Below are positions 1 to 64,000 of a stretch of DNA of 64,000 nt, one piece after another (within the stretch, counting starts at the first letter, position 1; the number at the start of each line of letters is the position of its first letter). A model generated the notes under the pieces. That model did not search any database, was not told where the DNA came from, and saw nothing but the letters and a program-made list of their open reading frames with translations. Both the position numbers and the translations under genes were made by a program. This DNA comes from Nitrospirota bacterium (lineage in GTDB: Bacteria > Nitrospirota > Nitrospiria > Nitrospirales > Nitrospiraceae): assembly GCA_016219645.1 (NCBI GenBank), contig JACRLR010000020.1, positions 1 to 64,000 of the forward strand. The letters run 5' to 3'.

Positions 1-1
1 A

Positions 2-115
2 GGGAAAGCGAAGAAAGTGGTACTCACCGCCTGCATGCGCAAGTTGCTGACGATTCTCAATGCGATGCTGAAACATCGGACGCCCTGGCAAGAAGTGGGG
101 GCACACCATGCCTAA
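2..115 (+). CDS. IS110-family transposase, C-terminal end (gene begins before the window)
   Basis: The frame is open from base 2 to a TAA at 113-115 and gives the last 37 residues of a protein. The stretch ACMRKLLTILNAML followed by a short basic tail is typical of the C-terminal end of IS110/IS116/IS902 transposases, which move an insertion sequence by a DEDD-type mechanism. Only this tail is present, so completeness and activity cannot be judged. The sequence after the stop (about 116-135) probably holds the element's right end. Confidence 0.8.
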   Translation, partial: GKAKKVVLTACMRKLLTILNAMLKHRTPWQEVGAHHA

Positions 116-308
116 ATCTCAAGACAGTTGCTGACACCGTTTCTTCGCCTAGCTTATTTCTCCAGACAGCCACTTCTCCAGACCAGACAGACAAGACAGA
201 CCATTTCAACCTGCCTCCGTCGCACGCACGACTAATGATCCCCTCTTCAACGACCCTCTATTGGGCTGATTCACGGTCTTGGGTTTGGATGTTTGACGAC
301 CTATTTTG

Positions 309-710
309 TTACGCAGGGAGAATCGTAAGGCTTGAAAAGTACCGGCGGAAGAATCCACGATCGCGGGTAAGGAGTCGATCAGCTTCATGAAAGGCATGTG
401 CACCAATAAGAAAATCGGCCAAAATGCGCTGGCGCTTGCCACCAGCCTTGCGATAGGCCGCATGCGCAACCCCGGCTGTGTACGCATGGTCAGCTGTAAA
501 TGGAGAAACACGAATGCGGACCTGCTGTAGCCAGCCATCAAGCTCATCACGATTTCGAGCCTGAGGAACCAGCTCAGCATAGACTGCAGGAGAAATAATC
601 AAGGAACCTTGCTGGTAGGCTTGAAGGAGTAGCGCTTCTGATCGATCGACATGTTTGGGATCGTTGGCCAGGACATCCAATAAGACACTGGTATCTAGGG
701 CCGTGATCAT
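309..710 (-). CDS. PIN-domain toxin, VapC type
   Basis: A 133-residue PIN-domain protein, the usual size for a VapC ribonuclease toxin. The acidic residues of a PIN active site are visible: D6 in LDTSVLLDVL, E46 in AVYAEL, D99 in RILADFLIGAHA and D117 in LLTRDRGFF. Such enzymes cleave tRNA or rRNA when their antitoxin is lost. The start overlaps the stop of the upstream partner by 4 bp (707-710), so the two are translationally coupled. Nothing suggests inactivation. Confidence 0.85.
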   Translation of the reverse strand: MITALDTSVLLDVLANDPKHVDRSEALLLQAYQQGSLIISPAVYAELVPQARNRDELDGWLQQVRIRVSPFTADHAYTAGVAHAAYRKAGGKRQRILADFLIGAHAFHEADRLLTRDRGFFRRYFSSLTILPA

Positions 711-877
711 CGCCCTCGTATGGAGTCGAGGTAGCGATCCACGTCGACGGGGTGCGCGGCAACGCCCCTCAGCTTGCGAAACGGGTTGGCCTGTTCCTTG
801 TTCCGCGCTGCGGTCTTCAATCCAACGCGGCGGCGGGTAGGCGGAACTGTCGCTCGTTTTTTCTCAGCGCTCCGCAT
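707..877 (-). CDS. Probable antitoxin partner of the adjacent PIN toxin
   Basis: A 56-residue basic protein ending NPFRKLRGVAAHPVDVDRYLDSIRGR, a C-terminal form seen in small antitoxins encoded just before PIN toxins. I chose the ATG at 875-877 over the upstream one at 931 because a GGAGAAGG ribosome-binding site lies 7 bases before it. The N-terminal half is rich in Arg and Lys and may bind DNA. The family was not recognised with certainty; the role is inferred from position, size and the 4-bp overlap with the toxin gene. Confidence 0.65.
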   Translation of the reverse strand: MRSAEKKRATVPPTRRRVGLKTAARNKEQANPFRKLRGVAAHPVDVDRYLDSIRGR

Positions 878-1009
878 GGATAGCCCTTCTCCAATAGTGA
901 CTCTCCGAAAAGAGTATCTCGTACCACGCACCGAGTGTCAATCTTTCCCCAGCCGCCTCAACCTTCCTTATGCCTCCAACTTTCCTCCCCGCAACTTGAG
1001 CCCTGAACC

Positions 1010-1540
1010 TTGAAACCTGAAATGTGGAACATGAAACTCGCCACCCTATCCTCCAACATTCTTCTCCTCACTCACCACTTGCCACTGACCACTGACTACT
1101 CACCAATTTTGAGCCCTTCAGCCTGTACCCCTTACCCCCATATCCTCTACCCCTGCTACCCCCGACTTGCCTCCTCCGCCCTCCAACGTTCCTCCCGCTC
1201 CCCCCCCACTTCCTACTTCCTACTCACCACTTACTACTCTCAACCTCAACCTTCCCCAATCCACCTTCGGCCTTCAGCCTTCAGCCTTTCTCCATGCCTC
1301 ACCCTCAACCTCAACCTCTCTTCCTGCCTCCCCCCTCAACCTTCCCCCAGTCGCCTCCAACCTCTAACCTCCAACATTCTGTCCCCCCACTCACCACCGC
1401 CCCTTACCCCTCACCCCTAACCCCTCACGTCTGCCCCCCTTCCCCGCTCAACCTTAACCTCAACCTCAACCTTTCTTCTTGCCTCCACCCTCCAACGCTC
1501 TTTGCCCCTCAACCGCAACCTGAACCTTGTGGGCTCATCC
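1010..1540. repeat. Pyrimidine-rich mosaic of 6- and 7-base repeats
   Basis: About 530 bases made of CTCAACCT-type hexamers, CTCCAAC and CACTTRC-type heptamers and related units, C/T-rich on the plus strand. Open frames here encode only Pro/Leu/Asn/Ser runs and are not real genes. The block lies between the upstream end of one toxin-antitoxin pair and the downstream end of the next. Confidence 0.85.
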
Positions 1541-1560
1541 TTTCCGTCAACCAACAAGGA

Positions 1561-2046
1561 TTACTCCTGGGCGCATGCCAAGATTCTCCGTTGCACGACC
1601 TTGCTGAGGTGAAAACCCAACCGTGATAATTCGTCAAGAACAGGTTTCACCGCAGGAAGATACCCCTCACTTTTAGCCCGTAAGAGGACACCTGCAGTTC
1701 CTGTCAATCGTATATTCCGCTGGATCGCGATCTCGCGCGCATAGCGATCATCCAGGATCACCAAGCTATCTGGCTCCTCAAGAGCCAGAGTTAGGACTTC
1801 TGTTTCACCAGAGCCTAGATCGGAAATCAGCGGGAGTACATTCTGGGTGCGAACGCGGTGAACTTCGATCCAATCGTATTGAGTAAGAACGGGCACATCT
1901 TCCCCCTGGTCGCGCCCCGCGAGTAACTCGGTGATCACAGCTTCCGGCACCAGGATACGGCGATACAGTTTTTGGAGGAGTGCGAGATGTCTGAGTCGGT
2001 GGAGGTAGAAGAGGGGAGACGTATCGCAAATGACCCGATCAGGCAT
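1561..2046 (-). CDS. DUF3368 PIN-like toxin
   Basis: A 161-residue protein with the DUF3368 form of the PIN fold: CDTSPLFYLHRL at the N-terminus (D8), VPEAVITELLAG (E40), SGETEVLTLALE (E81) and VILDDRYAR (D99/D100). The family is a presumed ribonuclease toxin. It overlaps the stop of the upstream UPF0175 gene by 8 bp, the normal arrangement for this pair. Its 3' end runs directly into the pyrimidine-rich repeat block. Confidence 0.85.
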   Translation of the reverse strand: MPDRVICDTSPLFYLHRLRHLALLQKLYRRILVPEAVITELLAGRDQGEDVPVLTQYDWIEVHRVRTQNVLPLISDLGSGETEVLTLALEEPDSLVILDDRYAREIAIQRNIRLTGTAGVLLRAKSEGYLPAVKPVLDELSRLGFHLSKVVQRRILACAQE

Positions 2047-2290
2047 GACGGAGGTCCTGCTTCAACTCCTCCTCTGTTTCATCGAACAGAGAGACGCCAT
2101 AACGGGCGAGTGCTTGGAGGAAACTGACTCGGGAAACACCGGCGAGTTCAGCCGCTCGTCCAGAAGAAAGCTTGCCCAATTCATAGAGCTTAGCCGCCGC
2201 CGCCATTCGGATCTCACGGGAGAATTCCTCCGGCGTTTCCTTCAACGCCGCCAGCACTTCTTCCGGCATCTCGATAGAAATAGTCTTCAT
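2039..2290 (-). CDS. UPF0175 family antitoxin
   Basis: An 83-residue protein of the UPF0175 family. The first part resembles a ribbon-helix-helix segment (ISIEMPEEVLAAL), followed by a helix-turn-helix-like stretch GKLSSGRAAELAGVSRVSFL and ending GVSLFDETEEELKQDL. It is encoded just before, and overlaps, a DUF3368 PIN-like toxin gene. The expected role is to bind the toxin and repress its own promoter. Confidence 0.85.
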   Translation of the reverse strand: MKTISIEMPEEVLAALKETPEEFSREIRMAAAAKLYELGKLSSGRAAELAGVSRVSFLQALARYGVSLFDETEEELKQDLRHA

Positions 2291-2394
2291 GGGGTGCCTC
2301 GCAGTCCTCGCTCATTTTTGGGAGCACAACGTGACTGTGAGCCTAGCAAGACAACTCCCGCTGGTCAAGTCGCGTGACATCACCAGTCCCGCCT

Positions 2395-2535
2395 CGAACC
2401 TCCAACCTCACACCTCTAACCTCCAACATTCCTCCCCCTCAACCTCAACCTTAGCCTCAACCTTTCCTCTAGCCTCCAACACTCTTTCCTCCCACCCCCT
2501 CCAACCTCGAACCTCCAGCCTCCAACACTCTTTGC
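2395..2535. repeat. Pyrimidine-rich repeat mosaic
   Basis: A run of CTCCAAC and CTCAACCT-type units upstream of the UPF0175/DUF3368 pair, of the same kind as the block at 1010-1540. No gene is present. Confidence 0.8.
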
Positions 2536-2724
2536 CCCAAACACCCAATCAGTTGTGGAAACTGGCAGAATCAGATAAGTTTTCCCCATCTGGTTCATCT
2601 GGTTTCTTTCGTTTATTTGGTTTGTTTCGTTCATCTAGTTGGTCTGGTTTGACCTTCCCCCCGAAAACTAGGCCATTGGCTTGGAAGTGCCACTATGCTG
2701 AGATGGGGCCCACAGGAGGGGGCC

Positions 2725-2991
2725 ATGACACGGAAACGGCACACGGAGGAACAGATTATTGCAGTGCTCAAGGATGCCCAGGCGGGCATTGGAGTCCAAG
2801 AGCTCTGTCGCAAGCACGGCATCTCGGATGCGACGTTCTATAAATGGCGAACGAAATATGCCGGGCTCGAAGTCAGCGACGTGAAGAAACTCCGCCAGCT
2901 GGAGGATGAAAACCGGCGCTTGAAGCAGATGGTGGCCGAGCAAGCGCTGGACATCCAGGCGCTGAAGGCCATTACCGCAAAAAACTGGTAA
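2725..2991 (+). CDS. IS3-family transposase OrfA
   Basis: An 88-residue protein with an N-terminal helix-turn-helix ([17 protein letters not shown], then [17 protein letters not shown]) and a C-terminal leucine-zipper-like helix ([18 protein letters not shown]). It binds the element's ends and limits transposition unless fused to OrfB. I prefer the ATG at 2725 because AGGAGG lies 6 bases upstream (2713-2718); an upstream ATG at 2695 lacks this. It ends at TAA 2989-2991, just after the frameshift site. Confidence 0.88.
2979..2985 (+). promoter_or_regulatory. Programmed -1 frameshift slippery heptamer
   Basis: The sequence A AAA AAC in the orfA frame is the classical slippery heptamer of IS3 elements. 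A one-base slip back bypasses the orfA stop and continues into the orfB frame, giving the OrfAB transposase. The orfB frame has no stop between this point and 3851. Confidence 0.8.
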
Positions 2992-3851
2992 GGCCCAAGG
3001 CGAAGAGGGCGGCAGCTCAGGAGGTTGTCGCACGCTTTGGGCTCAGTCAACGACGGGTGTGCCAGTTGGTGGACGTCGATCGGAATACGCTACGCTACCA
3101 GAGCCGCCGATCAGACGACCAGAAACTTCGGGCGAGGGTGCGAGAGATGGCCGAGGCCAAGCGCCGATATGGCTGTCCACGGATCTATGTGTGGCTACGC
3201 CGGGAGGGGTGGCCCGTCAATCACAAGAAGGTCGAGCGGCTCTATCGGGAAGAAGGGCTCTCGCTGCGGCGCCGGGCGCGAAAGAAAGCCACGGCGGTCC
3301 CCCGCATCGAGCGCCCGCTGCCCACCGAGCCGGGACGCTGGTATGCGATGGACTTTGTGCATGACCGGCTCGTCAATGGTCGGCGCTTCAAATGTTTGAC
3401 GATGACCGATCCGTACTCGAAAGAGGTGCCGGTGATTGAAGTGGATATCTCCATTGGGGGTGCCCGGGTGTGTCGGGTTCTGGATCGGCTGTTTCTCACG
3501 CGACCATTGCCGGAGACCGTGATGCTCGACAACGGCCCTGAATTCGCTGGCACCGCCTTGGCTGCGTGGGCCACTCAGCACGGCGTGCACCTGCAGTTCA
3601 TCCAGCCGGGAAAGCCGGTGCAGAATGCATTTATCGAGAGCTTCAACGGTAAGTTTCGGGATGAATGTTTGAACGAGCACTGGTTTCTGACGCTGCAGGA
3701 AGCCCAGCTCGTGATTGAAGCCTGGCGACAGGAATACAATGAAGAGCGGACGCACAGCTCCATCGGGGATGTAACGCCCATGGAATTCATCAACCACCAT
3801 CATAACCGGCCCCAGGCAGTACAGGAGTCAACTTCGTTGGCCGTGGTGTAA
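2985..3851 (+). CDS. IS3-family transposase OrfB (rve integrase domain), made by frameshift
   Basis: The catalytic part of the transposase, 288 residues from the slip site. An HTH_21-like segment ([20 protein letters not shown]) precedes the rve/DDE core, where the triad is visible: D in [10 protein letters not shown] in VMLDNGPEF and E in [21 protein letters not shown] at 3057 could give a shorter separate protein, but the frame is open without interruption back to the slippery heptamer, so the OrfAB fusion is the likely active form. No disabling mutation is visible. Confidence 0.88.
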
Positions 3852-3937
3852 CAAACGGGGGAAGGTCAGGTTCAACTAAACAAACGAGACAAACCAAATA
3901 AACCAAACAAACAAGCTTGGACAAGACCAGAGCATTT

Positions 3938-3966
3938 CCAAGGAAGACCCCTTTCGGTCTTCTTGG
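3938..3966 (+). terminator. Hairpin downstream of the IS, possible terminator
   Basis: The arms CCAAGGAAGACC and GGTCTTCTTGG pair with one bulged base around a 6-base loop, followed by a modest T-rich stretch. It lies between the IS and the first polysaccharide gene and could shield that operon from read-through. Confidence 0.45.
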
Positions 3967-4008
3967 TTAAGATTTTACAGGGCGAGTGAGTAATAGGGGA
4001 GGGTTGGT

Positions 4009-4713
4009 ATGCGGGTTCAACTGTCTGCTGGGAGAACGCATATTGAATCATTCGTAAAACGTGCGGCGGTCTCGATCACACCCAAGGCACGGATACTCGA
4101 TGCGGGAGCGGGAGACTCTCCTTACAGGAGCCTATTCTCGCATTGCGTCTATGAAGCCACTGACCATTGCTTGAGGACAGAGAAAGCCTACGATAACGTG
4201 ACGATAAGATGCGACATCTCCTCTATTCCTGTCGAGGATGATCGTTACGACGCTGTCTTATGCACCCAGGTTCTCGAGCATGTTCCGGAACCACTGAAGG
4301 CGCTTAAGGAACTGCATCGCGTGCTCATCCCAGGCGGAACTCTCTGGCTTAGCACACCATTCTATTTTGAGGAGCATGAAACGCCCCACGATTATTTCCG
4401 TTATACACAGTTCGGTCTACGATACTTGCTTGAGCAAGCTGGATTTCAAGAATGCCGAATTGAGTGGTTGGGGGGATATTACGGCACACTCTCTCATCAG
4501 TTGAATCTTGCACGCCACTTTTTATCACTCAAACCAAGAGATTATGGCGGAGGTGTGGTTGGGATGGCCTTCGCGCTATTGGCATTCTTGCTTAAGCCGA
4601 TCTTCTTGTTTCTGGCAGTGATGTTCACGGCCTTGGACTCCCGTTACCAGTACACCGATGGTGGGCACTGCATTGACTATTCCGTGGTGGCTAAGAAACC
4701 ATGCCTTGGATAG
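4009..4713 (+). CDS. SAM-dependent methyltransferase, first gene of the polysaccharide cluster
   Basis: A 234-residue class I methyltransferase. Motif I is ILDAGAGDSPY (about residues 29-39); DAVLCTQVLEHVPEP and the following VLIPGGTLWLSTP match Methyltransf_11-type enzymes. The C-terminal part has a hydrophobic stretch (MAFALLAFLLKPIFLFLAV), so it may sit at the membrane. The ATG is preceded by a strong AGGGGAGGG site (3995-4003). It probably modifies a sugar or glycan precursor; the substrate is not visible. Thirteen bases separate it from the next gene. Confidence 0.75.
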   Translation: MRVQLSAGRTHIESFVKRAAVSITPKARILDAGAGDSPYRSLFSHCVYEATDHCLRTEKAYDNVTIRCDISSIPVEDDRYDAVLCTQVLEHVPEPLKALKELHRVLIPGGTLWLSTPFYFEEHETPHDYFRYTQFGLRYLLEQAGFQECRIEWLGGYYGTLSHQLNLARHFLSLKPRDYGGGVVGMAFALLAFLLKPIFLFLAVMFTALDSRYQYTDGGHCIDYSVVAKKPCLG

Positions 4714-4725
4714 CCAGTAGCGGAG

Positions 4726-5973
4726 GTGGTCTACTCTATAGATGGGGTAAGGGAAGTGGATCGGTCAGAGAAACCCAAGTCCGAGACCACCATTCACGCA
4801 CGCGAAGTTGCAATGCTTTGCAAGGGCGACGACGGCTATGGTGTTGCCGCTGTACTGAAACAGTATGCACAGAATGTCCCAGAATTCCACTTTGTGTGCC
4901 TTGGTCCAGGAGCCATGTATGACTGGCTTAAACAAAACGGGAATCATGTCCATCTTGTTGAGGGGCTTGCCGGCTTCACTGCAACGAGCTCTATTCAAAC
5001 CCTTAGCCGATTCCCTCGTGCCATGTTTCTTGCGCGCCGAGACGCGTTGCGGCTTCACAGGCTGCTTCAAAGCCTAGGCGTAAGAATTATCCATGCTCAC
5101 TGGTTGCCACAACACATGATAGCCGGTCATATGCGTAGACTAGGCTATTCATCTGTCTGGCATATCCATGGAAACATGACTTCCAGCCGGTTGTTCGGGT
5201 ATGGCGTTAAGTTGAATCATTCTCTTGCACGATGGGGTGCCGACCTCCTGATTCCAGTCAGCGATTTTATTGCATCAAACTGGCGTGGGGCAGGCGTTCC
5301 GATACATACGATTCATAATGCTGCAAATGTGATTTTCGACGGGCCGAATGACCTGGAACTTAATCCGATTCGATGCGTCATCGCCGGACGCTTAATCGAA
5401 GATAAAGGTCACCATTTGGCGGTGCAAGCTGTGCTTTCGGCTAGAGCGGCAGGACATGATGTGCAGTTAGATGTATTTGGAGGACCGCTGGACAATAATT
5501 CGTACTTCGATCGGCTGAGAACATTAGCCGAACAATCCAGGCCACAAGAGTGTATCCGTTTCATGGGTTTTTCTAAAGACCTCCGGCTGCTTCACCAGTC
5601 TTATGCCCTGGGTCTTCAATGCCGAATCAGCCCCGAACCTTGCAGCGTATGGGTGTGCGAAACGCTTCTGGACGGTCTTCCATTGATTGCGTCAGATTCC
5701 GGCGGAACGTCCGAACTGGTCGAGGAGGGCATCACCGGTTTCATGTTTCGGAGTGGCGATGTAGAAGATTTGACCTCCAAGCTTATCAAAATGGCTGCTG
5801 ACCTGAGTGGCCTAAAAGCGATGAGGCGGCATGCGTATGCCCGTGGTCAAAAACATTTCAGGCTTAACCGCTTTCTTGCGCAAACGTTTGAGGCGTATGA
5901 GACCTTAAGAGCAAGCCCTACGGTTGGGACAATTATGCGAATCGGCAACCACAAAGAGTCCTTACATCAGTGA
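4726..5973 (+). CDS. Glycosyltransferase, family 4 type
   Basis: A GT-B glycosyltransferase of about 415 residues. The N-terminal domain has HAHWLPQHMIAG and WHIHGNM; the C-terminal nucleotide-sugar domain has AGRLIEDKGHHLAVQAV and the acidic segment PEPCSVWVCETLLDGLPLIAS, where E-x7-E is expected. It would transfer a sugar from a nucleotide donor to the growing lipid-linked unit at the inner face of the membrane. The start is uncertain: GTG at 4726 gives the longest form, but an ATG at 4812 is also possible and no strong ribosome-binding site decides. Confidence 0.8.
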   Translation: MVYSIDGVREVDRSEKPKSETTIHAREVAMLCKGDDGYGVAAVLKQYAQNVPEFHFVCLGPGAMYDWLKQNGNHVHLVEGLAGFTATSSIQTLSRFPRAMFLARRDALRLHRLLQSLGVRIIHAHWLPQHMIAGHMRRLGYSSVWHIHGNMTSSRLFGYGVKLNHSLARWGADLLIPVSDFIASNWRGAGVPIHTIHNAANVIFDGPNDLELNPIRCVIAGRLIEDKGHHLAVQAVLSARAAGHDVQLDVFGGPLDNNSYFDRLRTLAEQSRPQECIRFMGFSKDLRLLHQSYALGLQCRISPEPCSVWVCETLLDGLPLIASDSGGTSELVEEGITGFMFRSGDVEDLTSKLIKMAADLSGLKAMRRHAYARGQKHFRLNRFLAQTFEAYETLRASPTVGTIMRIGNHKESLHQ

Positions 5974-6095
5974 AGTAAGTTAAGGGCGCTGTTTTTCCAC
6001 AGTCATCAGAGTACAGATTGAGAACAGTCACGGCCTGAAGCAATAGAGCTGGATTTGGTCGATCACCGATTCCAAGAAAAAGCTACGTCAATCTC

Positions 6096-7604
6096 ATGAT
6101 CTCTTACAATACTCCTATAGAACAGTCCGACACGAAACCTTCTATACGCCTGGGCAAGGTGGCCGCAGGGGGAATGCTGTGGTCGCTTCTCGGGGCGGCA
6201 ATAAGTAAAGGAGCAAGCTTTGGAGCGCAGCTGGTCCTTGGATGGCTGCTCTCGAAAGAAGACTTTGCGCTGTATGCGATCACCATTTCTTGGTCAACCG
6301 TTGTCATGGCATTGAGAAATGGCGGGACTCAGCGTCTCTTAATTCAAAAAGGCGCTCAATATGCCGATCTCGCGGCGATCTACCTGAAAATCGCTCTCAT
6401 CTTTAACCTAGTCGGTTTCATGCTTCTGGCCATAGCCGCTCCGTTTCTGTCATCGTTCTATCAAAGTCCTCCCCTGACTCAAATGGTCTGGATCCTTGCT
6501 CTCACCCTCCCCCTTGGATCGGCATCGATGATTTTTCAGGCTAAGCTCTCTTCAAGCCTCGAGTTTGCCAAGATCGCGAAGCTGGCGATGTCTTCTGCAG
6601 CCCTTCGTTATACCGCGATGGTCGGATTTGCTTTGGCAGGTTTTGGCCCGATCAGCTTCGTGCTTCCGATGATTCTCGTTGCAGTATTTGAAACGGGTCT
6701 CGGATGGTATTGGGCGGGTGGATTGCCGGCTAGTCAGGCACTCACCTGGCCGATCATCCGTGGCATCTTGCGAGACGCTCGGTGGATAATGCTGACTGCA
6801 TTAGCCGGCGCATTAGCTCTGAACGGGGACTACCTTGCGATAAGCCTTCTGCAGAGCAAAGAAGTTCTTGGTGTATACTTTTTTGGATTCCAGCTTAGCT
6901 TGGCACTGGTGGCACTGATTACCAGCAGCCTCGATGCAGTCCTGTTGCCCTCGTTCTCGCTCCTCAGTGGGAATTCTGTACGGCAAGAAGCCATCTTTCA
7001 TAGGGGAGTCCGGTTGATGACAATCGGTGCTACGTTTGCCTGCTTTGCTCTCCTAATCGGTGCGGAGCCGCTCATTCATTATCTGTGGGCAGGGAAATGG
7101 GATAGCGCCATTCCAGTCGTTCAACTTCTTTCTTTGACCATGCCGGTCCGATTAATTATTCCCATATGCAGATCCATCTTGGAGGCACGAGGAGAGTGGA
7201 GAGTAGTGTCGTTGCTGTTCATGTCGGATGGAATAGGGATAATCGTAGCTGGGGCAGTCGGTGCATGGTGGGGCAGCCTGTTTTCAATTGCCGCGGTCGT
7301 CAGCGGCTATAATTTGATCTTCACATTGTTCTACTGCGGATCTGCTGCATTCCGGCTTAGGACTCCAATAAAGAATGTCTTTGCGCCGATCGGGCAAACT
7401 TTTGGAATTGGGCTCATAGCGGTGATGATGTGTTTCATGCTTGGGAGCTTGGGAAGGTTCGACATGACGAATCCATGGCAGGGGGCCTTGCTGCTGGCCG
7501 TCTATTGCGTTGTGTATGCGGGACTTACACGATTGTTTCTGCGAGAGAGCTTTTCAGATCTCATCAGCTTAGCCAGTGGACGTATTTCTGAGTCGCTCCA
7601 TTAA
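6096..7604 (+). CDS. Polysaccharide flippase, Wzx-like (MOP superfamily)
   Basis: A 502-residue integral membrane protein with about twelve to fourteen hydrophobic segments. The N-terminal pattern (GGMLWSLLGAAISKGASFGAQLVLGWLL split over two helices, then DFALYAITIS) is that of polysaccharide transporters (Polysacc_synt/MATE-like). It should move lipid-linked repeat units from the inner to the outer face of the inner membrane. It lies directly before a polymerase-like gene, 14 bases away, which supports a Wzx/Wzy pathway. Confidence 0.82.
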   Translation: MISYNTPIEQSDTKPSIRLGKVAAGGMLWSLLGAAISKGASFGAQLVLGWLLSKEDFALYAITISWSTVVMALRNGGTQRLLIQKGAQYADLAAIYLKIALIFNLVGFMLLAIAAPFLSSFYQSPPLTQMVWILALTLPLGSASMIFQAKLSSSLEFAKIAKLAMSSAALRYTAMVGFALAGFGPISFVLPMILVAVFETGLGWYWAGGLPASQALTWPIIRGILRDARWIMLTALAGALALNGDYLAISLLQSKEVLGVYFFGFQLSLALVALITSSLDAVLLPSFSLLSGNSVRQEAIFHRGVRLMTIGATFACFALLIGAEPLIHYLWAGKWDSAIPVVQLLSLTMPVRLIIPICRSILEARGEWRVVSLLFMSDGIGIIVAGAVGAWWGSLFSIAAVVSGYNLIFTLFYCGSAAFRLRTPIKNVFAPIGQTFGIGLIAVMMCFMLGSLGRFDMTNPWQGALLLAVYCVVYAGLTRLFLRESFSDLISLASGRISESLH

Positions 7605-7618
7605 GTGGATAAGCAGCT

Positions 7619-8953
7619 ATGATCGGGTTGATTAGTTATTTAGCCATTGTGGGGAGCCTGCTTCTTGCTCTCTGGAAGTATCCCGCAGTTGCATTGGCAG
7701 GAGTACTGTGCATGTTCGGCCTAGAGCAATGGGGTCAAGCAACGCATCCTTTTTTTGCACAGAATCAGACATTTACAAATTATGCGGTAGGGGGGATTCT
7801 CCTCCTTGCGCTAACCTTCAAGCTTCTTAAGGGGCAGAATTTATTTGCAAATTACACGGCGGCTGGTTGGCTCGTGCTCGGCCTATTCAGTTATACCTTT
7901 GTCACAGCGATTTGGGCACCCCGAGCAGATTTGAGTCTGAACGTCTTGTTAAGCCGATGGCCCTACGTTTTCACAATTGTCGTCTTAACCCCAGTGATTA
8001 TTTCCTCTAGAAATGATCTCCAAACATCGTTCAAAGCATTTATTCTTACGGGTTCTTTATTGACTCTGCTATTACTGATCTTCGTCCCTTGGGAGGCCCG
8101 CACGATCGTGCTCGAATACGGGCGGGGTAACCCTCTAGCAGTCTCAGGAATGGCCGGTATGGTGGCCCTGTCAGCAATACTAGCGGACCCATGGCCCTCT
8201 TCACGTATCTGGAAAATTACGAAGTGGATCGTTGCTGCACTCTGCGTGATCCTTGTTATTCGATCAGGTTCTCGGGGTCAACTATTGGGGCTGATTTGTC
8301 TTTCTGCATTGTGTTGGCCTATTAGTCGCAGAATGAAGGATGTCAAACAGTTTGTCTTTTGGATCGCCCTGGTCTTGTTCCTGACTATCATCACTACCTG
8401 GGCGCTACAAGAATTCTGGGCCAAGCAAGAAAGATACTACGCCGGAGGAAATCGATGGAGCGAGCAGGCAATGGAAGGCGCACTGTCCGGCCGTTTTGAC
8501 CAGGGTTTATATCTCGTCCGTCTATGGTTCAACTCGCCTGAAACTGTTGTTTTCGGGCTCGGAAATTCAGCGTCTTATGATCCCCGTATCTTGGGGATCT
8601 ATCCGCATTTTGTCCCCTTGGAAATATTGGCAGAAGAAGGGCTGATCGGATTCGCCATTTTTTTGGCGATTCTCTATGTGGCGGCACGGAATGCACTCCA
8701 ATGTTCTCGGCTTGTACGCCTTGATCCCAAAGAGCGATCAATCTTTGCCGCACTTTTGGCGATGTTTCTGTATACGTTATTGCTCGCGTTTAAACAGGGC
8801 AGTTTGTTGGGGAATCTTGAGCCGTTCATGTTTGCGATCATACTGGGGAAATACGCTAAATTATGTTTATCGGACACGTCACAGGTGTATACAACCGAAT
8901 TTGCAGAAGAATCTTCTCCTCAAACATTCGGCAAGTATCCAGTCCTGAGATAA
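7619..8953 (+). CDS. O-antigen ligase/polymerase-like membrane protein (Wzy/WaaL family)
   Basis: A 444-residue protein with about eleven transmembrane segments and a large periplasmic loop between roughly residues 260 and 330. The short motif RSGSRGQLLGL and the later IYPHFVPLEILAEEGLIG resemble the Wzy_C (O-antigen ligase) family, where Arg and His residues of the loop matter. With the flippase just upstream, its likely job is polymerising the repeat unit in the periplasm; ligation to a lipid acceptor is the alternative. Confidence 0.78.
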   Translation: MIGLISYLAIVGSLLLALWKYPAVALAGVLCMFGLEQWGQATHPFFAQNQTFTNYAVGGILLLALTFKLLKGQNLFANYTAAGWLVLGLFSYTFVTAIWAPRADLSLNVLLSRWPYVFTIVVLTPVIISSRNDLQTSFKAFILTGSLLTLLLLIFVPWEARTIVLEYGRGNPLAVSGMAGMVALSAILADPWPSSRIWKITKWIVAALCVILVIRSGSRGQLLGLICLSALCWPISRRMKDVKQFVFWIALVLFLTIITTWALQEFWAKQERYYAGGNRWSEQAMEGALSGRFDQGLYLVRLWFNSPETVVFGLGNSASYDPRILGIYPHFVPLEILAEEGLIGFAIFLAILYVAARNALQCSRLVRLDPKERSIFAALLAMFLYTLLLAFKQGSLLGNLEPFMFAIILGKYAKLCLSDTSQVYTTEFAEESSPQTFGKYPVLR

Positions 8954-9039
8954 TGGACTGTTAACCAATATCCAGTGAACACATAGGTCGACAGCGTTTG
9001 CCCGAATCAGAGAGACAAAACACGCGCGAGGAACCAAGG

Positions 9040-10197
9040 GTGCTGAACATTCAAATAATCCAGCCGCTCGTTCCTGAGTACCGCGTGCCGTTCTTTGAAG
9101 CGCTCGCGCGGGACGGCCGTTACGACATCCAGGTATTCGCCAGCGCAACACTTCCTGGAACACAGAGTTTGCGATCGGCTCATATCCACCATTCATTTAT
9201 TCATTTAAATCATCCCTGCAAGGCCTTCTTCGGAGATCGCGCCTTATGGCAAAAAGGGCTGATACTAGAAAGTCGCTTGACCGCGGGTGATGTATTGGTA
9301 GTGTGCGGGAATCCAAGATTCTTGAGCAACTACCCCTTGCTCTGGAATGCCAAACGCCGTGGAGTTGCAACAGTCTGGTGGGGAATCGGAACGATGCCGG
9401 GGCAGAGTTCTCTCAATGGGGTCCTGCGCCGGCAAATAATGAAATGGGCGGATGTTGTGTTGCTCTATACGGACCGAGAACGAGACGAATTCTTAAATAT
9501 AGGGTTTCCTGGCAAACGTCTATTTGCCATCAATAATGCGATCGATCAAGAACCGATTCAAGGAGCGATAAAACAGTGGACGACCGAGCGCTTGCGTGAA
9601 TTTCAATGGCAGGAAAATCTCCTGGATAAACGTGTGTTCCTATTCTGCGGGAGAGTCACGCCCAAAGCGCGCGTCGATTTGGCCATCCAAGCCCTCTCGC
9701 TCCTTCTGCGTGAGAACACCAAGACTCTTTTAATCATAATTGGAGATGGAGAAGAGCGATTCCACCTACAAGAACTCGCAAGACAATTGGGCGTTACAGA
9801 GTCTATCCGTTGGCTCGGTACTCTATACGATCAATCTGTGATAGCGCCATGGTTTCTTACCGCCAAGGCTTTCGTGTATCCCGGCTATATCGGGTTAAGT
9901 AATATGCATGCCATGGGGTATGGCCTACCCGTTATCACTCATCGAAACATGTCGAACCAGTCTCCCGAAGTGGCTGCACTACATGAAGGTATGAACGGTC
10001 TGCTATTTGAGGAAGGCAACGCTGAACACCTGGCAAGAATGATGCATAGGCTAGGTTCATGCGAAGAGGTGCGATTGTCAATGTCCAGACAGGCAAGTCA
10101 AACGGTGGCTGTTGAATTTACCTTGCATGAAATGGTGCGACGATTTTTGTCAGCACTAGAGGCTGCGAGTGAGAAAGTAAAATCGGGGGGTGCTTAA
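9040..10197 (+). CDS. Glycosyltransferase, GT-B fold (family 4 type)
   Basis: A glycosyltransferase of 385 residues. Visible elements are an N-terminal IQIIQPLVPEYRVPFFEALAR, LFCGRVTPKARVDLAIQALSLL at the start of the donor-binding domain, IIGDGEERFHLQELARQLG, and YPGYIGLSNMHAMGYGLPVI in place of the usual E-rich motif. I favour the GTG at 9040 because GAGGA lies 7 bases upstream; a TTG at 8998 gives a longer form. It is one of several glycosyltransferases in the cluster; donor and acceptor are not known. Confidence 0.8.
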   Translation: MLNIQIIQPLVPEYRVPFFEALARDGRYDIQVFASATLPGTQSLRSAHIHHSFIHLNHPCKAFFGDRALWQKGLILESRLTAGDVLVVCGNPRFLSNYPLLWNAKRRGVATVWWGIGTMPGQSSLNGVLRRQIMKWADVVLLYTDRERDEFLNIGFPGKRLFAINNAIDQEPIQGAIKQWTTERLREFQWQENLLDKRVFLFCGRVTPKARVDLAIQALSLLLRENTKTLLIIIGDGEERFHLQELARQLGVTESIRWLGTLYDQSVIAPWFLTAKAFVYPGYIGLSNMHAMGYGLPVITHRNMSNQSPEVAALHEGMNGLLFEEGNAEHLARMMHRLGSCEEVRLSMSRQASQTVAVEFTLHEMVRRFLSALEAASEKVKSGGA

Positions 10198-10316
10198 GAA
10201 TTTTCGGTGCCATGTAGCTCTGTACTCAGGCAGGTATCATCGTGACCTAGTGATGGGGAGATTAGGAGAAGATTAGTCGCCCCTTTACGTGAATCGGAAA
10301 TTGCCAGAGTTATCAA

Positions 10317-11477
10317 ATGAAACTAGGGGTCCTTACAACTTCTGTGTCAAACAATGCTGGAGGCATTTTTGGAGCTATGGTTGGGCAGAATAAAGCTTTG
10401 CAGAGTCTCTTCGGTATGAACATTGAAGTATTCGGCCTAGAAGATGACCTTTCTGAGCGAGACGTCGTCGACTGGTATCCCGTATCGGTAAAAACCTGCA
10501 TGGTAAAAGGTCCCAAGAGCTTCGGGTACGCGCCAAAACTTGTTGATACTTTGCGAGAAGCTAAACTTGATCTTGTACATGCCCACGGTTTGTGGATGTA
10601 TCCGTCGGTTGCTTGCAGCAGGTGGGCTCGATTCCATCACAAGCCCTATGTTTTGACAACTCATGGCATGCTGGCTGCTTGGGCGGTAGACAAAGGACGA
10701 GCAAAAAAGTGGCTGGCTGGATGGCTTTACCAGAATGCCCAACTTCGTGACGCAGCTTGCTTTCAGGCCGTCACGATGTCGGAAGTGCGAGCAATTCGGG
10801 CCTACGGACTCTGGAACCCAATCTGCTTGATCCCGCATGGAGTAGAAGTGCCGAGCGAATCAAGCCATCTCGCAGAGCATATGGGCAGGCCGAAAGAACT
10901 TCTCTACCTGGGAAGGCTTCACCCACACAAAGGTCTTGTAAATCTTCTTCGAGGTTGGCATGCCCTTCGCAAATCAGAGAGCTCACATCTTAAAGATTGG
11001 ATTTTGACCATTGCCGGATGGGGCCAGGATGGTCATGAAATCGAGTTACGAACACTTTCTAGTGATTTGGGAATTCAGGAGAACGTGCGGTTCATTGGCC
11101 CTAAGTTCGGAAGCGAGAAGACAGAAACCTTCTGCTCGGCAGATGCTTTCATCCTGCCTTCCCTTGGAGAAGCTCTTCCTGTTGCAGCATTGGAGGCATG
11201 GGCATATAAGCTCCCGGCCCTGCTCACCCCTGAATGTAATATTCCGGAAGGATATGAGACTGGAGCTGCCATACGCATCGGAACAGACCCACAGACGATT
11301 GCAGCAGGGATCGGGCAACTTATCACCATGAGCCAGACAGAGCGGCAGTCAATGGGGCTGCGCGGAAGGGACCTGGTGGAGAAAAGGTTTTCATGGCCCA
11401 CGATTGCAGGACAAATCTATTCCGTTTATCGATGGGTGCTTGGAGGGGGAGTGAAGCCCGATTGTATAGTTGACTGA
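10317..11477 (+). CDS. Glycosyltransferase, family 4 type
   Basis: A 386-residue GT-B enzyme. The N-terminal domain has the glycine-rich NNAGGIFGAMVGQNKAL, VHAHGLWMYPS and TTHGMLAAWA; the C-terminal domain has LLYLGRLHPHKGLVNLLRGW, VRFIGPKFGSEK and LPSLGEALPVAALEAWAY, the last matching the E-x7-E region of Glycos_transf_1. It should add one sugar to the exopolysaccharide repeat unit. A spacer of about 400 bases follows it. Confidence 0.82.
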   Translation: MKLGVLTTSVSNNAGGIFGAMVGQNKALQSLFGMNIEVFGLEDDLSERDVVDWYPVSVKTCMVKGPKSFGYAPKLVDTLREAKLDLVHAHGLWMYPSVACSRWARFHHKPYVLTTHGMLAAWAVDKGRAKKWLAGWLYQNAQLRDAACFQAVTMSEVRAIRAYGLWNPICLIPHGVEVPSESSHLAEHMGRPKELLYLGRLHPHKGLVNLLRGWHALRKSESSHLKDWILTIAGWGQDGHEIELRTLSSDLGIQENVRFIGPKFGSEKTETFCSADAFILPSLGEALPVAALEAWAYKLPALLTPECNIPEGYETGAAIRIGTDPQTIAAGIGQLITMSQTERQSMGLRGRDLVEKRFSWPTIAGQIYSVYRWVLGGGVKPDCIVD

Positions 11478-11883
11478 TTAAGAGTGGTCCACTGCCGGAC
11501 TCAAAGACATCCAGTTAGGTCTATGAATGAAACCGGTTCGTCACACCAGCGAACTGATCCTCCGCAAATGGGGTGGTGTTGAAGTTGTCCTGCTCCTCTC
11601 GAAATTAAGACCACCACTAAGACATTTGGACCTAAGAGATGGACATGGCAGCCACTCCACTGAGGACGGCTGAGTGATAAGACCAGGAGCCGCTTGAAAG
11701 CGTTTCGAGGGAGAACTTGCAAACCTCCATGGTTCACGGTAATGAATAAACCAAGGATAAAATAGGCCTTTTATGATGAACCGCTCCTCCGCGAAGCTAA
11801 TGGAAGATCTTGAGAGAGAGTCATACCGCACCACGTAACTACGCTGAAGAACTGTATCTGCTTCTCACTGGGCACTATGTCAG
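11478..11883. other. Gap without recognised gene
   Basis: About 400 bases between two polysaccharide genes. Short minus-strand frames occur but show no domain, composition or ribosome-binding site that would support a gene. The simple repeats found in most other gaps are absent here. It may be the remains of a lost gene. Confidence 0.5.
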
Positions 11884-12459
11884 ATGAGCTTTCTTGTAAC
11901 CAATCCAAACGCCTGCAAGCGCAAGCCATATCCACCATGGACCTATGTTGTCCGTGGTGTCTGGAACATGATTCAGACTACTGTCTGGAGGCTAGCGTGG
12001 CAAAGAATCACGTTTCTGCGACCAGGGATTCTGAAAATGTTTGGCGCGAAACTTCCATGGAGATGTCAGATTGCCGGATCTGTACGGGTTTATTTTCCCT
12101 GGGCCTTATGTGTTGGCAAACATGTTGCCATCAGCCATGGAGTCGTCTTGTACAATCTTGGCGGAATCAGCATAGGTAGTCGTGTCGTTATCTCACAGGA
12201 TGTTTATTTTTGCGGTGGGACACACGACTACACCAATCCAACCTTTCCTCTAGTTCAAATGCCGATAGTCATTGGGGATGATGTATGGATTGGCGCCGGA
12301 GCATTTATAGGTCCTGGGGTGACGGTGGGCCAAGGAGCAGTAGTTGGGGCAAGGGCAGTGGTTACAAAGGATGTATTGCCTTGGAAGGTGGTTGCTGGAA
12401 ACCCGGCATCAATAATCAAGGATCGACTTATTCCTCACCCTCAGAATGATTTGTCATGA
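11884..12459 (+). CDS. WcaF-like acetyltransferase (left-handed beta-helix)
   Basis: A 191-residue hexapeptide-repeat acyltransferase. Repeats run through the second half (ISIGSRVVISQDVYF, then GDDVWIGAGAFIGPGVTVG, then GAVVGARAVVTKDV) and end with the typical VVAGNPASIIKDR. The segment CGGTHDYTNPTFPL holds the conserved His of WcaF/NodL-type acetyltransferases, which put acetyl groups on sugars. The stop overlaps the next start by 4 bp (ATGA, 12456-12459), so the two genes are coupled. Confidence 0.85.
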   Translation: MSFLVTNPNACKRKPYPPWTYVVRGVWNMIQTTVWRLAWQRITFLRPGILKMFGAKLPWRCQIAGSVRVYFPWALCVGKHVAISHGVVLYNLGGISIGSRVVISQDVYFCGGTHDYTNPTFPLVQMPIVIGDDVWIGAGAFIGPGVTVGQGAVVGARAVVTKDVLPWKVVAGNPASIIKDRLIPHPQNDLS

Positions 12460-13556
12460 TCTCGGTGCTCCACATTTGCACAGATTTTTGGCCAAGCACA
12501 GGCGGGATAGAGGAGTTTGTTCTACAGTTGGCCAAGCGCTCGGACTCAGTAGGCATTAAAGCGTCAGTCTTGTGTTTTAACAGAATGAGAGGACATCATG
12601 AAAATTTGCCTGTAAAGGAAACGATCCAAGGTGTGCCCATAACAAGAATCCCTTTTCTCAACTTTAAGTATTACAAACCGACGCTGCTACCGTTGAAGCT
12701 ACTCAAGGAATGCAACCTCCTCCATGTACACGGTATAGGGGCGCCATTGGATTACGTGGGTATGACAAAGTGGCTCCACAAGAAACCAATAATTCTCTCT
12801 ACTCATGGTGGAATATTTCACACCAATTCCCTTCTTAGTATAAAGCGAATCTATTTTCATGGAATTGAGTCATTTATCCTCAATGGAGTAAACGTTGTAG
12901 TGGCGTGCAGCGAAAGTGATAGGGCCCTATTTAAACAGATATCTGAACGGGTTATTCTTCTGGAAAATGCTGCCGATGTCACTGTCCTACTTCAATTGTG
13001 CATGGATGCCAAAGAAAATGGGCGCTGCCTATATGTTGGGAGACTTTCAGAGAATAAGGGTATCCCCGCCCTCTTGAACGCCTTTGCCGTCGCTAAGAAC
13101 CTGGGAGCCCAGTTCAGTTTGCGATTAGCAGGACCGGATGAGAATGGTCATGGTAGGAAATTTGGCGAATTAGCTCACACACTTGGAATCTCCGAAAATG
13201 TTGTATTCCTTGGTAAGGTGAACCAGGATGAACTATTAGAAGAATACCATCTTGCGGAGAATTTTGTCTCAGCTTCAAATTATGAAGGTTTTGGCATTTC
13301 GGCTATTGAAGCGAAAGCCGCTGGATGTCGGTTAATCCTAAACAGCAATGATGCATTCAGAAGTCTTTTCCAACATGACCCAGCGGCTGACCTCGTAGAT
13401 TTTTCCGATTTTAGCACGACAGGAAAGAAAATATCTTTGGCCCTGTCAAATAGGCCTAATCCTGTGGTGATCAGCAAAAGAAATGATGCTATGAGGTTTT
13501 CTTGGGAAACTAAAATTATGGAATGGAGAGACCTGTATTTCAAATACCATCAATAA
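12456..13556 (+). CDS. Glycosyltransferase, family 4 type
   Basis: A 366-residue GT-B enzyme with the N-terminal pattern FWPSTGGIEEFVLQLAKR, then LLHVHGIGAPLDY, STHGGIFHT and, in the donor domain, LYVGRLSENKGIPALLNAF, VVFLGKVNQDELLEEY and the acidic motif SNYEGFGISAIEAKAAG. All expected parts of a family 4 retaining transferase are present. Translation is probably coupled to the preceding acetyltransferase. Confidence 0.84.
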   Translation: MISVLHICTDFWPSTGGIEEFVLQLAKRSDSVGIKASVLCFNRMRGHHENLPVKETIQGVPITRIPFLNFKYYKPTLLPLKLLKECNLLHVHGIGAPLDYVGMTKWLHKKPIILSTHGGIFHTNSLLSIKRIYFHGIESFILNGVNVVVACSESDRALFKQISERVILLENAADVTVLLQLCMDAKENGRCLYVGRLSENKGIPALLNAFAVAKNLGAQFSLRLAGPDENGHGRKFGELAHTLGISENVVFLGKVNQDELLEEYHLAENFVSASNYEGFGISAIEAKAAGCRLILNSNDAFRSLFQHDPAADLVDFSDFSTTGKKISLALSNRPNPVVISKRNDAMRFSWETKIMEWRDLYFKYHQ

Positions 13557-13641
13557 GTCGAAGAGTCATGTGAAACGTTCCATGGGGGACAAAACGGCCG
13601 CTAAGCAAAAAGACTGAACCGACCAAGACATAAAGGTATAT

Positions 13642-14520
13642 ATGATCACAAGTATGCAGGAAGTAATAGCAAGGCCTCCTGGGATGAGCAGGTTCCCGTT
13701 CTATGTTCATAAGGAAAATGACGTTTTTATCTCTGAAAAGATCCGTCGGTCCGGTATGTGGGAGCCGTTCGAGACCATTCTTATTCTCTCATTGCTATCC
13801 CCAGGTGACCAGTTTATCGATATTGGCGCAAATATCGGATGGTACACGATTCTAGCAGCATTACGAGTCGGTGAGCGAGGTCATGTATTTGCTTTTGAAC
13901 CTGACAAGGCGAACTTTGAGATCCTCTGTGCCAATGTTAGGGGCCAACAACTTAATTGCGTATCCCCTGAAAATAGAGCTCTAGGTAGGAATATCGGGAG
14001 GGGGATGATAATACGATCAGCGATTAACCAGGGAGATCATAGAATTAGGGAATTCGCGAGTTTCGGTGCGGGAAAGAACTCGGTAGAGGAAGTCGGCATT
14101 GTTCCTTTGGATGACTATCTTGCCCAGGCAAATATTTTCAACATTGCGAGACTTCGGGTAGTAAAGTTAGACGTTCAAGGTTTCGAGCATGAAGTATTAG
14201 CTGGAGGAAGACAATTGTTCTCAAACCTACCTCATCGCACACTTTGTTTTATCGAATTCGACCCGGTACTCCTTTCTGATCATTGTTCGGGCAGCTGTTC
14301 CGAGTTTGTTGAAATGCTGGAAAACATGCAACGTGATATTTTTGCGATTCGCCGTCCGCTGTGGCGGCTACAAAAGCTTTCCATCAAAGATTTGCATCAA
14401 GAATGTTTGAAAACCAATTCAAAGAGCCAGGATTTGCTCATTGCCCATCGAGATTGCGCGTCAGACTTGCACAGGGCTCTACCATTAATTCCCAGATTTC
14501 TAACATGGTGGAATTACTAG
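13642..14520 (+). CDS. FkbM-family methyltransferase
   Basis: A 292-residue SAM-dependent methyltransferase of the FkbM family. The binding motif is FIDIGANIGWYTILAAL (about residues 55-71), followed by HVFAFEPDKANFEIL and, later, VKLDVQGFEHEVLAGG, all characteristic. Such enzymes O-methylate sugars in polysaccharide clusters. It lies between two glycosyltransferase genes, so a sugar of the repeat unit is the likely substrate. Confidence 0.85.
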   Translation: MITSMQEVIARPPGMSRFPFYVHKENDVFISEKIRRSGMWEPFETILILSLLSPGDQFIDIGANIGWYTILAALRVGERGHVFAFEPDKANFEILCANVRGQQLNCVSPENRALGRNIGRGMIIRSAINQGDHRIREFASFGAGKNSVEEVGIVPLDDYLAQANIFNIARLRVVKLDVQGFEHEVLAGGRQLFSNLPHRTLCFIEFDPVLLSDHCSGSCSEFVEMLENMQRDIFAIRRPLWRLQKLSIKDLHQECLKTNSKSQDLLIAHRDCASDLHRALPLIPRFLTWWNY

Positions 14521-14634
14521 CCTGCAGATCGCTCTGAGACGGTTCGTGTGTCTCATAAACATCGGCAGTTCGTTCTGGCAGGATTCTACATTTCGCTAAG
14601 TCGATTATTGTGCGCTCGCAGGGAAGGGTGACGG

Positions 14635-15468
14635 ATGAGTGTTTCGGTCATGATTCTTACGTACAACGAAGAAATGAACCTGCCCTTATGTCTTTCTTCG
14701 CTTGAATGGAGTGACGATATCGTTGTCATCGATTCATTTAGCACTGACCAAACTGAGCACATCGTAAAGGAGGCTGGTGCCCGCTTTTACCAAAACAGAT
14801 TTGACAGTTTTGCCAGCCAAAGGAATTATGGATTGCAAGAGATTTTCTACAAACACCCCTGGGTACTCATGATCGATGCAGATGAGTTTGTGCCCAATAA
14901 CTTGGCAGAAGAAATTAGGTCAAAGGTTTCGCAGTGCGATGCTACAACCCATCTCTTCAAAATGCGTCGCAAGGATTACTTGCTAGGGAAATGGATCAAG
15001 CGGAGCAGCGGCTACCCTACCTGGTTTGAACGACTAGCAAGAATAGGACACGTTTCAGGGGTCCGACGAGGTCATGGAGAGGAATATTATACGGATGGGA
15101 CTGTGGGCTTTCTAGATAACTGTCTTCACCATTACCCATTCAATAAAGGCTTTCATTCATGGATGGAAAAACATAATCGCTATTCCACTGCTGAAGCGGA
15201 ATTGGCAATTAAGAATGGGCCTTCGAATTGGAGACTCTCGGACCTCGTAGCTTCCGATGCCGTTCAAAAGAGGAAAGCATTGAAAGCATTGGCCTATTCT
15301 CTGCCCGCCAGACCTCTATTTATATTTAGTGCGTTGTACTTTGTTCGCGGGGGTATCCTTGAGGGGCGTGCGGGGTTAACGTTTTGTTTGCTGCGAGCCT
15401 TCTACGAGTTCATGATTGATTGCAAATATTATGAACTTAGACGTCGACAGCAATGCCTTCCACTCTAG
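14635..15468 (+). CDS. Glycosyltransferase family 2, WaaE/KdtX-like
   Basis: A 277-residue GT-A enzyme. The start SVMILTYNEEMNLPLCLSSL, the IDSFSTDQTEHIV segment, SQRNYGL and MIDADEFV (a DxD-like metal site) match the WaaE/KdtX group of family 2 transferases, known to add glucose to lipopolysaccharide core or related acceptors. The substrate here is unknown. It starts just after a GGGTGACGG segment with a weak ribosome-binding site and is followed 18 bases later by the next transferase. Confidence 0.85.
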   Translation: MSVSVMILTYNEEMNLPLCLSSLEWSDDIVVIDSFSTDQTEHIVKEAGARFYQNRFDSFASQRNYGLQEIFYKHPWVLMIDADEFVPNNLAEEIRSKVSQCDATTHLFKMRRKDYLLGKWIKRSSGYPTWFERLARIGHVSGVRRGHGEEYYTDGTVGFLDNCLHHYPFNKGFHSWMEKHNRYSTAEAELAIKNGPSNWRLSDLVASDAVQKRKALKALAYSLPARPLFIFSALYFVRGGILEGRAGLTFCLLRAFYEFMIDCKYYELRRRQQCLPL

Positions 15469-15486
15469 CCGCAACAAAATCCAACC

Positions 15487-16719
15487 GTGACCAAACTCAT
15501 TTTCACCAATAGGTTTTTTTACCCTGATCATTCGGCCACCAGCCAACTGTTGAGCGATCTTGCTTTTTATTTAGCCAAGACCGGGATAGCAGTTCACGTG
15601 ATTACAAGCAGACAGGTCCACGACGATCCTAATGTAACTCTCCCAAGCCAAGACTTTGTTCACGGGGTGCAAGTCACACGCCTGTGGGCCACACAGTTTG
15701 GGCGTCAGAACTTGCCTGGACGCACCTTGGATTATCTGACTTTTTATCTCAGTGCTGCCTGGAGCCTGTTCACCTTGGTCAAGTCGGGAGACGTGGTCGT
15801 TGTCAAAACTGATCCGCCGTTGATCTCAGTCGTGGCAACCGTAGTCGTAAAAATTCATAGAGCGAAGTTGATCAATTGGATCCAGGACCTGTTCCCTGAA
15901 GTCGCCCGAGCGTTTGGGGTAGGGGGATTAAATGGGCTTGAGGGCCTGTTGCAGTCTTTACGGAATTGGTCTCTTCGAGCAGCCTATAAGAATGTGGTCA
16001 TTGGCGATGGAATGGCGGGCAAGCTGACTGAGGAGGGCATTGAACCTAATACCATACAGGTCATCCATAATTGGGCCGATGGCTCTGGGATTCGACCAGT
16101 TGATCGAGAGAAGAATGACCTCAGAAAAGCCTGGAATCTTGGGAACAGATTTGTTGTAGGCTATTCGGGAAACATGGGGCGCGTACATGAATTTGGCACG
16201 ATTCTTGATGCTGCCGAGCGACTAAACCCGTTAGCCAACGTCCTGTTCCTTTTTATTGGGGATGGTGCACAGCGACATCGGCTAGAGGAGGAGACAAGGC
16301 GGAGGGGGCTTAGGAATATGATGTTCAAAGCCTATCAGCCAAGGGAGCTACTGGGGCTCAGTCTTACGGTACCAGACATTCACCTCATCTCGCTGGAACC
16401 CTCGATGGAAGGGTTAATTGTCCCTAGCAAGTTCTATGGCATCGCAGCGGCAGGGCGGCCGACTATCTTTATTGGCAGCAAGAACGGTGAAATCCCGCGT
16501 ATACTTGAACAAGGACAATGTGGCTTTTCAGTTAAGAAGGGGCAAGCTGAAGAACTCAGTCACGTTATCCGCGATCTTGCCGATCACCTTGATAGATGTG
16601 TGAGTCTAGGTGAACGTGCACGTACTCTGTTTGATCAACGGTTTGATATGAGACATGCCATGTCCGCGTGGGAAGCCGTTCTTGATGGAGTAACAAGGCC
16701 TGTATCGGCACGACCGTAA
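15487..16719 (+). CDS. Glycosyltransferase, WbuB/WcaI-like (family 4)
   Basis: A 410-residue enzyme resembling WbuB-type L-fucosamine or related transferases: FTNRFFYPDHSATSQLLSDL at the N-terminus, VVVKTDPPLISVVA, WIQDLFPEVARAFG, then VVGYSGNMGRVHEFGTIL and the donor-binding LISLEPSMEGLIVPSKFYG. It starts with GTG at 15487, the only suitable start. It probably adds an early or peripheral deoxy-amino sugar; this is inferred from family likeness only. Confidence 0.82.
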   Translation: MTKLIFTNRFFYPDHSATSQLLSDLAFYLAKTGIAVHVITSRQVHDDPNVTLPSQDFVHGVQVTRLWATQFGRQNLPGRTLDYLTFYLSAAWSLFTLVKSGDVVVVKTDPPLISVVATVVVKIHRAKLINWIQDLFPEVARAFGVGGLNGLEGLLQSLRNWSLRAAYKNVVIGDGMAGKLTEEGIEPNTIQVIHNWADGSGIRPVDREKNDLRKAWNLGNRFVVGYSGNMGRVHEFGTILDAAERLNPLANVLFLFIGDGAQRHRLEEETRRRGLRNMMFKAYQPRELLGLSLTVPDIHLISLEPSMEGLIVPSKFYGIAAAGRPTIFIGSKNGEIPRILEQGQCGFSVKKGQAEELSHVIRDLADHLDRCVSLGERARTLFDQRFDMRHAMSAWEAVLDGVTRPVSARP

Positions 16720-16752
16720 TCTACTGACGATGAAGTAACAGGAGTGACGAAT

Positions 16753-17631
16753 ATGCGACCATTCACGATAGGCTTCTCTATAGCAGGTGTAGTGATAGGT
16801 TTTGCATTAACTGCTTCGATTGCTTTGGGTCAGTCTCCTCCTAACTCCAAGCCCTTTGTTATATTCGATGCTATGGGCTATTTGAATAAACCGGATCTCT
16901 CAGTCTATGGGATTAAACCCATCACACTCCACGGCGGAGCCTCGCTCGGACCTGACTGGTATAAACAGGCTGACCGTCTTCCACTTATTGAGTTCGTGCA
17001 GGCTGCGGCACAAAGAGCCCACCAGAAAGGTGCTCCCGTCGTCCTCGATATTGAGCATTGGCCGCTCCAGGGCCCACCGGATATCGTGCAATCCAGTCTC
17101 CAGAAATATATGACTGTACTGACATGGTTTCAGAATGCGGCGCCTGGCTTATCAGTCGGCTACTACGGAGCACCACCAATCAGGGACTATTGGCGCGCCG
17201 TCAAGGGACTAACCAGCCCAGAGTATCAGGCTTGGATGGGTGAAAACGATCAGCTCCGCCCTCTCGCTAACGCAGTGCATGTGCTCTACCCCTCCCTCTA
17301 TACGTTTTATCCAGATCGAGCAGGCTGGAGAACCTACGCTATAGCCCAGATTGCGGAGGCGCGGCGCTATGCAGGAGGGAAGCCAGTCTATGTCTTTCTA
17401 TGGCCGCAATACCACGACTCCAATGCGACACTTAGAGGCACTTATTTGCCGGCGGCTTATTGGTTGCTTGAGTTACAAACAGCCAAGCAATATGCTGACG
17501 GCATAGTCATCTGGGGTGGATGGCAGATGAATTGGGATGAAGAAGCTGAGTGGTGGAGGATCACGAAAGATTTTATGACGGCTGCACCTAATGCACAGCC
17601 TGCTGCACCGCTTTCGCCTGTAGTACGCTGA
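16753..17631 (+). CDS. Secreted TIM-barrel protein, hyaluronidase-like (possible glycan hydrolase)
   Basis: A protein of 292 residues with an N-terminal signal peptide (hydrophobic GFSIAGVVIGFALTASIALG, then a QSPP segment). The mature part has VVLDIEHWPLQ, where an acidic pair follows a beta-strand, then LYPSLYTFYP, VYVFLWPQYH and DGIVIWGGWQMNW. This order resembles the (beta/alpha) barrel of GH56 hyaluronidases, but the likeness is by eye only. Lying at the end of a polysaccharide cluster, it may trim or degrade the product in the periplasm. ATG 16753 is preferred because GGAG lies 8 bases upstream; a GTG at 16744 is possible. Confidence 0.6.
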   Translation: MRPFTIGFSIAGVVIGFALTASIALGQSPPNSKPFVIFDAMGYLNKPDLSVYGIKPITLHGGASLGPDWYKQADRLPLIEFVQAAAQRAHQKGAPVVLDIEHWPLQGPPDIVQSSLQKYMTVLTWFQNAAPGLSVGYYGAPPIRDYWRAVKGLTSPEYQAWMGENDQLRPLANAVHVLYPSLYTFYPDRAGWRTYAIAQIAEARRYAGGKPVYVFLWPQYHDSNATLRGTYLPAAYWLLELQTAKQYADGIVIWGGWQMNWDEEAEWWRITKDFMTAAPNAQPAAPLSPVVR

Positions 17632-17637
17632 GCCTGT

Positions 17638-17935
17638 AGGCGGGGCCGTTGGAGGTGTGAGGTTCGAGGTTCGAGGTTGGAGGCATGGGGAAGGTTGAGG
17701 CTAAGGTTAAGGTTGAGCAGGGAGGGGGATGAAGAAGGTTGGAGGTGGGAGGTTGGAGGTGGGAGGCGGTTTGGGAAGGTTGAGGTTGAGGTCGCGAGTG
17801 GCAAGTGGTGAGTAGTCAGTGGTGAGTGGTCATAAATTAGTGAGTGGTAAGTTGTGAGTAGCGAGTGGGGGGCTGGAAGAAAGGTTGAGGTTAAGGTTGA
17901 GGGGGGAAGAATATTGGAGGTGGACAATTGCGATG
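17638..17935 (+). repeat. Purine-rich heptamer/hexamer mosaic
   Basis: This block contains GTTSGAG heptamers (17648-17690), GGTTRA hexamers, then a run of GYNAGTG heptamers (17805-17875) including GGTCATAAATTAGTGAGTGG, which recurs near 23375 and 25395. It ends with more GGTTRA units. It marks the left edge of the toxin-antitoxin island. Confidence 0.85.
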
Positions 17936-17947
17936 GAGGTGATGCGG

Positions 17948-18109
17948 CTAGAATCCCAGCGCGAAGAGGCACGCGGAGCGAAGCTCCGACATCTTTCGCG
18001 GACTCAAGGTGGTAATCACTGGACCAATTTTGCCCTTGGGGACCGTTTGGATGTGATCGAGGTTTACCGCGCAGTCACGAGACATGCCATCCGCCTCGGT
18101 TAAGAGGAC
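17948..18109 (-). pseudogene. mazF-like toxin remnant, C-terminal part only
   Basis: Translation on the minus strand gives about 52 residues including TEADGMSRDCAVNLDHIQTV, PKGKIGPVITTLSP and the end SACLFALGF before TAG (17948-17950). This is the C-terminal half of a MazF/PemK endoribonuclease. The N-terminal half is missing: the frame runs straight into the 3' end of a mazE-like sequence. It therefore looks like an internal deletion joining the two genes of one operon. Confidence 0.75.
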
Positions 18110-18294
18110 CTCGCCTGCTCTTCTTCCCAGACGCTGAACTCCCCTTTCACGACGGGCTTTCGCCTATATCCCTCCCGGTGTTTCTTTTCCATTTCTTTCA
18201 CCTGAACCTTTCCGAGGGCGGCTCGAAGCGCTTCTCGGGCGAACGCTGACCGGGTGGTTCCTCCCAAGTCATAGCTATTACAATAGTCATTATC
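18100..18294 (-). pseudogene. mazE-like ribbon-helix-helix antitoxin remnant
   Basis: The minus-strand frame gives GTTRSAFAREALRAAL, then KEMEKKHREGYRRKPV and KGEFSVWEEEQARSS before TAA. This is the C-terminal part of a MazE-type antitoxin with a ribbon-helix-helix fold. No start codon lies in frame; a stop is met at 18295-18297. A nearby out-of-frame ATGACT may be the former start. The N-terminal beta-strand segment has been lost. Confidence 0.72.
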
Positions 18295-18317
18295 CTATAC
18301 ATGCAGAGAAGATGCAA
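18289..18317 (-). promoter_or_regulatory. Possible former promoter of the mazEF operon
   Basis: On the minus strand TTGCAT and GATAAT stand 17 bases apart, a good sigma-70 spacing, just upstream of the mazE remnant. In the second copy of this region (21052-21235) the -35 half remains but the -10 half is deleted. Confidence 0.45.
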
Positions 18318-18540
18318 TTAATGGTGAGTGGCCAGTGGTGAGTAGGGGGGGGACGTGAGGGGTTAGGCGTGAGGCGTAAGGGGGCAGTAGTCAGTGGAAA
18401 GTAGGAAGTGGGAAGTGGGGGGAAGGGGGTTGGGGGAGGTTCTGAGTTATGGGTTGGAAATTAGGAATTAGGAATGTGGAATTATGAATGAGGGGTTGGA
18501 GGATGAAGAGCGGAGTTTCAAGTTGAGGCTAGTGCTACAT
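18315..18540 (+). repeat. Purine-rich heptamer mosaic
   Basis: The block holds GYNAGTG units, then GTTCTGA-type and GGAATTA-type heptamers (18445-18510). No gene is visible. It separates the mazEF remnant from the HEPN/MNT pair. Confidence 0.8.
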
Positions 18541-18612
18541 AAACCGGACAAGTTAACTTGTTATCGACAGCCACGTGGTTAACACACACCCGAAAAGCCT
18601 GGATATACAGCG

Positions 18613-19011
18613 TCAGGGGTTTGCAGATGGAGGGAGTGTTCCACGAATCACTTGGCGGACCTTCTCCGCTATGAGAACGGCCTCTCGTGCCGTCGGCTGA
18701 GGTGGCCAGAACTCTGCATCGTATCGGAGCTCAACGGCGTAGGCCGTCAGCTCTGTGAGATCGAGCATGGATAATTCAGGCATGGACTCCATTCCCACAC
18801 AGAGACGCTGGAGTTCTTCAAGGTCGTGCGTACGCGGGATGGCCTGCTCATGCCAGGCTAGATACGCTTTCAAGTATTTTTCGCAAGCCTGCTGCGCATG
18901 GAAACACGCAGTGTCATAAGGTCCTTCGCTCACGAGTGTGCGCCGGGCATCGGCCAGATCACTATCACCTTTTCGGATCAAGCCTTGGACCAGCGTCGCT
19001 CTATCTTTCAT
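18613..19011 (-). CDS. HEPN-domain protein (toxin-antitoxin partner)
   Basis: A 132-residue HEPN protein of the larger COG2250-like type. ACFHAQQACEKYLKAYL and PRTHDLEELQRL are family signatures. I set the start at ATG 19009-19011 (MKDRATLVQGLIRKG); the upstream extension to 19158 lies inside the nucleotidyltransferase gene. It overlaps the end of that gene by about 11 bp. Such pairs act as toxin-antitoxin modules in which one partner is an RNase-like HEPN and the other a nucleotidyltransferase. Confidence 0.8.
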   Translation of the reverse strand: MKDRATLVQGLIRKGDSDLADARRTLVSEGPYDTACFHAQQACEKYLKAYLAWHEQAIPRTHDLEELQRLCVGMESMPELSMLDLTELTAYAVELRYDAEFWPPQPTAREAVLIAEKVRQVIRGTLPPSANP

Positions 19012-19366
19012 AGAGAACTTTACCTTCAGCGAGCGCGGACGAAATAAACGCATTGGGCACAGCCTTCCATTCCCGCACTTCCTCAGGAGTCCAGACGACG
19101 ATGTCTTTCGCAGGGAAAAGCCCACACAAGGCGCGACGGTATCGAGCTGACCTCGCATACCGCGGAAGATCGGAGTCTTCGACGATCAGAAGGTCGAGGT
19201 CGCTGTCCGGCCGAGCCGTGCCTTTCGCACGGGAACCAAAGAGCACAATTTTTTGAGGGAAGCCTACTGAAAGAATGCGCTGGACCACGACTGTCAGCAA
19301 TGCTTCAGTGACAGGGGGGAATGCAAGGCTCGGCGGCATGCCTCTCAAGCTAGCATAGCCACGCAC
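19001..19366 (-). CDS. Minimal nucleotidyltransferase (MNT) paired with HEPN
   Basis: A 121-residue protein with the polymerase-beta type motif GSRAKGTARPDSDLDLLIV (G44-S45, D56, D58). MNT proteins of this kind modify their HEPN partner by AMP transfer or block it directly. ATG 19366 gives the longest form; an ATG at 19339 is also possible. The gene precedes and overlaps the HEPN gene. Confidence 0.82.
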   Translation of the reverse strand: MRGYASLRGMPPSLAFPPVTEALLTVVVQRILSVGFPQKIVLFGSRAKGTARPDSDLDLLIVEDSDLPRYARSARYRRALCGLFPAKDIVVWTPEEVREWKAVPNAFISSALAEGKVLYER

Positions 19367-19435
19367 GGGTCACAAGCGGAAGATCAGGCGCGGGATGTAG
19401 ATCGGCTAGGAGTTCCACAGGCTGAAGGGCTCAAA

Positions 19436-19570
19436 ATTGATGAGTGGTAAGTGGGCAGTGGTGAGTAGCGAGTGGGGGAAAGAAAGTTGGAGGCGGCATG
19501 CGCGCGAGACGGGCGGGACAAGCGAGAAAGGCGCGACGCGAGGGAGTCCGGTTGGAGGTTTGAGGTGGGA
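19436..19570 (+). repeat. Purine-rich mosaic with GCGGGAC module
   Basis: GYNAGTG heptamers are followed by the module GACGGGCGGGACAAGCGAGA (near 19510), which recurs with small changes near 22325, 25490 and 27475. It ends in GTTSGAG heptamers. Confidence 0.8.
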
Positions 19571-19604
19571 GACGCTCGGGAAAATACCGGCCTCCGACCT
19601 GTCA

Positions 19605-19904
19605 TCAAGCTGAAACCAGGGTTTCCGTTACGCGTTTGACCTTGATGGTTCCAGCCTTTTTCTCCATCTGCGCCAGATCATACGCGGCCTGTAATCGCAA
19701 CCATGTCTCGGCTCCACCGCCAAAGGCTTTATCCAGCCGGATCGCCATTTCTGCTGAAATGGCAGCACTGCCCCTGACGAGGTTATTAAGAGCCTGGCGG
19801 GTTACGCCCAAGGCTTTCGCTCCTGCGGCTACCGACAGGCCGAGAGGCTCCAGGCAGTCATGCAACACCGAACGCCCAGGATGAGGGGGATTTTTCATAC
19901 GCAT
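19605..19904 (-). CDS. higA: HigA-type antitoxin, copy 1
   Basis: A 99-residue XRE-type helix-turn-helix protein: HPGRSVLHDCLEPLGLSVAA, then GAKALGVTRQALNNLVRGSA and AETWLRLQAAYDLAQ, the standard HigA pattern. I chose the ATG at 19902-19904 because AGGAGA lies 6 bases upstream; a start at 19931 would overlap the toxin. It follows a HigB-like gene by 13 bp and is nearly identical to the gene at 26842-27141. It may now be an orphan, since its toxin gene lacks a start. Confidence 0.85.
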   Translation of the reverse strand: MRMKNPPHPGRSVLHDCLEPLGLSVAAGAKALGVTRQALNNLVRGSAAISAEMAIRLDKAFGGGAETWLRLQAAYDLAQMEKKAGTIKVKRVTETLVSA

Positions 19905-19917
19905 CGGGTATCTCCTG

Positions 19918-20113
19918 CTAGTGATAATCAATCAAATCCACGTCATATGCCATGCCCATTTCAAACCTGAAAATGATCCGCCAGTTTCCCGACACAGTGA
20001 CCGACCAACACCCAGCGAGGTTCCCTTTCAGGGGATGCAGTCTATATCCCGGCAGGGCCATGTCCTGTACAGTCATGGCTTCATTTAGCCGCGCCAGTAT
20101 TCGAACTACCTTA
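19918..20113 (-). pseudogene. HigB-like toxin, copy 1, N-terminally truncated
   Basis: The frame ends in the same YDVDLIDYH as the intact copy at 27155-27379 and matches it back to the residues before RILARLNEAMTV. Upstream of about 20113 the sequences diverge and no start codon is in frame before a stop, so the first dozen residues are lost. The intact family member is a RelE-fold ribosome-dependent mRNA nuclease. Confidence 0.72.
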
Positions 20114-20181
20114 AAGATTGAGGAGGAAAGTTTCGGGTTGGGTAGGTGAACATCGAGGCATGGCTTCGATTGTGATAAGAG

Positions 20182-20580
20182 TTACTGGGACTCGATCGGG
20201 AGTCCCTCGATGAGTTCAAAGTGTCGGCGATTATTTGTGAGGACGGTCAGACCATGGCGTAAACCGGTCGCGCCAATAAGCAGATCGAAATCACCCACCA
20301 TTTTCCCCTTGGCCCGAAGACGACCACGGTGCTGACCGAAAATCTTGCAGGTCTCTGCATCGATTCCCAAAACGCTCGCGCCGCGAAGAAAATCGTCGAG
20401 GGCCTGCTCGTTGCCCGTCGGATTGGATGAAAAATATACACCTTCATAAAGCTCCGCGAGTGAGACAACGGACAAGGCGCATCCCTGTTCAGTCAGACTG
20501 TTGAGGCGCACAACGATTGAGGGATGGCCGTTTAGGTAATGAATGACCCAATCTGTGTCGATGAGATAGCGGAGGGTCAT
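20182..20580 (-). CDS. PIN-domain toxin, VapC type
   Basis: A 132-residue PIN protein with YLIDTDWVIHYLNG (D8), VVSLAELYEG (E43), GDFDLLIGATG (D99) and LTVLTNNRRHF near the C-terminus, a complete VapC pattern. It overlaps the upstream antitoxin gene by 4 bp (20577-20580). The expected activity is cleavage of tRNA or other RNA. Confidence 0.88.
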   Translation of the reverse strand: MTLRYLIDTDWVIHYLNGHPSIVVRLNSLTEQGCALSVVSLAELYEGVYFSSNPTGNEQALDDFLRGASVLGIDAETCKIFGQHRGRLRAKGKMVGDFDLLIGATGLRHGLTVLTNNRRHFELIEGLPIESQ

Positions 20581-20813
20581 AGAGCAGGAGCGGGGCGATT
20601 GGAAAGTAAGCGATTAGTATAAATGTTACGAATGAGCGTGTCGGCATCCACGGTGCCCTGCCACCGACCCGCACTCTTTCGAAAGGTTTCTGAGTCCTGA
20701 TCTGAGGGGGAAGTGACAATTGTGACCATGATGTCCTGACCGTCCGGCAAGTCTATCTGCTCTAGGAGTTCGATCTTTCCATCTTTTATACGGGCACGTA
20801 TTGTTGCGCTCAT
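20577..20813 (-). CDS. Antitoxin partner of the VapC-type toxin
   Basis: A 78-residue protein starting SATIRARIKDGKIELLEQID, a form found in small antitoxins encoded ahead of PIN toxins (DUF104/AbrB-like N-terminus). The C-terminal half RKSAGRWQGTVDADTLIRNI would wrap the toxin. Assignment to a named family is tentative; the overlap with the toxin gene gives the role. Confidence 0.75.
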   Translation of the reverse strand: MSATIRARIKDGKIELLEQIDLPDGQDIMVTIVTSPSDQDSETFRKSAGRWQGTVDADTLIRNIYTNRLLSNRPAPAL

Positions 20814-21051
20814 TGCGTCACTCCCGCAAGCAACATGGGGGATGAATGGCTAGCGGTCTTCATGATATCGCCCCCTATTCTCAGTCTATTCATGCCCATA
20901 CGATAACCTGTACCTAAATGGCTGTCAACGGAAGAGGTACCCGTATCGAAGATGGGGTTACGAATTAGGAATGTGGAATGATGAATGAGATGGGGGGGGG
21001 GCGAGGAAACATACTGGCGATGAAGATCAAGAGGGGCGGGGACGATGAGGG

Positions 21052-21216
21052 CTAGAATCCCAGCGCCTGCGCTTCTTCCCAGACGCTGAACTCCCCTTTC
21101 ACGACGGGCTTTCGCCTATATCCCTCCCGGTGTTTCTTTTCCATTTCTTTCACCTGAACCTTTCCGAGGGCGGCTCGAAGCGCTTCTCGGGCGAACGCTG
21201 ACCGGGTGGTTCCTAT
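21052..21216 (-). pseudogene. mazE-mazF deletion remnant, second copy
   Basis: On the minus strand the sequence runs from TTRSAFAREALRAAL through KGEFSVWEEAQ straight into ALGF and TAG. It matches the copy at 17948-18294 but has lost almost all of the mazF part, leaving its last four codons fused in frame to mazE. A second deletion at its other end lies between two TCCT sequences and removes the -10 half of the presumed promoter. Confidence 0.72.
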
Positions 21217-21237
21217 ACATGCAGAGAAGATGCAATT

Positions 21238-21425
21238 AATGGTGAGTGGTCATAAATTAGTGAGTGGTCAGTGGTTAGTAGGAAGTGGGGGGGAGTCCGG
21301 GCAGAAGTTCTGAGTTTTGAGTTCTGAGTGTTGAGTTAGAAATTGTGAATGAGGAATCGGGATTGGAGGCGAGAAAACAGGTCGAGGTTCAGGTTGAGAC
21401 TGAAGGGGGAATAGGCTGAAGGCAG
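21238..21425 (+). repeat. Purine-rich heptamer mosaic
   Basis: The block holds GYNAGTG units, including another GGTCATAAATTAGTGAGTGG, followed by GTTCTGA-type units and GGTTRA-type units. A shorter run lies at 20950-21000. No gene is visible. Confidence 0.8.
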
Positions 21426-21481
21426 ATAGCCGCGTGTGATAGGCGAGACAGGAGCCGAGTTGCAGATTGCAACGAAATTCC

Positions 21482-21784
21482 CTATGCCGTGCGACGCACC
21501 ATCTTCATGGTAGGGAGCGTCCGAATGATTTTCTCTGCTTTATACTGCGCAAGTTTCACATCGTATAATCCCTGGAGATTCATCCAGAATTGCGAACTCG
21601 TGCCGAAGAAGTGTGCGAGACGCAAAGCAGTATCCCCGGAGATTGCGCGACGACCGTTCAGAATTTGTGTAATGCGGCTGGCAGGCACCTGCAAATGACG
21701 AGCAAAGGCCGCGGCAGTCATCTCCAACTCACGCAGTTCTTCAGCCAAGTGTTCGCCTGGATGAATGGGTCTCGATGTCATCAT
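21482..21784 (-). CDS. higA: HigA-type antitoxin
   Basis: A 100-residue XRE helix-turn-helix antitoxin: RPIHPGEHLAEELRELEMTA, then ARHLQVPASRITQILNGRRA and FFGTSSQFWMNLQGLYDVKL, the typical HigA signature. It is encoded 9 bp after its toxin, the reverse order usual for higBA. It is distinct in sequence from the duplicated HigA copies elsewhere in the island. Confidence 0.88.
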   Translation of the reverse strand: MMTSRPIHPGEHLAEELRELEMTAAAFARHLQVPASRITQILNGRRAISGDTALRLAHFFGTSSQFWMNLQGLYDVKLAQYKAEKIIRTLPTMKMVRRTA

Positions 21785-21793
21785 CTTGCCCCT

Positions 21794-22078
21794 TCAGTGG
21801 TAATCGACAATTTCCACATTGACGGGACCTGTTGACCCTTTGGGCCACTGGAAGCAGATCCGCCACTGGTCGTTAATCCGAATGCTGTACTGCCCCTTAC
21901 GATCACCCTTCAGGGCTTCAAAGCGGTTGCCTGGCAAAACGGCAAGATCGTGCAGGCTCATGGCTACTTCAAGCCGATCTAATTTAAGTCGGGCCGCATG
22001 TTCAAACCTTGTAAATGCCTTGACCCATTTCCCTTGTGCAAAGTCTGCGGTACGGCGATCGGCGTAACTCAGAATCAC
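21794..22078 (-). CDS. higB: HigB-type toxin (RelE fold)
   Basis: A 94-residue protein with ARLKLDRLEVAMSLHDLAVL, PGNRFEALKGDRKGQYSIRI and NDQWRICFQW, the conserved core of HigB/RelE toxins. These cut mRNA in the ribosomal A site. The C-terminal VEIVDYH is shared with the other HigB gene of the island. The start at ATG 22078 is the only good one. Confidence 0.87.
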   Translation of the reverse strand: MILSYADRRTADFAQGKWVKAFTRFEHAARLKLDRLEVAMSLHDLAVLPGNRFEALKGDRKGQYSIRINDQWRICFQWPKGSTGPVNVEIVDYH

Positions 22079-22109
22079 GCTGTATTGTAAGAACTGCTAT
22101 GTGTGGCGT

Positions 22110-22510
22110 CAATAAGAGAAGCTCCGGTGGCGGGAGGGGAAGAATGTTGGAGGAGGAGGGAGGGTGGGGGTGGAGGCTGAAAATTGGTGAGTAGTAAGTG
22201 GCGAGTGGCAAGTGGGGAAGATAGGTTGAGGTTAAGGGGGGAGTGATCACTTGTAAGTGGTAAGTAGGAAGTGGTGAGTGGGCAGTGGGGGAAAGAAGGT
22301 TGGAGGTTGGAGGCGGGCATGCTCGCGAGACTGGCGGGACGAGCGAGAAAGGCGCGACAGGCGAGACAGGTAGCAAGTTTCAAGTTGCAAGGTTCAGGTT
22401 GAGACTGAAGGGGGAATAGGCTGAAGGAAGGTTGATGCGTAAAGTTTCGAGTCTCGAGTTTCAGGTTTCGAGTTGGGAGGGCTTGGGGGTTCTGAGCTGG
22501 AATGAGGAAT
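22110..22510 (+). repeat. Purine-rich mosaic with GCGGGAC module
   Basis: A 400-base gap holding GTTGGAG, GYNAGTG and GGTTRA units, the GACTGGCGGGACGAGCGAGA module (near 22330) and GTTTCGA-type heptamers (22445-22475). No real gene is seen. Confidence 0.82.
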
Positions 22511-22528
22511 TAGGTCTGCCGGTCACTG

Positions 22529-22939
22529 TTACACATGCTTCAGCTTGACGAGATCTCCAAGAACCTTGAATTCGGGATCGCTGGTGAGCAGCGTGGCGTG
22601 CGCGGCTATAGCGAGCGCTGCGGCGAAACAATCAGCATAGGACATGGGATACCGGGCTTTTAACTCCACGGCGCGCCAGAACAGGTCTTCCGAGAAGGGG
22701 ATCACGGTGAGAGGCAGAAGACTGATTTCGCTTCGTGTGCGGAGCGCGTACTCCCAGCCACGAGCTTTCCCGATGGTGTAGATAACCTCACCCAGGTTGA
22801 CAATATGGATGAGTGCGCGAGCATGTCCTGTCTGTGCGTCACGCAGGACGCGGTCGACGTCTTCGGCGCCTGGTTCATCCTGGAGCAACCGGAGGAGCGC
22901 GCAGGCATCGAGCACGACTTCACGCACGTCGTCGCGCAC
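22529..22939 (-). CDS. PIN-domain toxin, VapC type
   Basis: A 136-residue PIN protein. Acidic positions are D11 (VVLDACALLRLL), E51 (VNLGEVIYTIG), D103 (MSYADCFAAALA) and D121 (LLTSDPEF), a full set. The 5' end overlaps the AbrB-type antitoxin gene by 20 bp. Confidence 0.87.
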   Translation of the reverse strand: MRDDVREVVLDACALLRLLQDEPGAEDVDRVLRDAQTGHARALIHIVNLGEVIYTIGKARGWEYALRTRSEISLLPLTVIPFSEDLFWRAVELKARYPMSYADCFAAALAIAAHATLLTSDPEFKVLGDLVKLKHV

Positions 22940-23177
22940 GCCTCACGTCCTCCCGATGTTCGGTCATGAGTTGCTTTGCCAGGGAGGGACCGCCCTTGAG
23001 AGACCCTCGAATCGCAGCAATTGGATCATCTGGGAGCGTTCGAAGTTGAAGGTGTCCCTGCTCGGGGATCAGTTCGATAGTCGTGCCCGGTTTGATCCCC
23101 AGTCGGTCACGCAGTGGCTTCGGGATCACGATCTGTCCCTTGATGGAAGTTTTAGCAGTGTACATGTGGTATCCCAT
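22920..23177 (-). CDS. AbrB-family antitoxin
   Basis: An 85-residue protein with an N-terminal swapped-hairpin AbrB domain: AKTSIKGQIVIPKPLRDRLG, then KPGTTIELIPEQGHLQLR. The C-terminal LAKQLMTEHREDVRRARRRA would contact the toxin. An ATG four codons downstream (MYTAK) could be the true start. The gene overlaps the PIN-domain toxin gene that follows it. Confidence 0.87.
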   Translation of the reverse strand: MGYHMYTAKTSIKGQIVIPKPLRDRLGIKPGTTIELIPEQGHLQLRTLPDDPIAAIRGSLKGGPSLAKQLMTEHREDVRRARRRA

Positions 23178-23254
23178 TTATGAGTTGTACTGGTATGCGA
23201 CAAGTATAACTGAATGACGTGAGTAAGACAATTTAACATGGCTGGGGTTCAGCT

Positions 23255-23550
23255 CGTGAGTGGTTAGTAGCAAGTAGGAAGTGGGGAGTGGGGTGGGACT
23301 GTTGGAGGTTAGAGGCGGTACCAAGAGAGGTTGAGGCTGCAACTAGCAAGTGGTGAGTAGTCAGTGGTGAGTGGTCATAAATTAGTGAGTGGTAAGTTGT
23401 GAGTAGCGAGTGGGGGGCTGGAAGAAAGGTTAAGGTTAAGGTTGAGGTTGAGTGGGGGAACGAAGAAGGTTGAGGCTAAGGTTCAGGTTGAGACTGAAGG
23501 GGGAATAGGCTGAAGGCTGAAGGGGGATCGGGAAAGGTTGGAGGGGGGAG
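23255..23550 (+). repeat. Purine-rich heptamer/hexamer mosaic
   Basis: A run of GYNAGTG units (23340-23425) nearly identical over about 90 bases to the runs at 17805-17885 and 25375-25435, followed by GGTTRA units and GCTGAAG heptamers. Confidence 0.85.
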
Positions 23551-23635
23551 CGAGCGTTCGCTTGAATGATCCGTTATACCTTGACCGCTATTCGCAAATA
23601 TGAGAACATACTGCGCGGACAAACGGAGAGGCTGC

Positions 23636-24004
23636 ATGCGGAGGACGCTCGTTGTCTTTTACAAGGATCGTAAGGGCAACGTGCCGGCTCTGGAATGGAT
23701 GGACGCGCTTCCGGCGAAGGTGCAGGACAAATGCGTGGTGAAGATCGAGCGGCTCCGCGAGCTTGGGCATGCACTCAGGCGGCCTGAAGCCGATCTGCTC
23801 AGGAATGGGATCTACGAATTGCGGGTTGGGTGGGAAGGAATGAACTACAGGATTCTGTATTTCTTTTATGGCCAGGTGGCCGCAGTGCTTGCCCACGGCA
23901 TCGTCAAAGAACGGGAAGTCCCGGCAAAAGATATTGAACGGGCGCTGGAACGTAAACGGCTCTTCGAGCAAGACCCTGAGGGGCACACGTATCGGGAGGG
24001 ATAG
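23636..24004 (+). CDS. RelE/HigB-like toxin (Gp49-like family)
   Basis: A 122-residue protein with VFYKDRKGNVPALEWMDALP, LRRPEADLLRNGIYELRVGW and YRILYFFYGQVAAVLAHGIV, the pattern of phage-derived Gp49-like/HigB toxins with a RelE fold. I chose ATG 23636 because the family starts near RRTLVVFYKD; an ATG at 23600 adds twelve unlikely residues. The toxin gene precedes its antitoxin gene by 2 bp. This pair is on the plus strand, unlike the preceding pairs. Confidence 0.85.
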   Translation: MRRTLVVFYKDRKGNVPALEWMDALPAKVQDKCVVKIERLRELGHALRRPEADLLRNGIYELRVGWEGMNYRILYFFYGQVAAVLAHGIVKEREVPAKDIERALERKRLFEQDPEGHTYREG

Positions 24005-24006
24005 TT

Positions 24007-24324
24007 ATGGCCAAACGTCAGAAGCGGAGGACGGCCGATGCGGTCCAGATTCTTTATCGTCGCTATTATGAGGGGAGGCCAGGACGCGTCCGAGGACTGG
24101 AGGAAGCTCGGGCGAACGACAGCGTCGCCCGCAAGTTGACCGCTCTGCGTCTGCAAGCGGGTATGACTCAGCGACAACTGGCAAAACTAGTGGGGACGAC
24201 CGCCTCGGCAATCTGCCGGTTGGAAAATGCGGACTACGAAGGGCACTCTCTCGCCATGTTGAATCGCATCGCTGCGGCGCTGGACCAACGGGTGGAACTT
24301 CAGTTTGTGCCGCTCGCTGGGTGA
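24007..24324 (+). CDS. XRE-family antitoxin of the Gp49-like toxin
   Basis: A 105-residue protein with a helix-turn-helix in its second half: LRLQAGMTQRQLAKLVGTTA, then SAICRLENADYEGHSLAMLN and RIAAALDQRVELQFVPL. This is the XRE form paired with Gp49-like toxins. The N-terminal part is basic. It starts 2 bp after the toxin stop. Confidence 0.87.
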   Translation: MAKRQKRRTADAVQILYRRYYEGRPGRVRGLEEARANDSVARKLTALRLQAGMTQRQLAKLVGTTASAICRLENADYEGHSLAMLNRIAAALDQRVELQFVPLAG

Positions 24325-24334
24325 CTGATCGCTG

Positions 24335-24690
24335 AACTCTCCTGTAAGTGGTGAGTGGGGCTGAGTTAGTAGTTCTGAGTTTTGAGTTATGAGTTCTGAG
24401 TTAGGGGTTCTGAGTTGGAATGCTGAATAAGAAATGTGGAATGAGGAATTAGATGGTGGGGGATGAAGCGCAAGTGGCAAGGTTCAGGTTAAGGTTGAGA
24501 CTGAATGGGGAATAGGCTGCAGGGCTCAAAATTGGTGAGTAGTAAGTGGTGAGTGGTCAGTGGCAAGTGGTGAAGATAGGTTGAGGAGAAGGCTGAAGGG
24601 GACTAGGCTGAAGGCTGAAGGTAGGAGGGTGGAGGCGGGTCGGAAGGATAAGAAGGTTGAGGTTGAGCGAAGAAGGAAAGGTTGAGGTGC
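24335..24690 (+). repeat. Purine-rich heptamer/hexamer mosaic
   Basis: GTTCTGA heptamers (24365-24415) come first, then GGAATKA units, GYNAGTG units (24535-24570), GCTGAAG units and GGTTRA units. No gene is visible. Confidence 0.83.
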
Positions 24691-24695
24691 TAGGG

Positions 24696-24926
24696 TCATT
24701 GCTCTTTTGCCGAGGCTCTGGCCTGGAGGACGGTAACTCCGACCAGTTCTTGGCCATCATAGTGGTAGATGCAGCGGCCTTCCATTTCGCTGTCAGTCGC
24801 GTGTTGAGGTTTTCTTAGGCTGATATAGAGGACATCGGCTTCCTCATCGTAATCAAGCCAGAGATGCCTGGACCTGAGATTCAGAGCCGGTGGTACCAAA
24901 CTCAGGATGTCGATGACCTCTGCCAT
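24696..24926 (-). CDS. DUF2283 protein, probable antitoxin
   Basis: A 76-residue protein with the DUF2283 core: LWLDYDEEADVLYISLRKPQ, then YHYDGQELVGVTVLQA. The start is set at ATG 24926; a longer frame upstream only overlaps the next gene. DUF2283 proteins commonly sit beside a small gene and are suspected antitoxins. It overlaps the end of the gene at 24902-25258 by 25 bp. Confidence 0.7.
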   Translation of the reverse strand: MAEVIDILSLVPPALNLRSRHLWLDYDEEADVLYISLRKPQHATDSEMEGRCIYHYDGQELVGVTVLQARASAKEQ

Positions 24927-25258
24927 TGGAGCCCTCTCTTTGTCACCTTCTCGGCTTTGGATGTCATGAACGCGGTCACAATGAATCCATCCGCGTGGCT
25001 TTCCCGATACACGACCACAACATGTTTCCGACCGAGCGCTGTGTCCGGGTACAACTTTAATGTTATGAGTTCGTCCCTTATTCCTGACGCGATACAATCC
25101 GGATCGGCCAGGGTGTCTACGACCAGATCGAGATAGCCGGCCATATAGTCGTGCGATTCGACGATGTGGCTCCACCGTTCGTGAGTGAGCCGCACCGGAA
25201 TACCTTCTCGAGAGTTGACTGTAGCAAGAATAGCCACATCTACTGGTCGCGGGAGCAT
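24902..25258 (-). CDS. Uncharacterised protein paired with DUF2283, probable toxin
   Basis: A 118-residue protein with VRLTHERWSHIVESHDYMAG, a stretch DLVVDTLADPDCIASGIRDE, and KHVVVVYRES followed by GFIVTAFMTSKAEK. The His in the ERWSHI motif, the conserved Arg/Glu residues and the last strands resemble small RNase-fold proteins of the PBECR group, but this is a visual guess. It is encoded ahead of the DUF2283 gene, in an island where every neighbour is a toxin-antitoxin pair, so a toxin role is inferred. Confidence 0.6.
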   Translation of the reverse strand: MLPRPVDVAILATVNSREGIPVRLTHERWSHIVESHDYMAGYLDLVVDTLADPDCIASGIRDELITLKLYPDTALGRKHVVVVYRESHADGFIVTAFMTSKAEKVTKRGLQWQRSSTS

Positions 25259-25361
25259 TGTCCTTGAATTACCCGCCGCTGCCGATCAATACACAGTATC
25301 GGCAGCATATTACGTTGGTCCGTGGAGCATTACAAGCCAATGTCACGGGGAAAAGATTAAG

Positions 25362-25756
25362 AGAGGTTGAGGCTGCAACTAGCAAGTGGTGAGTGGTCAT
25401 AAATTAGTGAGTGGTAAGTTGTGAGTAGCGAGTGGGGTGGGACTGTTGGAGGTTAGAGGTGTAAGGTTGGAGGCGGGCATGCGCGCGAGACTGGCGGGAC
25501 GAGCGAGAAAGGCGCGACGCGGGGGAGTCCGGTTGGAGGTGTGAGGCTTGAGGTCGGAGGCGGTCTGAAGAGATGTTGAGGTTGAGGTTAAGGCTAAGGT
25601 TGAGCGGGGATGGGCGTGGGTGTTCTGAGTTTTGAGTTCTGGGTTCTGAGTTAGGAATGTGGAATTAGATGGTGGAGGACGGTTGATGCGCGAAGTTTCT
25701 AGTTTCACGTTTCGAGTTGGGGAATGGAGCAAGGGCAAAGGTGCAGGTTGCAAGGG
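25362..25756 (+). repeat. Purine-rich mosaic with GCGGGAC module
   Basis: GYNAGTG units including GGTCATAAATTAGTGAGTGG come first, then GTTGGAG units, the GACTGGCGGGACGAGCGAGA module (near 25490), GGTTRA and GTTCTGA units. It ends against the stop of the HepT gene. Confidence 0.83.
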
Positions 25757-26179
25757 TCAGGGTTCAGATGTGAACCGGGCGGCCACGGCCTTTGCAAAGG
25801 TACGGAAATCGCCAAGGTTGTCTCTGCAGATGTGGAATACAATCTTCCAATCGATGTCCTGGTAGCTATGGACGGCGATATTACGGAACCCCACCGCTTT
25901 GGTTAGACGTGCGGCTAGCTCGGCACTGATCACCTTGAGGTCTTTCAATATCTCGAAGTTCTCCGCCATGGTCGAAGGCGCTCTGACTTCCGTGTCAGCG
26001 ATGACATGGGCAGCCAGGTCGACGCACAATTGAATGGCGCGCTGGAGATTCAGCGCGATGATATCCTGCAAATCTGGTTCTTGGCTGAGTGGTTCAACCG
26101 AGGACGGTGTTTTGGCTGCGATCCGGTCGATGCATCGCCGCAGCGACTCGAGTTTGCTCTCGACTATGTCCCGATCCAT
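25757..26179 (-). CDS. hepT: HepT-like HEPN toxin (DUF86)
   Basis: A 140-residue DUF86/HepT protein. The R-x4-H-x-Y RNase motif is present as RNIAVHSY (R99, H104, Y106). The preceding NFEILKDLKVISAELAARLT fits the four-helix HEPN fold. HepT cleaves RNA unless its Tyr is adenylylated by the partner MntA. The start overlaps the end of the partner gene by about 16 bp. Confidence 0.88.
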   Translation of the reverse strand: MDRDIVESKLESLRRCIDRIAAKTPSSVEPLSQEPDLQDIIALNLQRAIQLCVDLAAHVIADTEVRAPSTMAENFEILKDLKVISAELAARLTKAVGFRNIAVHSYQDIDWKIVFHICRDNLGDFRTFAKAVAARFTSEP

Positions 26180-26583
26180 GCGTTCCTTCTGGCGGTAAGG
26201 ATTCTTCGATAGTACGGCATGACATCGGCTTCCTCAGCAAGCATGCGCAGGATGAGTTCGGCATACTGCGTGCGATCTTTGCAGAGGATCAGTTTTCCCT
26301 GCGTCAGGATCCGATGCAGGAGTGGGCCATGGAGGCAGTTGAGATCGATCAGGTCAACTGGCCGGCCAAACATCAATGCCAGATCTTCGACCAGGTGAAT
26401 CCGAGCCTGCCTGTCAAGCGGCGTTGTCCCGGCTACAGCAAGATCGAGGTCACTCTCGAATCGGGCGGCACCTTCGGCCAGTGAGCCAAAAAGGATCGCC
26501 AAGGTCACAGCAGGGTGGCCAGCGAGAACCTCTTGGAGTTTCTGCTGGACATTGGCGGAGTCTCGATCGATTGCGTCTCTCAT
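26164..26583 (-). CDS. mntA: MntA-like nucleotidyltransferase antitoxin
   Basis: A 139-residue protein with the motif LFGSLAEGAARFESDLDLAV (G33-S34, D45, D47), matching MntA antitoxins that transfer AMP to the HepT tyrosine. PVDLIDLN supplies a third acidic position. The downstream HepT gene overlaps it, as expected for this operon. Confidence 0.88.
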   Translation of the reverse strand: MRDAIDRDSANVQQKLQEVLAGHPAVTLAILFGSLAEGAARFESDLDLAVAGTTPLDRQARIHLVEDLALMFGRPVDLIDLNCLHGPLLHRILTQGKLILCKDRTQYAELILRMLAEEADVMPYYRRILTARRNAWIGT

Positions 26584-26639
26584 GACCAGAGCCTTTGGAT
26601 GTCACTTATCATGATTCGCATGATGGTGCAAGGACACGA

Positions 26640-26810
26640 CGGGAAAATCAGGTTGAGGCTGAGTGGGGAAGGGGAACGTTGGAGGTTGGAGGCGCAAGTC
26701 GGGGGTAGCGAGGATAGAGGGATATGGGGGTAAGGGGGTAGTAGGAAGTGGCGAGTGGCCAGTGGTGAGTAGCGAGTGGGGAAGACTGTTGGAGGGGTGA
26801 GGGTGGAGGC
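26640..26810 (+). repeat. Purine-rich mosaic
   Basis: This block holds GGTTGAGG, GTTGGAG and GYNAGTG units between the MntA gene and the second HigBA copy. Confidence 0.8.
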
Positions 26811-27348
26811 GCTCGGGAAAATACAGGCCTCCGACCTGTCTTCAAGCTGAAACCAGGGTTTCCGTCACGCGTTTGACCTTGATGGTTCCAGCCTTTTTCT
26901 CCATCTGTGCCAGATCATACGCGGCCTGTAATCGCAACCAGGTCTCGGCTCCACCGCCAAAGGCTTTATCCAGCCGGATCGCCATTTCTGCTGAAATGGC
27001 AGCACTGCCCCTCACGAGGTTATTAAGAGCCTGGCGGGTTACGCCCAAGGCTTTCGCTCCTGCGGCTACCGACAGGCCGAGAGGCTCCAGGCAGTCATGC
27101 AACACCGAACGCCCAGGATGAGGGGGATTTTTCATACGCATCAGGTATCTCCTGCTAGTGATAATCAATCAAATCCACGTCATATGCCATACCCATTTCA
27201 AACCTGAAAATGATCCGCCAGTTTCCCGACACAGTGACCGACCAACACCCAGCGAGGTTCCCTTTCAGGGGATGCAGTTTATATCCCGGCAGGGCCATGT
27301 CCTGTACAGTCATGGCTTCATTCAGCCGCGCCAGTATCCGGACTATCT
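26808..27348. repeat. 540-bp duplication carrying higBA (second copy)
   Basis: This segment matches 19570-20113 with about ten to fifteen single-base differences, covering HigA, most of HigB and about 35 bases beyond. Both copies have the same orientation and lie 7.2 kb apart. The match begins at GCTCGGGAAAATAC inside a repeat block and ends within HigB. Confidence 0.85.
26842..27141 (-). CDS. higA: HigA-type antitoxin, copy 2
   Basis: Nearly identical in sequence to the HigA gene at 19605-19904, 99 residues, with the same helix-turn-helix (GAKALGVTRQALNNLVRGSA). The start at ATG 27141 follows AGGAGA by 6 bases. Here the upstream toxin gene is complete, so this is the working pair of the duplication. 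Confidence 0.87.
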   Translation of the reverse strand: MRMKNPPHPGRSVLHDCLEPLGLSVAAGAKALGVTRQALNNLVRGSAAISAEMAIRLDKAFGGGAETWLRLQAAYDLAQMEKKAGTIKVKRVTETLVSA

Positions 27349-27379
27349 TGTCGGCCTGCGAAGCAGGTACCTTATACAT
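27155..27379 (-). CDS. higB: HigB-type toxin (RelE fold), copy 2
   Basis: A 74-residue protein, short for the family, with RILARLNEAMTVQDMALPGY, KGNLAGCWSVTVSGNWRIIF and YDVDLIDYH. It holds the HigB core but begins late: the usual N-terminal strand is represented only by MYKVPASQADK. The true start could lie upstream at a non-ATG codon. It ends 13 bp before HigA. Confidence 0.8.
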   Translation of the reverse strand: MYKVPASQADKIVRILARLNEAMTVQDMALPGYKLHPLKGNLAGCWSVTVSGNWRIIFRFEMGMAYDVDLIDYH

Positions 27380-27419
27380 TTATCTTCGCTGTAAAGTGAA
27401 GCTTTACGATGTCGAGGTC

Positions 27420-27545
27420 GCGAGGGGTGAGTGGGGAAGACTGTTAGAGGGGGGAGGCGGGCAATTGCACGCGAGACTGGCGGGACGAGCGAGAAAGGCG
27501 CGACAGGTGGCAAGTTTAAAGGGTCAGGGTTCAAGTTTGGGGTCT
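27420..27545 (+). repeat. Purine-rich mosaic with GCGGGAC module
   Basis: A short block with the GACTGGCGGGACGAGCGAGA module (near 27475) and GTTTAAA-like units, lying directly upstream of the promoter of the Phd/RelE operon. Confidence 0.75.
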
Positions 27546-27557
27546 AGAATGTCCTAT

Positions 27558-27586
27558 TTGACCTGTTTGGTCAGATTGGCTACAAT
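27558..27586 (+). promoter_or_regulatory. Sigma-70 type promoter of the Phd/RelE operon
   Basis: TTGACC (27558-27563) and TACAAT (27581-27586) are 17 bases apart, close to consensus. The expected transcription start, about seven bases after the -10 box, falls at or next to the ATG at 27594, so the message may be leaderless. Confidence 0.65.
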
Positions 27587-27593
27587 GTCCATC

Positions 27594-27866
27594 ATGAAGA
27601 AATACCAAACAGCTCACTCTTTGAATACGGTCACGGCAACCAAAGCGAAAGCCAGCTTCTCAGCCGTGTTGGCTCAAGCCGGCTATCAAGGGCAGCGGAT
27701 CATCGTCAAAAAGGGGAGGCGCCCGACTGCCGTGATCCTCGGGTACGAAGATTTCCAGCGCCTTGCTGATCTCGAAGATCGGTACGAGTCAGCGCTTCTT
27801 ACCAAGAGTCTGAAGGACGATCGATTCCTCCCTCTCGATGAAGTAATCCCCCGTCTCGGCCTGTGA
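27594..27866 (+). CDS. Phd/YefM-family antitoxin
   Basis: A 90-residue antitoxin with the Phd pattern: NTVTATKAKASFSAVLAQAG, then RIIVKKGRRPTAVILGYEDF and a C-terminal DDRFLPLDEVIPRLGL. ATG 27585 overlaps the -10 box, so ATG 27594 is more likely. The stop overlaps the GTG start of the toxin gene by 4 bp (27863-27866). Confidence 0.86.
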   Translation: MKKYQTAHSLNTVTATKAKASFSAVLAQAGYQGQRIIVKKGRRPTAVILGYEDFQRLADLEDRYESALLTKSLKDDRFLPLDEVIPRLGL

Positions 27867-28156
27867 GTTATTCACTCGAATTCTCAGAGGCGGTCTTCGA
27901 CACACTGGAAGATCTCGGACATACAGATGCGAAACGCCTTCGCCAAGTCTTTCTCAAGATCATAAGCCTTCGCCGTACTCCTCGCCCCTCAGACTCTGAA
28001 CAGCTTTCTCATTTCACCTACCGGGGTCTTACCGGCTTTCGTGTTACACAGGGCGAATATCGCATTGTCTATGCGATCGACGAGAAGGCCAAAGTGGTGA
28101 AGCTTGCGCGGATTCTGCACCGTGATCGAGACTATCGTGAACTGGACCAGATCTAG
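27863..28156 (+). CDS. RelE/ParE-family toxin
   Basis: A 97-residue toxin with YSLEFSEAVFDTLEDLGHTD, a basic middle, then YRGLTGFRVTQGEYRIVYAI and KLARILHRDRDYREL, the conserved core and C-terminal strand of RelE. It begins with GTG inside the end of the antitoxin gene. The role is presumably ribosome-dependent mRNA cleavage. Confidence 0.87.
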   Translation: MSYSLEFSEAVFDTLEDLGHTDAKRLRQVFLKIISLRRTPRPSDSEQLSHFTYRGLTGFRVTQGEYRIVYAIDEKAKVVKLARILHRDRDYRELDQI

Positions 28157-28164
28157 GAGCCTGT

Positions 28165-28290
28165 CGGTTGAGGTTAAGGTTGAGCGGGGAGGGGAGTCCT
28201 GAATTCGGAATGTGGAATGAGGAATTATGAATGAGGGAGAGGGAGGGCTGAAGACTGGTGAGTAGTCAGTGGTCAGTGGCAAGTGGTAAA
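28165..28290 (+). repeat. Purine-rich mosaic
   Basis: GGTTRA units, GGAATKA units and GYNAGTG units run in that order between the RelE and VapB genes. Confidence 0.78.
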
Positions 28291-28297
28291 GAGAGAG

Positions 28298-28321
28298 GGA
28301 TCAGGCACCATTTGCTGATCC
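28298..28321. repeat. Hairpin holding the TCAGGCACCATTTG motif
   Basis: The arms GGATCAG and CTGATCC enclose GCACCATTTG. The 14-mer TCAGGCACCATTTG (28301-28314) recurs exactly at 29701-29714, again at the edge of a repeat block. Confidence 0.6.
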
Positions 28322-28331
28322 TGTTATGAGT

Positions 28332-28356
28332 GTGTATATTAGGCGACAGTATACAC
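28332..28356 (+). promoter_or_regulatory. Probable operator of the VapB gene
   Basis: The inverted repeat GTGTATA ... TATACAC (arms 28332-28338 and 28350-28356, spacer 11) lies 22 bases before the VapB start, where ribbon-helix-helix antitoxins usually bind their own promoter. The embedded TATATT could serve as a -10 box. Confidence 0.55.
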
Positions 28357-28377
28357 CTGACTGAAAGGGCATTCATC

Positions 28378-28587
28378 ATGCGGACCAACATTGTCATCAA
28401 CGACAGGCTCATGCGCCAAGCGATGAAGGCGTCGGGCTTGCGGACCAAGCGGGAGACGGTGGAGGCGGGGCTAAAGCTACTCGTGCAGATTCAGGCGCAG
28501 ACTGTCATTCGTCGCCTCAAGGGCGCCGTTCGATGGGAGGGGAACCTTGAGGAATCTCGAACAAGCCGGGTTCCACTTGCCTCATGA
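28378..28587 (+). CDS. vapB: VapB-type antitoxin, orphan
   Basis: A 69-residue ribbon-helix-helix antitoxin: RTNIVINDRLMRQAMKASGL and TKRETVEAGLKLLVQI are the DNA-binding and dimer part of the VapB (DUF2191-like) family; the tail has RLKGAVRWEGNLEESR. I chose ATG 28378 (family start) over 28330. Its partner gene is only an eight-codon stub, so it now stands alone. Confidence 0.85.
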   Translation: MRTNIVINDRLMRQAMKASGLRTKRETVEAGLKLLVQIQAQTVIRRLKGAVRWEGNLEESRTSRVPLAS

Positions 28588-28610
28588 CGGTGGTCGACAC
28601 CACCGTGTAA
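28584..28610 (+). pseudogene. VapC toxin stub (eight codons)
   Basis: The ATG overlaps the VapB stop (ATGA) and reads MTVVDTTV before TAA. This is the start of a VapC PIN domain, where the Asp of VVDTTV is catalytic. The rest of the toxin is missing and about 30 bases later a pyrimidine-rich repeat begins. Confidence 0.7.
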
Positions 28611-28639
28611 CGACCGAAACTTAGATAACCTCTTCAGGC

Positions 28640-28755
28640 CTCCTACCTTCAGCCTTCTCCTTAACCTCAACCTCTCTTCCCCACTTGCCACTTACTACTC
28701 ACGAATTTTTACGACTCACCAATTTTGAGCCCTTCAGCCTTCGCCTCAACGTTCC
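28640..28755. repeat. Pyrimidine-rich mosaic
   Basis: C/T-rich complements of the heptamers and hexamers seen in the island (CTTCAGC, CTCAACCT, CACTTAC types). The G/C strand bias switches here, at the end of the toxin-antitoxin island. Confidence 0.8.
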
Positions 28756-28775
28756 GATAAGACTCAGTGATCCCC

Positions 28776-28789
28776 CCCCCTTCGGGGGG
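28776..28789 (+). terminator. CCCCC-TTCG-GGGGG hairpin
   Basis: A stable UUCG tetraloop stem after the VapB region, followed by the moderately T-rich CTTGATTATCTT. It could end transcription leaving the island. Confidence 0.4.
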
Positions 28790-28854
28790 CTTGATTATCT
28801 TATGGGGGATTGGTCATAAGTGTGCGCGAGAAGGTCTGTCTCGTCTGTCTGGTT

Positions 28855-28965
28855 TATGTGGTTTGTTAGTTTATTTAGTTTGTTTCGTTCATCTGATCGG
28901 GCTTGTTCAACCAAATGAACCAAACAAACCAAACAAACAAACAAAATGAACCAAACAAACCCTCT
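28855..28965. repeat. GT/CA palindrome containing a start codon
   Basis: The GT-rich arm is about 28855-28890 and the CA-rich arm about 28912-28965. The CA arm includes the ATG at 28946 and the first codons of the next gene (MNQTN). Confidence 0.78.
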
Positions 28966-29689
28966 GTCGCGCTACTCCCGTAGCCTCGGATTCACCGCTG
29001 CCCTTCTGCTCTGTGCCGGCATCGCCACGGCGCCGGCCATGGCGTCATCCGTTCCGATCACGTTCACATTCACCGGAAAGGTGACCGAGGTCGGTTACGA
29101 AATGGGTGAACACTTCGGTGGGCCCTTCAGGCTCGACAAGCCAGTGACCGGCTCCTATACATTTAATCCGGATACCCCCAATACCGGATCAGGCTCCATC
29201 GGACAATATAACGGTGCTCTCAATGACCCCCTCAACAATTACCCATCCACGAACCTGCATGTTGAAATAGAGACCTATAATGGAACCTATGTGGCGTCGC
29301 TGGGCTCTGGTGACAATAAGATTGTCGTGAAGAACCCGGATAACTTTAATTATGAATCGTATCAGGTGAAAGGAGCATTTTCAGGTGATCCAGTGACCGG
29401 GCATAATCCCGAATCCTTTGCACTTGAATTAGCGCATCCTGGCTCTAATCAGTTCGATAATGTGTCGTTACCCACTACTCCCCCGACCATCTCCGGATTT
29501 GCTGTGAAGGAATTCCGTCTGGTGTTCGCACATAGTGCATCCCCCGACCGCCATACCGTCGTCGTGACGTTGGAGACGCTGACGGCAGTGCCTTTGCCAC
29601 CAGCCGTAATTCTCTTCGGCGCCGGGCTCGTAGCCCTGATCGGTCTTGGAGTGAGAAGAAAGGTTAAGGTTGAGGCTAAGGTTGAGTAG
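28946..29689 (+). CDS. VPLPPA-type (PEP-CTERM-like) sorting-signal protein 1
   Basis: A 247-residue secreted protein. The N-terminus holds a signal peptide (FTAALLLCAGIATAPAMA). Near the C-terminus VPLPPAVILFGAGLVALIGL followed by Arg/Lys forms an exosortase sorting signal: a Pro-rich motif, a transmembrane helix and a basic tail. The middle is beta-rich with no known domain. Two oddities concern repeats: the first codons come from a GT/CA palindrome, and the last residues (KVKVEAKVE) come from GGTTRA hexamers, so both ends appear to be captured repeat DNA. Confidence 0.84.
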   Translation: MNQTNPLSRYSRSLGFTAALLLCAGIATAPAMASSVPITFTFTGKVTEVGYEMGEHFGGPFRLDKPVTGSYTFNPDTPNTGSGSIGQYNGALNDPLNNYPSTNLHVEIETYNGTYVASLGSGDNKIVVKNPDNFNYESYQVKGAFSGDPVTGHNPESFALELAHPGSNQFDNVSLPTTPPTISGFAVKEFRLVFAHSASPDRHTVVVTLETLTAVPLPPAVILFGAGLVALIGLGVRRKVKVEAKVE

Positions 29690-29718
29690 AACCCAAGCGG
29701 TCAGGCACCATTTGTCGC

Positions 29719-29822
29719 GGGGTCAGACACCCTTCCAATACCGCTGCGGGTGGTGTCTGACCCCTTGCAGGGAAGGGGTCAGGTCCCACGCGAAGCGCGA
29801 ATAAGGGGGCCAGACCCCTGGC
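29719..29822. repeat. GGGGTCAGAC hairpin repeat (REP-like)
   Basis: A perfect 13-bp stem, GGGGTCAGACACC (29719-29731) with GGTGTCTGACCCC (29752-29764), is followed by two more imperfect GGGGTCAGG/GGCCAGACCCC units. This lies in the gap between the first two sorting-signal proteins. Elements with GGGGTCAGAC cores are common REP-like repeats in several bacterial groups. Confidence 0.7.
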
Positions 29823-30017
29823 GCTGCGCGCAGATAGTGGCTGACTCGCGCTCAACCTAAATTTTTCCTAAAACCGCTCTTTTCCCTACTTTAGAGGAAT
29901 AGAAGGGCTCGATCCCCCCAGTGTAAGGTGTGTCCTCAACCCGCAAGGAACATTGAGCTTTCGGCAGAAGTGCCGTCAGTCAAACCGTGATTGGGTCATT
30001 AACAAGGAGCGAGCACC

Positions 30018-30845
30018 ATGCAACATATCCATTCCGGTTTTCTGAAGCTGGCTTTGACGGCAAGCATCCTGCTTGGCGCAGGCCTCGCGGTCACTCCGGT
30101 CATGGCTGCGTCAACGACGTTCCAATTTACGGGATTAGTGGATACCACTGTTGGAATAGTGTCTCAAACAGCTCAAACCAGTGTTTCCAACATCGGCAGC
30201 AATCTTCTCGACGACGGCAATCCCATTAATGGCACATCGCCCTTTGGCAGTAGCGGCCTTACGCCTATCGGTAATCCATTCTTGCTGTCAGGGTCCTTTA
30301 CGTTTAGCGATGCCACCCCAAATTCGGGCAACTCGACAATCGGAGTTTACAACAATACGCTTTCACAACTGACTTTTAATCTTAGTAATTCGTCCGGTGT
30401 TATCTACACTGGTACCTATAACAATCCACCGGGCCTAAGCACTCCCAATTCCATTGTCGTCTTCAACGACTTTCTCGCAACGCCTCCTCCTTTTTTCTCT
30501 CCTGGATTAGATGGGTTATCCTTGACTACGCCCATCTTAGGACCACAAGTGAACGGACTCGGCCCTCTCACCTTTGAGTTAGAACTTTTAAGCCCCTTTG
30601 CCCCATTTACGAATAATTCATTGCCGACAACGACACTGCTTTCTCCACCGAGCGTGAACCCCTTTTTATCACCGAACTTTCGTGTTGTGTTCGCTGGTGG
30701 AGGAACGCCGAACACACTTCGCGGCGATCTTACCTCTTTGACGGCAGTGCCCTTGCCGCCGGCGGTGATTCTCTTCGGCGCAGGGCTGGTGGCGTTGATC
30801 GGTCTAGGAGCCAGGAACTGGCAGCGGGCTAGAACGGAAGGTTAA
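30018..30845 (+). CDS. VPLPPA-type sorting-signal protein 2
   Basis: A 275-residue secreted protein with a clear signal peptide (LALTASILLGAGLAVTPVMA) and the C-terminal signal VPLPPAVILFGAGLVALIGL followed by GARNWQRARTEG. The middle is rich in Ser, Asn, Thr and Pro. AAGGAG lies 8 bases before the ATG. The exosortase encoded at 34158-35813 would be its processing enzyme. A terminator follows at 30945. Confidence 0.88.
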   Translation: MQHIHSGFLKLALTASILLGAGLAVTPVMAASTTFQFTGLVDTTVGIVSQTAQTSVSNIGSNLLDDGNPINGTSPFGSSGLTPIGNPFLLSGSFTFSDATPNSGNSTIGVYNNTLSQLTFNLSNSSGVIYTGTYNNPPGLSTPNSIVVFNDFLATPPPFFSPGLDGLSLTTPILGPQVNGLGPLTFELELLSPFAPFTNNSLPTTTLLSPPSVNPFLSPNFRVVFAGGGTPNTLRGDLTSLTAVPLPPAVILFGAGLVALIGLGARNWQRARTEG

Positions 30846-30900
30846 GGTTGAGGCTAAGGTTGAGCGGGGAAGAATGCTGGAGGTGTTTAGAGGCGAACGG
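30840..30900 (+). repeat. GGTTRA repeat after the stop codon
   Basis: GGTTAAGGTTGAGGCTAAGG is present directly at the stop of the sorting-signal gene, followed by a short GTTGGAG-like run. Confidence 0.7.
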
Positions 30901-30944
30901 AGAGAATAGCGGTCTGTTTGGTCTATCTGGTCTATTCGGTCTGT

Positions 30945-30992
30945 CTGGTCTGTCTTGTTTGTTGAGTCGAACGAGACAGACCAGATTTTTTT
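30945..30992 (+). terminator. Rho-independent terminator (GT/CA palindrome type)
   Basis: The stem CTGGTCTGTCTTGTT (30945-30959) pairs with AACGAGACAGACCAG (30970-30984) at 14 of 15 positions and is followed by ATTTTTTT. It lies about 100 bases after the stop of sorting-signal protein 2. It suggests that at least some GT/CA palindromes act as terminators. Confidence 0.75.
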
Positions 30993-31019
30993 GTCTCTAA
31001 TCTCTATCTCCCACCATCT

Positions 31020-31345
31020 TTCCCCTTAGCCTTAGCCTCTCTTCAGACCTCACACGTCCAACACTCTTCCACACTCAACCTCAACCTTAACCTCAGCCTC
31101 TCCTAAGACTGCCTCCAACATTCCCATCCCTGCTCAACCTTAACCTTTCTTTCCGCCTCCAACATCTAATTCTTCATTCCTAATTCCTAATTCAACGTTC
31201 CAACTCAGAGCCCAGAACTTACCCCCCCCCTTACCCCTCACCCCTAACCCCTCACGTCTGCCCCCCTTTCCCTCAACCTCAACCTTCTTCATTCCACTCC
31301 CTGCTCAACCTTAACCTTAACCTCAACCTCTCCGGGAACCCCCTC
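31020..31345. repeat. Pyrimidine-rich mosaic
   Basis: Over 300 bases of CTCAACCT hexamers and CACTTAC-, CTAATTC- and TCAGAAC-like heptamers ahead of the third sorting-signal gene. No gene is visible. Confidence 0.83.
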
Positions 31346-31487
31346 CTTCGAACTATAGACGCCCCTTAAGACCGATAGACGACCTACATCAGTACAGTGA
31401 TAGGGTGTGTCCACGATCATGAACGGAATTCGGTGTCTTGAGGATTGTCTTCAGACAAATGTACTTGCCATAGGATGGGAAAGCAGC

Positions 31488-32120
31488 ATGTATAACATCC
31501 ACTCCGGCTTTCTGAAGCTGGCTTTCACGGTAAGCCTATTGCTCTGCACAAGCATCGCAGTCAATCCAGCCAACGCTTCGCTGGTGGATTTTAACTTTGC
31601 GGGCTCGGTGGCTTCATTCAGTTCAGGGCTGCCAAACTTCAGTGTGGGCCAAGCGATGTCGGGTCTAATTAGGTACGACGATACGACTTCTGACAGCAAT
31701 GGCCTTGACGGTATTGGACAGTACACCGCCGCAATCACGGGTGGATCTATTCAGTTCAATGGTGTTGGTGGGTACAGCGCAACGCTAGATTCCACAGGCA
31801 GCTTTATAAATATTGAGCAAGTCGGGACTATGGATGTGTATAAGTTGCATGCCCCTGTCGCTGGGTCGCTATCCGATTACTTTGAAATTACGATTATCCA
31901 CTCCCCAAGCGCCTTCACAAACACATTGTTTCCACCGAGTCTCGGTATGATAGCTTCTGCTCAGTTTCGCCTTGTGTTCGGGGATGGCGGCCCCAAAGAA
32001 GTCAAGGGCCCTTTGACAGCAGTGCCCTTGCCACCGGCCATGATTCTCTTCGGGGCGGGACTTGTGGCGTTGATCGGTCTCGGAGCCAGGAACTGGCAGC
32101 GGGCGCAAGCAGAAGGTTAA
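31488..32120 (+). CDS. VPLPPA-type sorting-signal protein 3
   Basis: A 210-residue secreted protein. The start at ATG 31488 (MYNIHSGFLKLAFTVSLLLC) matches the start of protein 2, so it is preferred over 31407. After a beta-rich middle the C-terminus has VPLPPAMILFGAGLVALIGL and GARNWQRAQAEG. It is probably processed by the same exosortase. Its function is unknown. Confidence 0.86.
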   Translation: MYNIHSGFLKLAFTVSLLLCTSIAVNPANASLVDFNFAGSVASFSSGLPNFSVGQAMSGLIRYDDTTSDSNGLDGIGQYTAAITGGSIQFNGVGGYSATLDSTGSFINIEQVGTMDVYKLHAPVAGSLSDYFEITIIHSPSAFTNTLFPPSLGMIASAQFRLVFGDGGPKEVKGPLTAVPLPPAMILFGAGLVALIGLGARNWQRAQAEG

Positions 32121-32400
32121 GGTTGAGGCTAAGGTTGAGTGGGGAAGAATGCTGGAGGTGTGAGGCTGGAGGTTAGAGGCGAACGGAGAGAAGCTGAAGG
32201 TTTGAGGTACGAGGTTGGAGGCAGGAATGGCTTCCAACCTCGAACTTTTTCTGGGCTCTATTAGAAGTCCTGCAATATCATCATTCTTTCCTCCCTGTAA
32301 TTCATAATTCCAAATTCATCATTCTTAATTCCTAACCCAAAACCTCCCTGCTCAACCTTAGCCTTAACCTCAGCCTCTCTTCAGACCTCAACCTCTCCTC
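32118..32400. repeat. Purine-rich then pyrimidine-rich repeat pair
   Basis: GGTTRA and GTTGGAG-type units (32118-32225) follow the stop, and CTCAACCT-type units (32345-32400) precede the next gene. GGAAT-like complements lie between them. The two blocks could pair. Confidence 0.78.
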
Positions 32401-32550
32401 GGAGCCCCCCCTAAAGAGGGGGTAGACACACTACTTATGTGGGTTGTACACTGCGGCGCAAGATTATAAACGGGCTTCTCTGATTTGAAAATCTATTTTG
32501 GAAAAATTGCACTTTAGCTAGTAAATCTTTGGGAATTGGGGAGGTGTATT

Positions 32551-33252
32551 ATGCAACGTATCCGTAAGAGTTTCCTCACACTTGCTGTCACGGCAAGTGT
32601 GCTGCTTGGAGCAAGCATCGCGGTCACTCCCGCAAGCGCTGCAACTATAAACTTCAGCTTCACCGGCACTGCGCTGGTGACAAACGTTCTATTGTCGTCC
32701 CAAGGAATTAGCGGGGGGGGTGGATCAGCCTCTGGCTCATTCAATTACGACAGCATCACGGGTCTTATTTCGGCTCCGTCACTCTCCATTTCCATCCCTG
32801 CCATTGCTCCATCCCCTAGCCCCTATGTGTTGACAGGCGTCCCCAGTGCATCGAATCTCGTGCAAATTTTTAATGATCAAGTCATTGGGCCAAATGTCAG
32901 AGATCGATGGTTGGCTGCGAGCGACGTCACTGGTGCTCTGCTCCCCAACGGATACCAAGCGTATCGCTTTGACCTTAATTTGGATCAGTTGGTAGCATCT
33001 CCATCGGTACCGAACCTTTTTCCCCCAACCAGCCCGCTCAATCCACCGAGCTTAAGTGATATATCGAAGCCGATCACAACGAAGCAATGGCGTGTTCTCT
33101 TTCAGAATGCCACGGGTGATACGGTCTCTGTTGTAGGGGCTGTGTCAAGCATAACAGCCGTGCCACTGCCGCCAGCCGTCATCTTATTCGGAGCTGGCCT
33201 CGTAGCGTTGATTGGGCTTGGAGCGAGGAACTGGCAGCGGGCGCAAGCATAA
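32551..33252 (+). CDS. VPLPPA-type sorting-signal protein 4
   Basis: A 233-residue secreted protein with signal peptide (LAVTASVLLGASIAVTPASA) and C-terminal VPLPPAVILFGAGLVALIGL, then GARNWQRAQA. The start is ATG 32551 with GGGGAGG 6 bases upstream; an upstream TTG at 32536 would include the ribosome-binding site. Proteins 2-4 share both ends but differ in the middle, so they look like a family with conserved export and sorting parts. Confidence 0.87.
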   Translation: MQRIRKSFLTLAVTASVLLGASIAVTPASAATINFSFTGTALVTNVLLSSQGISGGGGSASGSFNYDSITGLISAPSLSISIPAIAPSPSPYVLTGVPSASNLVQIFNDQVIGPNVRDRWLAASDVTGALLPNGYQAYRFDLNLDQLVASPSVPNLFPPTSPLNPPSLSDISKPITTKQWRVLFQNATGDTVSVVGAVSSITAVPLPPAVILFGAGLVALIGLGARNWQRAQA

Positions 33253-33420
33253 GGTTGAGGTTAAGGTTGAGCGGGGAGGGGAGATAGCCGCGCGCGACTA
33301 GCGGGACAGGCGAGACCAGCAAGTTGCTTGAGGTTTGAGGTACGAGGTTGGAGGCGGGAAGGCTTCCAACCTCGAACTTTTTTCAGGCTCTCTTAGAAGT
33401 TCTGTCCCCCTGTCTTTCCC
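33250..33420 (+). repeat. Purine-rich repeat block
   Basis: GGTTRA units lie at the stop of protein 4, then AGCGGGACAGGCGAGACC and GTTTGAG-type units. The phrase CTTCCAACCTCGAACTTTTT occurs here and also near 32230. No gene is visible up to 33520. Confidence 0.7.
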
Positions 33421-33521
33421 TCCGACACCTCCAGCAGACGCCGGGCCATCAAGCCCCCATACTCTCTTGCTTTAAGTTGTGCTGAACAAAAGCTTCAGCT
33501 ATAGTCGCGCCATCCTACCTG

Positions 33522-33637
33522 ATGAAAACGCTAGACGACATTCGCCGACTGCTATCCACGATTCTGACCTGCTGAAGATCATTACGGTCTATGAGCCGGA
33601 CCCAGCAGAGTGGTATGATTACGCCAGACGGAGGTAG
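33522..33637 (+). pseudogene. DUF4258-like toxin with internal deletion
   Basis: An N-terminal piece (MKTLDDIRRLLST) is joined out of frame to a C-terminal piece, LLKIITVYEPDPAEWYDYAR, ending at TAG 33635-33637. The C-terminal TVYEPDPAEW end is typical of small toxins encoded ahead of YgiT-type antitoxins. The middle of about 50 residues is missing, so the gene is dead. Confidence 0.62.
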
Positions 33638-33639
33638 CT

Positions 33640-33870
33640 ATGTTTCGCTGTCATGTGTGCGGGAAAACGGAGAGCCGTCAACAACTGGTCAGCGAGGTCT
33701 TCGATATCGAGGGTAAACCCGTGCAGGTTGAGCAGATTCCCGCGATGGTCTGCATTCACTGTGGAGAGCCAGTATTCAGCCGCGAGACAACCGAGCGAGT
33801 TCGGCGCATGGTGCATGGGGAAGCGAAGCCAATCAAGTCGATTCAGATGGACGTGTTTGCCTACCGGTAG
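33640..33870 (+). CDS. YgiT-type zinc-finger antitoxin (MqsA-like)
   Basis: A 76-residue protein with an N-terminal zinc finger: CHVCGK (C4, C7) and MVCIHCGEPVF (C38, C41), the YgiT/MqsA N-domain. The usual C-terminal DNA-binding domain of MqsA is absent, as in many YgiT-only antitoxins. It begins 2 bp after the broken toxin gene and so appears to be an orphan. Confidence 0.82.
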   Translation: MFRCHVCGKTESRQQLVSEVFDIEGKPVQVEQIPAMVCIHCGEPVFSRETTERVRRMVHGEAKPIKSIQMDVFAYR

Positions 33871-33884
33871 TCCTTCTTCCTCTC

Positions 33885-34110
33885 CCGATCAACCTCTCCT
33901 AGGACTGCCTCCAACCTCTAACCCCCAACCTTCTTCCCTCTCCCCCCACTTACCCCTTGCCCCTCACCCCTAACCCCTCACGTCTGCCCCCCTTCCCCGC
34001 TCAACCTCAACCTCTCTTCAGACCTCCCACCTCCAACATTATTCTTTCCCGCTCAACCTTAACCTCAACCTTAACCTCTCTCTATCCGCCTCAACCTTCC
34101 TCCCAGGTAG
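33885..34110. repeat. Pyrimidine-rich mosaic upstream of the exosortase
   Basis: CTCAACCT hexamers and CTCCAAC/CACTTAC heptamers fill the gap before the exosortase gene. Confidence 0.82.
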
Positions 34111-34157
34111 GGCTGCAAACTTCGTCTGTAGGGTTGATCAAGCCTACTTAGTAGGGC

Positions 34158-35813
34158 ATGATCTATGCCACGACCATGGATACAACCACGCGATTGACGC
34201 TATCCGACGGGCCCAGCCGGATGCTGTGGGGTTTGCTCACCACCGGCATCGCTATCGCCCTTCTGGGATACATCTATGCCGACAGCCTCCCCAGATTGTT
34301 CGGCCACTGGATCACCAGCGAAGATTATGGCTATGGGTTATTTGTCCCACCGATCAGCCTGCTCTTAATCTGGCAGGCCCGCCATCGCATCGCTGCAGCC
34401 GGTAGTGGGAACTCATGGTGGGGCATCGTTGTTGTTTTAGCCGGACTCTTACTTTATGTGATTGGTGAGTTCGCCACTTTGTTCGTCCTGCAGCATCTGT
34501 CGCTCTGGATGGTCATTGTCGGGCTGGTCGTTGCACTAATCGGAGTACCCGGGGCAAAGGCGATTGGCTTCCCGGTCGCCTATTTATTGACCAGCATCCC
34601 ATTGCCGGCTTTTTTGTATGCAAGTCTGTCCAGTAAATTACAATTGTGGTCCTCGGCTCTCGGAGTAGGCAGCTTACAGCTTGTCGGGGTGACTGCCTTC
34701 CGTGAAGGCAATGTGATCGATCTGGGGCCAGTTCAACTTCAAGTGGTCGAGGCCTGCAGCGGCATCAGATATTTGTTTCCGCTCACCTCCCTTGCTCTGC
34801 TCTGCGCCTATCTCTTCAAGGATCGGATGTGGAAACGAGTGCTGCTCGTTCTTTCGTCGATTCCGATCTCCGTTCTCGTGAACGGTTTTCGCATCGGGAT
34901 GATCGGCGTGCTAGTCGAATGGTACGGACAGGAGGCATCCGAGGGTTTCTCCCATCTCTTCGAAGGCTGGGTCCTCTTCATGGCAAGCCTAGGTCTCCTG
35001 ATTCTAGAGATGTGGCTCTTAGCCAAAATCGGCCCGAGTCAGGACCGATCCTCCTTTCTCAGCAAATTCACCTGGTCCGATCCCGACCCCAACCTTCCTC
35101 ATCCCACTCAACCTCAGCCTCAACCTTCTTCGTTCCCTCGCTCAACCTCAACCTTAACCTCAACCTTCCCCCCCCCCGCCTACCTCCTCGGCGTCGCTCT
35201 TCTCGTTCCTGTCGCCTTCGCTTCGACATTCATGGTCGAGCGCGAAGAGGTTCCACCGGAGCGAGCCATCTTTGTCGATTTCCCCATGCAGTTCGAAGGA
35301 TGGGCCGGTACATCGAGCACATTAGAAACAAAGTACATCGATGCACTGCGTTTCGACGATTATCTGTTGGCCGACTATCGTTCAGAAGATGGGCATCCAG
35401 TCAATTTGTACGCAGCCTACTATCGATCACAAAGAAAGGGACAATCGGCCCACTCTCCGCAAAGTTGTCTTCCAGGCGGTGGCTGGGAAATCTCCTCATT
35501 AGATACGGTGGATTTATCGGCTGACTCAGGCATGGCTCGATCGCTGCACGTCAATCGGGCCTTGATTCAAAAAGGCGGCCAGAAACAAATCGTGCTGTAC
35601 TGGTTCAAACAGCGTGAGCGGATCATCAGCAATGAATATCTCGTCAAATTATTTTTGTTCTGGGATGGCCTGACGCGAGGGCGGACCGATGGGGCACTTG
35701 TGCGAATCGCCTCAATCGTCGGCCCGGGGGAAACCGAGGATGTTGTGGACGAACGGCTCCGCAAGTTTGTGGCAACGATTGAGCCGGAGTTGCTCAGGTA
35801 TGTCCCAGATTAG
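34158..35813 (+). CDS. Exosortase fused to EpsI domain (XrtD-like)
   Basis: A 551-residue membrane protein. The first 300 residues hold about eight transmembrane helices and the exosortase catalytic residues: C200 in VVEACSGIRYL, R245 in NGFRIGMIGV and H266 in EGFSHLFEGW. Residues from about 345 are an EpsI domain (FPMQFEGWAGTSS ... SPQSCLPGGGWEI). Fusion to EpsI and VPLPPA-type targets suggest the XrtD class. It would cut sorting signals in the inner membrane. A linker of about 30 residues (310-339) is encoded by CTCAACCT repeats. Confidence 0.85.
   Translation: MIYATTMDTTTRLTLSDGPSRMLWGLLTTGIAIALLGYIYADSLPRLFGHWITSEDYGYGLFVPPISLLLIWQARHRIAAAGSGNSWWGIVVVLAGLLLYVIGEFATLFVLQHLSLWMVIVGLVVALIGVPGAKAIGFPVAYLLTSIPLPAFLYASLSSKLQLWSSALGVGSLQLVGVTAFREGNVIDLGPVQLQVVEACSGIRYLFPLTSLALLCAYLFKDRMWKRVLLVLSSIPISVLVNGFRIGMIGVLVEWYGQEASEGFSHLFEGWVLFMASLGLLILEMWLLAKIGPSQDRSSFLSKFTWSDPDPNLPHPTQPQPQPSSFPRSTSTLTSTFPPPAYLLGVALLVPVAFASTFMVEREEVPPERAIFVDFPMQFEGWAGTSSTLETKYIDALRFDDYLLADYRSEDGHPVNLYAAYYRSQRKGQSAHSPQSCLPGGGWEISSLDTVDLSADSGMARSLHVNRALIQKGGQKQIVLYWFKQRERIISNEYLVKLFLFWDGLTRGRTDGALVRIASIVGPGETEDVVDERLRKFVATIEPELLRYVPD
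35088..35175 (+). repeat. CTCAACCT repeats inside the exosortase gene
   Basis: The six-base repeat continues in frame through the gene and encodes the linker between the two domains, with runs such as QPQPQP and STSTLTSTF. The reading frame is kept because the unit length is a multiple of three. Confidence 0.82.
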
Positions 35814-35814
35814 T

Positions 35815-36030
35815 GGTGAGTAGGAAGTAGTGAGTAGTAAGTGAGCAGTGGCAAGTGGGGACGAAGAATGTTGGAGGGTGGAGGCGTTCCAGAAGGTTGA
35901 GCGGAAAGCAACTGGGTAAGGGCGGGATTGAGGCGGAGATGGAGTCAAAAGATTCGGGGCAAAGAGGGTAGTGTTTCTATGTTCTTTGTCCGCCCCTCAA
36001 CCTTAACCTCAACCTCAACCTTCCTTTGAG
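35815..36030. repeat. Purine-rich then pyrimidine-rich repeat pair
   Basis: GYNAGTG units (35815-35860) and GTTGGAG units follow the exosortase stop; CTCAACCTTAACCTCAACCT (35997-36025 region) precedes the next start. The arms are mutually complementary in part. Confidence 0.8.
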
Positions 36031-36039
36031 TCCAAGACC

Positions 36040-37677
36040 ATGGCTAACGAGATCTTCTACAGTTTCATGACGGCGCTGCTCATTTGTATGGCGTTGGTGC
36101 AGCCGTTGCGCCTGCTGGCTGGTCGATTCCACGTCATGATGGACCAACCGGGGGAACGCAAAGTCCACCAGTCTCCTATCCCGAAGGTCGGAGGCATTGC
36201 GTTCGGGGTTGGAGCCTTGGCCAGCATTCTCTGGTGGGCTCCCAAAGACGGGAGCACGATCGCGATCCTTGTTGGCGGGGCAATAATCCTCGGATTCGGC
36301 CTGTGGGACGATCGTGTCAACCTCAACTACCGGATCAAGTTACTCGGGCAGGTTTTGGCCGCCCTTGCGGTCGTGGTCGTTGGAGGAATCAGGTTCGAAA
36401 GCATTCCATTCCTACCGACTGCTGATCTACCTGTGTGGATCGGAATTCCCGTCACTGTGTTCTTCCTTGTGGCAGCTTCGAATGCGGTGAACCTCTCCGA
36501 TGGCCTCGACGGCCTGGCAGGCGGGCTTTCCTTCTTGACCCTTTGCGGGATTGGCTACCTGGCGTACCTCTCCGACAATCAAGCTCTCCTGTTGCTGACG
36601 GTCCCGTTCCTGGGTGGCCTGTTGGGATTCTTGCGCTATAACACCTATCCGGCCAGGATTTTCATGGGAGACAGTGGCAGTCAGTTACTTGGCCTCATCA
36701 TGGGGATACTGGCCATCCTCCTGACCGATTCGACCAGAGGGCCCTATAGCCCGGCCTTGTCTCTTTTCCTATTAGGGCTGCCATTCCTGGATACGCTTGG
36801 CGTGGCAGGACAAAGGCTGGCCGAAGGCCATTCTCCCTTTACCGGAGATCGCAAACATTTCCACCACAAACTGATGACCGCCGGCTTGTCCCACTATGAA
36901 GCAGTCACAGTGATTTATACGATTCAAGCAGGGATGGTGGGGCTGGCTTTCCTGCTTCAATGGCGGTCTGATACGCTGATTGTACCCCTCTATCTCATTC
37001 TCGCCTGCACGGTCCTCGCCCTCTTTATCGCAGCAGGGCAGGGGCTGATTGCGAATCCTATCCCGCAAGCTGTGAGGCTCCGTTCGAACAAGTGGCTTTC
37101 GAACATTCGTAATGGCCCCTGGCTGTCCGACCTGCCGATCAGATTCCTGGCCGTGGTAGTCCCCCTCTTTCTGATTGCCTCGGTCTTTCTTCCTGCCTCC
37201 ATCCCGGATGATGTCAGATACATCTCCATCGCCCTGTTCGCCGCTGTGCTATTCGGCCTGACAGTTCTGCCAAAGCTGGCTCCCTACTTCGTGCGTGGCG
37301 GGCTCTATATAGGCAGCACGTTTCTCTTGTATGCAAGTGATGCCTCCTGGATGCAAGCGGTGGCTCCAATCCCCATGACCTACCATGTCTTGTTCGGCAT
37401 ACTGGCTATTATGGTTTTGCTCTGCATGAGATTCGATCGTCAGAACCGGTTTCAGACGACGCCGCTGGACTATCTGATGGTCTGTCTGGCCGTCATCTTC
37501 CCGTTCCTTCCGGAAGTGAGTACAGACATCTCATCACTCGGTCTCTTTGCCGCCAAGCTGATCGTCTTGTTCCTCTCATTCGAACTGCTGATGCAGGAGT
37601 TCTCAAATCGCATGAGGCAACTAGGACTGGTTTCCCTCTGGGTCCTGCTGGGGCTGGCAGTCCGAGGATGGCTCTAA
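36040..37677 (+). CDS. MraY/WecA-like undecaprenyl-phosphate sugar-phosphate transferase
   Basis: A 545-residue membrane protein. The first 330 residues are a WecA-type transferase: LWDDRVNLNYRIKLLGQ near residue 89, NAVNLSDGLDGLAGG near 148-162, MGDSGSQLLGL and KHFHHKLMTAGLSH near 273. It would start the exopolysaccharide by loading a sugar-1-phosphate onto undecaprenyl phosphate. The remaining 200 residues are further transmembrane helices without a known role, making it longer than usual for WecA. Confidence 0.86.
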   Translation: MANEIFYSFMTALLICMALVQPLRLLAGRFHVMMDQPGERKVHQSPIPKVGGIAFGVGALASILWWAPKDGSTIAILVGGAIILGFGLWDDRVNLNYRIKLLGQVLAALAVVVVGGIRFESIPFLPTADLPVWIGIPVTVFFLVAASNAVNLSDGLDGLAGGLSFLTLCGIGYLAYLSDNQALLLLTVPFLGGLLGFLRYNTYPARIFMGDSGSQLLGLIMGILAILLTDSTRGPYSPALSLFLLGLPFLDTLGVAGQRLAEGHSPFTGDRKHFHHKLMTAGLSHYEAVTVIYTIQAGMVGLAFLLQWRSDTLIVPLYLILACTVLALFIAAGQGLIANPIPQAVRLRSNKWLSNIRNGPWLSDLPIRFLAVVVPLFLIASVFLPASIPDDVRYISIALFAAVLFGLTVLPKLAPYFVRGGLYIGSTFLLYASDASWMQAVAPIPMTYHVLFGILAIMVLLCMRFDRQNRFQTTPLDYLMVCLAVIFPFLPEVSTDISSLGLFAAKLIVLFLSFELLMQEFSNRMRQLGLVSLWVLLGLAVRGWL

Positions 37678-37975
37678 GGCTGGTGAGTAGTAAGTGGCCA
37701 GATGGGAAGTGGTTAGTCGTGAGTGGGGAGTAGCGAGTAGGAAGTAGTAAGTGGTGAGTGGAAAGTAGGAAGTAGGGAATAGGGAGTGGCTAATGGGAAG
37801 TGGTCAGTGGCAAGTCGAAAGGATCTAAGACGGATGGGAAAGGTTCTGAGTTTTGCCCCCTAACTCACCCACTTCCTACTCACTACTGACCACTCACAAC
37901 TTACCCCTTCCAAGTTCGCCACTCCCTACTTACTACTGACCACTCACCACTTACTACTCACCACTTCCTACTTAC
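37678..37975. repeat. Long inverted pair of heptamer repeats
   Basis: A GYNAGTG run (37680-37815) is followed by its complement (CACTTAC types, 37865-37975). This is the clearest heptamer-only hairpin in the window, in the gap between the transferase and the TPR lipoprotein genes. Confidence 0.85.
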
Positions 37976-38020
37976 TACATTTCGCTGGCATGATCCTCGC
38001 TCGGCTGTTACTGTAACCGC

Positions 38021-40402
38021 ATGAAATTTCAGAACATCATTATAATGGTGGTGGTGTTTTCGCTTTTTGCCTGTGGAGGGCCGGAGGAGCGGAAGGCTAC
38101 GTACCTCGCGCGGGCGAAAGAGTTCATTGAAGCAGGCAACTATCCAAAAGCCCGGGTCTCCCTACGTAATGTCCTCAAGATTGATCCGAAGGATGCGAAT
38201 GCCCATTTTCTGTTTGCTCAAGTAGAAGAAAAGGAAAAAAACTGGCGGAACGCCGTCGCTCTGTATCAGGAGGTCGTCTCGATCAATCCTGATCACACCG
38301 GCGCTCAGATCATGTTGGCGAAGTATTACCTTGAAGCCAGACTGACCGAACATGTCGTCTCAGCGGCGGACAAGGTGCTGGCAAAAGATCCTCAGCAGCC
38401 CCAAGCGCAGGCCCTCAAAATTGCGGTGCTGGCTGTGGAGGGAAACCTCTCTGATGCCAGAACCAAAGCCGAGGCTTTGAGGTCGCAATTTCCAACCGAG
38501 CCTGATGTAGCCATCTTACTGGCCACGCTCTACAGCCAGGAGCAGCACTATCGCGACGCGGAGGCGACGCTGCAGCAGGCGCTGGAGGCCCATCCGAAAG
38601 ACATGGATCTCCTGAACAATCTGAATCAGATCCTGATCCAGGCCAAAGATATGGCAGGTGCGGAGAGAGTCGCGCGCCGTATGATTGAAGCGGAACCGAC
38701 CCTATTTGATCACCGGCTCAGGCTGGCCCGGTTCTTCAATGAGCAGGGGGCCCATGACAAGGCAGAGGCAGTATTGCGCGAAGCCATCGCCCTCGATCCG
38801 AATAGCGAGGAACGCCGTCTCCTGTTGGCAGATTTTTTCAGTGGGAGGAAAGATCATCGTGCCGCTGAACAGGCGCTCCTGGAAGCAGCAAATAAATTGT
38901 CCCATTCGACAAAGATCCAATTCGCCCTTGCAGCTCTGTATCTTAAGAGTGGACAGGATGCCAAGGCACGTGAGCTCTATGCTTCAATGGTCAAGGAGCA
39001 CAAGGAGAAGCCACCGGGCCTCGAAGCCAAGGTGAAATTAGCGGAGCTGGATCTTCTTGCAGGCAAACAGGCTGAGGCAGAACGGCAAGTAGCAGAAGTC
39101 TTAAAGGAAAATCCCCGTTCGTCCGACGGGCTGGTGCTCTCAGGCCGGATAGCCCTCGCGAGAAGGAACGGGAAAGAGGCGGTCCAGGCCTTTCGAACCG
39201 TGTTGCATGACCAGCCGGAGCTGGCGACGGTACATTTTCTGCTCGGCCAGGCCTATGTCCTGACCGGGGAGAGCAGTCTGGCGAAAGAAAGTTTCGAGCG
39301 AGCCGTGGCGCTCTATCCCGGACAAATCGATGCGAGGCGGGCACTGGTCGCATTGGAGAGCCAGAGCGGTCAGTACCAGAAGGCCCGTGCCAGACTCGAC
39401 GATTTGTTGAAGCAGCGGCCGGATGATGTGGCAGCGCTCGAGATGTTGATGCGGGTGGATCTCATCACAAAAAATTGGGTGGAAGCAGAGCAGACACTGG
39501 AGCGTCTCCGTACCGCATCGAAGAATAGTGTCGTCGCCATCATGGCTGAGGGACGGTTGCGGCAGGCGCAGGGGCAACTCGACAAGGCTGTCATTGCTTA
39601 TGACCGTGCCGTGACCCTCGCTCCGAACGATCCTGAACCCCTGGTCACTCTGGTGAAGCTTGATGTTGCCCAAGGCCATGCGGATCGCGCGAGGACTCGC
39701 CTCGATGCATTGCTCGCTACGAAGCCGGACCATCCATTCGGCCATGGGCTCCTGGGTGAGGTGCTGGCTCTTACCGGTCATCCGCAGGAAGCCGATATCC
39801 AGTTTCGAGAGGCTACCAGGGTGAACCCCAAATGGCTCACGCCTTGGCTCGATTGGGGAGAATTGTGGATCGGGCAGAAACGGCCGGAGCAGGCCTTGCA
39901 AGTCATTCAGGCAGGCCTGAAGGCCAACCCCGAGAGCGAGGAATTGCAGATGCTTCTGGCATCGGTGTATTCCACGCAAGGCCAAATTGATCAAGCCATC
40001 ACAGCCTATGAGGGAGCCCTGCGACTGAATCCCCGTAACGTGCTGGTGGCGAACAATCTTGCGGTCCTGCTCGTCGATTACAAAGGAGATCCCCAGAGTT
40101 TACAAAAAGCCTTTGCCTTGAGCCGCGACTTCGAGAAGGAGGCGCCACATCCGCTCTTTCTGGATACGTTGGGATGGGTCCAGTTCAAGATGGGGCAACA
40201 GGAAGAGGCCCTTCGTCTCATGAAGGGGGCCGTGGCCAAATTGCCAGAAGCCCCCACGTTGAACTATCATCTTGGCATGGCCTTCTATCAGTCAGGAAAG
40301 ACCGCTGAGGCCAAAGTCTATCTTTCCAAGGCTCTGAAAAGTCCGGAAACCTTTGAAGGGCGTCAGGAAGCGGCGAAAATTTTGGCGCAGCTCAAAGGAT
40401 AG
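38021..40402 (+). CDS. prsT: TPR-repeat lipoprotein of the PEP-CTERM/exosortase system (PrsT-like)
   Basis: A 793-residue protein with a lipoprotein signal: FSLFAC places the lipid-bearing Cys at position 18. The rest is a long array of TPR repeats (for example ARVSLRNVLKIDPKDANAHF and AVALYQEVVSINPDHTGAQI). Proteins of this form accompany exosortases in EPS loci and are thought to act in export or assembly of the polysaccharide in the outer envelope. Confidence 0.86.
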   Translation: MKFQNIIIMVVVFSLFACGGPEERKATYLARAKEFIEAGNYPKARVSLRNVLKIDPKDANAHFLFAQVEEKEKNWRNAVALYQEVVSINPDHTGAQIMLAKYYLEARLTEHVVSAADKVLAKDPQQPQAQALKIAVLAVEGNLSDARTKAEALRSQFPTEPDVAILLATLYSQEQHYRDAEATLQQALEAHPKDMDLLNNLNQILIQAKDMAGAERVARRMIEAEPTLFDHRLRLARFFNEQGAHDKAEAVLREAIALDPNSEERRLLLADFFSGRKDHRAAEQALLEAANKLSHSTKIQFALAALYLKSGQDAKARELYASMVKEHKEKPPGLEAKVKLAELDLLAGKQAEAERQVAEVLKENPRSSDGLVLSGRIALARRNGKEAVQAFRTVLHDQPELATVHFLLGQAYVLTGESSLAKESFERAVALYPGQIDARRALVALESQSGQYQKARARLDDLLKQRPDDVAALEMLMRVDLITKNWVEAEQTLERLRTASKNSVVAIMAEGRLRQAQGQLDKAVIAYDRAVTLAPNDPEPLVTLVKLDVAQGHADRARTRLDALLATKPDHPFGHGLLGEVLALTGHPQEADIQFREATRVNPKWLTPWLDWGELWIGQKRPEQALQVIQAGLKANPESEELQMLLASVYSTQGQIDQAITAYEGALRLNPRNVLVANNLAVLLVDYKGDPQSLQKAFALSRDFEKEAPHPLFLDTLGWVQFKMGQQEEALRLMKGAVAKLPEAPTLNYHLGMAFYQSGKTAEAKVYLSKALKSPETFEGRQEAAKILAQLKG

Positions 40403-40590
40403 TAAGTGGTGAGTAGGGAGTAGTGAGTGGGGGTGAGTGGGGAGGTGAGGGGTAAAACTGGTAAGTGGCGAGTGGTGAGTAGCGAGTAGCAAGTGGGGGT
40501 ACGGGGTGAGTAGGGAGCGTTGGAGGCCTGAGGTTTGAGGTTGGAGGCAGGAAGAAAGGTTGAGGCTGAGGTTAAGGTTAAGTCGGGAAG
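40403..40590 (+). repeat. Purine-rich mosaic after PrsT
   Basis: GYNAGTG units (40403-40500), then GTTTGAG-like and GGTTRA units. The complementary CTCAACCTTAACC run lies inside the start of the next gene (40635-40665). Confidence 0.8.
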
Positions 40591-40614
40591 GCATGAAGAG
40601 GGGATGCAACTGAT

Positions 40615-41241
40615 ATGAGGAAATTCAAATCTTCGCTCAACCTTAACCTTAACCTCAACCTTCCCTGCCTGGCCTTGTTTTTTGCCTTGATGGCAGGTGG
40701 CGGGGTGGCATGTAGTTCCAATGTGATAGGAGCAACTGCGACGACGCCGGCGGTTGATGCCGGCTATCGACTTGGAGCGGAAGATGTCATGTCGATTTCC
40801 GTGTGGAAGGACGAGCAGCTTACCAAGGAAGTCGTCGTACGACCGGACGGGATGGTGTCCTTCCCCCTGGTTGGCGACATACAGGCGGAAGATCGCACGG
40901 TTGAGGAGATTCGTGTCGACATCGTCAAGAGGCTGAATAAATACATCCCCAATCCCAATGTCTCGGTGGCAGTCTTGAAGGTGCTGAGCTACAAGGTCTA
41001 TATCGTCGGCCGAGTCAACAAACCGGGAGAGTACTTGATCGGCCACTATACAGACGTGCTCCAGGCCTTGAGTTTAGCCGGAGGCTTAACACCCTTTGCC
41101 GCAGAGAATGACATTAAGGTGATCCGGCGCGTGAAAGGCCAGCAGCAGGTCTTTCCCTTCAGATATGGTGACGTCCGAAAGGGGCAGGATCTGGATAAGA
41201 ACATTCTATTGCAGCGCGGCGATGTGGTGATGGTCCCCTAG
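40615..41241 (+). CDS. Polysaccharide export lipoprotein, Wza-like
   Basis: A 208-residue protein with a lipobox ending at C33 (GGVAC), a Poly_export domain (YRLGAEDVMSISVWKDEQLT, then VVVRPDGMVSFPLVGDIQ) and a SLBB segment (YKVYIVGRVNKPGEYLIG). It should form the outer-membrane or periplasmic export channel. The signal peptide is odd: residues 8-16 are a Leu-Asn alternation encoded by CTCAACCT-type hexamers, i.e. intergenic repeat captured by the gene. Confidence 0.86.
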   Translation: MRKFKSSLNLNLNLNLPCLALFFALMAGGGVACSSNVIGATATTPAVDAGYRLGAEDVMSISVWKDEQLTKEVVVRPDGMVSFPLVGDIQAEDRTVEEIRVDIVKRLNKYIPNPNVSVAVLKVLSYKVYIVGRVNKPGEYLIGHYTDVLQALSLAGGLTPFAAENDIKVIRRVKGQQQVFPFRYGDVRKGQDLDKNILLQRGDVVMVP

Positions 41242-41450
41242 AGAAAGGTTGAGGTTAAGGTTAAGGTTGAGTGGGGAGGGAAGGAAGAAGGTTAAGGTTA
41301 AGGTTGAGCACGGAGAATTAAGAAGGTTGAGGTGAGCGGGCTCAAGAGAGGTTGAGGTTCAGGTTAAGGTTGAGTGGGGAAGATTTAGGTTAAGGACACA
41401 AGACTTGGTATTTTCTTCACTTAACCTTAACCTCAACCTCAACCTTCTGA
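41242..41450. repeat. GGTTRA and complementary CTCAACC repeats
   Basis: Several GGTTAAGGTTGAGG runs (41246-41390) are followed by ACTTAACCTTAACCTCAACC (41418-41445), the latter inside the next coding sequence. The arms are closely complementary. Confidence 0.82.
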
Positions 41451-42619
41451 GCAGGGCTCTTTGTCTAGCCCTGCTACTCGGAGGAATGCCGCTCTCCCTC
41501 GTTTGGGCTGCTGAGTGGACGGTCCTGCCGTCGATTGGAGTGACCGGCATGTACAACGATAACTTACTTATGACCACGCAGCCGCACGATGCGACCTATG
41601 GGTTCTGGGTGTCACCAGCAGCAGAGCTTACGGGAAAAACAGAAAACCTACGTGTAAGTAGTCAGGCCAAAGTCTCCTTTGCGTCATACTATGGAGGGGA
41701 CCCGTTCAATTTTACCAATTATTTCCTGCCATTATCTGTTCGCTATCAGACCGAGAAGGATCTGCTGGCCTTTACCGGCGGATATATCCGTGACAATACC
41801 CTGTTGGGAGAACTGCTGGACACAGGCTTAGTTGTGCGCTTCACCCAGAGGAACCAATGGACTGCCAATCCGACCTGGACCAGGAAAATCACTGAAAAAC
41901 TGTCGTCGCAAGCAGGTTTTCGGTTCAATGATACCAGCTATGAGGACGCCTCGAATACTGGCCTGCGGGACTATCAACTCTATGGTGGATCAGGCGGGCT
42001 GCTCTATCAAGTGACCGAGAAGGACCAACTCCAGCTATCGGGCACATACATGAATTTTCACACAATAAACTCTCCAACGCCGGTCCGCTCCAGCATTCCA
42101 GGTGTCAACCTGGCCTTGACCCATGCCTTCACAGAAACTCTGACTGGAACGGTATATGGCGGACCCAGTTTTGTCAGTTCGACGGCCAACACTGCCAGTG
42201 GTAACGTAACAGCTCACAATACAGTCTGGCTTTTCGGCGCCAATATCACAAAAAAGTTTGAGCAAACTTCTGTCCAACTTGAAGTGGGGCGGAGTATCGT
42301 ACCGAGCGGAGTGGGTTTGCTGGTTCAAGTAGACCGTGCAGGCATGACAGTTTCCCATAATCTGACCGAAGCTCTGACTGCCTCTTTCAACGGTTTCGCT
42401 AATAAAACCTCAGCCATCTCGTCGCAGGCATCAGCCCAATTCCCTGAGCAACATTTCTTGTCTGCCACGCCTGCGATCACCTGGAAATTTGCCGAGTGGT
42501 GGAAGGTAGAGCTGTCCTATAGCTATCGGTATCGTGAGGTAGACGGGGTCGCAGGCATAAGCACAGGCACAGCCACATCCAATAGCACGATGTTCACGCT
42601 CTCCTACAACTACTGGTAA
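41405..42619 (+). CDS. Outer-membrane beta-barrel protein of the EPS locus
   Basis: A 404-residue protein with a signal peptide ending near LSLVWA|AEW and a body of alternating strands rich in Tyr, Thr and Ser, ending TMFTLSYNYW with a terminal aromatic residue as in outer-membrane barrels. Such proteins are normal members of exosortase EPS loci and probably carry the polysaccharide out. The start is a TTG at 41405, with AAGGA about 9 bases upstream; its signal peptide also begins with a Leu-Asn repeat (SLNLNLNLNLL) from hexamer DNA. Confidence 0.82.
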   Translation: MVFSSLNLNLNLNLLSRALCLALLLGGMPLSLVWAAEWTVLPSIGVTGMYNDNLLMTTQPHDATYGFWVSPAAELTGKTENLRVSSQAKVSFASYYGGDPFNFTNYFLPLSVRYQTEKDLLAFTGGYIRDNTLLGELLDTGLVVRFTQRNQWTANPTWTRKITEKLSSQAGFRFNDTSYEDASNTGLRDYQLYGGSGGLLYQVTEKDQLQLSGTYMNFHTINSPTPVRSSIPGVNLALTHAFTETLTGTVYGGPSFVSSTANTASGNVTAHNTVWLFGANITKKFEQTSVQLEVGRSIVPSGVGLLVQVDRAGMTVSHNLTEALTASFNGFANKTSAISSQASAQFPEQHFLSATPAITWKFAEWWKVELSYSYRYREVDGVAGISTGTATSNSTMFTLSYNYW

Positions 42620-42681
42620 GTCGCGATGCAGTACGTACATTCTAGTACTCAATGATGGTGAAATAGGTTAAGCTTCTGTCG

Positions 42682-44448
42682 ATGGCTACCCAACAAACAT
42701 CACGAGATTCTGAGTCCAGCTACGGGCTGCAGGACTATCTGGCGATATTCCGTCGTCGCCGTACGCTGATTCTCCTGGCGGGGGGGAGTCTGTTGATCCT
42801 CAGCCTTGCTGTCGCGTTCCTCTGGCCTGCGACCTATAAATCCATGGCGACCATTCTGATCGAGGAACAAGAGGTTCCGACCGATCTGGTGCGGTCGACG
42901 ATTACCAGTTACGCCGACCAGCGAATCGAAACGATCAAACAACAGGTCATGAGCCGCACGACCCTGTGGAAGGTTGTGGAACAATACGATCTCTATCCCG
43001 ACCTGCGCCGAAGCGATCCGGCTGAAGTCGTCTTGAAACGGTTCGCCAACGATATCGAAGTTTCCGTGATCAGCGCCGACGTGGTGAACAAACGCACGAA
43101 TACCCAGATGAAGGCCACCATCGCCTTTACGGTCTCATACCAGAGCGAACAGCCTATCCTGGCGCAGAAGGTGGCGAACGAGCTGACCAGCCTGTTCCTG
43201 GGGCAGAATCTAAAGAGCCGGGAGAGGCAGGCGCAGGAGGCGACGACGTTTCTCCAACAGGAGGCGGAAAGCCTTTCCGCTCACATCAACGAGGTGGACG
43301 ACAAGATTGCAGCTTTTAAACAGAAGGCAAACGGTGCCTTGCCGGAACTGATGTCTCTCAATTTGTCACTCTTGAATCAGACCGATCGAGAACTGATGGA
43401 CATCGATCAGCAGATCCGATCCCTCGAAGAACGGAGAACCTATCTTGAGGGTGAACTGGCCACGATCAAACCGAATACTCCGATCATGTCCGTGACAGGA
43501 GAACGGATCCTGGACTCAGCAGAACGTTTACGCTCCCTGCGCGCAGAATATGCCGGAGCCTCTGCCAATCTGGCCCCCGATCATCCGGACATTGTGAAGA
43601 TGAGGCAGGAGATCAAGGCCCTGGAGAAGGAAACAGGACAGGCTCCCGAGGTCGAGGAAGCTACGAAGCAGCTTATCAAGGCCAAGGCCGAACTTGCCAC
43701 TGCCTCAAAACGGTTAGGCAGCGACCACCCGGACGTCGTGAAGTCCCGCCGGACTATTCAAGCATTGGAACAGGAAGTCCGGCGGCTCGGCCCTGCCACC
43801 CTCAGAAAACCCATGCTGAGGCCGGAAAACCCCTCCTACATCAATATCCAGGCTCAGCTCAATTCTGTGAATTCTTCCCTGGACTCCCTGAAGACCAGCC
43901 GCAAATCTGTGAAGGAGCGGCTCCTGGACTACACAACACGCCTCGAACGGACCCCGGAGTTGGAGCCTGACTATCTGGCCCTGACCCGCGATCGCGACAC
44001 CTCAGGGCAGAAGTACCAGGACATCCGCTCACGGCTGTTGGAGGCCAAGGTCTCGGAAGGATTAGAGGTCCAGCGAAAGGGCGAGCGGTTCTCTCTTATC
44101 GATCCGCCAAGCTTGCCCGGGAAGCCGGATAAGCCCAACCGGCCTGCCATTGTCCTTTTAGGATGTATTTTAGCCCTCGCCGGTGGAATCGGCGCGGGAG
44201 CCGCAGCGGAAACGCTCGACCGTTCGATCAGGTCACCGGAACAGATTGTACAACTGACACAGTTGCTCCCTCTGGCGGTGATTCCCTTCATGCCGAACGA
44301 GCGGGATCTTTCACGGGCCGTGAGACGCCGTCTCCTCCTGAAAGGAGCAGGAGTCGGCGCACTCGTGACAATCTTCGCCTTGCTCCATGTGTTCGTGACG
44401 CCGTTAGATGTACTGTGGTATGCAGCCCTCCGGCGGTTCGGGCTTTGA
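42682..44448 (+). CDS. Chain-length determinant protein, Wzc-like without kinase
   Basis: A 588-residue protein. The N-terminal Wzz domain has a first transmembrane helix (residues 32-52), a long periplasmic coiled coil and a second helix near residue 490. It sets polymer length and works with the kinase encoded next. Inside the coiled coil the segments LRAEYAGASANLAPDHPDIV and KAELATASKRLGSDHPDVVK look like an internal duplication of about 43 residues. A third hydrophobic segment closes the protein; no ATPase domain is present. Confidence 0.86.
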   Translation: MATQQTSRDSESSYGLQDYLAIFRRRRTLILLAGGSLLILSLAVAFLWPATYKSMATILIEEQEVPTDLVRSTITSYADQRIETIKQQVMSRTTLWKVVEQYDLYPDLRRSDPAEVVLKRFANDIEVSVISADVVNKRTNTQMKATIAFTVSYQSEQPILAQKVANELTSLFLGQNLKSRERQAQEATTFLQQEAESLSAHINEVDDKIAAFKQKANGALPELMSLNLSLLNQTDRELMDIDQQIRSLEERRTYLEGELATIKPNTPIMSVTGERILDSAERLRSLRAEYAGASANLAPDHPDIVKMRQEIKALEKETGQAPEVEEATKQLIKAKAELATASKRLGSDHPDVVKSRRTIQALEQEVRRLGPATLRKPMLRPENPSYINIQAQLNSVNSSLDSLKTSRKSVKERLLDYTTRLERTPELEPDYLALTRDRDTSGQKYQDIRSRLLEAKVSEGLEVQRKGERFSLIDPPSLPGKPDKPNRPAIVLLGCILALAGGIGAGAAAETLDRSIRSPEQIVQLTQLLPLAVIPFMPNERDLSRAVRRRLLLKGAGVGALVTIFALLHVFVTPLDVLWYAALRRFGL

Positions 44449-44590
44449 AGAGAGGTTGAGGTTAAGGTCGCGAGTGGCAAGTAGTGAGTAGTAAGTGGTG
44501 AGTGGGGGAGCGAGAAGAACGTTCGAGGTTTGAGGAATGGGTTGATTCGATGATTACCTTCAGCCTTTAGCCTTCAGCCTAGGGTTCTGC
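44449..44590. repeat. Purine-rich then pyrimidine-rich repeat pair
   Basis: GGTTRA and GYNAGTG units (44449-44540) follow the stop, and CTTCAGCCTTTAGCCTTCAG (44560-44580) precedes the next start. Confidence 0.75.
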
Positions 44591-44610
44591 TCACCCTTCA
44601 GGGAGAAGAC

Positions 44611-45486
44611 ATGGACCGTTTCCGGGCTGCGTTGCAGCTTCATAAGAATAAACAGCAGAGCCGGCAGGGTCATGCTGCTATCAGGTCACAGGGCAGCAGG
44701 CCGGCAGCGGCCATGCCTGTCGACACCCAACCTGTGCCTCTTGACCCCATCGTCTATACGAGGACGAGGTCTCTGGAAATTCCACTCTCCTGGCTTCGTG
44801 AGCAGCGAGTCATGACGGCTTATGACAAGGGACCGTTTGTCGATGCCTTTAAGATTTTGCGGACCCAGGTCATGCATCGTCTGCGAGAGAACGCGTGGAA
44901 TGTGATAGGCATCACCAGTCCGGATGAGGGTGAAGGCAAGACATTGACCGCCGTGAACCTGGCGGTAAGTCTTGCGATGGAGACAACCCAGACGGTGCTT
45001 CTCGTTGACGCGAATCTCATGAGGCCGGCGGTGCACGAAGTCTTCGGCCTCGGCGACGATTGCCCCGGCCTCACGGACTATCTGTTGGATGACGAGCCGC
45101 TCGAAGATCTCTTGCTGCATCCGGGGATCGATCGCCTTGTCTTCCTGCCGGGAGGAGTGGCTGTGTCCAATTCGACAGAACTGCTGACGTCACCCAAAAT
45201 GGTGACCTTAGTCCAAGAGATGAGGCATCGCTACCGTTCAAGGATTGTAGTATTTGACCTTCCCCCGCTGCTGCACACAGCAGACGTGCTGGCGTTTGCT
45301 CCCTATACGGACGCGCTGCTCCTTGTCGTGGAGGAGGGGAAAACCACGGCTGAAGAGGTGAAGAGCGCCATGTCGCTGGTCACAAAATCCCATCCCCTGT
45401 TGGGAACGGTATTGAATAAAGCCGGGCACTTGTCTGCGACGCCGAGAAGCATGAGAAAGATGCTCTCGAACGAAGTGGAGGAGTAG
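44611..45486 (+). CDS. BY-kinase-like ATPase (CpsD/CapB type)
   Basis: A 291-residue protein. The P-loop is GITSPDEGEGKTLTAVNLAV, followed by VLLVDANLMRP (Walker A') and IVVFDLPPLL (Walker B), the order of bacterial tyrosine kinases. It should phosphorylate or pair with the Wzc-like protein to control polymerisation. The tyrosine-rich tail expected for autophosphorylation is not present; the end is basic and Ser/Met-rich. GGGAGAA lies before the ATG. Confidence 0.83.
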   Translation: MDRFRAALQLHKNKQQSRQGHAAIRSQGSRPAAAMPVDTQPVPLDPIVYTRTRSLEIPLSWLREQRVMTAYDKGPFVDAFKILRTQVMHRLRENAWNVIGITSPDEGEGKTLTAVNLAVSLAMETTQTVLLVDANLMRPAVHEVFGLGDDCPGLTDYLLDDEPLEDLLLHPGIDRLVFLPGGVAVSNSTELLTSPKMVTLVQEMRHRYRSRIVVFDLPPLLHTADVLAFAPYTDALLLVVEEGKTTAEEVKSAMSLVTKSHPLLGTVLNKAGHLSATPRSMRKMLSNEVEE

Positions 45487-45677
45487 TAAGTAGTGAGTAG
45501 TGAGTGGTAAGTGGGAGGGTGGAGGCGGGAAGAAAGGTTAAGGTTGAGGTTAAGGTTGAGCTAGGAGGGGAATGAAGAAGGTTGAGATCATGGTTGGGTA
45601 GAGAGAGATTGAGAATTCGCAATTCTGAATTAGGAATTTCGAAGCTCGAACTCAACCTTAACCTCAACCTTAACCTT
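45487..45677. repeat. Intergenic hairpin with a perfect 27-bp stem
   Basis: GYNAGTG units at the stop codon lead into a GGTTRA arm (45534-45560) which pairs without mismatch to the CTCAACCT arm at 45651-45677. The second arm ends 10 bases before the ATG of the next gene, so no purine-rich ribosome-binding site is present there. Confidence 0.88.
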
Positions 45678-45687
45678 CCGATCTGAT

Positions 45688-47133
45688 ATGTACGAGACTT
45701 TCTACGGACTCAAGACTAAACCATTCGCGCTGCTGCCGGATCACGACTTTTTGTATCCCGGCTCGACGCATCGTGCTGCCTACAGCCTCCTGGAGTATGG
45801 CCTGATCAATGAAGCGCCGTTTATGGTCTTCACCGGCGATCCGGGGATGGGCAAGACGTCCCTCTTACAGAAACTTGTAGCCGAGCATGGGACAAAGCAT
45901 ACGATCGGCCTCGTCACAAATGCCCGCTACGATGTTGAGCACCTCCTGCCCTGGATTCTCTTGTCTCTCGGATTGAGCAAGCACAAACTTGATCCGGTCG
46001 AGGCCTATCATGTCTTTTCTGAGTTTCTGACCCACGAGTCGAAACAGAACCGGCGGGTCATTCTGATCATCGATGAAGCCCAGAGCCTTGGCTCAGACTT
46101 GCTCGAAGAATTGCGGCTTTTGTCCAATTTGAACGATGGAAAAACGTTGAAGCTGCAGATCATCCTGTCCGGCCAGCCGGACCTCCATACCCTGCTCCGG
46201 CGCATCGACATGACCCAGCTTGCCCAACGGATTGTCGTGGACTACCACTTGGACCCGCTTTCGGAAGAGGAAACAGGGATGTGCATCCGTCACCGGATAC
46301 AGGTTGCCGGCGGGCATCCCTCACTGTTCACGGATAAAGCCTGTGCGCTGGTGCATCGTTTGACGCGAGGCAATCCTCGCCTGATCAATCAGGTCTGCGA
46401 TGTCGCCTTGACCTATGGGTACGCGGAGCAGGCGAGGGTGATCACCTCCAAGCTGGTCGCACAAGCCGCGTTCGATCGAAGCAAGGGTGGGATTCTCCCG
46501 ATCGCGACGCTCGAAGATCTCTGCGCGTTGGCCTGCGCTCCGGAAGATCCTACCGAGATCGATGCAGCTCCTCCGCAGCCGGGCTCATCACAGCCGAGGC
46601 AGGCCAGTGCATCCCGGGATTTTACAGACACCCCTTCGATCGGCGCCCCTGAACCCTTCTATGAAAAGGGAGTCGCCATGAGGCGGGAAGGCCGGTTCAG
46701 AGAGGCGATCAATATGCTCGAGATGGCCGAGATGCTCGAGCAGTCGGGGAAGGCCCCGTCCATGGGGCTGAAGGCCCAGGCACAGATCGGCCTCTGCCAC
46801 AGGTCGACGGGAGACTATCAGGCGGCGATTCAGGCCTTCCGCTCTGCGTTGAAGGATGAGTCGGCGACTCCCCAGGAAACGATGGACGTCCAGTATTTTC
46901 TCGCGCGGACGCTGGAATCAGCGGGGGAAAAAGCAGAAGCGGCGCCCATTTACCGCCGGATCGCTCAGGCGAACCCTCGTTATAAGGACGCGGCCCAGCG
47001 GGCCAGGGATCTGTCCTCAAAGCAGAAACATTCCAGTAATGGCAACGGGAATGGCCACGGCAAACGAGAGGATGATAGCGACCGGTCCTGGCTCGGCAAA
47101 GCGATCGCGCGGCTGATATCGACAAGAGACTAG
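45688..47133 (+). CDS. ExeA-like AAA ATPase with TPR segment (exosortase-associated)
   Basis: A 481-residue protein beginning MYETFYGLKTKPFALLPD, a start typical of ExeA-like ATPases in exosortase loci. Walker A is GDPGMGKTS (about residue 51) and Walker B is VILIIDEAQ. A Pro/Ser-rich stretch (about 285-315) leads to TPR-like repeats (about 330-450). It may drive assembly or secretion. The start has no clear ribosome-binding site because the hairpin arm at 45651-45677 lies directly before it. Confidence 0.84.
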   Translation: MYETFYGLKTKPFALLPDHDFLYPGSTHRAAYSLLEYGLINEAPFMVFTGDPGMGKTSLLQKLVAEHGTKHTIGLVTNARYDVEHLLPWILLSLGLSKHKLDPVEAYHVFSEFLTHESKQNRRVILIIDEAQSLGSDLLEELRLLSNLNDGKTLKLQIILSGQPDLHTLLRRIDMTQLAQRIVVDYHLDPLSEEETGMCIRHRIQVAGGHPSLFTDKACALVHRLTRGNPRLINQVCDVALTYGYAEQARVITSKLVAQAAFDRSKGGILPIATLEDLCALACAPEDPTEIDAAPPQPGSSQPRQASASRDFTDTPSIGAPEPFYEKGVAMRREGRFREAINMLEMAEMLEQSGKAPSMGLKAQAQIGLCHRSTGDYQAAIQAFRSALKDESATPQETMDVQYFLARTLESAGEKAEAAPIYRRIAQANPRYKDAAQRARDLSSKQKHSSNGNGNGHGKREDDSDRSWLGKAIARLISTRD

Positions 47134-47139
47134 GCTGGT

Positions 47140-47365
47140 TTGTTTAGTTTGTTTAGTTCATTTGGTTTATTTGGTTCATCGAACGGGCCTTCTTCAACCA
47201 AATAACCAAACAGACCAAATAAACCTCTTCTACATCTTCTGGGCAAGAGACTAGAACTGTTTATTTGGTTTATTTAGTTCATTTGGTTTGTTTAGTTCAT
47301 CAAGCGGGCCTTCTACCTGATTCGTCCGAATCAACCAAACAAACTAAACAAACCAAACAAACCTC
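47140..47365. repeat. Two tandem GT/CA palindromes
   Basis: Two GT arm/CA arm pairs (about 47140-47230 and 47258-47365). Each has TTTGGTTTATTTGG-type DNA followed by complementary AACCAAAYAAACC-type DNA. They lie between two convergent genes, where a two-way terminator is expected. Confidence 0.82.
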
Positions 47366-47367
47366 CT

Positions 47368-50300
47368 CTACATTTCCTCCCTCATCTTTTCGTACACCTT
47401 CCTTACCTCCCGGAGAGGCTCCCATCCCATGACCGCCATCGAATCTTCTGCGTAGGCAGGGGAGCGCATGCCGTTCAACACGCAGGTCACGCCGGGCGTG
47501 CTCGTCAGGATCCACAGGGCTTTACGGGACAGAGATTCTCCTCGCCTTGCTTCCGGCAAGAGGGGATTGAGGGTCGCCGACAACGAGGCAGTTTTGGCAC
47601 GACTGCGTTCTGTCGCTTCTCTGCGGAGCCCGCGCAACAGCGTGAGTAGCTGCGGCACATAGCGATCCCGCCAGGCCTCCCATTGCTCAGCAGCAGTTCC
47701 GGTCAGATGCCGGGACAAGGCCTGCAGCACTTGATTCACATGCGGCGCGATCATCTGTTGTTCGATCTGCTCCCAATGTTCCAATCCCTGGATCTGCTGG
47801 CGCACGCGCGTAAGCTCGGCGGCCCAGTTGAAGAAGTCGGAGGGGGCCATGCCTTGCGCGCTGAGTTGGACGGATGGGGCGATGGACTTTCGATATTCTT
47901 CTTCAAGTTCTGCGACCATGGCACATTGCTTGTCGAAGTCCACCGGATCGCCGTAGAGCGGAAAATCCGCCAGCCGGACGACACCGGTCTGTTTTGTCGG
48001 CATGGCATTGAGCGGGCGATTGACCAGGACCGCGATGCCTTCCCGTTGCGCCACCTCTAATACCGTCGCTTGCTGACCTAAACCCGTGTTGGGCATCACC
48101 AGCGCGCCTGCTTCATGGAGATTCATGGGGCATTGCAGCACCGCAAAGTGGTGGCGGTCTAGGCCCTGTGCTTTCGCGGCAACTCGCGCCGCATCGCAGA
48201 GACGGGAGAGGGACGTCGCTTCTGCATTCGAAGGCTCGGCCGTGACCGTATTCGACGATACACCATAAGACCGGATCCGTCCGGCAGCGACCTGCGACTC
48301 AAAAAATGTGAAGGCCTGTTCAATCCGGCGGTAAAAGGTCTCCCGCGCTTTCTCAAGATCTCTCCCCCCATGATGGGCTGCCTCCGACAGGAAATATTCA
48401 GGGTTATGCAGGAGACAGACATCGAGGGTGGCCAGCCCTAGACGGTCCAATGACAGGGTGAGTTGATCGGCCAGATACTCAGGGTGGATACAGTGCCAGA
48501 TGCCGTCCCCATATTTGACCATCTCTGGATAGGGGCGCCCGGCCTTTTCCCGTTTCTCCGCCTGTTTCAAGTTGTCCCCTTGGACATAGCCGATCTTCGA
48601 GACAACGATGACTTCTTCACGGGTCAGCTCACCGCCCTTGATCAAGTCGCGCAAGACAGAACCGACGAGGCGCTCACTGTCGCCATCCATATAATTCGTC
48701 GACGTATCGATCAGGTTGACGCCTTCCCGTAGGGCCTTCGTGAGTGCGTCTCGATGCTCGGCGTCTCTGGTGTCGACACGATAGGTCCCGAACCCCAATC
48801 GTGATGTCGTCAAGGGACTGTTGCCGAACCGGCTATAGCCATGCTCCATACGGAGATTCTGGCGTGATCGGCTCAGGATGCGCGCGGCATATCTCGCTGT
48901 CCCCTCTGCGCTGGCAGATCCGGGAAGGGCCGTTCCTTGCAGAAGTGTCTGTCTGGTTGACTGCTCCTTTCGCTGCGATTCTGACAGCAGCGCTTCAGTC
49001 ACCTCTTTCGGATCGGTGAGGGGACGCTGACAGGAAAAGTTCCGGCAGATGTAGAGGGCCGCCTTCCCCTCCACCAACCCCTTCCCGGCCAGCAGGGGAT
49101 GGCTGGACTGGGTGCCGGTCCCATCGCTGGAGGCGATGACCCGATTGGGGAGGAATACCTCGCGTACGGCGAGCTGCAATCCCTCTAGTCCCGGGTCGCC
49201 GGCGGCTCCGATCAACGCCAATTCAATCGGTCCTTCCGCCAGCAAATCGACGGCAGCAAGGCTCTTGGCAAAGGCCCTCGGATAGCGGGCCATCTGCCGT
49301 CCGTAGGAACGAATCCCGCCGATCGCCGCTTCACGCAAGTCATGGCGATCGAAGTGAAACGAGAGTCTCGCCAGGGCTGAGACTGCGACGGCATTTCCAC
49401 TGGGCGTCGCGCCATCTGCCCCTTCGCGCGCCCGGATGATCAAGGGTTCATGCGTTTCCGCTGTGGTGTAGAACCCTCCCTGCTCCTTATCGTGAAACGA
49501 GCCCACCATCCGCTCGCCCAGTTGAAGCGCGGCAGTGAGATACCGTTCCTGCCCGCAGGCTTCGTAGAGATCGATCAACCCCTCCGCCAGATAGGCGTAG
49601 TCCTCCAGCACCGCGTCGAGGTGGGCACGGCCCTGCCGGGATGTGCGGAGCAGATTCCCCTCGGGAGTCCGGTGCAAGGCGAGGAGGAAGTCTGCCGCCT
49701 TCATCGCTCCTTCGGTAAAACGTGTGATGCCCAATACCCGGCCGGCCTCGGCCATGGCTGACATCATCATGCCGTTCCAGGCCGTAATGATCTTGTCGTC
49801 GAGTGCGGGCGGGATGCGCTGTTGACGGGCGCGATAGAGGAGGGGACGGACACGTTGGACCGTCTCGTTGAGCTCATCAACTGTGAGGTTCAATTCCTTG
49901 GCTACGGCTTCCATGGGACGCAGCCGGTTCGGGATGCTCCGATGTTCCCAATTCCCCGGCTCGGTAATATCGTAGCAGGCACAGAAGCGGCGGGTATCTT
50001 CCTCATTCTGCAGCGCGGCCTGGATTTCCGCCGGCGTCCAGACGAAGAATTTTCCTTCGACCCCTTCCGAATCCGCATCCGTCGCGGAGTAGAATCCTCC
50101 GGACGGATCGGTCATTTCCCGGAGAATATAGTCGAGCACGTCCATCGTGACCTGGCGGTAGGAGGCCCGCTTGGTGACTTGATAGGCTTCCAGGTACGTC
50201 CGGGCCAGAAGCGCATTGTCGTAGAGCATCTTCTCGAAATGGGGAACCAGCCAGCGCTGGTCGGTGGAGTAGCGCGCGAACCCTCCGCCGATATGGTCGT

Positions 50301-51051
50301 AGATCCCCCCGTCCGCCATCGCATCGAGCGTGCTTGTGACCATCTGCAGCGTGCGGCTGTCCCCTGTTCGCCGGTAGCAACGGAGGAGCAGGGAGAGCCC
50401 TGCCGAGGGGGGAAATTTCGGCGCGTTGCCGAATCCGCCGTGGCGCTCATCGAAATCCTCACGGAATTGCGTCACCGCTTCATCGAGCAGGGAGACACTG
50501 ACGGAGATAGGGGAGGCCGATTTGACTTCACTTTTCAATCGTTCGGTCAATTGACGCGCTTGATTTGTGAGGTCGGCGGAGTCTGTCGCCCAGGCTTCGG
50601 CGATCTTCTTGAGCAGGCTGGGGAACCCCGGGCGGCCCCAGCGGTCGTCCGGAGGGAAATAGGTGCCGGCAAAGAACGGCTGCTGATCCGGCGTGAGGAA
50701 CACAGTCATGGGCCATCCACCCTGTCCATGATTGAGGGTGACGGTCGCCTGCATGTAGATCTCATCGAGATCCGGGCGTTCTTCCCGGTCGACTTTGATG
50801 CAGACAAAATGCTGGTTCATGAGCGAAGCAATGGTCTCGTTCTCGAACGATTCCCGCTCCATGACGTGACACCAATGGCAGGCAGAATATCCGATCGAGA
50901 GCAGGATGGGACGGTTCTGTGATTTCGCTGCCTGAAGCGCCTCCGGCCCCCAGGGATACCAGTCGACCGGGTTCGAGGCATGCTGGAGGAGATAGGGACT
51001 GGTTTCGTGGACGAGACGATTGGACCTTGCTGCTTCCGGTGACGTAGACAT
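47368..51051 (-). CDS. DUF255 thioredoxin-like/YyaL protein fused to an aldo-keto reductase
   Basis: A 1,227-residue protein of two known halves. Residues 1 to about 730 match the SPATA20/YyaL family: the thioredoxin-like start [20 protein letters not shown], the CHWCH site (C58, C61) and an (alpha/alpha) barrel. From about 738 there is an aldo-keto reductase: [34 protein letters not shown] and CLLHNPEYF hold the expected Asp/Tyr, Lys and His. I chose ATG 51051. The substrate is unknown. Confidence 0.82.
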
Positions 51052-51098
51052 GGCGCTACGGTAGCATCGTGGTCGGAGAAGGGTCAATCAGTGAGGGG

Positions 51099-52040
51099 TC
51101 AGTTCTTGACTTTGCACTTGGCAAAGAGCCGCGCTTGCGGCGGAGTGAGCGCCGCAGCTTCTAGCGCGGTTTGAATTTTCGAAACCCGAGAAGGCGAAAT
51201 GCGAAAACGCATGGCCACGGTCTGCAAGGGTTCGTTCGCGGCGCGCCGCAGCAAGTATACGGCTGTTTGATACGCCTCGCGGTGGGAACGATTGAGCAGG
51301 GCGCCCGGGTGAAGTCGATAGGCCACAGCGACGTGCTGGATGACATCTTCGGGAGTCAGACGAGTCGGACGGGTCTGAACGGTCGGCACATTCGTCACAG
51401 GCTTCCCGCGCACGAGTTGTTCGATCCGCTCGAGGAAATCCGGACCTCCAAGAAAAATTTGGCCCGTCACATCTTTCCACGGTGAAGGCTGGTGGATCCC
51501 CTCCGTGACGAAGCGTTGGTATGCCATTCGAGCATTCGCCATGTTGCTCTCGAAGAGTGAGAGTACGGTCGCAGTGTCGAGCCAATCTGGTGCTGCGTGT
51601 GTTCCTACGGTGGCTCGATAGCTGCTCCACGCCCACGCTCCCACTGTGTTCACCATGCCGGCTCGAACCGGATTTAGCACGACATAACGACACAGTTCTT
51701 GCAAATAGTTTTCCTTTTCCACAAGGAGGCTCTTAAATCGGCCCTGCAGCACGTGCCCAACACGGTGGTGACGGCGATTGAACCATTGTGTGTAGGTGCC
51801 GTGGAGTCGTTTCAGGCCTCGACTGAGATTGGGCTCTGGCGTTTCGATCACAAGATGATAGTGATTGCCCATCAAGCAATAGGTGTAGCATCGCCAATGT
51901 TGCTGCGAAATTTCCCGACCGAGCAAGCGGATAAACTGCTGCCGATCTGTGTCATCCACGAAGATGGACTGCTGCGCGTTGCCCCGGGCGGTGATGTGGT
52001 AGAGCGCGCCAGGGAATTCGAGACGGAGTGGGCGAGCCAT
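51099..52040 (-). CDS. REP-associated tyrosine transposase (RAYT, IS200-like)
   Basis: A 313-residue protein. The Y1 transposase core is complete: PGALYHITARGNAQQ, the HUH motif in CLMGNHYHLVIETPEP (H60, H62) and the catalytic Tyr in ENYLQELCRYVVLNPVRAG (Y112). The C-terminal third has a helix-turn-helix-like part (VAMRFRISPSRVSKIQTALE). Such proteins spread REP palindromes. A REP-like element sits 80 bases upstream of its start (52120-52245). Confidence 0.84.
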   Translation of the reverse strand: MARPLRLEFPGALYHITARGNAQQSIFVDDTDRQQFIRLLGREISQQHWRCYTYCLMGNHYHLVIETPEPNLSRGLKRLHGTYTQWFNRRHHRVGHVLQGRFKSLLVEKENYLQELCRYVVLNPVRAGMVNTVGAWAWSSYRATVGTHAAPDWLDTATVLSLFESNMANARMAYQRFVTEGIHQPSPWKDVTGQIFLGGPDFLERIEQLVRGKPVTNVPTVQTRPTRLTPEDVIQHVAVAYRLHPGALLNRSHREAYQTAVYLLRRAANEPLQTVAMRFRISPSRVSKIQTALEAAALTPPQARLFAKCKVKN

Positions 52041-52119
52041 GAGGCGATACGATAGAAGTGACGTAGTGCAAAGTCAAGAACCGACCCCATCTTCCCAACT
52101 GGTTGATTTGGTTGATTTA

Positions 52120-52245
52120 GCAGGCTGTTGACAAAGTCCGCCAGCGGCGTTCTCGCGGCGCTCAGAGGCTCAACGTACTGCAGAGAGTACGCTTCGCCTC
52201 GTCGCTTGCTGCGGCCTTGCTGGACGGCCTTTCTGAACAGCCTGC
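52120..52245. repeat. REP-like palindromic element in a GT/CA palindrome
   Basis: A 126-bp element bounded by GCAGGCTGTTGA and its near-inverse (TGAACAGCCTGC). It contains inner stems such as CGTACTGCAGAGAGTACG. GT-rich DNA (52101-52119) lies on the left and CA-rich DNA (52258-52275) on the right, so it sits in the loop of a former GT/CA palindrome. Confidence 0.75.
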
Positions 52246-52337
52246 GATGGCTTCTGAATGAACCAAACAAACAACTACCGTTCTGCTCCAGCTCTTGATC
52301 GCTGTTGTGGTAATCTAACGGAGCAACGGAGCGAAGC

Positions 52338-52425
52338 CGGTTTATTTGGTTTGTTTGGTTTATTTTGTTGTTCGGACCAACCGCACTAAATAACGAAACA
52401 AACCAAATAAACCAAACAGACCCAC
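52338..52425. repeat. GT/CA palindrome upstream of malic enzyme
   Basis: The GT arm is about 52338-52372 and the CA arm about 52377-52425, in the gap before the malic enzyme gene. Confidence 0.8.
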
Positions 52426-52438
52426 CAGGGGATTAGCC

Positions 52439-53881
52439 ATGAATGACAACGGGCCGTATTCGAACTACCGCCTGACTGTTCGCATGGAACTCGCCAACAT
52501 ACCAGGCATGTTTGCCAAGGTTGCTGCGATTCTGGCTGAGGAAGGCGCGAACTTGTGCGCGGTGGATATTGCTTCTGCCACGGCCGACCGCATGGTGCCG
52601 GACGTGACCTTCGATGTCCACAACGAAGCCCATGGAGAGAAGGTGCTCGCTCGGATCGCCGCATTACCGGACGTGAAGGTACTCTCGGCTTCCGATCGGA
52701 TTTTTCTTCTCCATCTCGGTGGAAAGATTCACATCCAATGCAAGTTCCCCATCACAACCAGAAACCTCTTGTCGATGGTCTATACGCCGGGAGTCGGGCG
52801 CGTCTCGCAGGCGATCGCGAAGGACAAGACGAAGGTCCATGTCTTTACCAGCAAAGGCAACTCCGTTGCCGTCGTCACAGACGGGTCGGCAGTGTTGGGG
52901 CTCGGCAATCTCGGCCCTGAAGCTGCGTTACCGGTGATGGAAGGGAAAGCCATGCTGTTCAAAGAGCTGGCGGACATCGATGCATGGCCCATCTGCCTCA
53001 ATACCCAGGATCCCGATGAGATCGTGCGTACCGTTCAGGCCATCGCCCCCGGGTTCGGCGCCATCAATCTGGAAGATATCAGTTCGCCTCGTTGTTTCGA
53101 GATCGAACGCCGGTTGAAAAGTACGCTGGATATTCCCGTCATGCATGACGATCAGCACGGCACAGCCGTGGTCATCCTCGCCGCCTTGACCAATGCGCTC
53201 AAGGTCGTCGGGAAACGGATGGAAGACATCCACGTCGTGGTCAACGGCCTTGGCGCAGCTGGAACCGCCTGCTGCAGAATGCTACTGGCTGCCGGTCTCT
53301 CTCACTTAATCGGGTGCGAGCCGAATGGTATCGTCTTGCGAGGAGACGGCGAGCAGCTGAGAGCCTGCCGGACAGATCTCACCCCCTGTATGACCAAAGA
53401 CCGTCCTCAGGGCACCCTCAGGGATGCGCTGAAGGGAGCCGATGTCTTTATCGGATTATCCGTCGGCCATATCCTCACTGCAGAAGATCTGGATCTGATG
53501 GCGGTAGATCGCATCGTCTTTGCGATGGCCAATCCTGACCCGGAAGTCGCTCCTGAGCTTGCCGCGTCGCACTGCCGGATTTTCGCGACGGGGCGCTCGG
53601 ATTATCCGAATCAAATCAACAACGCGCTCGCGTTTCCCGGCATCTTTCGAGGCGCGCTCGACGTGCAGGCACGCGACATCAATGAAGCCATGAAACTCGC
53701 CGCGGCAAAAGCTCTCGCTGAGACCATTCCCACTGCGGCACTCGGAGCGGACTACATCGTTCCAAGCGTCTTCGATAAGACTGTTGTCCCGCGCGTGGCA
53801 AAAGCCGTGGCAGCAGCTGCGCGCGAGACAGGCCTGGCACGCCGCCGCAGTAAGCCAGGCAACGACATCCCGTCGGCCTGA
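52439..53881 (+). CDS. NAD(P)-dependent malic enzyme with N-terminal ACT domain
   Basis: A 480-residue enzyme that converts malate to pyruvate, CO2 and NAD(P)H. An N-terminal ACT domain (about 10-80: RMELANIPGMFAKVAAILAE) probably senses an amino acid. The catalytic part has LLSMVYTPGVGRVSQAIA, FTSKGNSVAVVTDGSAVLGL, the metal site PVMHDDQHGTAVV and the Rossmann NGLGAAGTACCRMLLAAG. AGGGG lies before the ATG. Confidence 0.9.
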   Translation: MNDNGPYSNYRLTVRMELANIPGMFAKVAAILAEEGANLCAVDIASATADRMVPDVTFDVHNEAHGEKVLARIAALPDVKVLSASDRIFLLHLGGKIHIQCKFPITTRNLLSMVYTPGVGRVSQAIAKDKTKVHVFTSKGNSVAVVTDGSAVLGLGNLGPEAALPVMEGKAMLFKELADIDAWPICLNTQDPDEIVRTVQAIAPGFGAINLEDISSPRCFEIERRLKSTLDIPVMHDDQHGTAVVILAALTNALKVVGKRMEDIHVVVNGLGAAGTACCRMLLAAGLSHLIGCEPNGIVLRGDGEQLRACRTDLTPCMTKDRPQGTLRDALKGADVFIGLSVGHILTAEDLDLMAVDRIVFAMANPDPEVAPELAASHCRIFATGRSDYPNQINNALAFPGIFRGALDVQARDINEAMKLAAAKALAETIPTAALGADYIVPSVFDKTVVPRVAKAVAAAARETGLARRRSKPGNDIPSA

Positions 53882-53918
53882 CCGGCAATTCTCCCATTTT
53901 CTTCCCTATTTTCAGCAC

Positions 53919-53948
53919 TTCAGGCACGGGGCTAGCCTATGCTAGAAT
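53919..53948 (+). promoter_or_regulatory. Weak sigma-70 type promoter candidate
   Basis: TTCAGG and TAGAAT stand 18 bases apart about 150 bases before the DnaJ-like gene. The -35 box is poor. Confidence 0.35.
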
Positions 53949-53959
53949 GCGCCCCAATG

Positions 53960-54085
53960 GGAGAAGGTTGAGCGCAGAGGTAAAAGAGAAGTTGATGTTC
54001 TAATCAAGGGTTAGGAGCGGGGAAGCTGATTATAATTCTGTGTCCATTCTCCGAACTCAACCTTAACCTCAACCTCAACCTTTCG
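53960..54085. repeat. Weak GGTTGAG and CTCAACCT repeat pair
   Basis: A single GAGAAGGTTGAGCG unit (53961-53976) and a CTCAACCTTAACCTCAACCT run (54055-54082) lie before the DnaJ-like gene. Confidence 0.65.
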
Positions 54086-54095
54086 TCTACGAGCT

Positions 54096-54728
54096 ATGCC
54101 TTTTTCACAACGTAAATTTATCAAGTTTCAGAATGGCATGAGACGGCGGATCGAGTCCTTGCGTCCGAAGGCCGAAGATAGTCTTGAGGTTGCCGTCGAC
54201 ACCATGATGCTGGAGCGGGTCGACAGTTTCTTCCGTATTGAAGAAGGGCTGGAGGAAATCCTCAAGTCGCTGGCCCAGATTGAAGATGAAATCGGGGAGA
54301 TCCGGGATCTCGCCGGTGCGATGCGTTTGGAATCCCGTCTGGAGTTTGTGGAAGATCGATGGGATGATTTCGACAGTGAGATTCGAGAGCGTCCCCGTCG
54401 CCGGCGCAGGAAAGTCAGCCTGGCCGATATGTTGAAAGCGGCTGGTGGAGGAGGAGGGGACTTTTCGCAAGGGTCGAGCAACATCAACAACGCCATGGAC
54501 GCCTATGCCGCGATGGGAGTAGAATTCGGCAGTTCGCTCGCCGATGTCACAGCGGCATTTCGTCAAAAGGCGAAGCAATTCCATCCGGATTCGAATAACG
54601 GCGACCGGAGTGCTGAACCGGAGTTGCGCCGCATGTTGGAGGCGTATCAATTCCTCAAGGAATACTTGAGCCTCAGCAATGTGGAGCCACCGCGGCCCCC
54701 GGACGCCGCCTACCGCCCTACAGAATGA
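54096..54728 (+). CDS. DnaJ-like (J-domain) protein with coiled-coil N-terminus
   Basis: A 210-residue protein. The first half is helical and highly charged (coiled-coil-like, ending in RERPRRRRRKVS). The C-terminal 65 residues form a J domain: SLADVTAAFRQKAKQFHPDS, with the HPD motif, then LRRMLEAYQFLKEYLSL. It may recruit DnaK to a target bound by the N-terminal part; the target is unknown. The last residues overlap an alternative longer frame of the next gene. Confidence 0.72.
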   Translation: MPFSQRKFIKFQNGMRRRIESLRPKAEDSLEVAVDTMMLERVDSFFRIEEGLEEILKSLAQIEDEIGEIRDLAGAMRLESRLEFVEDRWDDFDSEIRERPRRRRRKVSLADMLKAAGGGGGDFSQGSSNINNAMDAYAAMGVEFGSSLADVTAAFRQKAKQFHPDSNNGDRSAEPELRRMLEAYQFLKEYLSLSNVEPPRPPDAAYRPTE

Positions 54729-54735
54729 ACCCCAC

Positions 54736-55935
54736 GTGACAGCTCATCCACCGGCCCAATATGTGACCGACCAGCCTGCGCTTGAATCTCTCTGCAAGGT
54801 CTTGAGGCAAAGCCCGCGGTTGGCTCTGGATACCGAGTTCGTCGGTGAAGACACCTTCATCCCGCGACTCGAGCTGATTCAAGTCGCCACTGCCGGCACC
54901 GCTGCCGTGATCGACTTTCCCGCCGTGCAAGCCAGCGGCTCGCTCGACATATTCTGGGAACTCATCTGCGATCCCAAGGTCGCCAAGATCGTGCACGCCG
55001 GGCGGCAAGATCTCGATCTCTTTGCCACCCATGCAGGGCAGATCCCCAAGCCGTTTTTCGATACGCAGATCGCCGCAGCCATGGTCGGATACGGAGCCCA
55101 AATCGCCTATGCCAACCTGGTTCAACGTCTCCACGGCACGAAGCTGGCCAAAGCCCATACCTTTACCAACTGGAGCGCACGCCCCCTTTCGGACGACCAG
55201 ATTTCGTATGCGCTGGAAGACGTCGAATTCCTGCTGTCAATCCATACACATCTGCAGGATCGTCTGAATACGCTCGGCCGTTCGGAGTGGGTCGACGAGG
55301 AATTTGCCCGACTCGAAACGGCGGTGGGGGAAAAGAGCCGGGAGCCGCAGGAACGCTACCAAAGAATTAGAGGCTGGGAAACGCTCAAGCCCAAAGGGGC
55401 TGCGATACTTCGTGAGTTGGCTGCCTGGAGGGAAGCGGAAGCCCGACGCCGGAATGTGCCCCGCGGGCGGGTCATGCGAGACGAGGTGCTTCTCCAACTG
55501 GCTCGCCATCCACCCAAATCGCTCAATGACCTCCGTGGTCTCCGCGGCGTCCATTCCTCTGAGGTCGATCGCCATGGGGGACAACTGCTGGCCTCTATCA
55601 CATCGGCACTGGCACTCCCCCCATCTGCATGGCCGGCGGTCCCGAGCGAGAGAAAACCGGACCCTGAGTCAACCGGCGTCGTCGAGCTGCTGCAGGCTGT
55701 CCTGAAGGCCCGCGCAGCAGAGGAGGGGATCGCCCCCACCATGATTGCTACCAGCGCCGACCTGCAAACACTCTTGGAGGGCAAACAGAACCGAGCCACT
55801 CTCGATGTTCCGATCCTCCGTGGCTGGCGACGACAATTAGTCGGCAATCTAATGCTACAAGTCTTGGAGGGAGCGGTCACGATCAGCGTGGATAAGAATT
55901 CGGGTTCGCTGCGGCTGACCCGGGGAGGGTTATAG
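54736..55935 (+). CDS. rnd: Ribonuclease D with HRDC domain
   Basis: A 399-residue 3'-5' exonuclease for tRNA maturation. The DEDDy residues are visible in LALDTEFVGE, KIVHAGRQDLDLF and YALEDVEFL; RNase D spacing is normal. The C-terminal HRDC domain includes LRELAAWREAEARRRNVP and LVQRLHG-type links. The start is set at GTG 54736, 7 bases after the preceding stop; the longer form from 54679 would overlap the J-domain gene. A GT/CA palindrome follows the stop. Confidence 0.86.
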   Translation: MTAHPPAQYVTDQPALESLCKVLRQSPRLALDTEFVGEDTFIPRLELIQVATAGTAAVIDFPAVQASGSLDIFWELICDPKVAKIVHAGRQDLDLFATHAGQIPKPFFDTQIAAAMVGYGAQIAYANLVQRLHGTKLAKAHTFTNWSARPLSDDQISYALEDVEFLLSIHTHLQDRLNTLGRSEWVDEEFARLETAVGEKSREPQERYQRIRGWETLKPKGAAILRELAAWREAEARRRNVPRGRVMRDEVLLQLARHPPKSLNDLRGLRGVHSSEVDRHGGQLLASITSALALPPSAWPAVPSERKPDPESTGVVELLQAVLKARAAEEGIAPTMIATSADLQTLLEGKQNRATLDVPILRGWRRQLVGNLMLQVLEGAVTISVDKNSGSLRLTRGGL

Positions 55936-55937
55936 GA

Positions 55938-56017
55938 ACGTTTGTTTGGTTTGTCTTGTTTGTTTGGTTGCTTTAGTTGATCTCGTTAAACCAAATAACT
56001 AAACAAACCAAACAAAC
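55938..56017. repeat. GT/CA palindrome after RNase D
   Basis: The GT arm is about 55938-55982 and the CA arm about 55984-56017. It directly follows the stop of the RNase D gene, as a terminator would. Confidence 0.8.
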
Positions 56018-56235
56018 CAGTTCTGACTTCCCTTTCCCACAACAATCTTCCAGTACTGTTCAAAAACGCCCCTGCCTCGCCCCCAACCTTCACTGCTTCC
56101 GACTGCCTGATCGGAAGAGCCAAATTTCGCCCCGCAAAGCCATGGTTTTTCAGTCATGTCGCCTTGTCGGTTTCTGTGGACTCCATTCCTAGATCGATGG
56201 TGGCCGGGTACGGATCTGGCACCAAACGAGCGAGA

Positions 56236-56333
56236 TGCGGTTCATTTGGTTCATTTAGTTTCTTTGGTTTCTTTTGTGCTTCGGACCGAACCAACCAAAC
56301 AAACCAGCTGGACCAAACAAACAAAACAAACCA
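56236..56333. repeat. GT/CA palindrome before the GGDEF-like gene
   Basis: The GT arm is about 56236-56272, the loop holds GTGCTTCG and the CA arm is about 56285-56333. A frame through the CA arm encodes Asn/Pro/Lys repeats upstream of the true start. Confidence 0.8.
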
Positions 56334-57587
56334 ATGCTAAGTCTGCTCTCGAAACCTCTCCTTGCCCTGTTCTTCCCCGGAGGACTGATTTTTCTCATCG
56401 CGATCGGATTTCTTCGCCCCCAGGGGCTCCCCATGTGGCTGCAGCCGCCGATCGGCGCTCTACCGTATATCGTTCTCACATTCGGGCTCATCTTTGGCTG
56501 GTACTTTTCCAGCAGCCGCATGATCCTGTCCCTCCTTGTGCTGACACTGGCCGATCAGGCTACGACACTGCAGACCCTTGTCGGCGTGACGGCTTTTCTC
56601 GTTCCTCTTAATCTCTTGGCCTTTTCGATCATCAAGGAGGATTCCCTCTCGACGCTTCGTGGCATAACTAGAATTGTACTCGTCCTGATCCAGCCATTGC
56701 TGCTCTGGCTCTGCCTTCCAGACCAGCTAGACCTGGCCTCCGCTTTCACACGCGAGTACATCCCCGCTCAGTACACAGATTGGACGCCGATTCCACAGGC
56801 GGCGCTCTGTGCCTTTGCCATTGCGCTGCTCCTGCATTTTGTACGATTCATCCTTCACCGTGATCCATTGGAGGGAGGGGCTATCTGGGCATTGTGTGCC
56901 GTGTTCACGGCCTATCACGCCAGCCGGTATGGATGGCAATCGGCAAATTTTTTCATGACGGCCGGCTTGATTCTCTTTGTCACCCTGCTTCAATCTTTGT
57001 ATCAACGGACCTACCGGGATGAACTCACCGGTATCCCGGGCCGCCTGGCCTACGACGAAGCGATCGGGCAACTCGGAAAACGTTTTTCCGTCGCAGTCGT
57101 CAGCATCGACCAACTGACTCAGTATGCCAACACCCACGGAAAATCTGTCAGCGAGCAGATATTGAAACTGGTTGCACCCAGAGTTCAGGCCGCTTGCACT
57201 GATGGCCAGATCTTCCGTGCGACTGGAGAAGAACTGACCCTGCTGTTTCCGGGAAAATCGACCACAGAAACTTTGCATATCCTGGAGACGATCCGGAAAA
57301 CAGCGGAAGCGATCAGTCTGTTCCTCCGGGGATCAGATCGGGTATGGGAAGCGCATCGAGGGACCACAAAAGCCGGGGGACGCGATCGAGAGCTTCCGAT
57401 CACTCTCAGTATCGGCGTGGCGGAAAAACTGACCGACAGTGCGACGCTGAGCCTGGTGATTAAATCGGCCTACCTTGCGCTCTATGAGGCCAAGGGGACA
57501 GGAGGGAATGTCGTGAAACGTGGATCAACCGCGAGTATCCCGGCACGGCGTTCGCGAAAGCTTGAGGCTAAGGTTGAGGTTGAGTAG
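56334..57587 (+). CDS. Membrane protein with degenerate GGDEF domain
   Basis: A 417-residue protein. The first 230 residues hold about seven transmembrane helices. A GGDEF-like domain follows: YRDELTGIPGRLAYDEAI and FSVAVVSIDQL are normal, but the signature is RATGEELTLLFPG in place of GGEEF, so cyclase activity is doubtful and it may bind or sense nucleotides instead. ATG 56334 is preferred over 56274, whose extension is repeat-coded. The last residues (KLEAKVEVE) come from GGTTRA-type repeat DNA. Confidence 0.78.
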   Translation: MLSLLSKPLLALFFPGGLIFLIAIGFLRPQGLPMWLQPPIGALPYIVLTFGLIFGWYFSSSRMILSLLVLTLADQATTLQTLVGVTAFLVPLNLLAFSIIKEDSLSTLRGITRIVLVLIQPLLLWLCLPDQLDLASAFTREYIPAQYTDWTPIPQAALCAFAIALLLHFVRFILHRDPLEGGAIWALCAVFTAYHASRYGWQSANFFMTAGLILFVTLLQSLYQRTYRDELTGIPGRLAYDEAIGQLGKRFSVAVVSIDQLTQYANTHGKSVSEQILKLVAPRVQAACTDGQIFRATGEELTLLFPGKSTTETLHILETIRKTAEAISLFLRGSDRVWEAHRGTTKAGGRDRELPITLSIGVAEKLTDSATLSLVIKSAYLALYEAKGTGGNVVKRGSTASIPARRSRKLEAKVEVE

Positions 57588-57665
57588 GAAAGCGGAGGGT
57601 AACCCTCTCCCTCAAACCTCTAACCGTTTGCCTCCCCCCTCAACCTTAACCTCAACCTCAACCTT
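57558..57665. repeat. GGTTRA and CTCAACCT pair
   Basis: GCTTGAGGCTAAGGTTGAGG (57560-57585, inside the coding end) and CTCAACCTTAACCTCAACCT (57638-57665) are complementary. They lie between convergent genes and may act as a shared terminator. Confidence 0.78.
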
Positions 57666-57673
57666 CCGTCGTC

Positions 57674-58024
57674 CTACAGCAGTGTCTTCACAGACTCCGC
57701 CGGTCTGGCCAAGATCGCCTTCTCACCCTTTTCGACAATCGGACGTTGAATGAGGTCTGGATGGGCCACCAACACATCGAGCCACTCATCGTCCGACAGT
57801 GTCTTTTTCGCCAAGCCGAGATCCCTGTAGATGTCCTCTTTCGTTCTTAAAATGTCCTTCGGTGAAAGGCCGGCTTTCTTCAAAAGGTTTTTCAGTTGTG
57901 CCTTCGTAAACGGCCTCTCGTAGTAATTGATGGCCTTGAAGGGCTTGCCGCTGTCTTTTAGCAACTGCACCGCCTGACGGCATGTGCTGCAGGTTGGTTT
58001 CTGGTAAATCGTGACCTCACCCAT
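57674..58024 (-). CDS. ArsC/Spx-family protein (arsenate reductase-like)
   Basis: A 116-residue protein with YQKPTCSTCRQAVQLL (C12, C15), the redox site of the ArsC/Spx/YffB family, then the conserved INYYERPFTKAQLKNLL and IQRPIVEKGEKAILARP, where the Arg binds the oxyanion. It may reduce arsenate with a thiol partner, but Spx-like or YffB-like roles are also possible. The gene is on the minus strand, opposite to its neighbours. Confidence 0.83.
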   Translation of the reverse strand: MGEVTIYQKPTCSTCRQAVQLLKDSGKPFKAINYYERPFTKAQLKNLLKKAGLSPKDILRTKEDIYRDLGLAKKTLSDDEWLDVLVAHPDLIQRPIVEKGEKAILARPAESVKTLL

Positions 58025-58101
58025 ACCTCTACTCCTTCCTCAGCGTCTTGCCTGCCTTGACGCCATTTTTATCTATGTGATAGAGAAAACCGGAGACACA
58101 C

Positions 58102-58482
58102 ATGATGCCGACTCCAATCTTCGGAACCAGCTCGACTGGACAGTTTTCCTGCGCCACAGATACCCAACACAGCCTACGAGACCTCCGAACGAAGCGCAAG
58201 GGGCAACCGGTGTTCGTCCTCGGCCATGTCCTGGCCAGGAAAGGGCAGGAAGGAACCTTTGAGGTCTTTAACGATCGTTTGGCCCTCATCAAATTTTCTG
58301 ACGGCGGAATAATCGGATATGACCCGCTGGAGCTGCTCTTGCCCACTGACATCGATGACAAGGGCATCGCCTACTTCGAAATTCGTCCCTGCCAACAGTG
58401 CGAACATCTCTTCCCCTTGACCTCAGCAGATTGTGAGGCAGCAGAAGAACCAACCTCCTGCCTGGAATGCCGGCAAGCGTAA
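58102..58482 (+). CDS. Uncharacterised protein with a C-terminal zinc-ribbon-like motif
   Basis: A 126-residue protein not recognised. The middle (GHVLARKGQEGTFEVFNDRL, then SDGGIIGYDPLELLLP) looks like a small beta-barrel; the C-terminus has CQQCEHLF and later CLECRQA, two CxxC pairs that could bind zinc. It stands alone between two opposing genes and ends at a strong hairpin. No function can be assigned. Confidence 0.6.
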   Translation: MMPTPIFGTSSTGQFSCATDTQHSLRDLRTKRKGQPVFVLGHVLARKGQEGTFEVFNDRLALIKFSDGGIIGYDPLELLLPTDIDDKGIAYFEIRPCQQCEHLFPLTSADCEAAEEPTSCLECRQA

Positions 58483-58508
58483 CAAGCGCGTATCGCGCTT
58501 GTTACGCT
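58476..58508 (+). terminator. 15-bp perfect stem after the zinc-ribbon gene
   Basis: AGCGTAACAAGCGCG (58476-58490) pairs fully with CGCGCTTGTTACGCT (58494-58508) around a 3-base loop. It overlaps the end of the gene and leads into a GT/CA palindrome. Confidence 0.7.
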
Positions 58509-58625
58509 CGTTTATTTGGTTTGTCTCGTTTGTTTGGTTGGTTTGGTTCGAAGAATGAGAGAAGCCATTCGCACCAAACAAACGAAATAAACCAAAGAAA
58601 CCAAACAAACCAAATCAACCAAACT
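58508..58625. repeat. GT/CA palindrome
   Basis: The GT arm is 58508-58550 and the CA arm 58577-58625. It lies between the converging ends of two genes. Confidence 0.8.
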
Positions 58626-59013
58626 AGTCTACCAGCGGCACGATCTCGATCGCTTTTTTGATCAAACAGTCACCGGCGAATGACTGCAAAGACATCGGCA
58701 GCATGCCGGCGTCGATCACGTGCACTGTGACGACCTGGAAGCCTTCAGCCGCTTTAAATCCGTGAAGCTTCATTGCGTGACAGATCTCGAGTTTTTTCCA
58801 GATTAGATTATTCAGTATCGTCTCCGACGCAAGCAGCTTCATATCCGACACTGCGTCATGTATGGAGACCTTTGCCGCTACCCGCGCCTTATCTTTTGGC
58901 GCCTCGCTCACGACCGCAAAGGCAAGAATTTCGCCGTCGGCCTGAACCGTGGATGCTGTCCCCAGCATCAGGAAACCGAACAGCAGCAGGAGGGGAGACG
59001 AGCGCGAAGTCAT
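58624..59013 (-). CDS. Uncharacterised secreted protein
   Basis: A 129-residue protein with a signal peptide (SSPLLLLFGFLMLGTASTVQ, then ADG). I set the start at ATG 59013; the longer frame to 59190 is repeat-coded (Asn/Gln/Met runs). The mature part has AAKVSIHDAVSDMKLLASET and FQVVTVHVIDAGMLPMSLQS, plus two Cys residues that may form a disulphide. No family was recognised. It is probably periplasmic. Confidence 0.6.
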   Translation of the reverse strand: MTSRSSPLLLLFGFLMLGTASTVQADGEILAFAVVSEAPKDKARVAAKVSIHDAVSDMKLLASETILNNLIWKKLEICHAMKLHGFKAAEGFQVVTVHVIDAGMLPMSLQSFAGDCLIKKAIEIVPLVD

Positions 59014-59019
59014 CTTTGT

Positions 59020-59305
59020 CTCGTTTATTTGGTTTGTTTGGTTCATTTCGTGCTTCGAATCGGACCAACTAAACAAACCACATGAACCAAACAAACATTT
59101 TTTGCCGTCTGCGGCTCTCAAGTCAGTATGCCAACCGATAGGGACCATTTCAAGATCCTCCGGCTTGTTCATTTGGTTCATTTGGTTCATTTAGTTTGTT
59201 TGGTTTGTTTCGTTTATTTGGTTAGCTGGTTCGTTTGGTTTCTTTCGTGCTTCGAACCAAACCAACTAAACAAACCACATGAACCAAATAAACCAGCTAG
59301 ACGTG
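59020..59305. repeat. Two GT/CA palindromes with GTGCTTCG loops
   Basis: The first pair lies at about 59020-59095 and the second at 59163-59305. Both have a loop containing GTGCTTCGAA. The second has repeated TTCATTTGG units. They separate a minus-strand gene from the divergent citrate synthase gene. Confidence 0.82.
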
Positions 59306-59352
59306 CAGCCCACGCTACATATATCCTGATAGACAGATGAAGGATACGGACC

Positions 59353-60486
59353 ATGCCACATGATTTCATGCCGGGGCTCGCCGGCGTCCCTGCAGCCAAA
59401 TCGTCGATCAGCGATGTGGACGGACAGCGAGGCGTATTGGAATATCGCGGCATCCGCGTCGAAGAACTTTGCCTGCGATCATCCTATCTTGAAACCGCCT
59501 ATCTGTTGTTATTTGGACACCTTCCGACTCAACCGCAGTTTGCCAAATGGCACGAGGACGTCGTCCACCACCGTCGCATCAAGTTCAAGATTGTCGATTT
59601 GTTGAAATGCCTTCCGGAGCAGGGACATCCCATGGACGCCTTGCAAGCCGCCGTCGCCGCCTTGGGCATGTTTTACCCAGGCCGTCATGTCAAAGACGCC
59701 GACAACAACTACTGGTCAGCCGTCCGTCTCGTAGCCAAACTGCCGACCATCGTCGCGGCCTGGGCGCGGCTGCGGCACGGGGATGAGTATATTCCCCCGC
59801 GCGACGATCTTGGGTTTTCGGAAAACTTTCTCTACATGCTGACGGAAACAGAGCCGCTTGCCCTCTGGGGTAATATTTTTGACGACAGCTTGATTCTCCA
59901 TGCCGAGCACACGATGAATGCCTCAACCTTCACCGGCATGATCACTGCCTCGACGTTGGCGGATCCCTACACGGTCGTCGCTTCCTCGATCGGCGCCTTG
60001 AAGGGGCCGCTGCATGGTGGAGCCAACGAAGAAGTCGTGCAGATGTTGAAGGAGATCGGAGAGCCGAAGCGCGTCCGCTCCTATCTCGAAGCACAGGTCC
60101 GCGCAAAAAAGAAGCTGATGGGCTTCGGCCACCGGGTCTACAAAGTCAAGGATCCTCGTGCGACGATTCTACAGGGCCTCTGCGAGCAGCTCTTCACGGA
60201 ATGTGGCAGTTCGCCATTGTATGAGGTCGCCTTAGAGGTGGAGTTGGTTGCAGCAGAGTTACTGAAGGGGAAGGAGATCTATCCCAACGTCGATTTCTAC
60301 TCCGGGATTGTCTACCAGAAGATGGGCATCGAGACCGATCTGTTCACACCGCTATTCGCGATGGCTCGAGTGTCCGGATGGCTGGCTCACTGGCTGGAGC
60401 AGCTTCACGAAAACAAACTGTTCCGGCCGGACCAAATCTATTCCGGTGAACATGGCAGGCGGTATGTACCCATCGAGCAACGGTAA
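59353..60486 (+). CDS. gltA: Citrate synthase
   Basis: A 377-residue citrate synthase that joins oxaloacetate and acetyl-CoA. The catalytic residues are H221 in KGPLHGGANEEV, H260 in MGFGHRVYKVKDPRA and D314 in YPNVDFYSGIVYQKMG; the HAEHTMNAS motif is also present. Length fits the short bacterial form. It lies alone rather than in a TCA operon. GGTTRA-type repeats begin about 20 bases after the stop. Confidence 0.9.
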   Translation: MPHDFMPGLAGVPAAKSSISDVDGQRGVLEYRGIRVEELCLRSSYLETAYLLLFGHLPTQPQFAKWHEDVVHHRRIKFKIVDLLKCLPEQGHPMDALQAAVAALGMFYPGRHVKDADNNYWSAVRLVAKLPTIVAAWARLRHGDEYIPPRDDLGFSENFLYMLTETEPLALWGNIFDDSLILHAEHTMNASTFTGMITASTLADPYTVVASSIGALKGPLHGGANEEVVQMLKEIGEPKRVRSYLEAQVRAKKKLMGFGHRVYKVKDPRATILQGLCEQLFTECGSSPLYEVALEVELVAAELLKGKEIYPNVDFYSGIVYQKMGIETDLFTPLFAMARVSGWLAHWLEQLHENKLFRPDQIYSGEHGRRYVPIEQR

Positions 60487-60504
60487 GCAGGCTGCTGAAG
60501 GGGT

Positions 60505-60700
60505 CGAGGAAGGTTAAGGTTGAGGTTAAGGTTGAGCGAAGACCGGAATTGCCTCATTTCAGCCTCATCCTCTCTTCTCGCCTTCCCACTCAACCTCAGC
60601 CTCAACCTCAACCTTTCTTCCAGCCTCCAACCTCATACCTCCAACAATCCTCTCCTCCTCAACCTTAACCTCAACCTCAACCTTTCTTCTGCCCCCTTGA
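60505..60700. repeat. GGTTRA and CTCAACCT repeat pairs
   Basis: GGTTAAGGTTGAGGTTAAGG (60512-60535) is followed by two CTCAACC-type runs (60590-60620 and 60655-60690). Confidence 0.8.
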
Positions 60701-60804
60701 CTCTGCCGCAGGCCGAATTATCTCTTCAATCAGACAGAGTACTCGGCGCGCGTCAGGAAGAGACAATCTAGCACATCATATTAATAATCAGAGGGAGGTC
60801 TACT

Positions 60805-61254
60805 ATGACACTCGTACGGTGGGATCCGTTTCGGGAGCTTGAAGACGTGTCGGACCGCTTGAATCAGATGTTTCATCGCTCCACGCCGGCTCGGACGAAC
60901 GGCAAGGAGACAATGGTCGTGGCTGATTGGGTACCCTCGGTAGATGTCAGCGAGACAGAGGGGGAGTATCAGATCAAGGCGGAGATCCCTGATGTGAAGA
61001 AAGAGGATGTGAAGGTGACACTCGAAGACGGCGTCCTCACGATCCAGGGTGAGCGGAAGCAGGAGAAGGAAGTGAAGGGCAAACGGTACCATCGGGTGGA
61101 GCGTTCGTATGGCCGCTTCGTCCGGAGCTTTACACTGCCCGATGTCATCGATGAGGAAAAAGTAAAGGCGGAATTCAAAGACGGGATTCTCAACCTTGCA
61201 CTTCCCAAATCCGAGAAGGCAAAGCCGAAAGCGATCGAAGTCACAGTCGGCTAA
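60805..61254 (+). CDS. Small heat-shock protein, Hsp20 family
   Basis: A 149-residue alpha-crystallin-type chaperone that holds unfolding proteins. The start TLVRWDPFRELEDVSDRLNQ, the core VDVSETEGEYQIKAEIPDVK and the C-terminal DGILNLALPKSEKAKPKAIE with the L-x-L-P end are standard. AGAGGGAGG lies before the ATG, a strong ribosome-binding site. A terminator follows. Confidence 0.9.
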   Translation: MTLVRWDPFRELEDVSDRLNQMFHRSTPARTNGKETMVVADWVPSVDVSETEGEYQIKAEIPDVKKEDVKVTLEDGVLTIQGERKQEKEVKGKRYHRVERSYGRFVRSFTLPDVIDEEKVKAEFKDGILNLALPKSEKAKPKAIEVTVG

Positions 61255-61281
61255 TCAACACATACCGAATCCAGTCTGAAC

Positions 61282-61305
61282 AGAGGCCCGCTCCGGCGGG
61301 CCTCT
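61282..61305 (+). terminator. Terminator hairpin after Hsp20
   Basis: AGAGGCCCGC pairs with GCGGGCCTCT around TCCG, followed by TCCCCTCAAATTT. It is the only classical GC-rich terminator of this form seen in the window. Confidence 0.75.
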
Positions 61306-61317
61306 TCCCCTCAAATT

Positions 61318-61545
61318 TGGTGAGTAGTAAGTGGTGAGTAGGTAGTGGGGTGACCGCGAGACTGGCCCCTCAACCTGTCTTCTCGCCTCCAACCTCTAAC
61401 ATTCATCTTCCCTGCTCAACCTCACCTCTTACCGGAAGGTTGAAGGTTAAGGTTGAGGTTAAGTGAAGAAAATACCAAACCTTGCGTCCGGAACCTAAGG
61501 CCTTCGCCTGCTCAACCTTAACCTCAACCTCAACCTATCTTTTCT
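61318..61545. repeat. Repeat block of both strand types
   Basis: Purine-rich GYNAGTG (61318-61355), CTCCAAC and CTCAACC-type, GGTTRA (61437-61470) and CTCAACCTTAACCTCAACC (61512-61542) units alternate in the gap between Hsp20 and fumarase. Confidence 0.8.
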
Positions 61546-61607
61546 GACCGGCCTGAGTTTATCATGACGCCCGCGGCGAGTAAGAACCCTTACCATGGAG
61601 TGCGCGC

Positions 61608-63056
61608 ATGAAGAACAAGCAAACCGGTACAACGACGACGTCGGTTGGTGCTACCAGAGTTGAGCGGGACACAATGGGAGAGTTAGCCGTGCCGGCTGAC
61701 GCCTATTATGGAGTGCAAACCGCCCGCGCGATCGAAAACTTTCCGATCAGTTCGTTGCGGTTTCCCCGATCCATGATCCGGGCGATGGGGCTGATCAAAC
61801 GCGCTGCCGCAACCGTCAACCAGTCGCTGGGCCTTCTGGACAAGAAACAGGCGGATGCGATCAAACAGGCCGCGACAGAAGTGGTCAAGGGTACGCTCGA
61901 TGCCGAGTTCCCCGTGGACATTTTCCAAACCGGCTCAGGCACCTCGACCAACATGAATACCAACGAGGTGATTTCCAACCGTGCGACCGAGTTGCTCGGT
62001 GGAGCCAGGGGCAGCAAGCTCGTACATCCGAACGATCACGTGAACCTCGGCCAATCCAGCAACGACGTAATTCCCACGGCGATTCATATTGCGTCCGGGG
62101 AAATGATGCAACAGCAGCTCATTCCGGCGCTGACGTTGTTACAGAAAGCGCTCGCGCGCAAAGCCAAGGAGTTCGACAAGGTCGTCAAGATCGGTCGCAC
62201 TCACTTGCAAGATGCGACGCCAGTCCGATTGGGCCAGGAGTTTGGCGGGTACGCGCGTCAGATCGAATTAGGCATTCAACGCGTCAAACGAGCACAAGCG
62301 GCGCTCGGTGAAGTCGCACTCGGAGGAACCGCCGTCGGCACAGGACTCAATCGCCACCCGAAATTCCCTGCCAAGGTACTGGCTATCATCTCGAAAGAGA
62401 CCGGCTGTACATTCATCGAAGCGAAGAACCACTTTGAAGCCCAGTCCACACAAGATTCATTGGTCGAAGCGAGCGGCGAGTTGAAGACGATCGCCGTGAG
62501 TCTCATGAAAATTGCCAACGACATTCGCTGGCTTGGCTCCGGCCCTCGCTGTGGACTGGGAGAGATCAACCTCCCGGAGACCCAGCCTGGCTCGTCGATC
62601 ATGCCGGGCAAAGTCAACCCGGTGATCGCCGAGTCGGTGACGATGGTCTGTGCCCAGGTCATCGGCAACGATATGACCGTCACAGTGGGAGGGCAGGCGG
62701 CTAACTTCGAGCTGATCGTCATGCTGCCGGTGATGGCCTATAACCTCTTGCAGTCCATCGAGCTCCTCTCGACAGCCTCAACCAATTTCGCCGTCAAGTG
62801 CATCAACGGCATCAAGGCCAACGAGGAACGTTGCAAGAGCTTGATTGAAGAGAGTCTGGCCATGTGTACCGCCCTGGCGCCGGAGATCGGGTATGAAGCT
62901 GCCGCGAAACTGGCTAAGGAAGCATACAAATCCGGCAAGACCGTCCGCCAGATGGCAAAGGAGCAGAAAATCCTCTCAGAAAAACGTCTCACCGAACTAC
63001 TCGACCCCTGGCGCATGACCGAGCCAGGCGGGCCTGTGGGAAGTGCGGGAGGATAG
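61608..63056 (+). CDS. fumC: Fumarate hydratase, class II
   Basis: A 482-residue enzyme for fumarate to malate. Signatures: VQTARAIENFPIS, TGSGTSTNMNTNEVISNRA, HVNLGQSSNDVIPTA with the catalytic His/Thr region, GRTHLQDATPVRLGQE and the lyase motif GSSIMPGKVNPV near residue 330. Aspartase has a related motif, but the SNDVIPTA, TGSGTSTNMN and length pattern favours fumarase. It stands alone, preceded by repeats and followed by a new promoter. Confidence 0.88.
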   Translation: MKNKQTGTTTTSVGATRVERDTMGELAVPADAYYGVQTARAIENFPISSLRFPRSMIRAMGLIKRAAATVNQSLGLLDKKQADAIKQAATEVVKGTLDAEFPVDIFQTGSGTSTNMNTNEVISNRATELLGGARGSKLVHPNDHVNLGQSSNDVIPTAIHIASGEMMQQQLIPALTLLQKALARKAKEFDKVVKIGRTHLQDATPVRLGQEFGGYARQIELGIQRVKRAQAALGEVALGGTAVGTGLNRHPKFPAKVLAIISKETGCTFIEAKNHFEAQSTQDSLVEASGELKTIAVSLMKIANDIRWLGSGPRCGLGEINLPETQPGSSIMPGKVNPVIAESVTMVCAQVIGNDMTVTVGGQAANFELIVMLPVMAYNLLQSIELLSTASTNFAVKCINGIKANEERCKSLIEESLAMCTALAPEIGYEAAAKLAKEAYKSGKTVRQMAKEQKILSEKRLTELLDPWRMTEPGGPVGSAGG

Positions 63057-63201
63057 AAGGTAGACGGGGACGCCATGTTGGGCAGTACGCTGTACGGAAC
63101 TGATCTGGCAAGCTTAGACCGATATTTCTTCCATTTCGCAGTAGCAGCACGGGCTAACCGATGAACGTCTTCACCGACTTCTCAGTTCTCGCCAATCAGC
63201 T

Positions 63202-63231
63202 TTGACAGCGCAAAATCCCCTATGCTAAAGT
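63202..63231 (+). promoter_or_regulatory. Sigma-70 type promoter of the oxidoreductase gene
   Basis: TTGACA (63202-63207) is perfect; TAAAGT (63226-63231) follows after 18 bases. It lies 59 bases before the ATG at 63290. Confidence 0.65.
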
Positions 63232-63289
63232 CCGCGGAACTGTTGGGGTTCTCGTCACTTCTCCGTTCACCTTTTCTAGGAACCAATAC

Positions 63290-64000
63290 ATGAGCAATAC
63301 GAATTCGCATGTAATTCTTCTGGTCGGAGCCGGACCAGCCGGGATGGCAGTCGCGAGCACGTTGGCTAAGGCCGGCCATGAAATTATCATTCTGAACCGG
63401 GATATCAAATTCGGCGGATTAGCTGAATATGGGATTTTTCCCGCAAAACTGAAGCTCCGCGGCGGTCTCAAGAAGCAGTACTGGGAGTTGCTCAATAAAC
63501 CGAACGTCCACTATTTCGGCAATGTCTCAATCGGCAACGGCAAAGACCTCACAGTCGACGAGGTCCGAAACCTTGGCGCCAGCGCGGTCGTGTTTTCGAT
63601 CGGCGCGCAAGGGACCAAGGCCATCGGCGTAGAAGGGGATTCAGCCAAGGGAGTCTTTCACGCGAAAGACGTGGTCTACCATTTCAATCGCCTGCCCGGT
63701 TTCGGCGATCGCCCCTTTGAGATGGGCAAGCACGTGGCCATCATCGGGGCCGGCGATGTGATGGTTGATATTTCCCATTGGCTGGTTCGCTACAAGAAAA
63801 TCGAACGGGTCACCGCGGTTGTGCGGCGCGGGCCGGCCGAGAGAAAGTACAATCCAAAGGAAATTCGTGCGGTCTGCGCCAACATGGATGTGGCAGGCAT
63901 TACCACTGAAGTGGCGCGTATTAAGGATCGCCTTGCCGCGGTCGGACAGAATGCCGACGAGGTCTTGAAGGGACTGACGGACGAATTTATTAAATGTGAG
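63290..64000 (+). CDS. FAD/NAD(P)-dependent oxidoreductase, partial (runs past the window)
   Basis: The frame is open from ATG 63290 to the end, at least 237 residues. The FAD site is LVGAGPAGMAVASTLAKAGH, followed by FGGLAEYGIFPAKLKLRGGL, and the second nucleotide site is VAIIGAGDVMVDISHWLVRY, then VTAVVRRGPAERKYNPKEIR. This order matches ferredoxin-NADP reductase or glutamate synthase small subunit-like enzymes. Which of these it is cannot be decided from the visible part. A TAGG ribosome-binding site lies before the start. Confidence 0.78.
   Translation, partial: MSNTNSHVILLVGAGPAGMAVASTLAKAGHEIIILNRDIKFGGLAEYGIFPAKLKLRGGLKKQYWELLNKPNVHYFGNVSIGNGKDLTVDEVRNLGASAVVFSIGAQGTKAIGVEGDSAKGVFHAKDVVYHFNRLPGFGDRPFEMGKHVAIIGAGDVMVDISHWLVRYKKIERVTAVVRRGPAERKYNPKEIRAVCANMDVAGITTEVARIKDRLAAVGQNADEVLKGLTDEFIKCE

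Follow-up and report, generated by a model that had tools for sequence, protein, structure and literature searches.

Two neighbouring genes of an export operon in an uncultured Nitrospira-group genome begin with runs of Leu-Asn codons written in short DNA repeats. The locus raises the question of where these runs come from, and whether they are protein at all. The window analysed here is the whole 64,000-nucleotide stretch that carries the operon, and the named relatives used for comparison are nearly all Nitrospira.

Results

Two genes of an exopolysaccharide operon open with repeat-coded Leu-Asn runs

Both genes belong to an exopolysaccharide operon of the PEP-CTERM type and have TIGR02917 and TIGR03007 genes as neighbours. 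The Wza-like ORF 40615-41241 (ATG start) reads MRKFKSSLNLNLNLNLPCLALFFALMAGGGVAC, then SS, and the beta-barrel ORF 41405-42619 (TTG start) reads MVFSSLNLNLNLNLLSRALCLALLLGGMPLSLVWA, then AEW. Each crosses a four-unit CTYAAC array, as the initial annotation had recognized. The features around the two starts, and their copies elsewhere, were as follows.

40556-40582, + strand: G-strand (GAGGTT) arm upstream of the Wza-like gene, pairing with 40636-40662 in the fold
40583-40635, + strand: wza loop with GAGGGG (40598-40603), ATG (40615) and codons RKFKSS; 40/51 identical to a non-genic copy
40615-41241, + strand: Wza-like outer-membrane export lipoprotein, XrtA/PEP-CTERM type (TIGR03027, 139.9 bits)
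40636-40662, + strand: C-strand arm, translated LNLNLNLNL inside the signal peptide; repeat sequence CTCAACCTTAACCTTAACCTCAACCTT
41348-41374, + strand: G-strand arm upstream of the barrel gene, pairing with 41420-41446
41375-41419, + strand: barrel loop with AAGGA (41392-41396), TTG (41405) and codons VFSS; 30/35 identical to two copies
41405-42619, + strand: PEP-CTERM-associated outer-membrane beta-barrel-like protein (TIGR03016, 47.6 bits)
41420-41446, + strand: C-strand arm, translated LNLNLNLNL in an extended n-region; repeat sequence CTTAACCTTAACCTCAACCTCAACCTT
60537-60588, - strand: non-genic wza-loop copy, with GAGGTT arm 60589-60614 and AACCTC arm 60511-60536 (minus-strand reading)
61464-61510, - strand: non-genic barrel-loop copy between arms; 30/35 identity (61464-61489)
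C10:21992-22017, - strand: second non-genic barrel-loop copy, on contig C10; 30/35 identity

TIGR03027 was the best family for the first protein, at a score below its curated cut-off of 180, hence "-like", and TIGR03016 was the best family for the barrel, also below its curated cut-off (90.85). In both precursors the Leu-Asn array is followed by a hydrophobic core as well as a plausible cleavage site. The barrel coordinates appear sensible although the start is TTG, because AAGGA sits 8 nt upstream of it.

The arrays are arms of a dispersed palindrome

An 18-base CTYAAC-array pattern, allowing up to 2 mismatches, had 58 matches in the window, where shuffled sequence predicts 0.01. Across the 3.65 Mb genome, the exact degenerate array pattern was present 72 times and its reversed control not once; nearly all of these copies fell in the window and in C10:1-27 kb. 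Array size was constant across sites, with a mode of four units (49 of 97 arrays); the arrays were interrupted by CTC/CTT/AGC variants, and the hexamer arrays shared the flanks tcccc[g] ... ctt[tc]ct. The repeat element is an inverted pair in which a loop of about 20-120 bases separates a GAGGTT-type arm from the AACCTC-type arm that follows, and it occupies intergenic DNA beside gene ends. Where arms of the two types lay within 150 nt of each other, the G-arm came first in 15/15 pairs of this genome and in 45/45 pairs of relatives (60/60 in total). The unit of placement is the palindromic element as a whole, its array fixed (usually at four units), and not a variable number of hexamers. The arrays in the two genes are the 3' arm of this palindrome, which bears out the earlier proposal that they are the same in kind as the intergenic arms.

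Hexamer arrays were almost confined, within the genome, to C10:1-17000 and window positions 17000-34000, where small ORFs are mixed with them (L001 and L002 on C10). A second repeat type with a hairpin-like layout, AACCAAACA-like words and their complement, was seen at 3874-3914, 28909-28959 and 52260-52420. G-strand heptamers directly follow the stop of the TPR gene (40402-40410), as they do in the relative G037.

The start codons lie in loops that recur outside genes

The wza loop aligned without gaps over 51 bases with the minus-strand loop at 60.5 kb, 40 being identical, and 0 of 300 shuffles did as well; for the barrel loop, the matches at 61.4 kb and C10:22.0 kb were likewise equalled in 0 of 300 shuffles. 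Such copies are few, one for wza and two for the barrel. Because both starts sit in loops with non-genic copies, the element probably supplied the start codon and first codons as well as the repeat at both genes. The initial annotation had credited the repeats with the 5' parts of the genes, and the recurrence of the start-codon loops outside genes strengthens that view.

The direction of copying, from element to gene or from gene to element, can be argued only from the likeness of the two non-genic barrel-type loops, which resemble each other more than the gene copy. Since both read TCCGGAC where the gene has TAAGGAC, the AAGGA before the barrel TTG may have arisen in the gene copy. At C10:21966-22017 (-) (L002:6966-7017), a barrel-type loop and LN array are open into a four-helix-bundle-like ORF, for which a native GTG start is likelier.

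Relatives carry no repeat, heptamers or hexamers at the same site

The proposed comparison with orthologues lacking the repeat was made. In most Nitrospira, the gap between the TPR gene and mature Wza is about 115-140 bases and is taken up almost entirely by an ordinary signal peptide; in about 40 named Nitrospira orthologues the wza signal peptide lacks the repeat and the gap is short. At the same position, the wza signal peptide is heptamer-coded in G037 (CG24E), which reads LESVIKRLRLATYHLPLTTPLLLFALLAGC, G063 (WB-IL-04), LGSVIKRLPLATYHLPLAAPLLLLALLAGC, and G060 (L.E.N.18), LESGIKRLKLTTHNLQLTTPLLLLALLAGC; the Wza of G060 is 92% identical over the aligned part, and its first codon is TTG. 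These three signal peptides are collinear and of the same length, with no indel over 30 codons, and their core differences are almost all third-position (2, 0 and 10 at the three codon positions). The barrels of G037 and G063 are also heptamer-coded, and the G132 barrel reads SSSLSLNLSLGLL, a hexamer version, at the same site. The unit type, heptamer or hexamer, has thus turned over at one site, heptamers being no less able to enter than hexamers. In a tree of mature Wza, the window grouped with G037 and G063 (support 92/87), many forks being open.

These results contradict the earlier idea that only a unit of six bases, which keeps the frame, can enter genes. Heptamers code the signal peptide at this very place in three close relatives, and they also code exosortase linkers in relatives (see below). 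The hexamers themselves occur in each of the three reading frames in a single operon, and two or three frames of the AACCTC strand are free of stops.

The same start-in-loop layout was found in G023 (genus g2) at an unrelated adaptor lipoprotein, whose PLTSTLTLAFFLLSAC is coded by a hexamer arm. Between wza and the barrel in L060, L061 and L062 there are compact barrel genes whose starts lie close to GGAGG-ATGAGGTTGGAGG-like words, similar to the intergenic G-strand heptamers.

Repeats also encode a linker and C-terminal tails

The neighbouring ORF 34158-35813 encodes an exosortase of the VPLPA-CTERM kind that carries an EpsI domain and scores 537.5 bits for TIGR04152 (VPLPA-CTERM exosortase XrtD), above the curated cut-off of 400. 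Two further coding features were found here and upstream.

35107-35167, + strand: two C-strand arrays in the exosortase-EpsI gene (34158-35813), residues about 317-337, in QP and ST frames
29656-29689, + strand: G-strand array coding the basic tail RRKVKVEAKVE (then stop) of a VPLPA-CTERM protein (28946-29689)

The linker arrays are translated QPQPQP and STSTLTST, and neither in the window species nor in several relatives is the ORF interrupted by its repeat-coded linker. A predicted model (AlphaFold) of modest quality (mean pLDDT 61.5), used only for linker placement, puts residues 307-335 in low-confidence coil. The linker is variable, and in relatives it is likewise repeat-like, with heptamer coding. 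Those of G060 (LEVRGLRSEA), G063 (LKVRGPRSEA) and G071 (LEVRGPRSEA) clearly combine the G-strand words given in brackets with C-strand words, and C-strand-like words occur in G074, G079, G094 and G097. In the more distant half of the genus the linkers are unrelated.

Four consecutive VPLPA-CTERM genes (28946-33252) end at one G-strand array type, at 29663, 30841, 32116 and 33254; the array gives the stop TAA for three of them and a coded tail for one. A GGDEF-domain gene (56334-57587) also ends in RKLEAKVEVE and a stop (57567-57587), coded by a G-strand array.

Proposed origin of the Leu-Asn runs and alternative explanations

We consider it likely that the Leu-Asn runs are translated 3' arms of a dispersed hairpin-forming element, repeat DNA having been co-opted as tolerant coding sequence. 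In both the wza-like and the barrel gene, the element would have run over the 5' boundary, leaving the start codon in its loop; its 3' arm would code what lies between that codon and the conserved hydrophobic core of the signal sequence. Almost any open sequence would be accepted in the n-regions of signal peptides, in linkers between domains and in C-terminal tails, and the element would for that reason survive there as coding DNA. Use of these start codons, export of the precursors, and tolerance rather than selection as the reason for the placement are inferences from sequence.

An unlikely alternative is a regulatory hairpin: the palindrome would be retained because its RNA stem, which encloses the start codon, governs how the export operon is translated or how its mRNA decays, and the Leu-Asn codons would merely follow from the need for a second arm within the gene. 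The region around the wza-like start was predicted to fold into a long stem of -57.5 kcal/mol (z -5.1) with the ATG between the arms, and that around the barrel start into one of -67.9 kcal/mol (z -9.9), again with the TTG between the arms; the heptamer arms of L040 pair too (-56.7 kcal/mol), and the layout is repeated in G023. Such very stable hairpins enclosing both starts should lower initiation, which counts against the preferred reading. However, G063 retains the coding C-arm without a matching upstream G-arm, most orthologues have no hairpin, and hairpins also occur in non-genic places and inside a linker.

Quite improbable, in our judgement, is a broader scheme in which one palindromic family would be a source of protein boundary parts, with C-arms giving signal-peptide starts, loops start codons, G-arms stops and sorting-signal tails, and whole elements linkers, while the hairpin retained around the starts would regulate translation of the export and sorting operon as well.

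That the runs are untranslated leader, with true starts downstream and a fortuitous in-frame Leu-Asn reading, seems very unlikely. Arrays in an open LN or ST frame do precede native starts elsewhere: in-frame arrays upstream of an obvious native start were plain leader at accC (C20:77997), L097, L044, L100 and L105. The barrel could also start at CTG 41447, which would leave its array untranslated, but no Shine-Dalgarno-like sequence precedes that CTG. For the wza-like genes of the window and the three relatives, a start further downstream would in no case preserve both a charged n-region and the core, and the exosortase linker, lying mid-gene, has to be translated if a single protein is made from that gene. 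Two candidates for further coding arrays were rejected: the array at C20:77892, before accC, has an open LN frame but is true leader, and the ST-frame arrays of L096 and L108 lie inside RHS-like repeats and look coincidental.

It is most improbable that slippage in unit number tunes (hexamer) or switches (heptamer) export, as in Neisseria opa CTCTT: the repeat does lie inside the signal peptide, and losing one heptamer would shift the relatives' frame, but the arrays are interrupted and of fixed size across sites, which also ruled out a slippage microsatellite, the three relatives are identical in length at the wza site, and no variant in unit number was seen among the genomes compared.

Discussion

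Translation of a dispersed palindrome, the reading preferred here, has known counterparts. In Rickettsia and Wolbachia, the dispersed palindromes RPE and WPE lie in frame in the ORFs of working genes, some of them N-terminal with expressed products (PMC3767692; PMC3733652). The likeness to RPE, judged by form and placement, consists in a dispersed palindrome, here with inverted pairs throughout and folds, and in in-frame copies within ORFs of conserved genes, here wza, the barrel, the exosortase linker and the VPLPA tail. Unlike RPE/WPE, the arms here are hexamer or heptamer arrays, the loop gives a start codon, and the arms code signal peptide, linker and C-tail.

REPs, short palindromic sequences located at the ends of genes, frequently provide stop codons and are in some cases found within ORFs (PMC3733652); they have been described at N-termini too, with the caution that many copies there may not be translated (PMC3733652, PMC3767692). 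In contrast to REP/BIME/RAYT-mobilised repeats, the elements here have no consistent GTAG/CGTC tag and carry the hexamer flanks given above. One Y1_Tnp (IS200-like) gene was found in the genome, inside the repeat-rich window (51102-52040, -). RAYT mobilisation was considered but not adopted: Y1_Tnp was present in 99 of 147 genomes and common in array-free ones, with no obvious tracking of arrays.

The TAACTGA heptamers of Beggiatoaceae and cyanobacterial STRR-type repeats consist of short units repeated in intergenic DNA immediately before genes, and some lie in the ends of ORFs (PMC4679880), and the opa CTCTT repeats of Neisseria code part of a signal peptide (PMC3899988). TAACTGA/STRR-type heptamers are direct repeats, whereas the arms here are inverted and ordered, with varying units; opa repeats slip and switch frame, whereas the arrays here are fixed-size and interrupted. 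In unit or in location, TAACTGA and opa repeats come closer to the elements here, but their form differs. By analogy, protein-coding palindromic elements (Rickettsia RPE, REPs in ORFs) appear to be the closest known kind, of which the start-supplying repeat here would be a variant. An open-access literature search for Nitrospira repeats returned nothing on these elements.

The natural series of no repeat, heptamer-coded and hexamer-coded sequence suggests how non-coding repeat DNA becomes protein, including a start codon in a loop, and points out protein parts that accept nearly arbitrary sequence. It also cautions that gene callers will set starts wrongly in genomes of this kind. For coding palindromes, the question of whether they are tolerated or used as hairpins becomes testable on defined genes.
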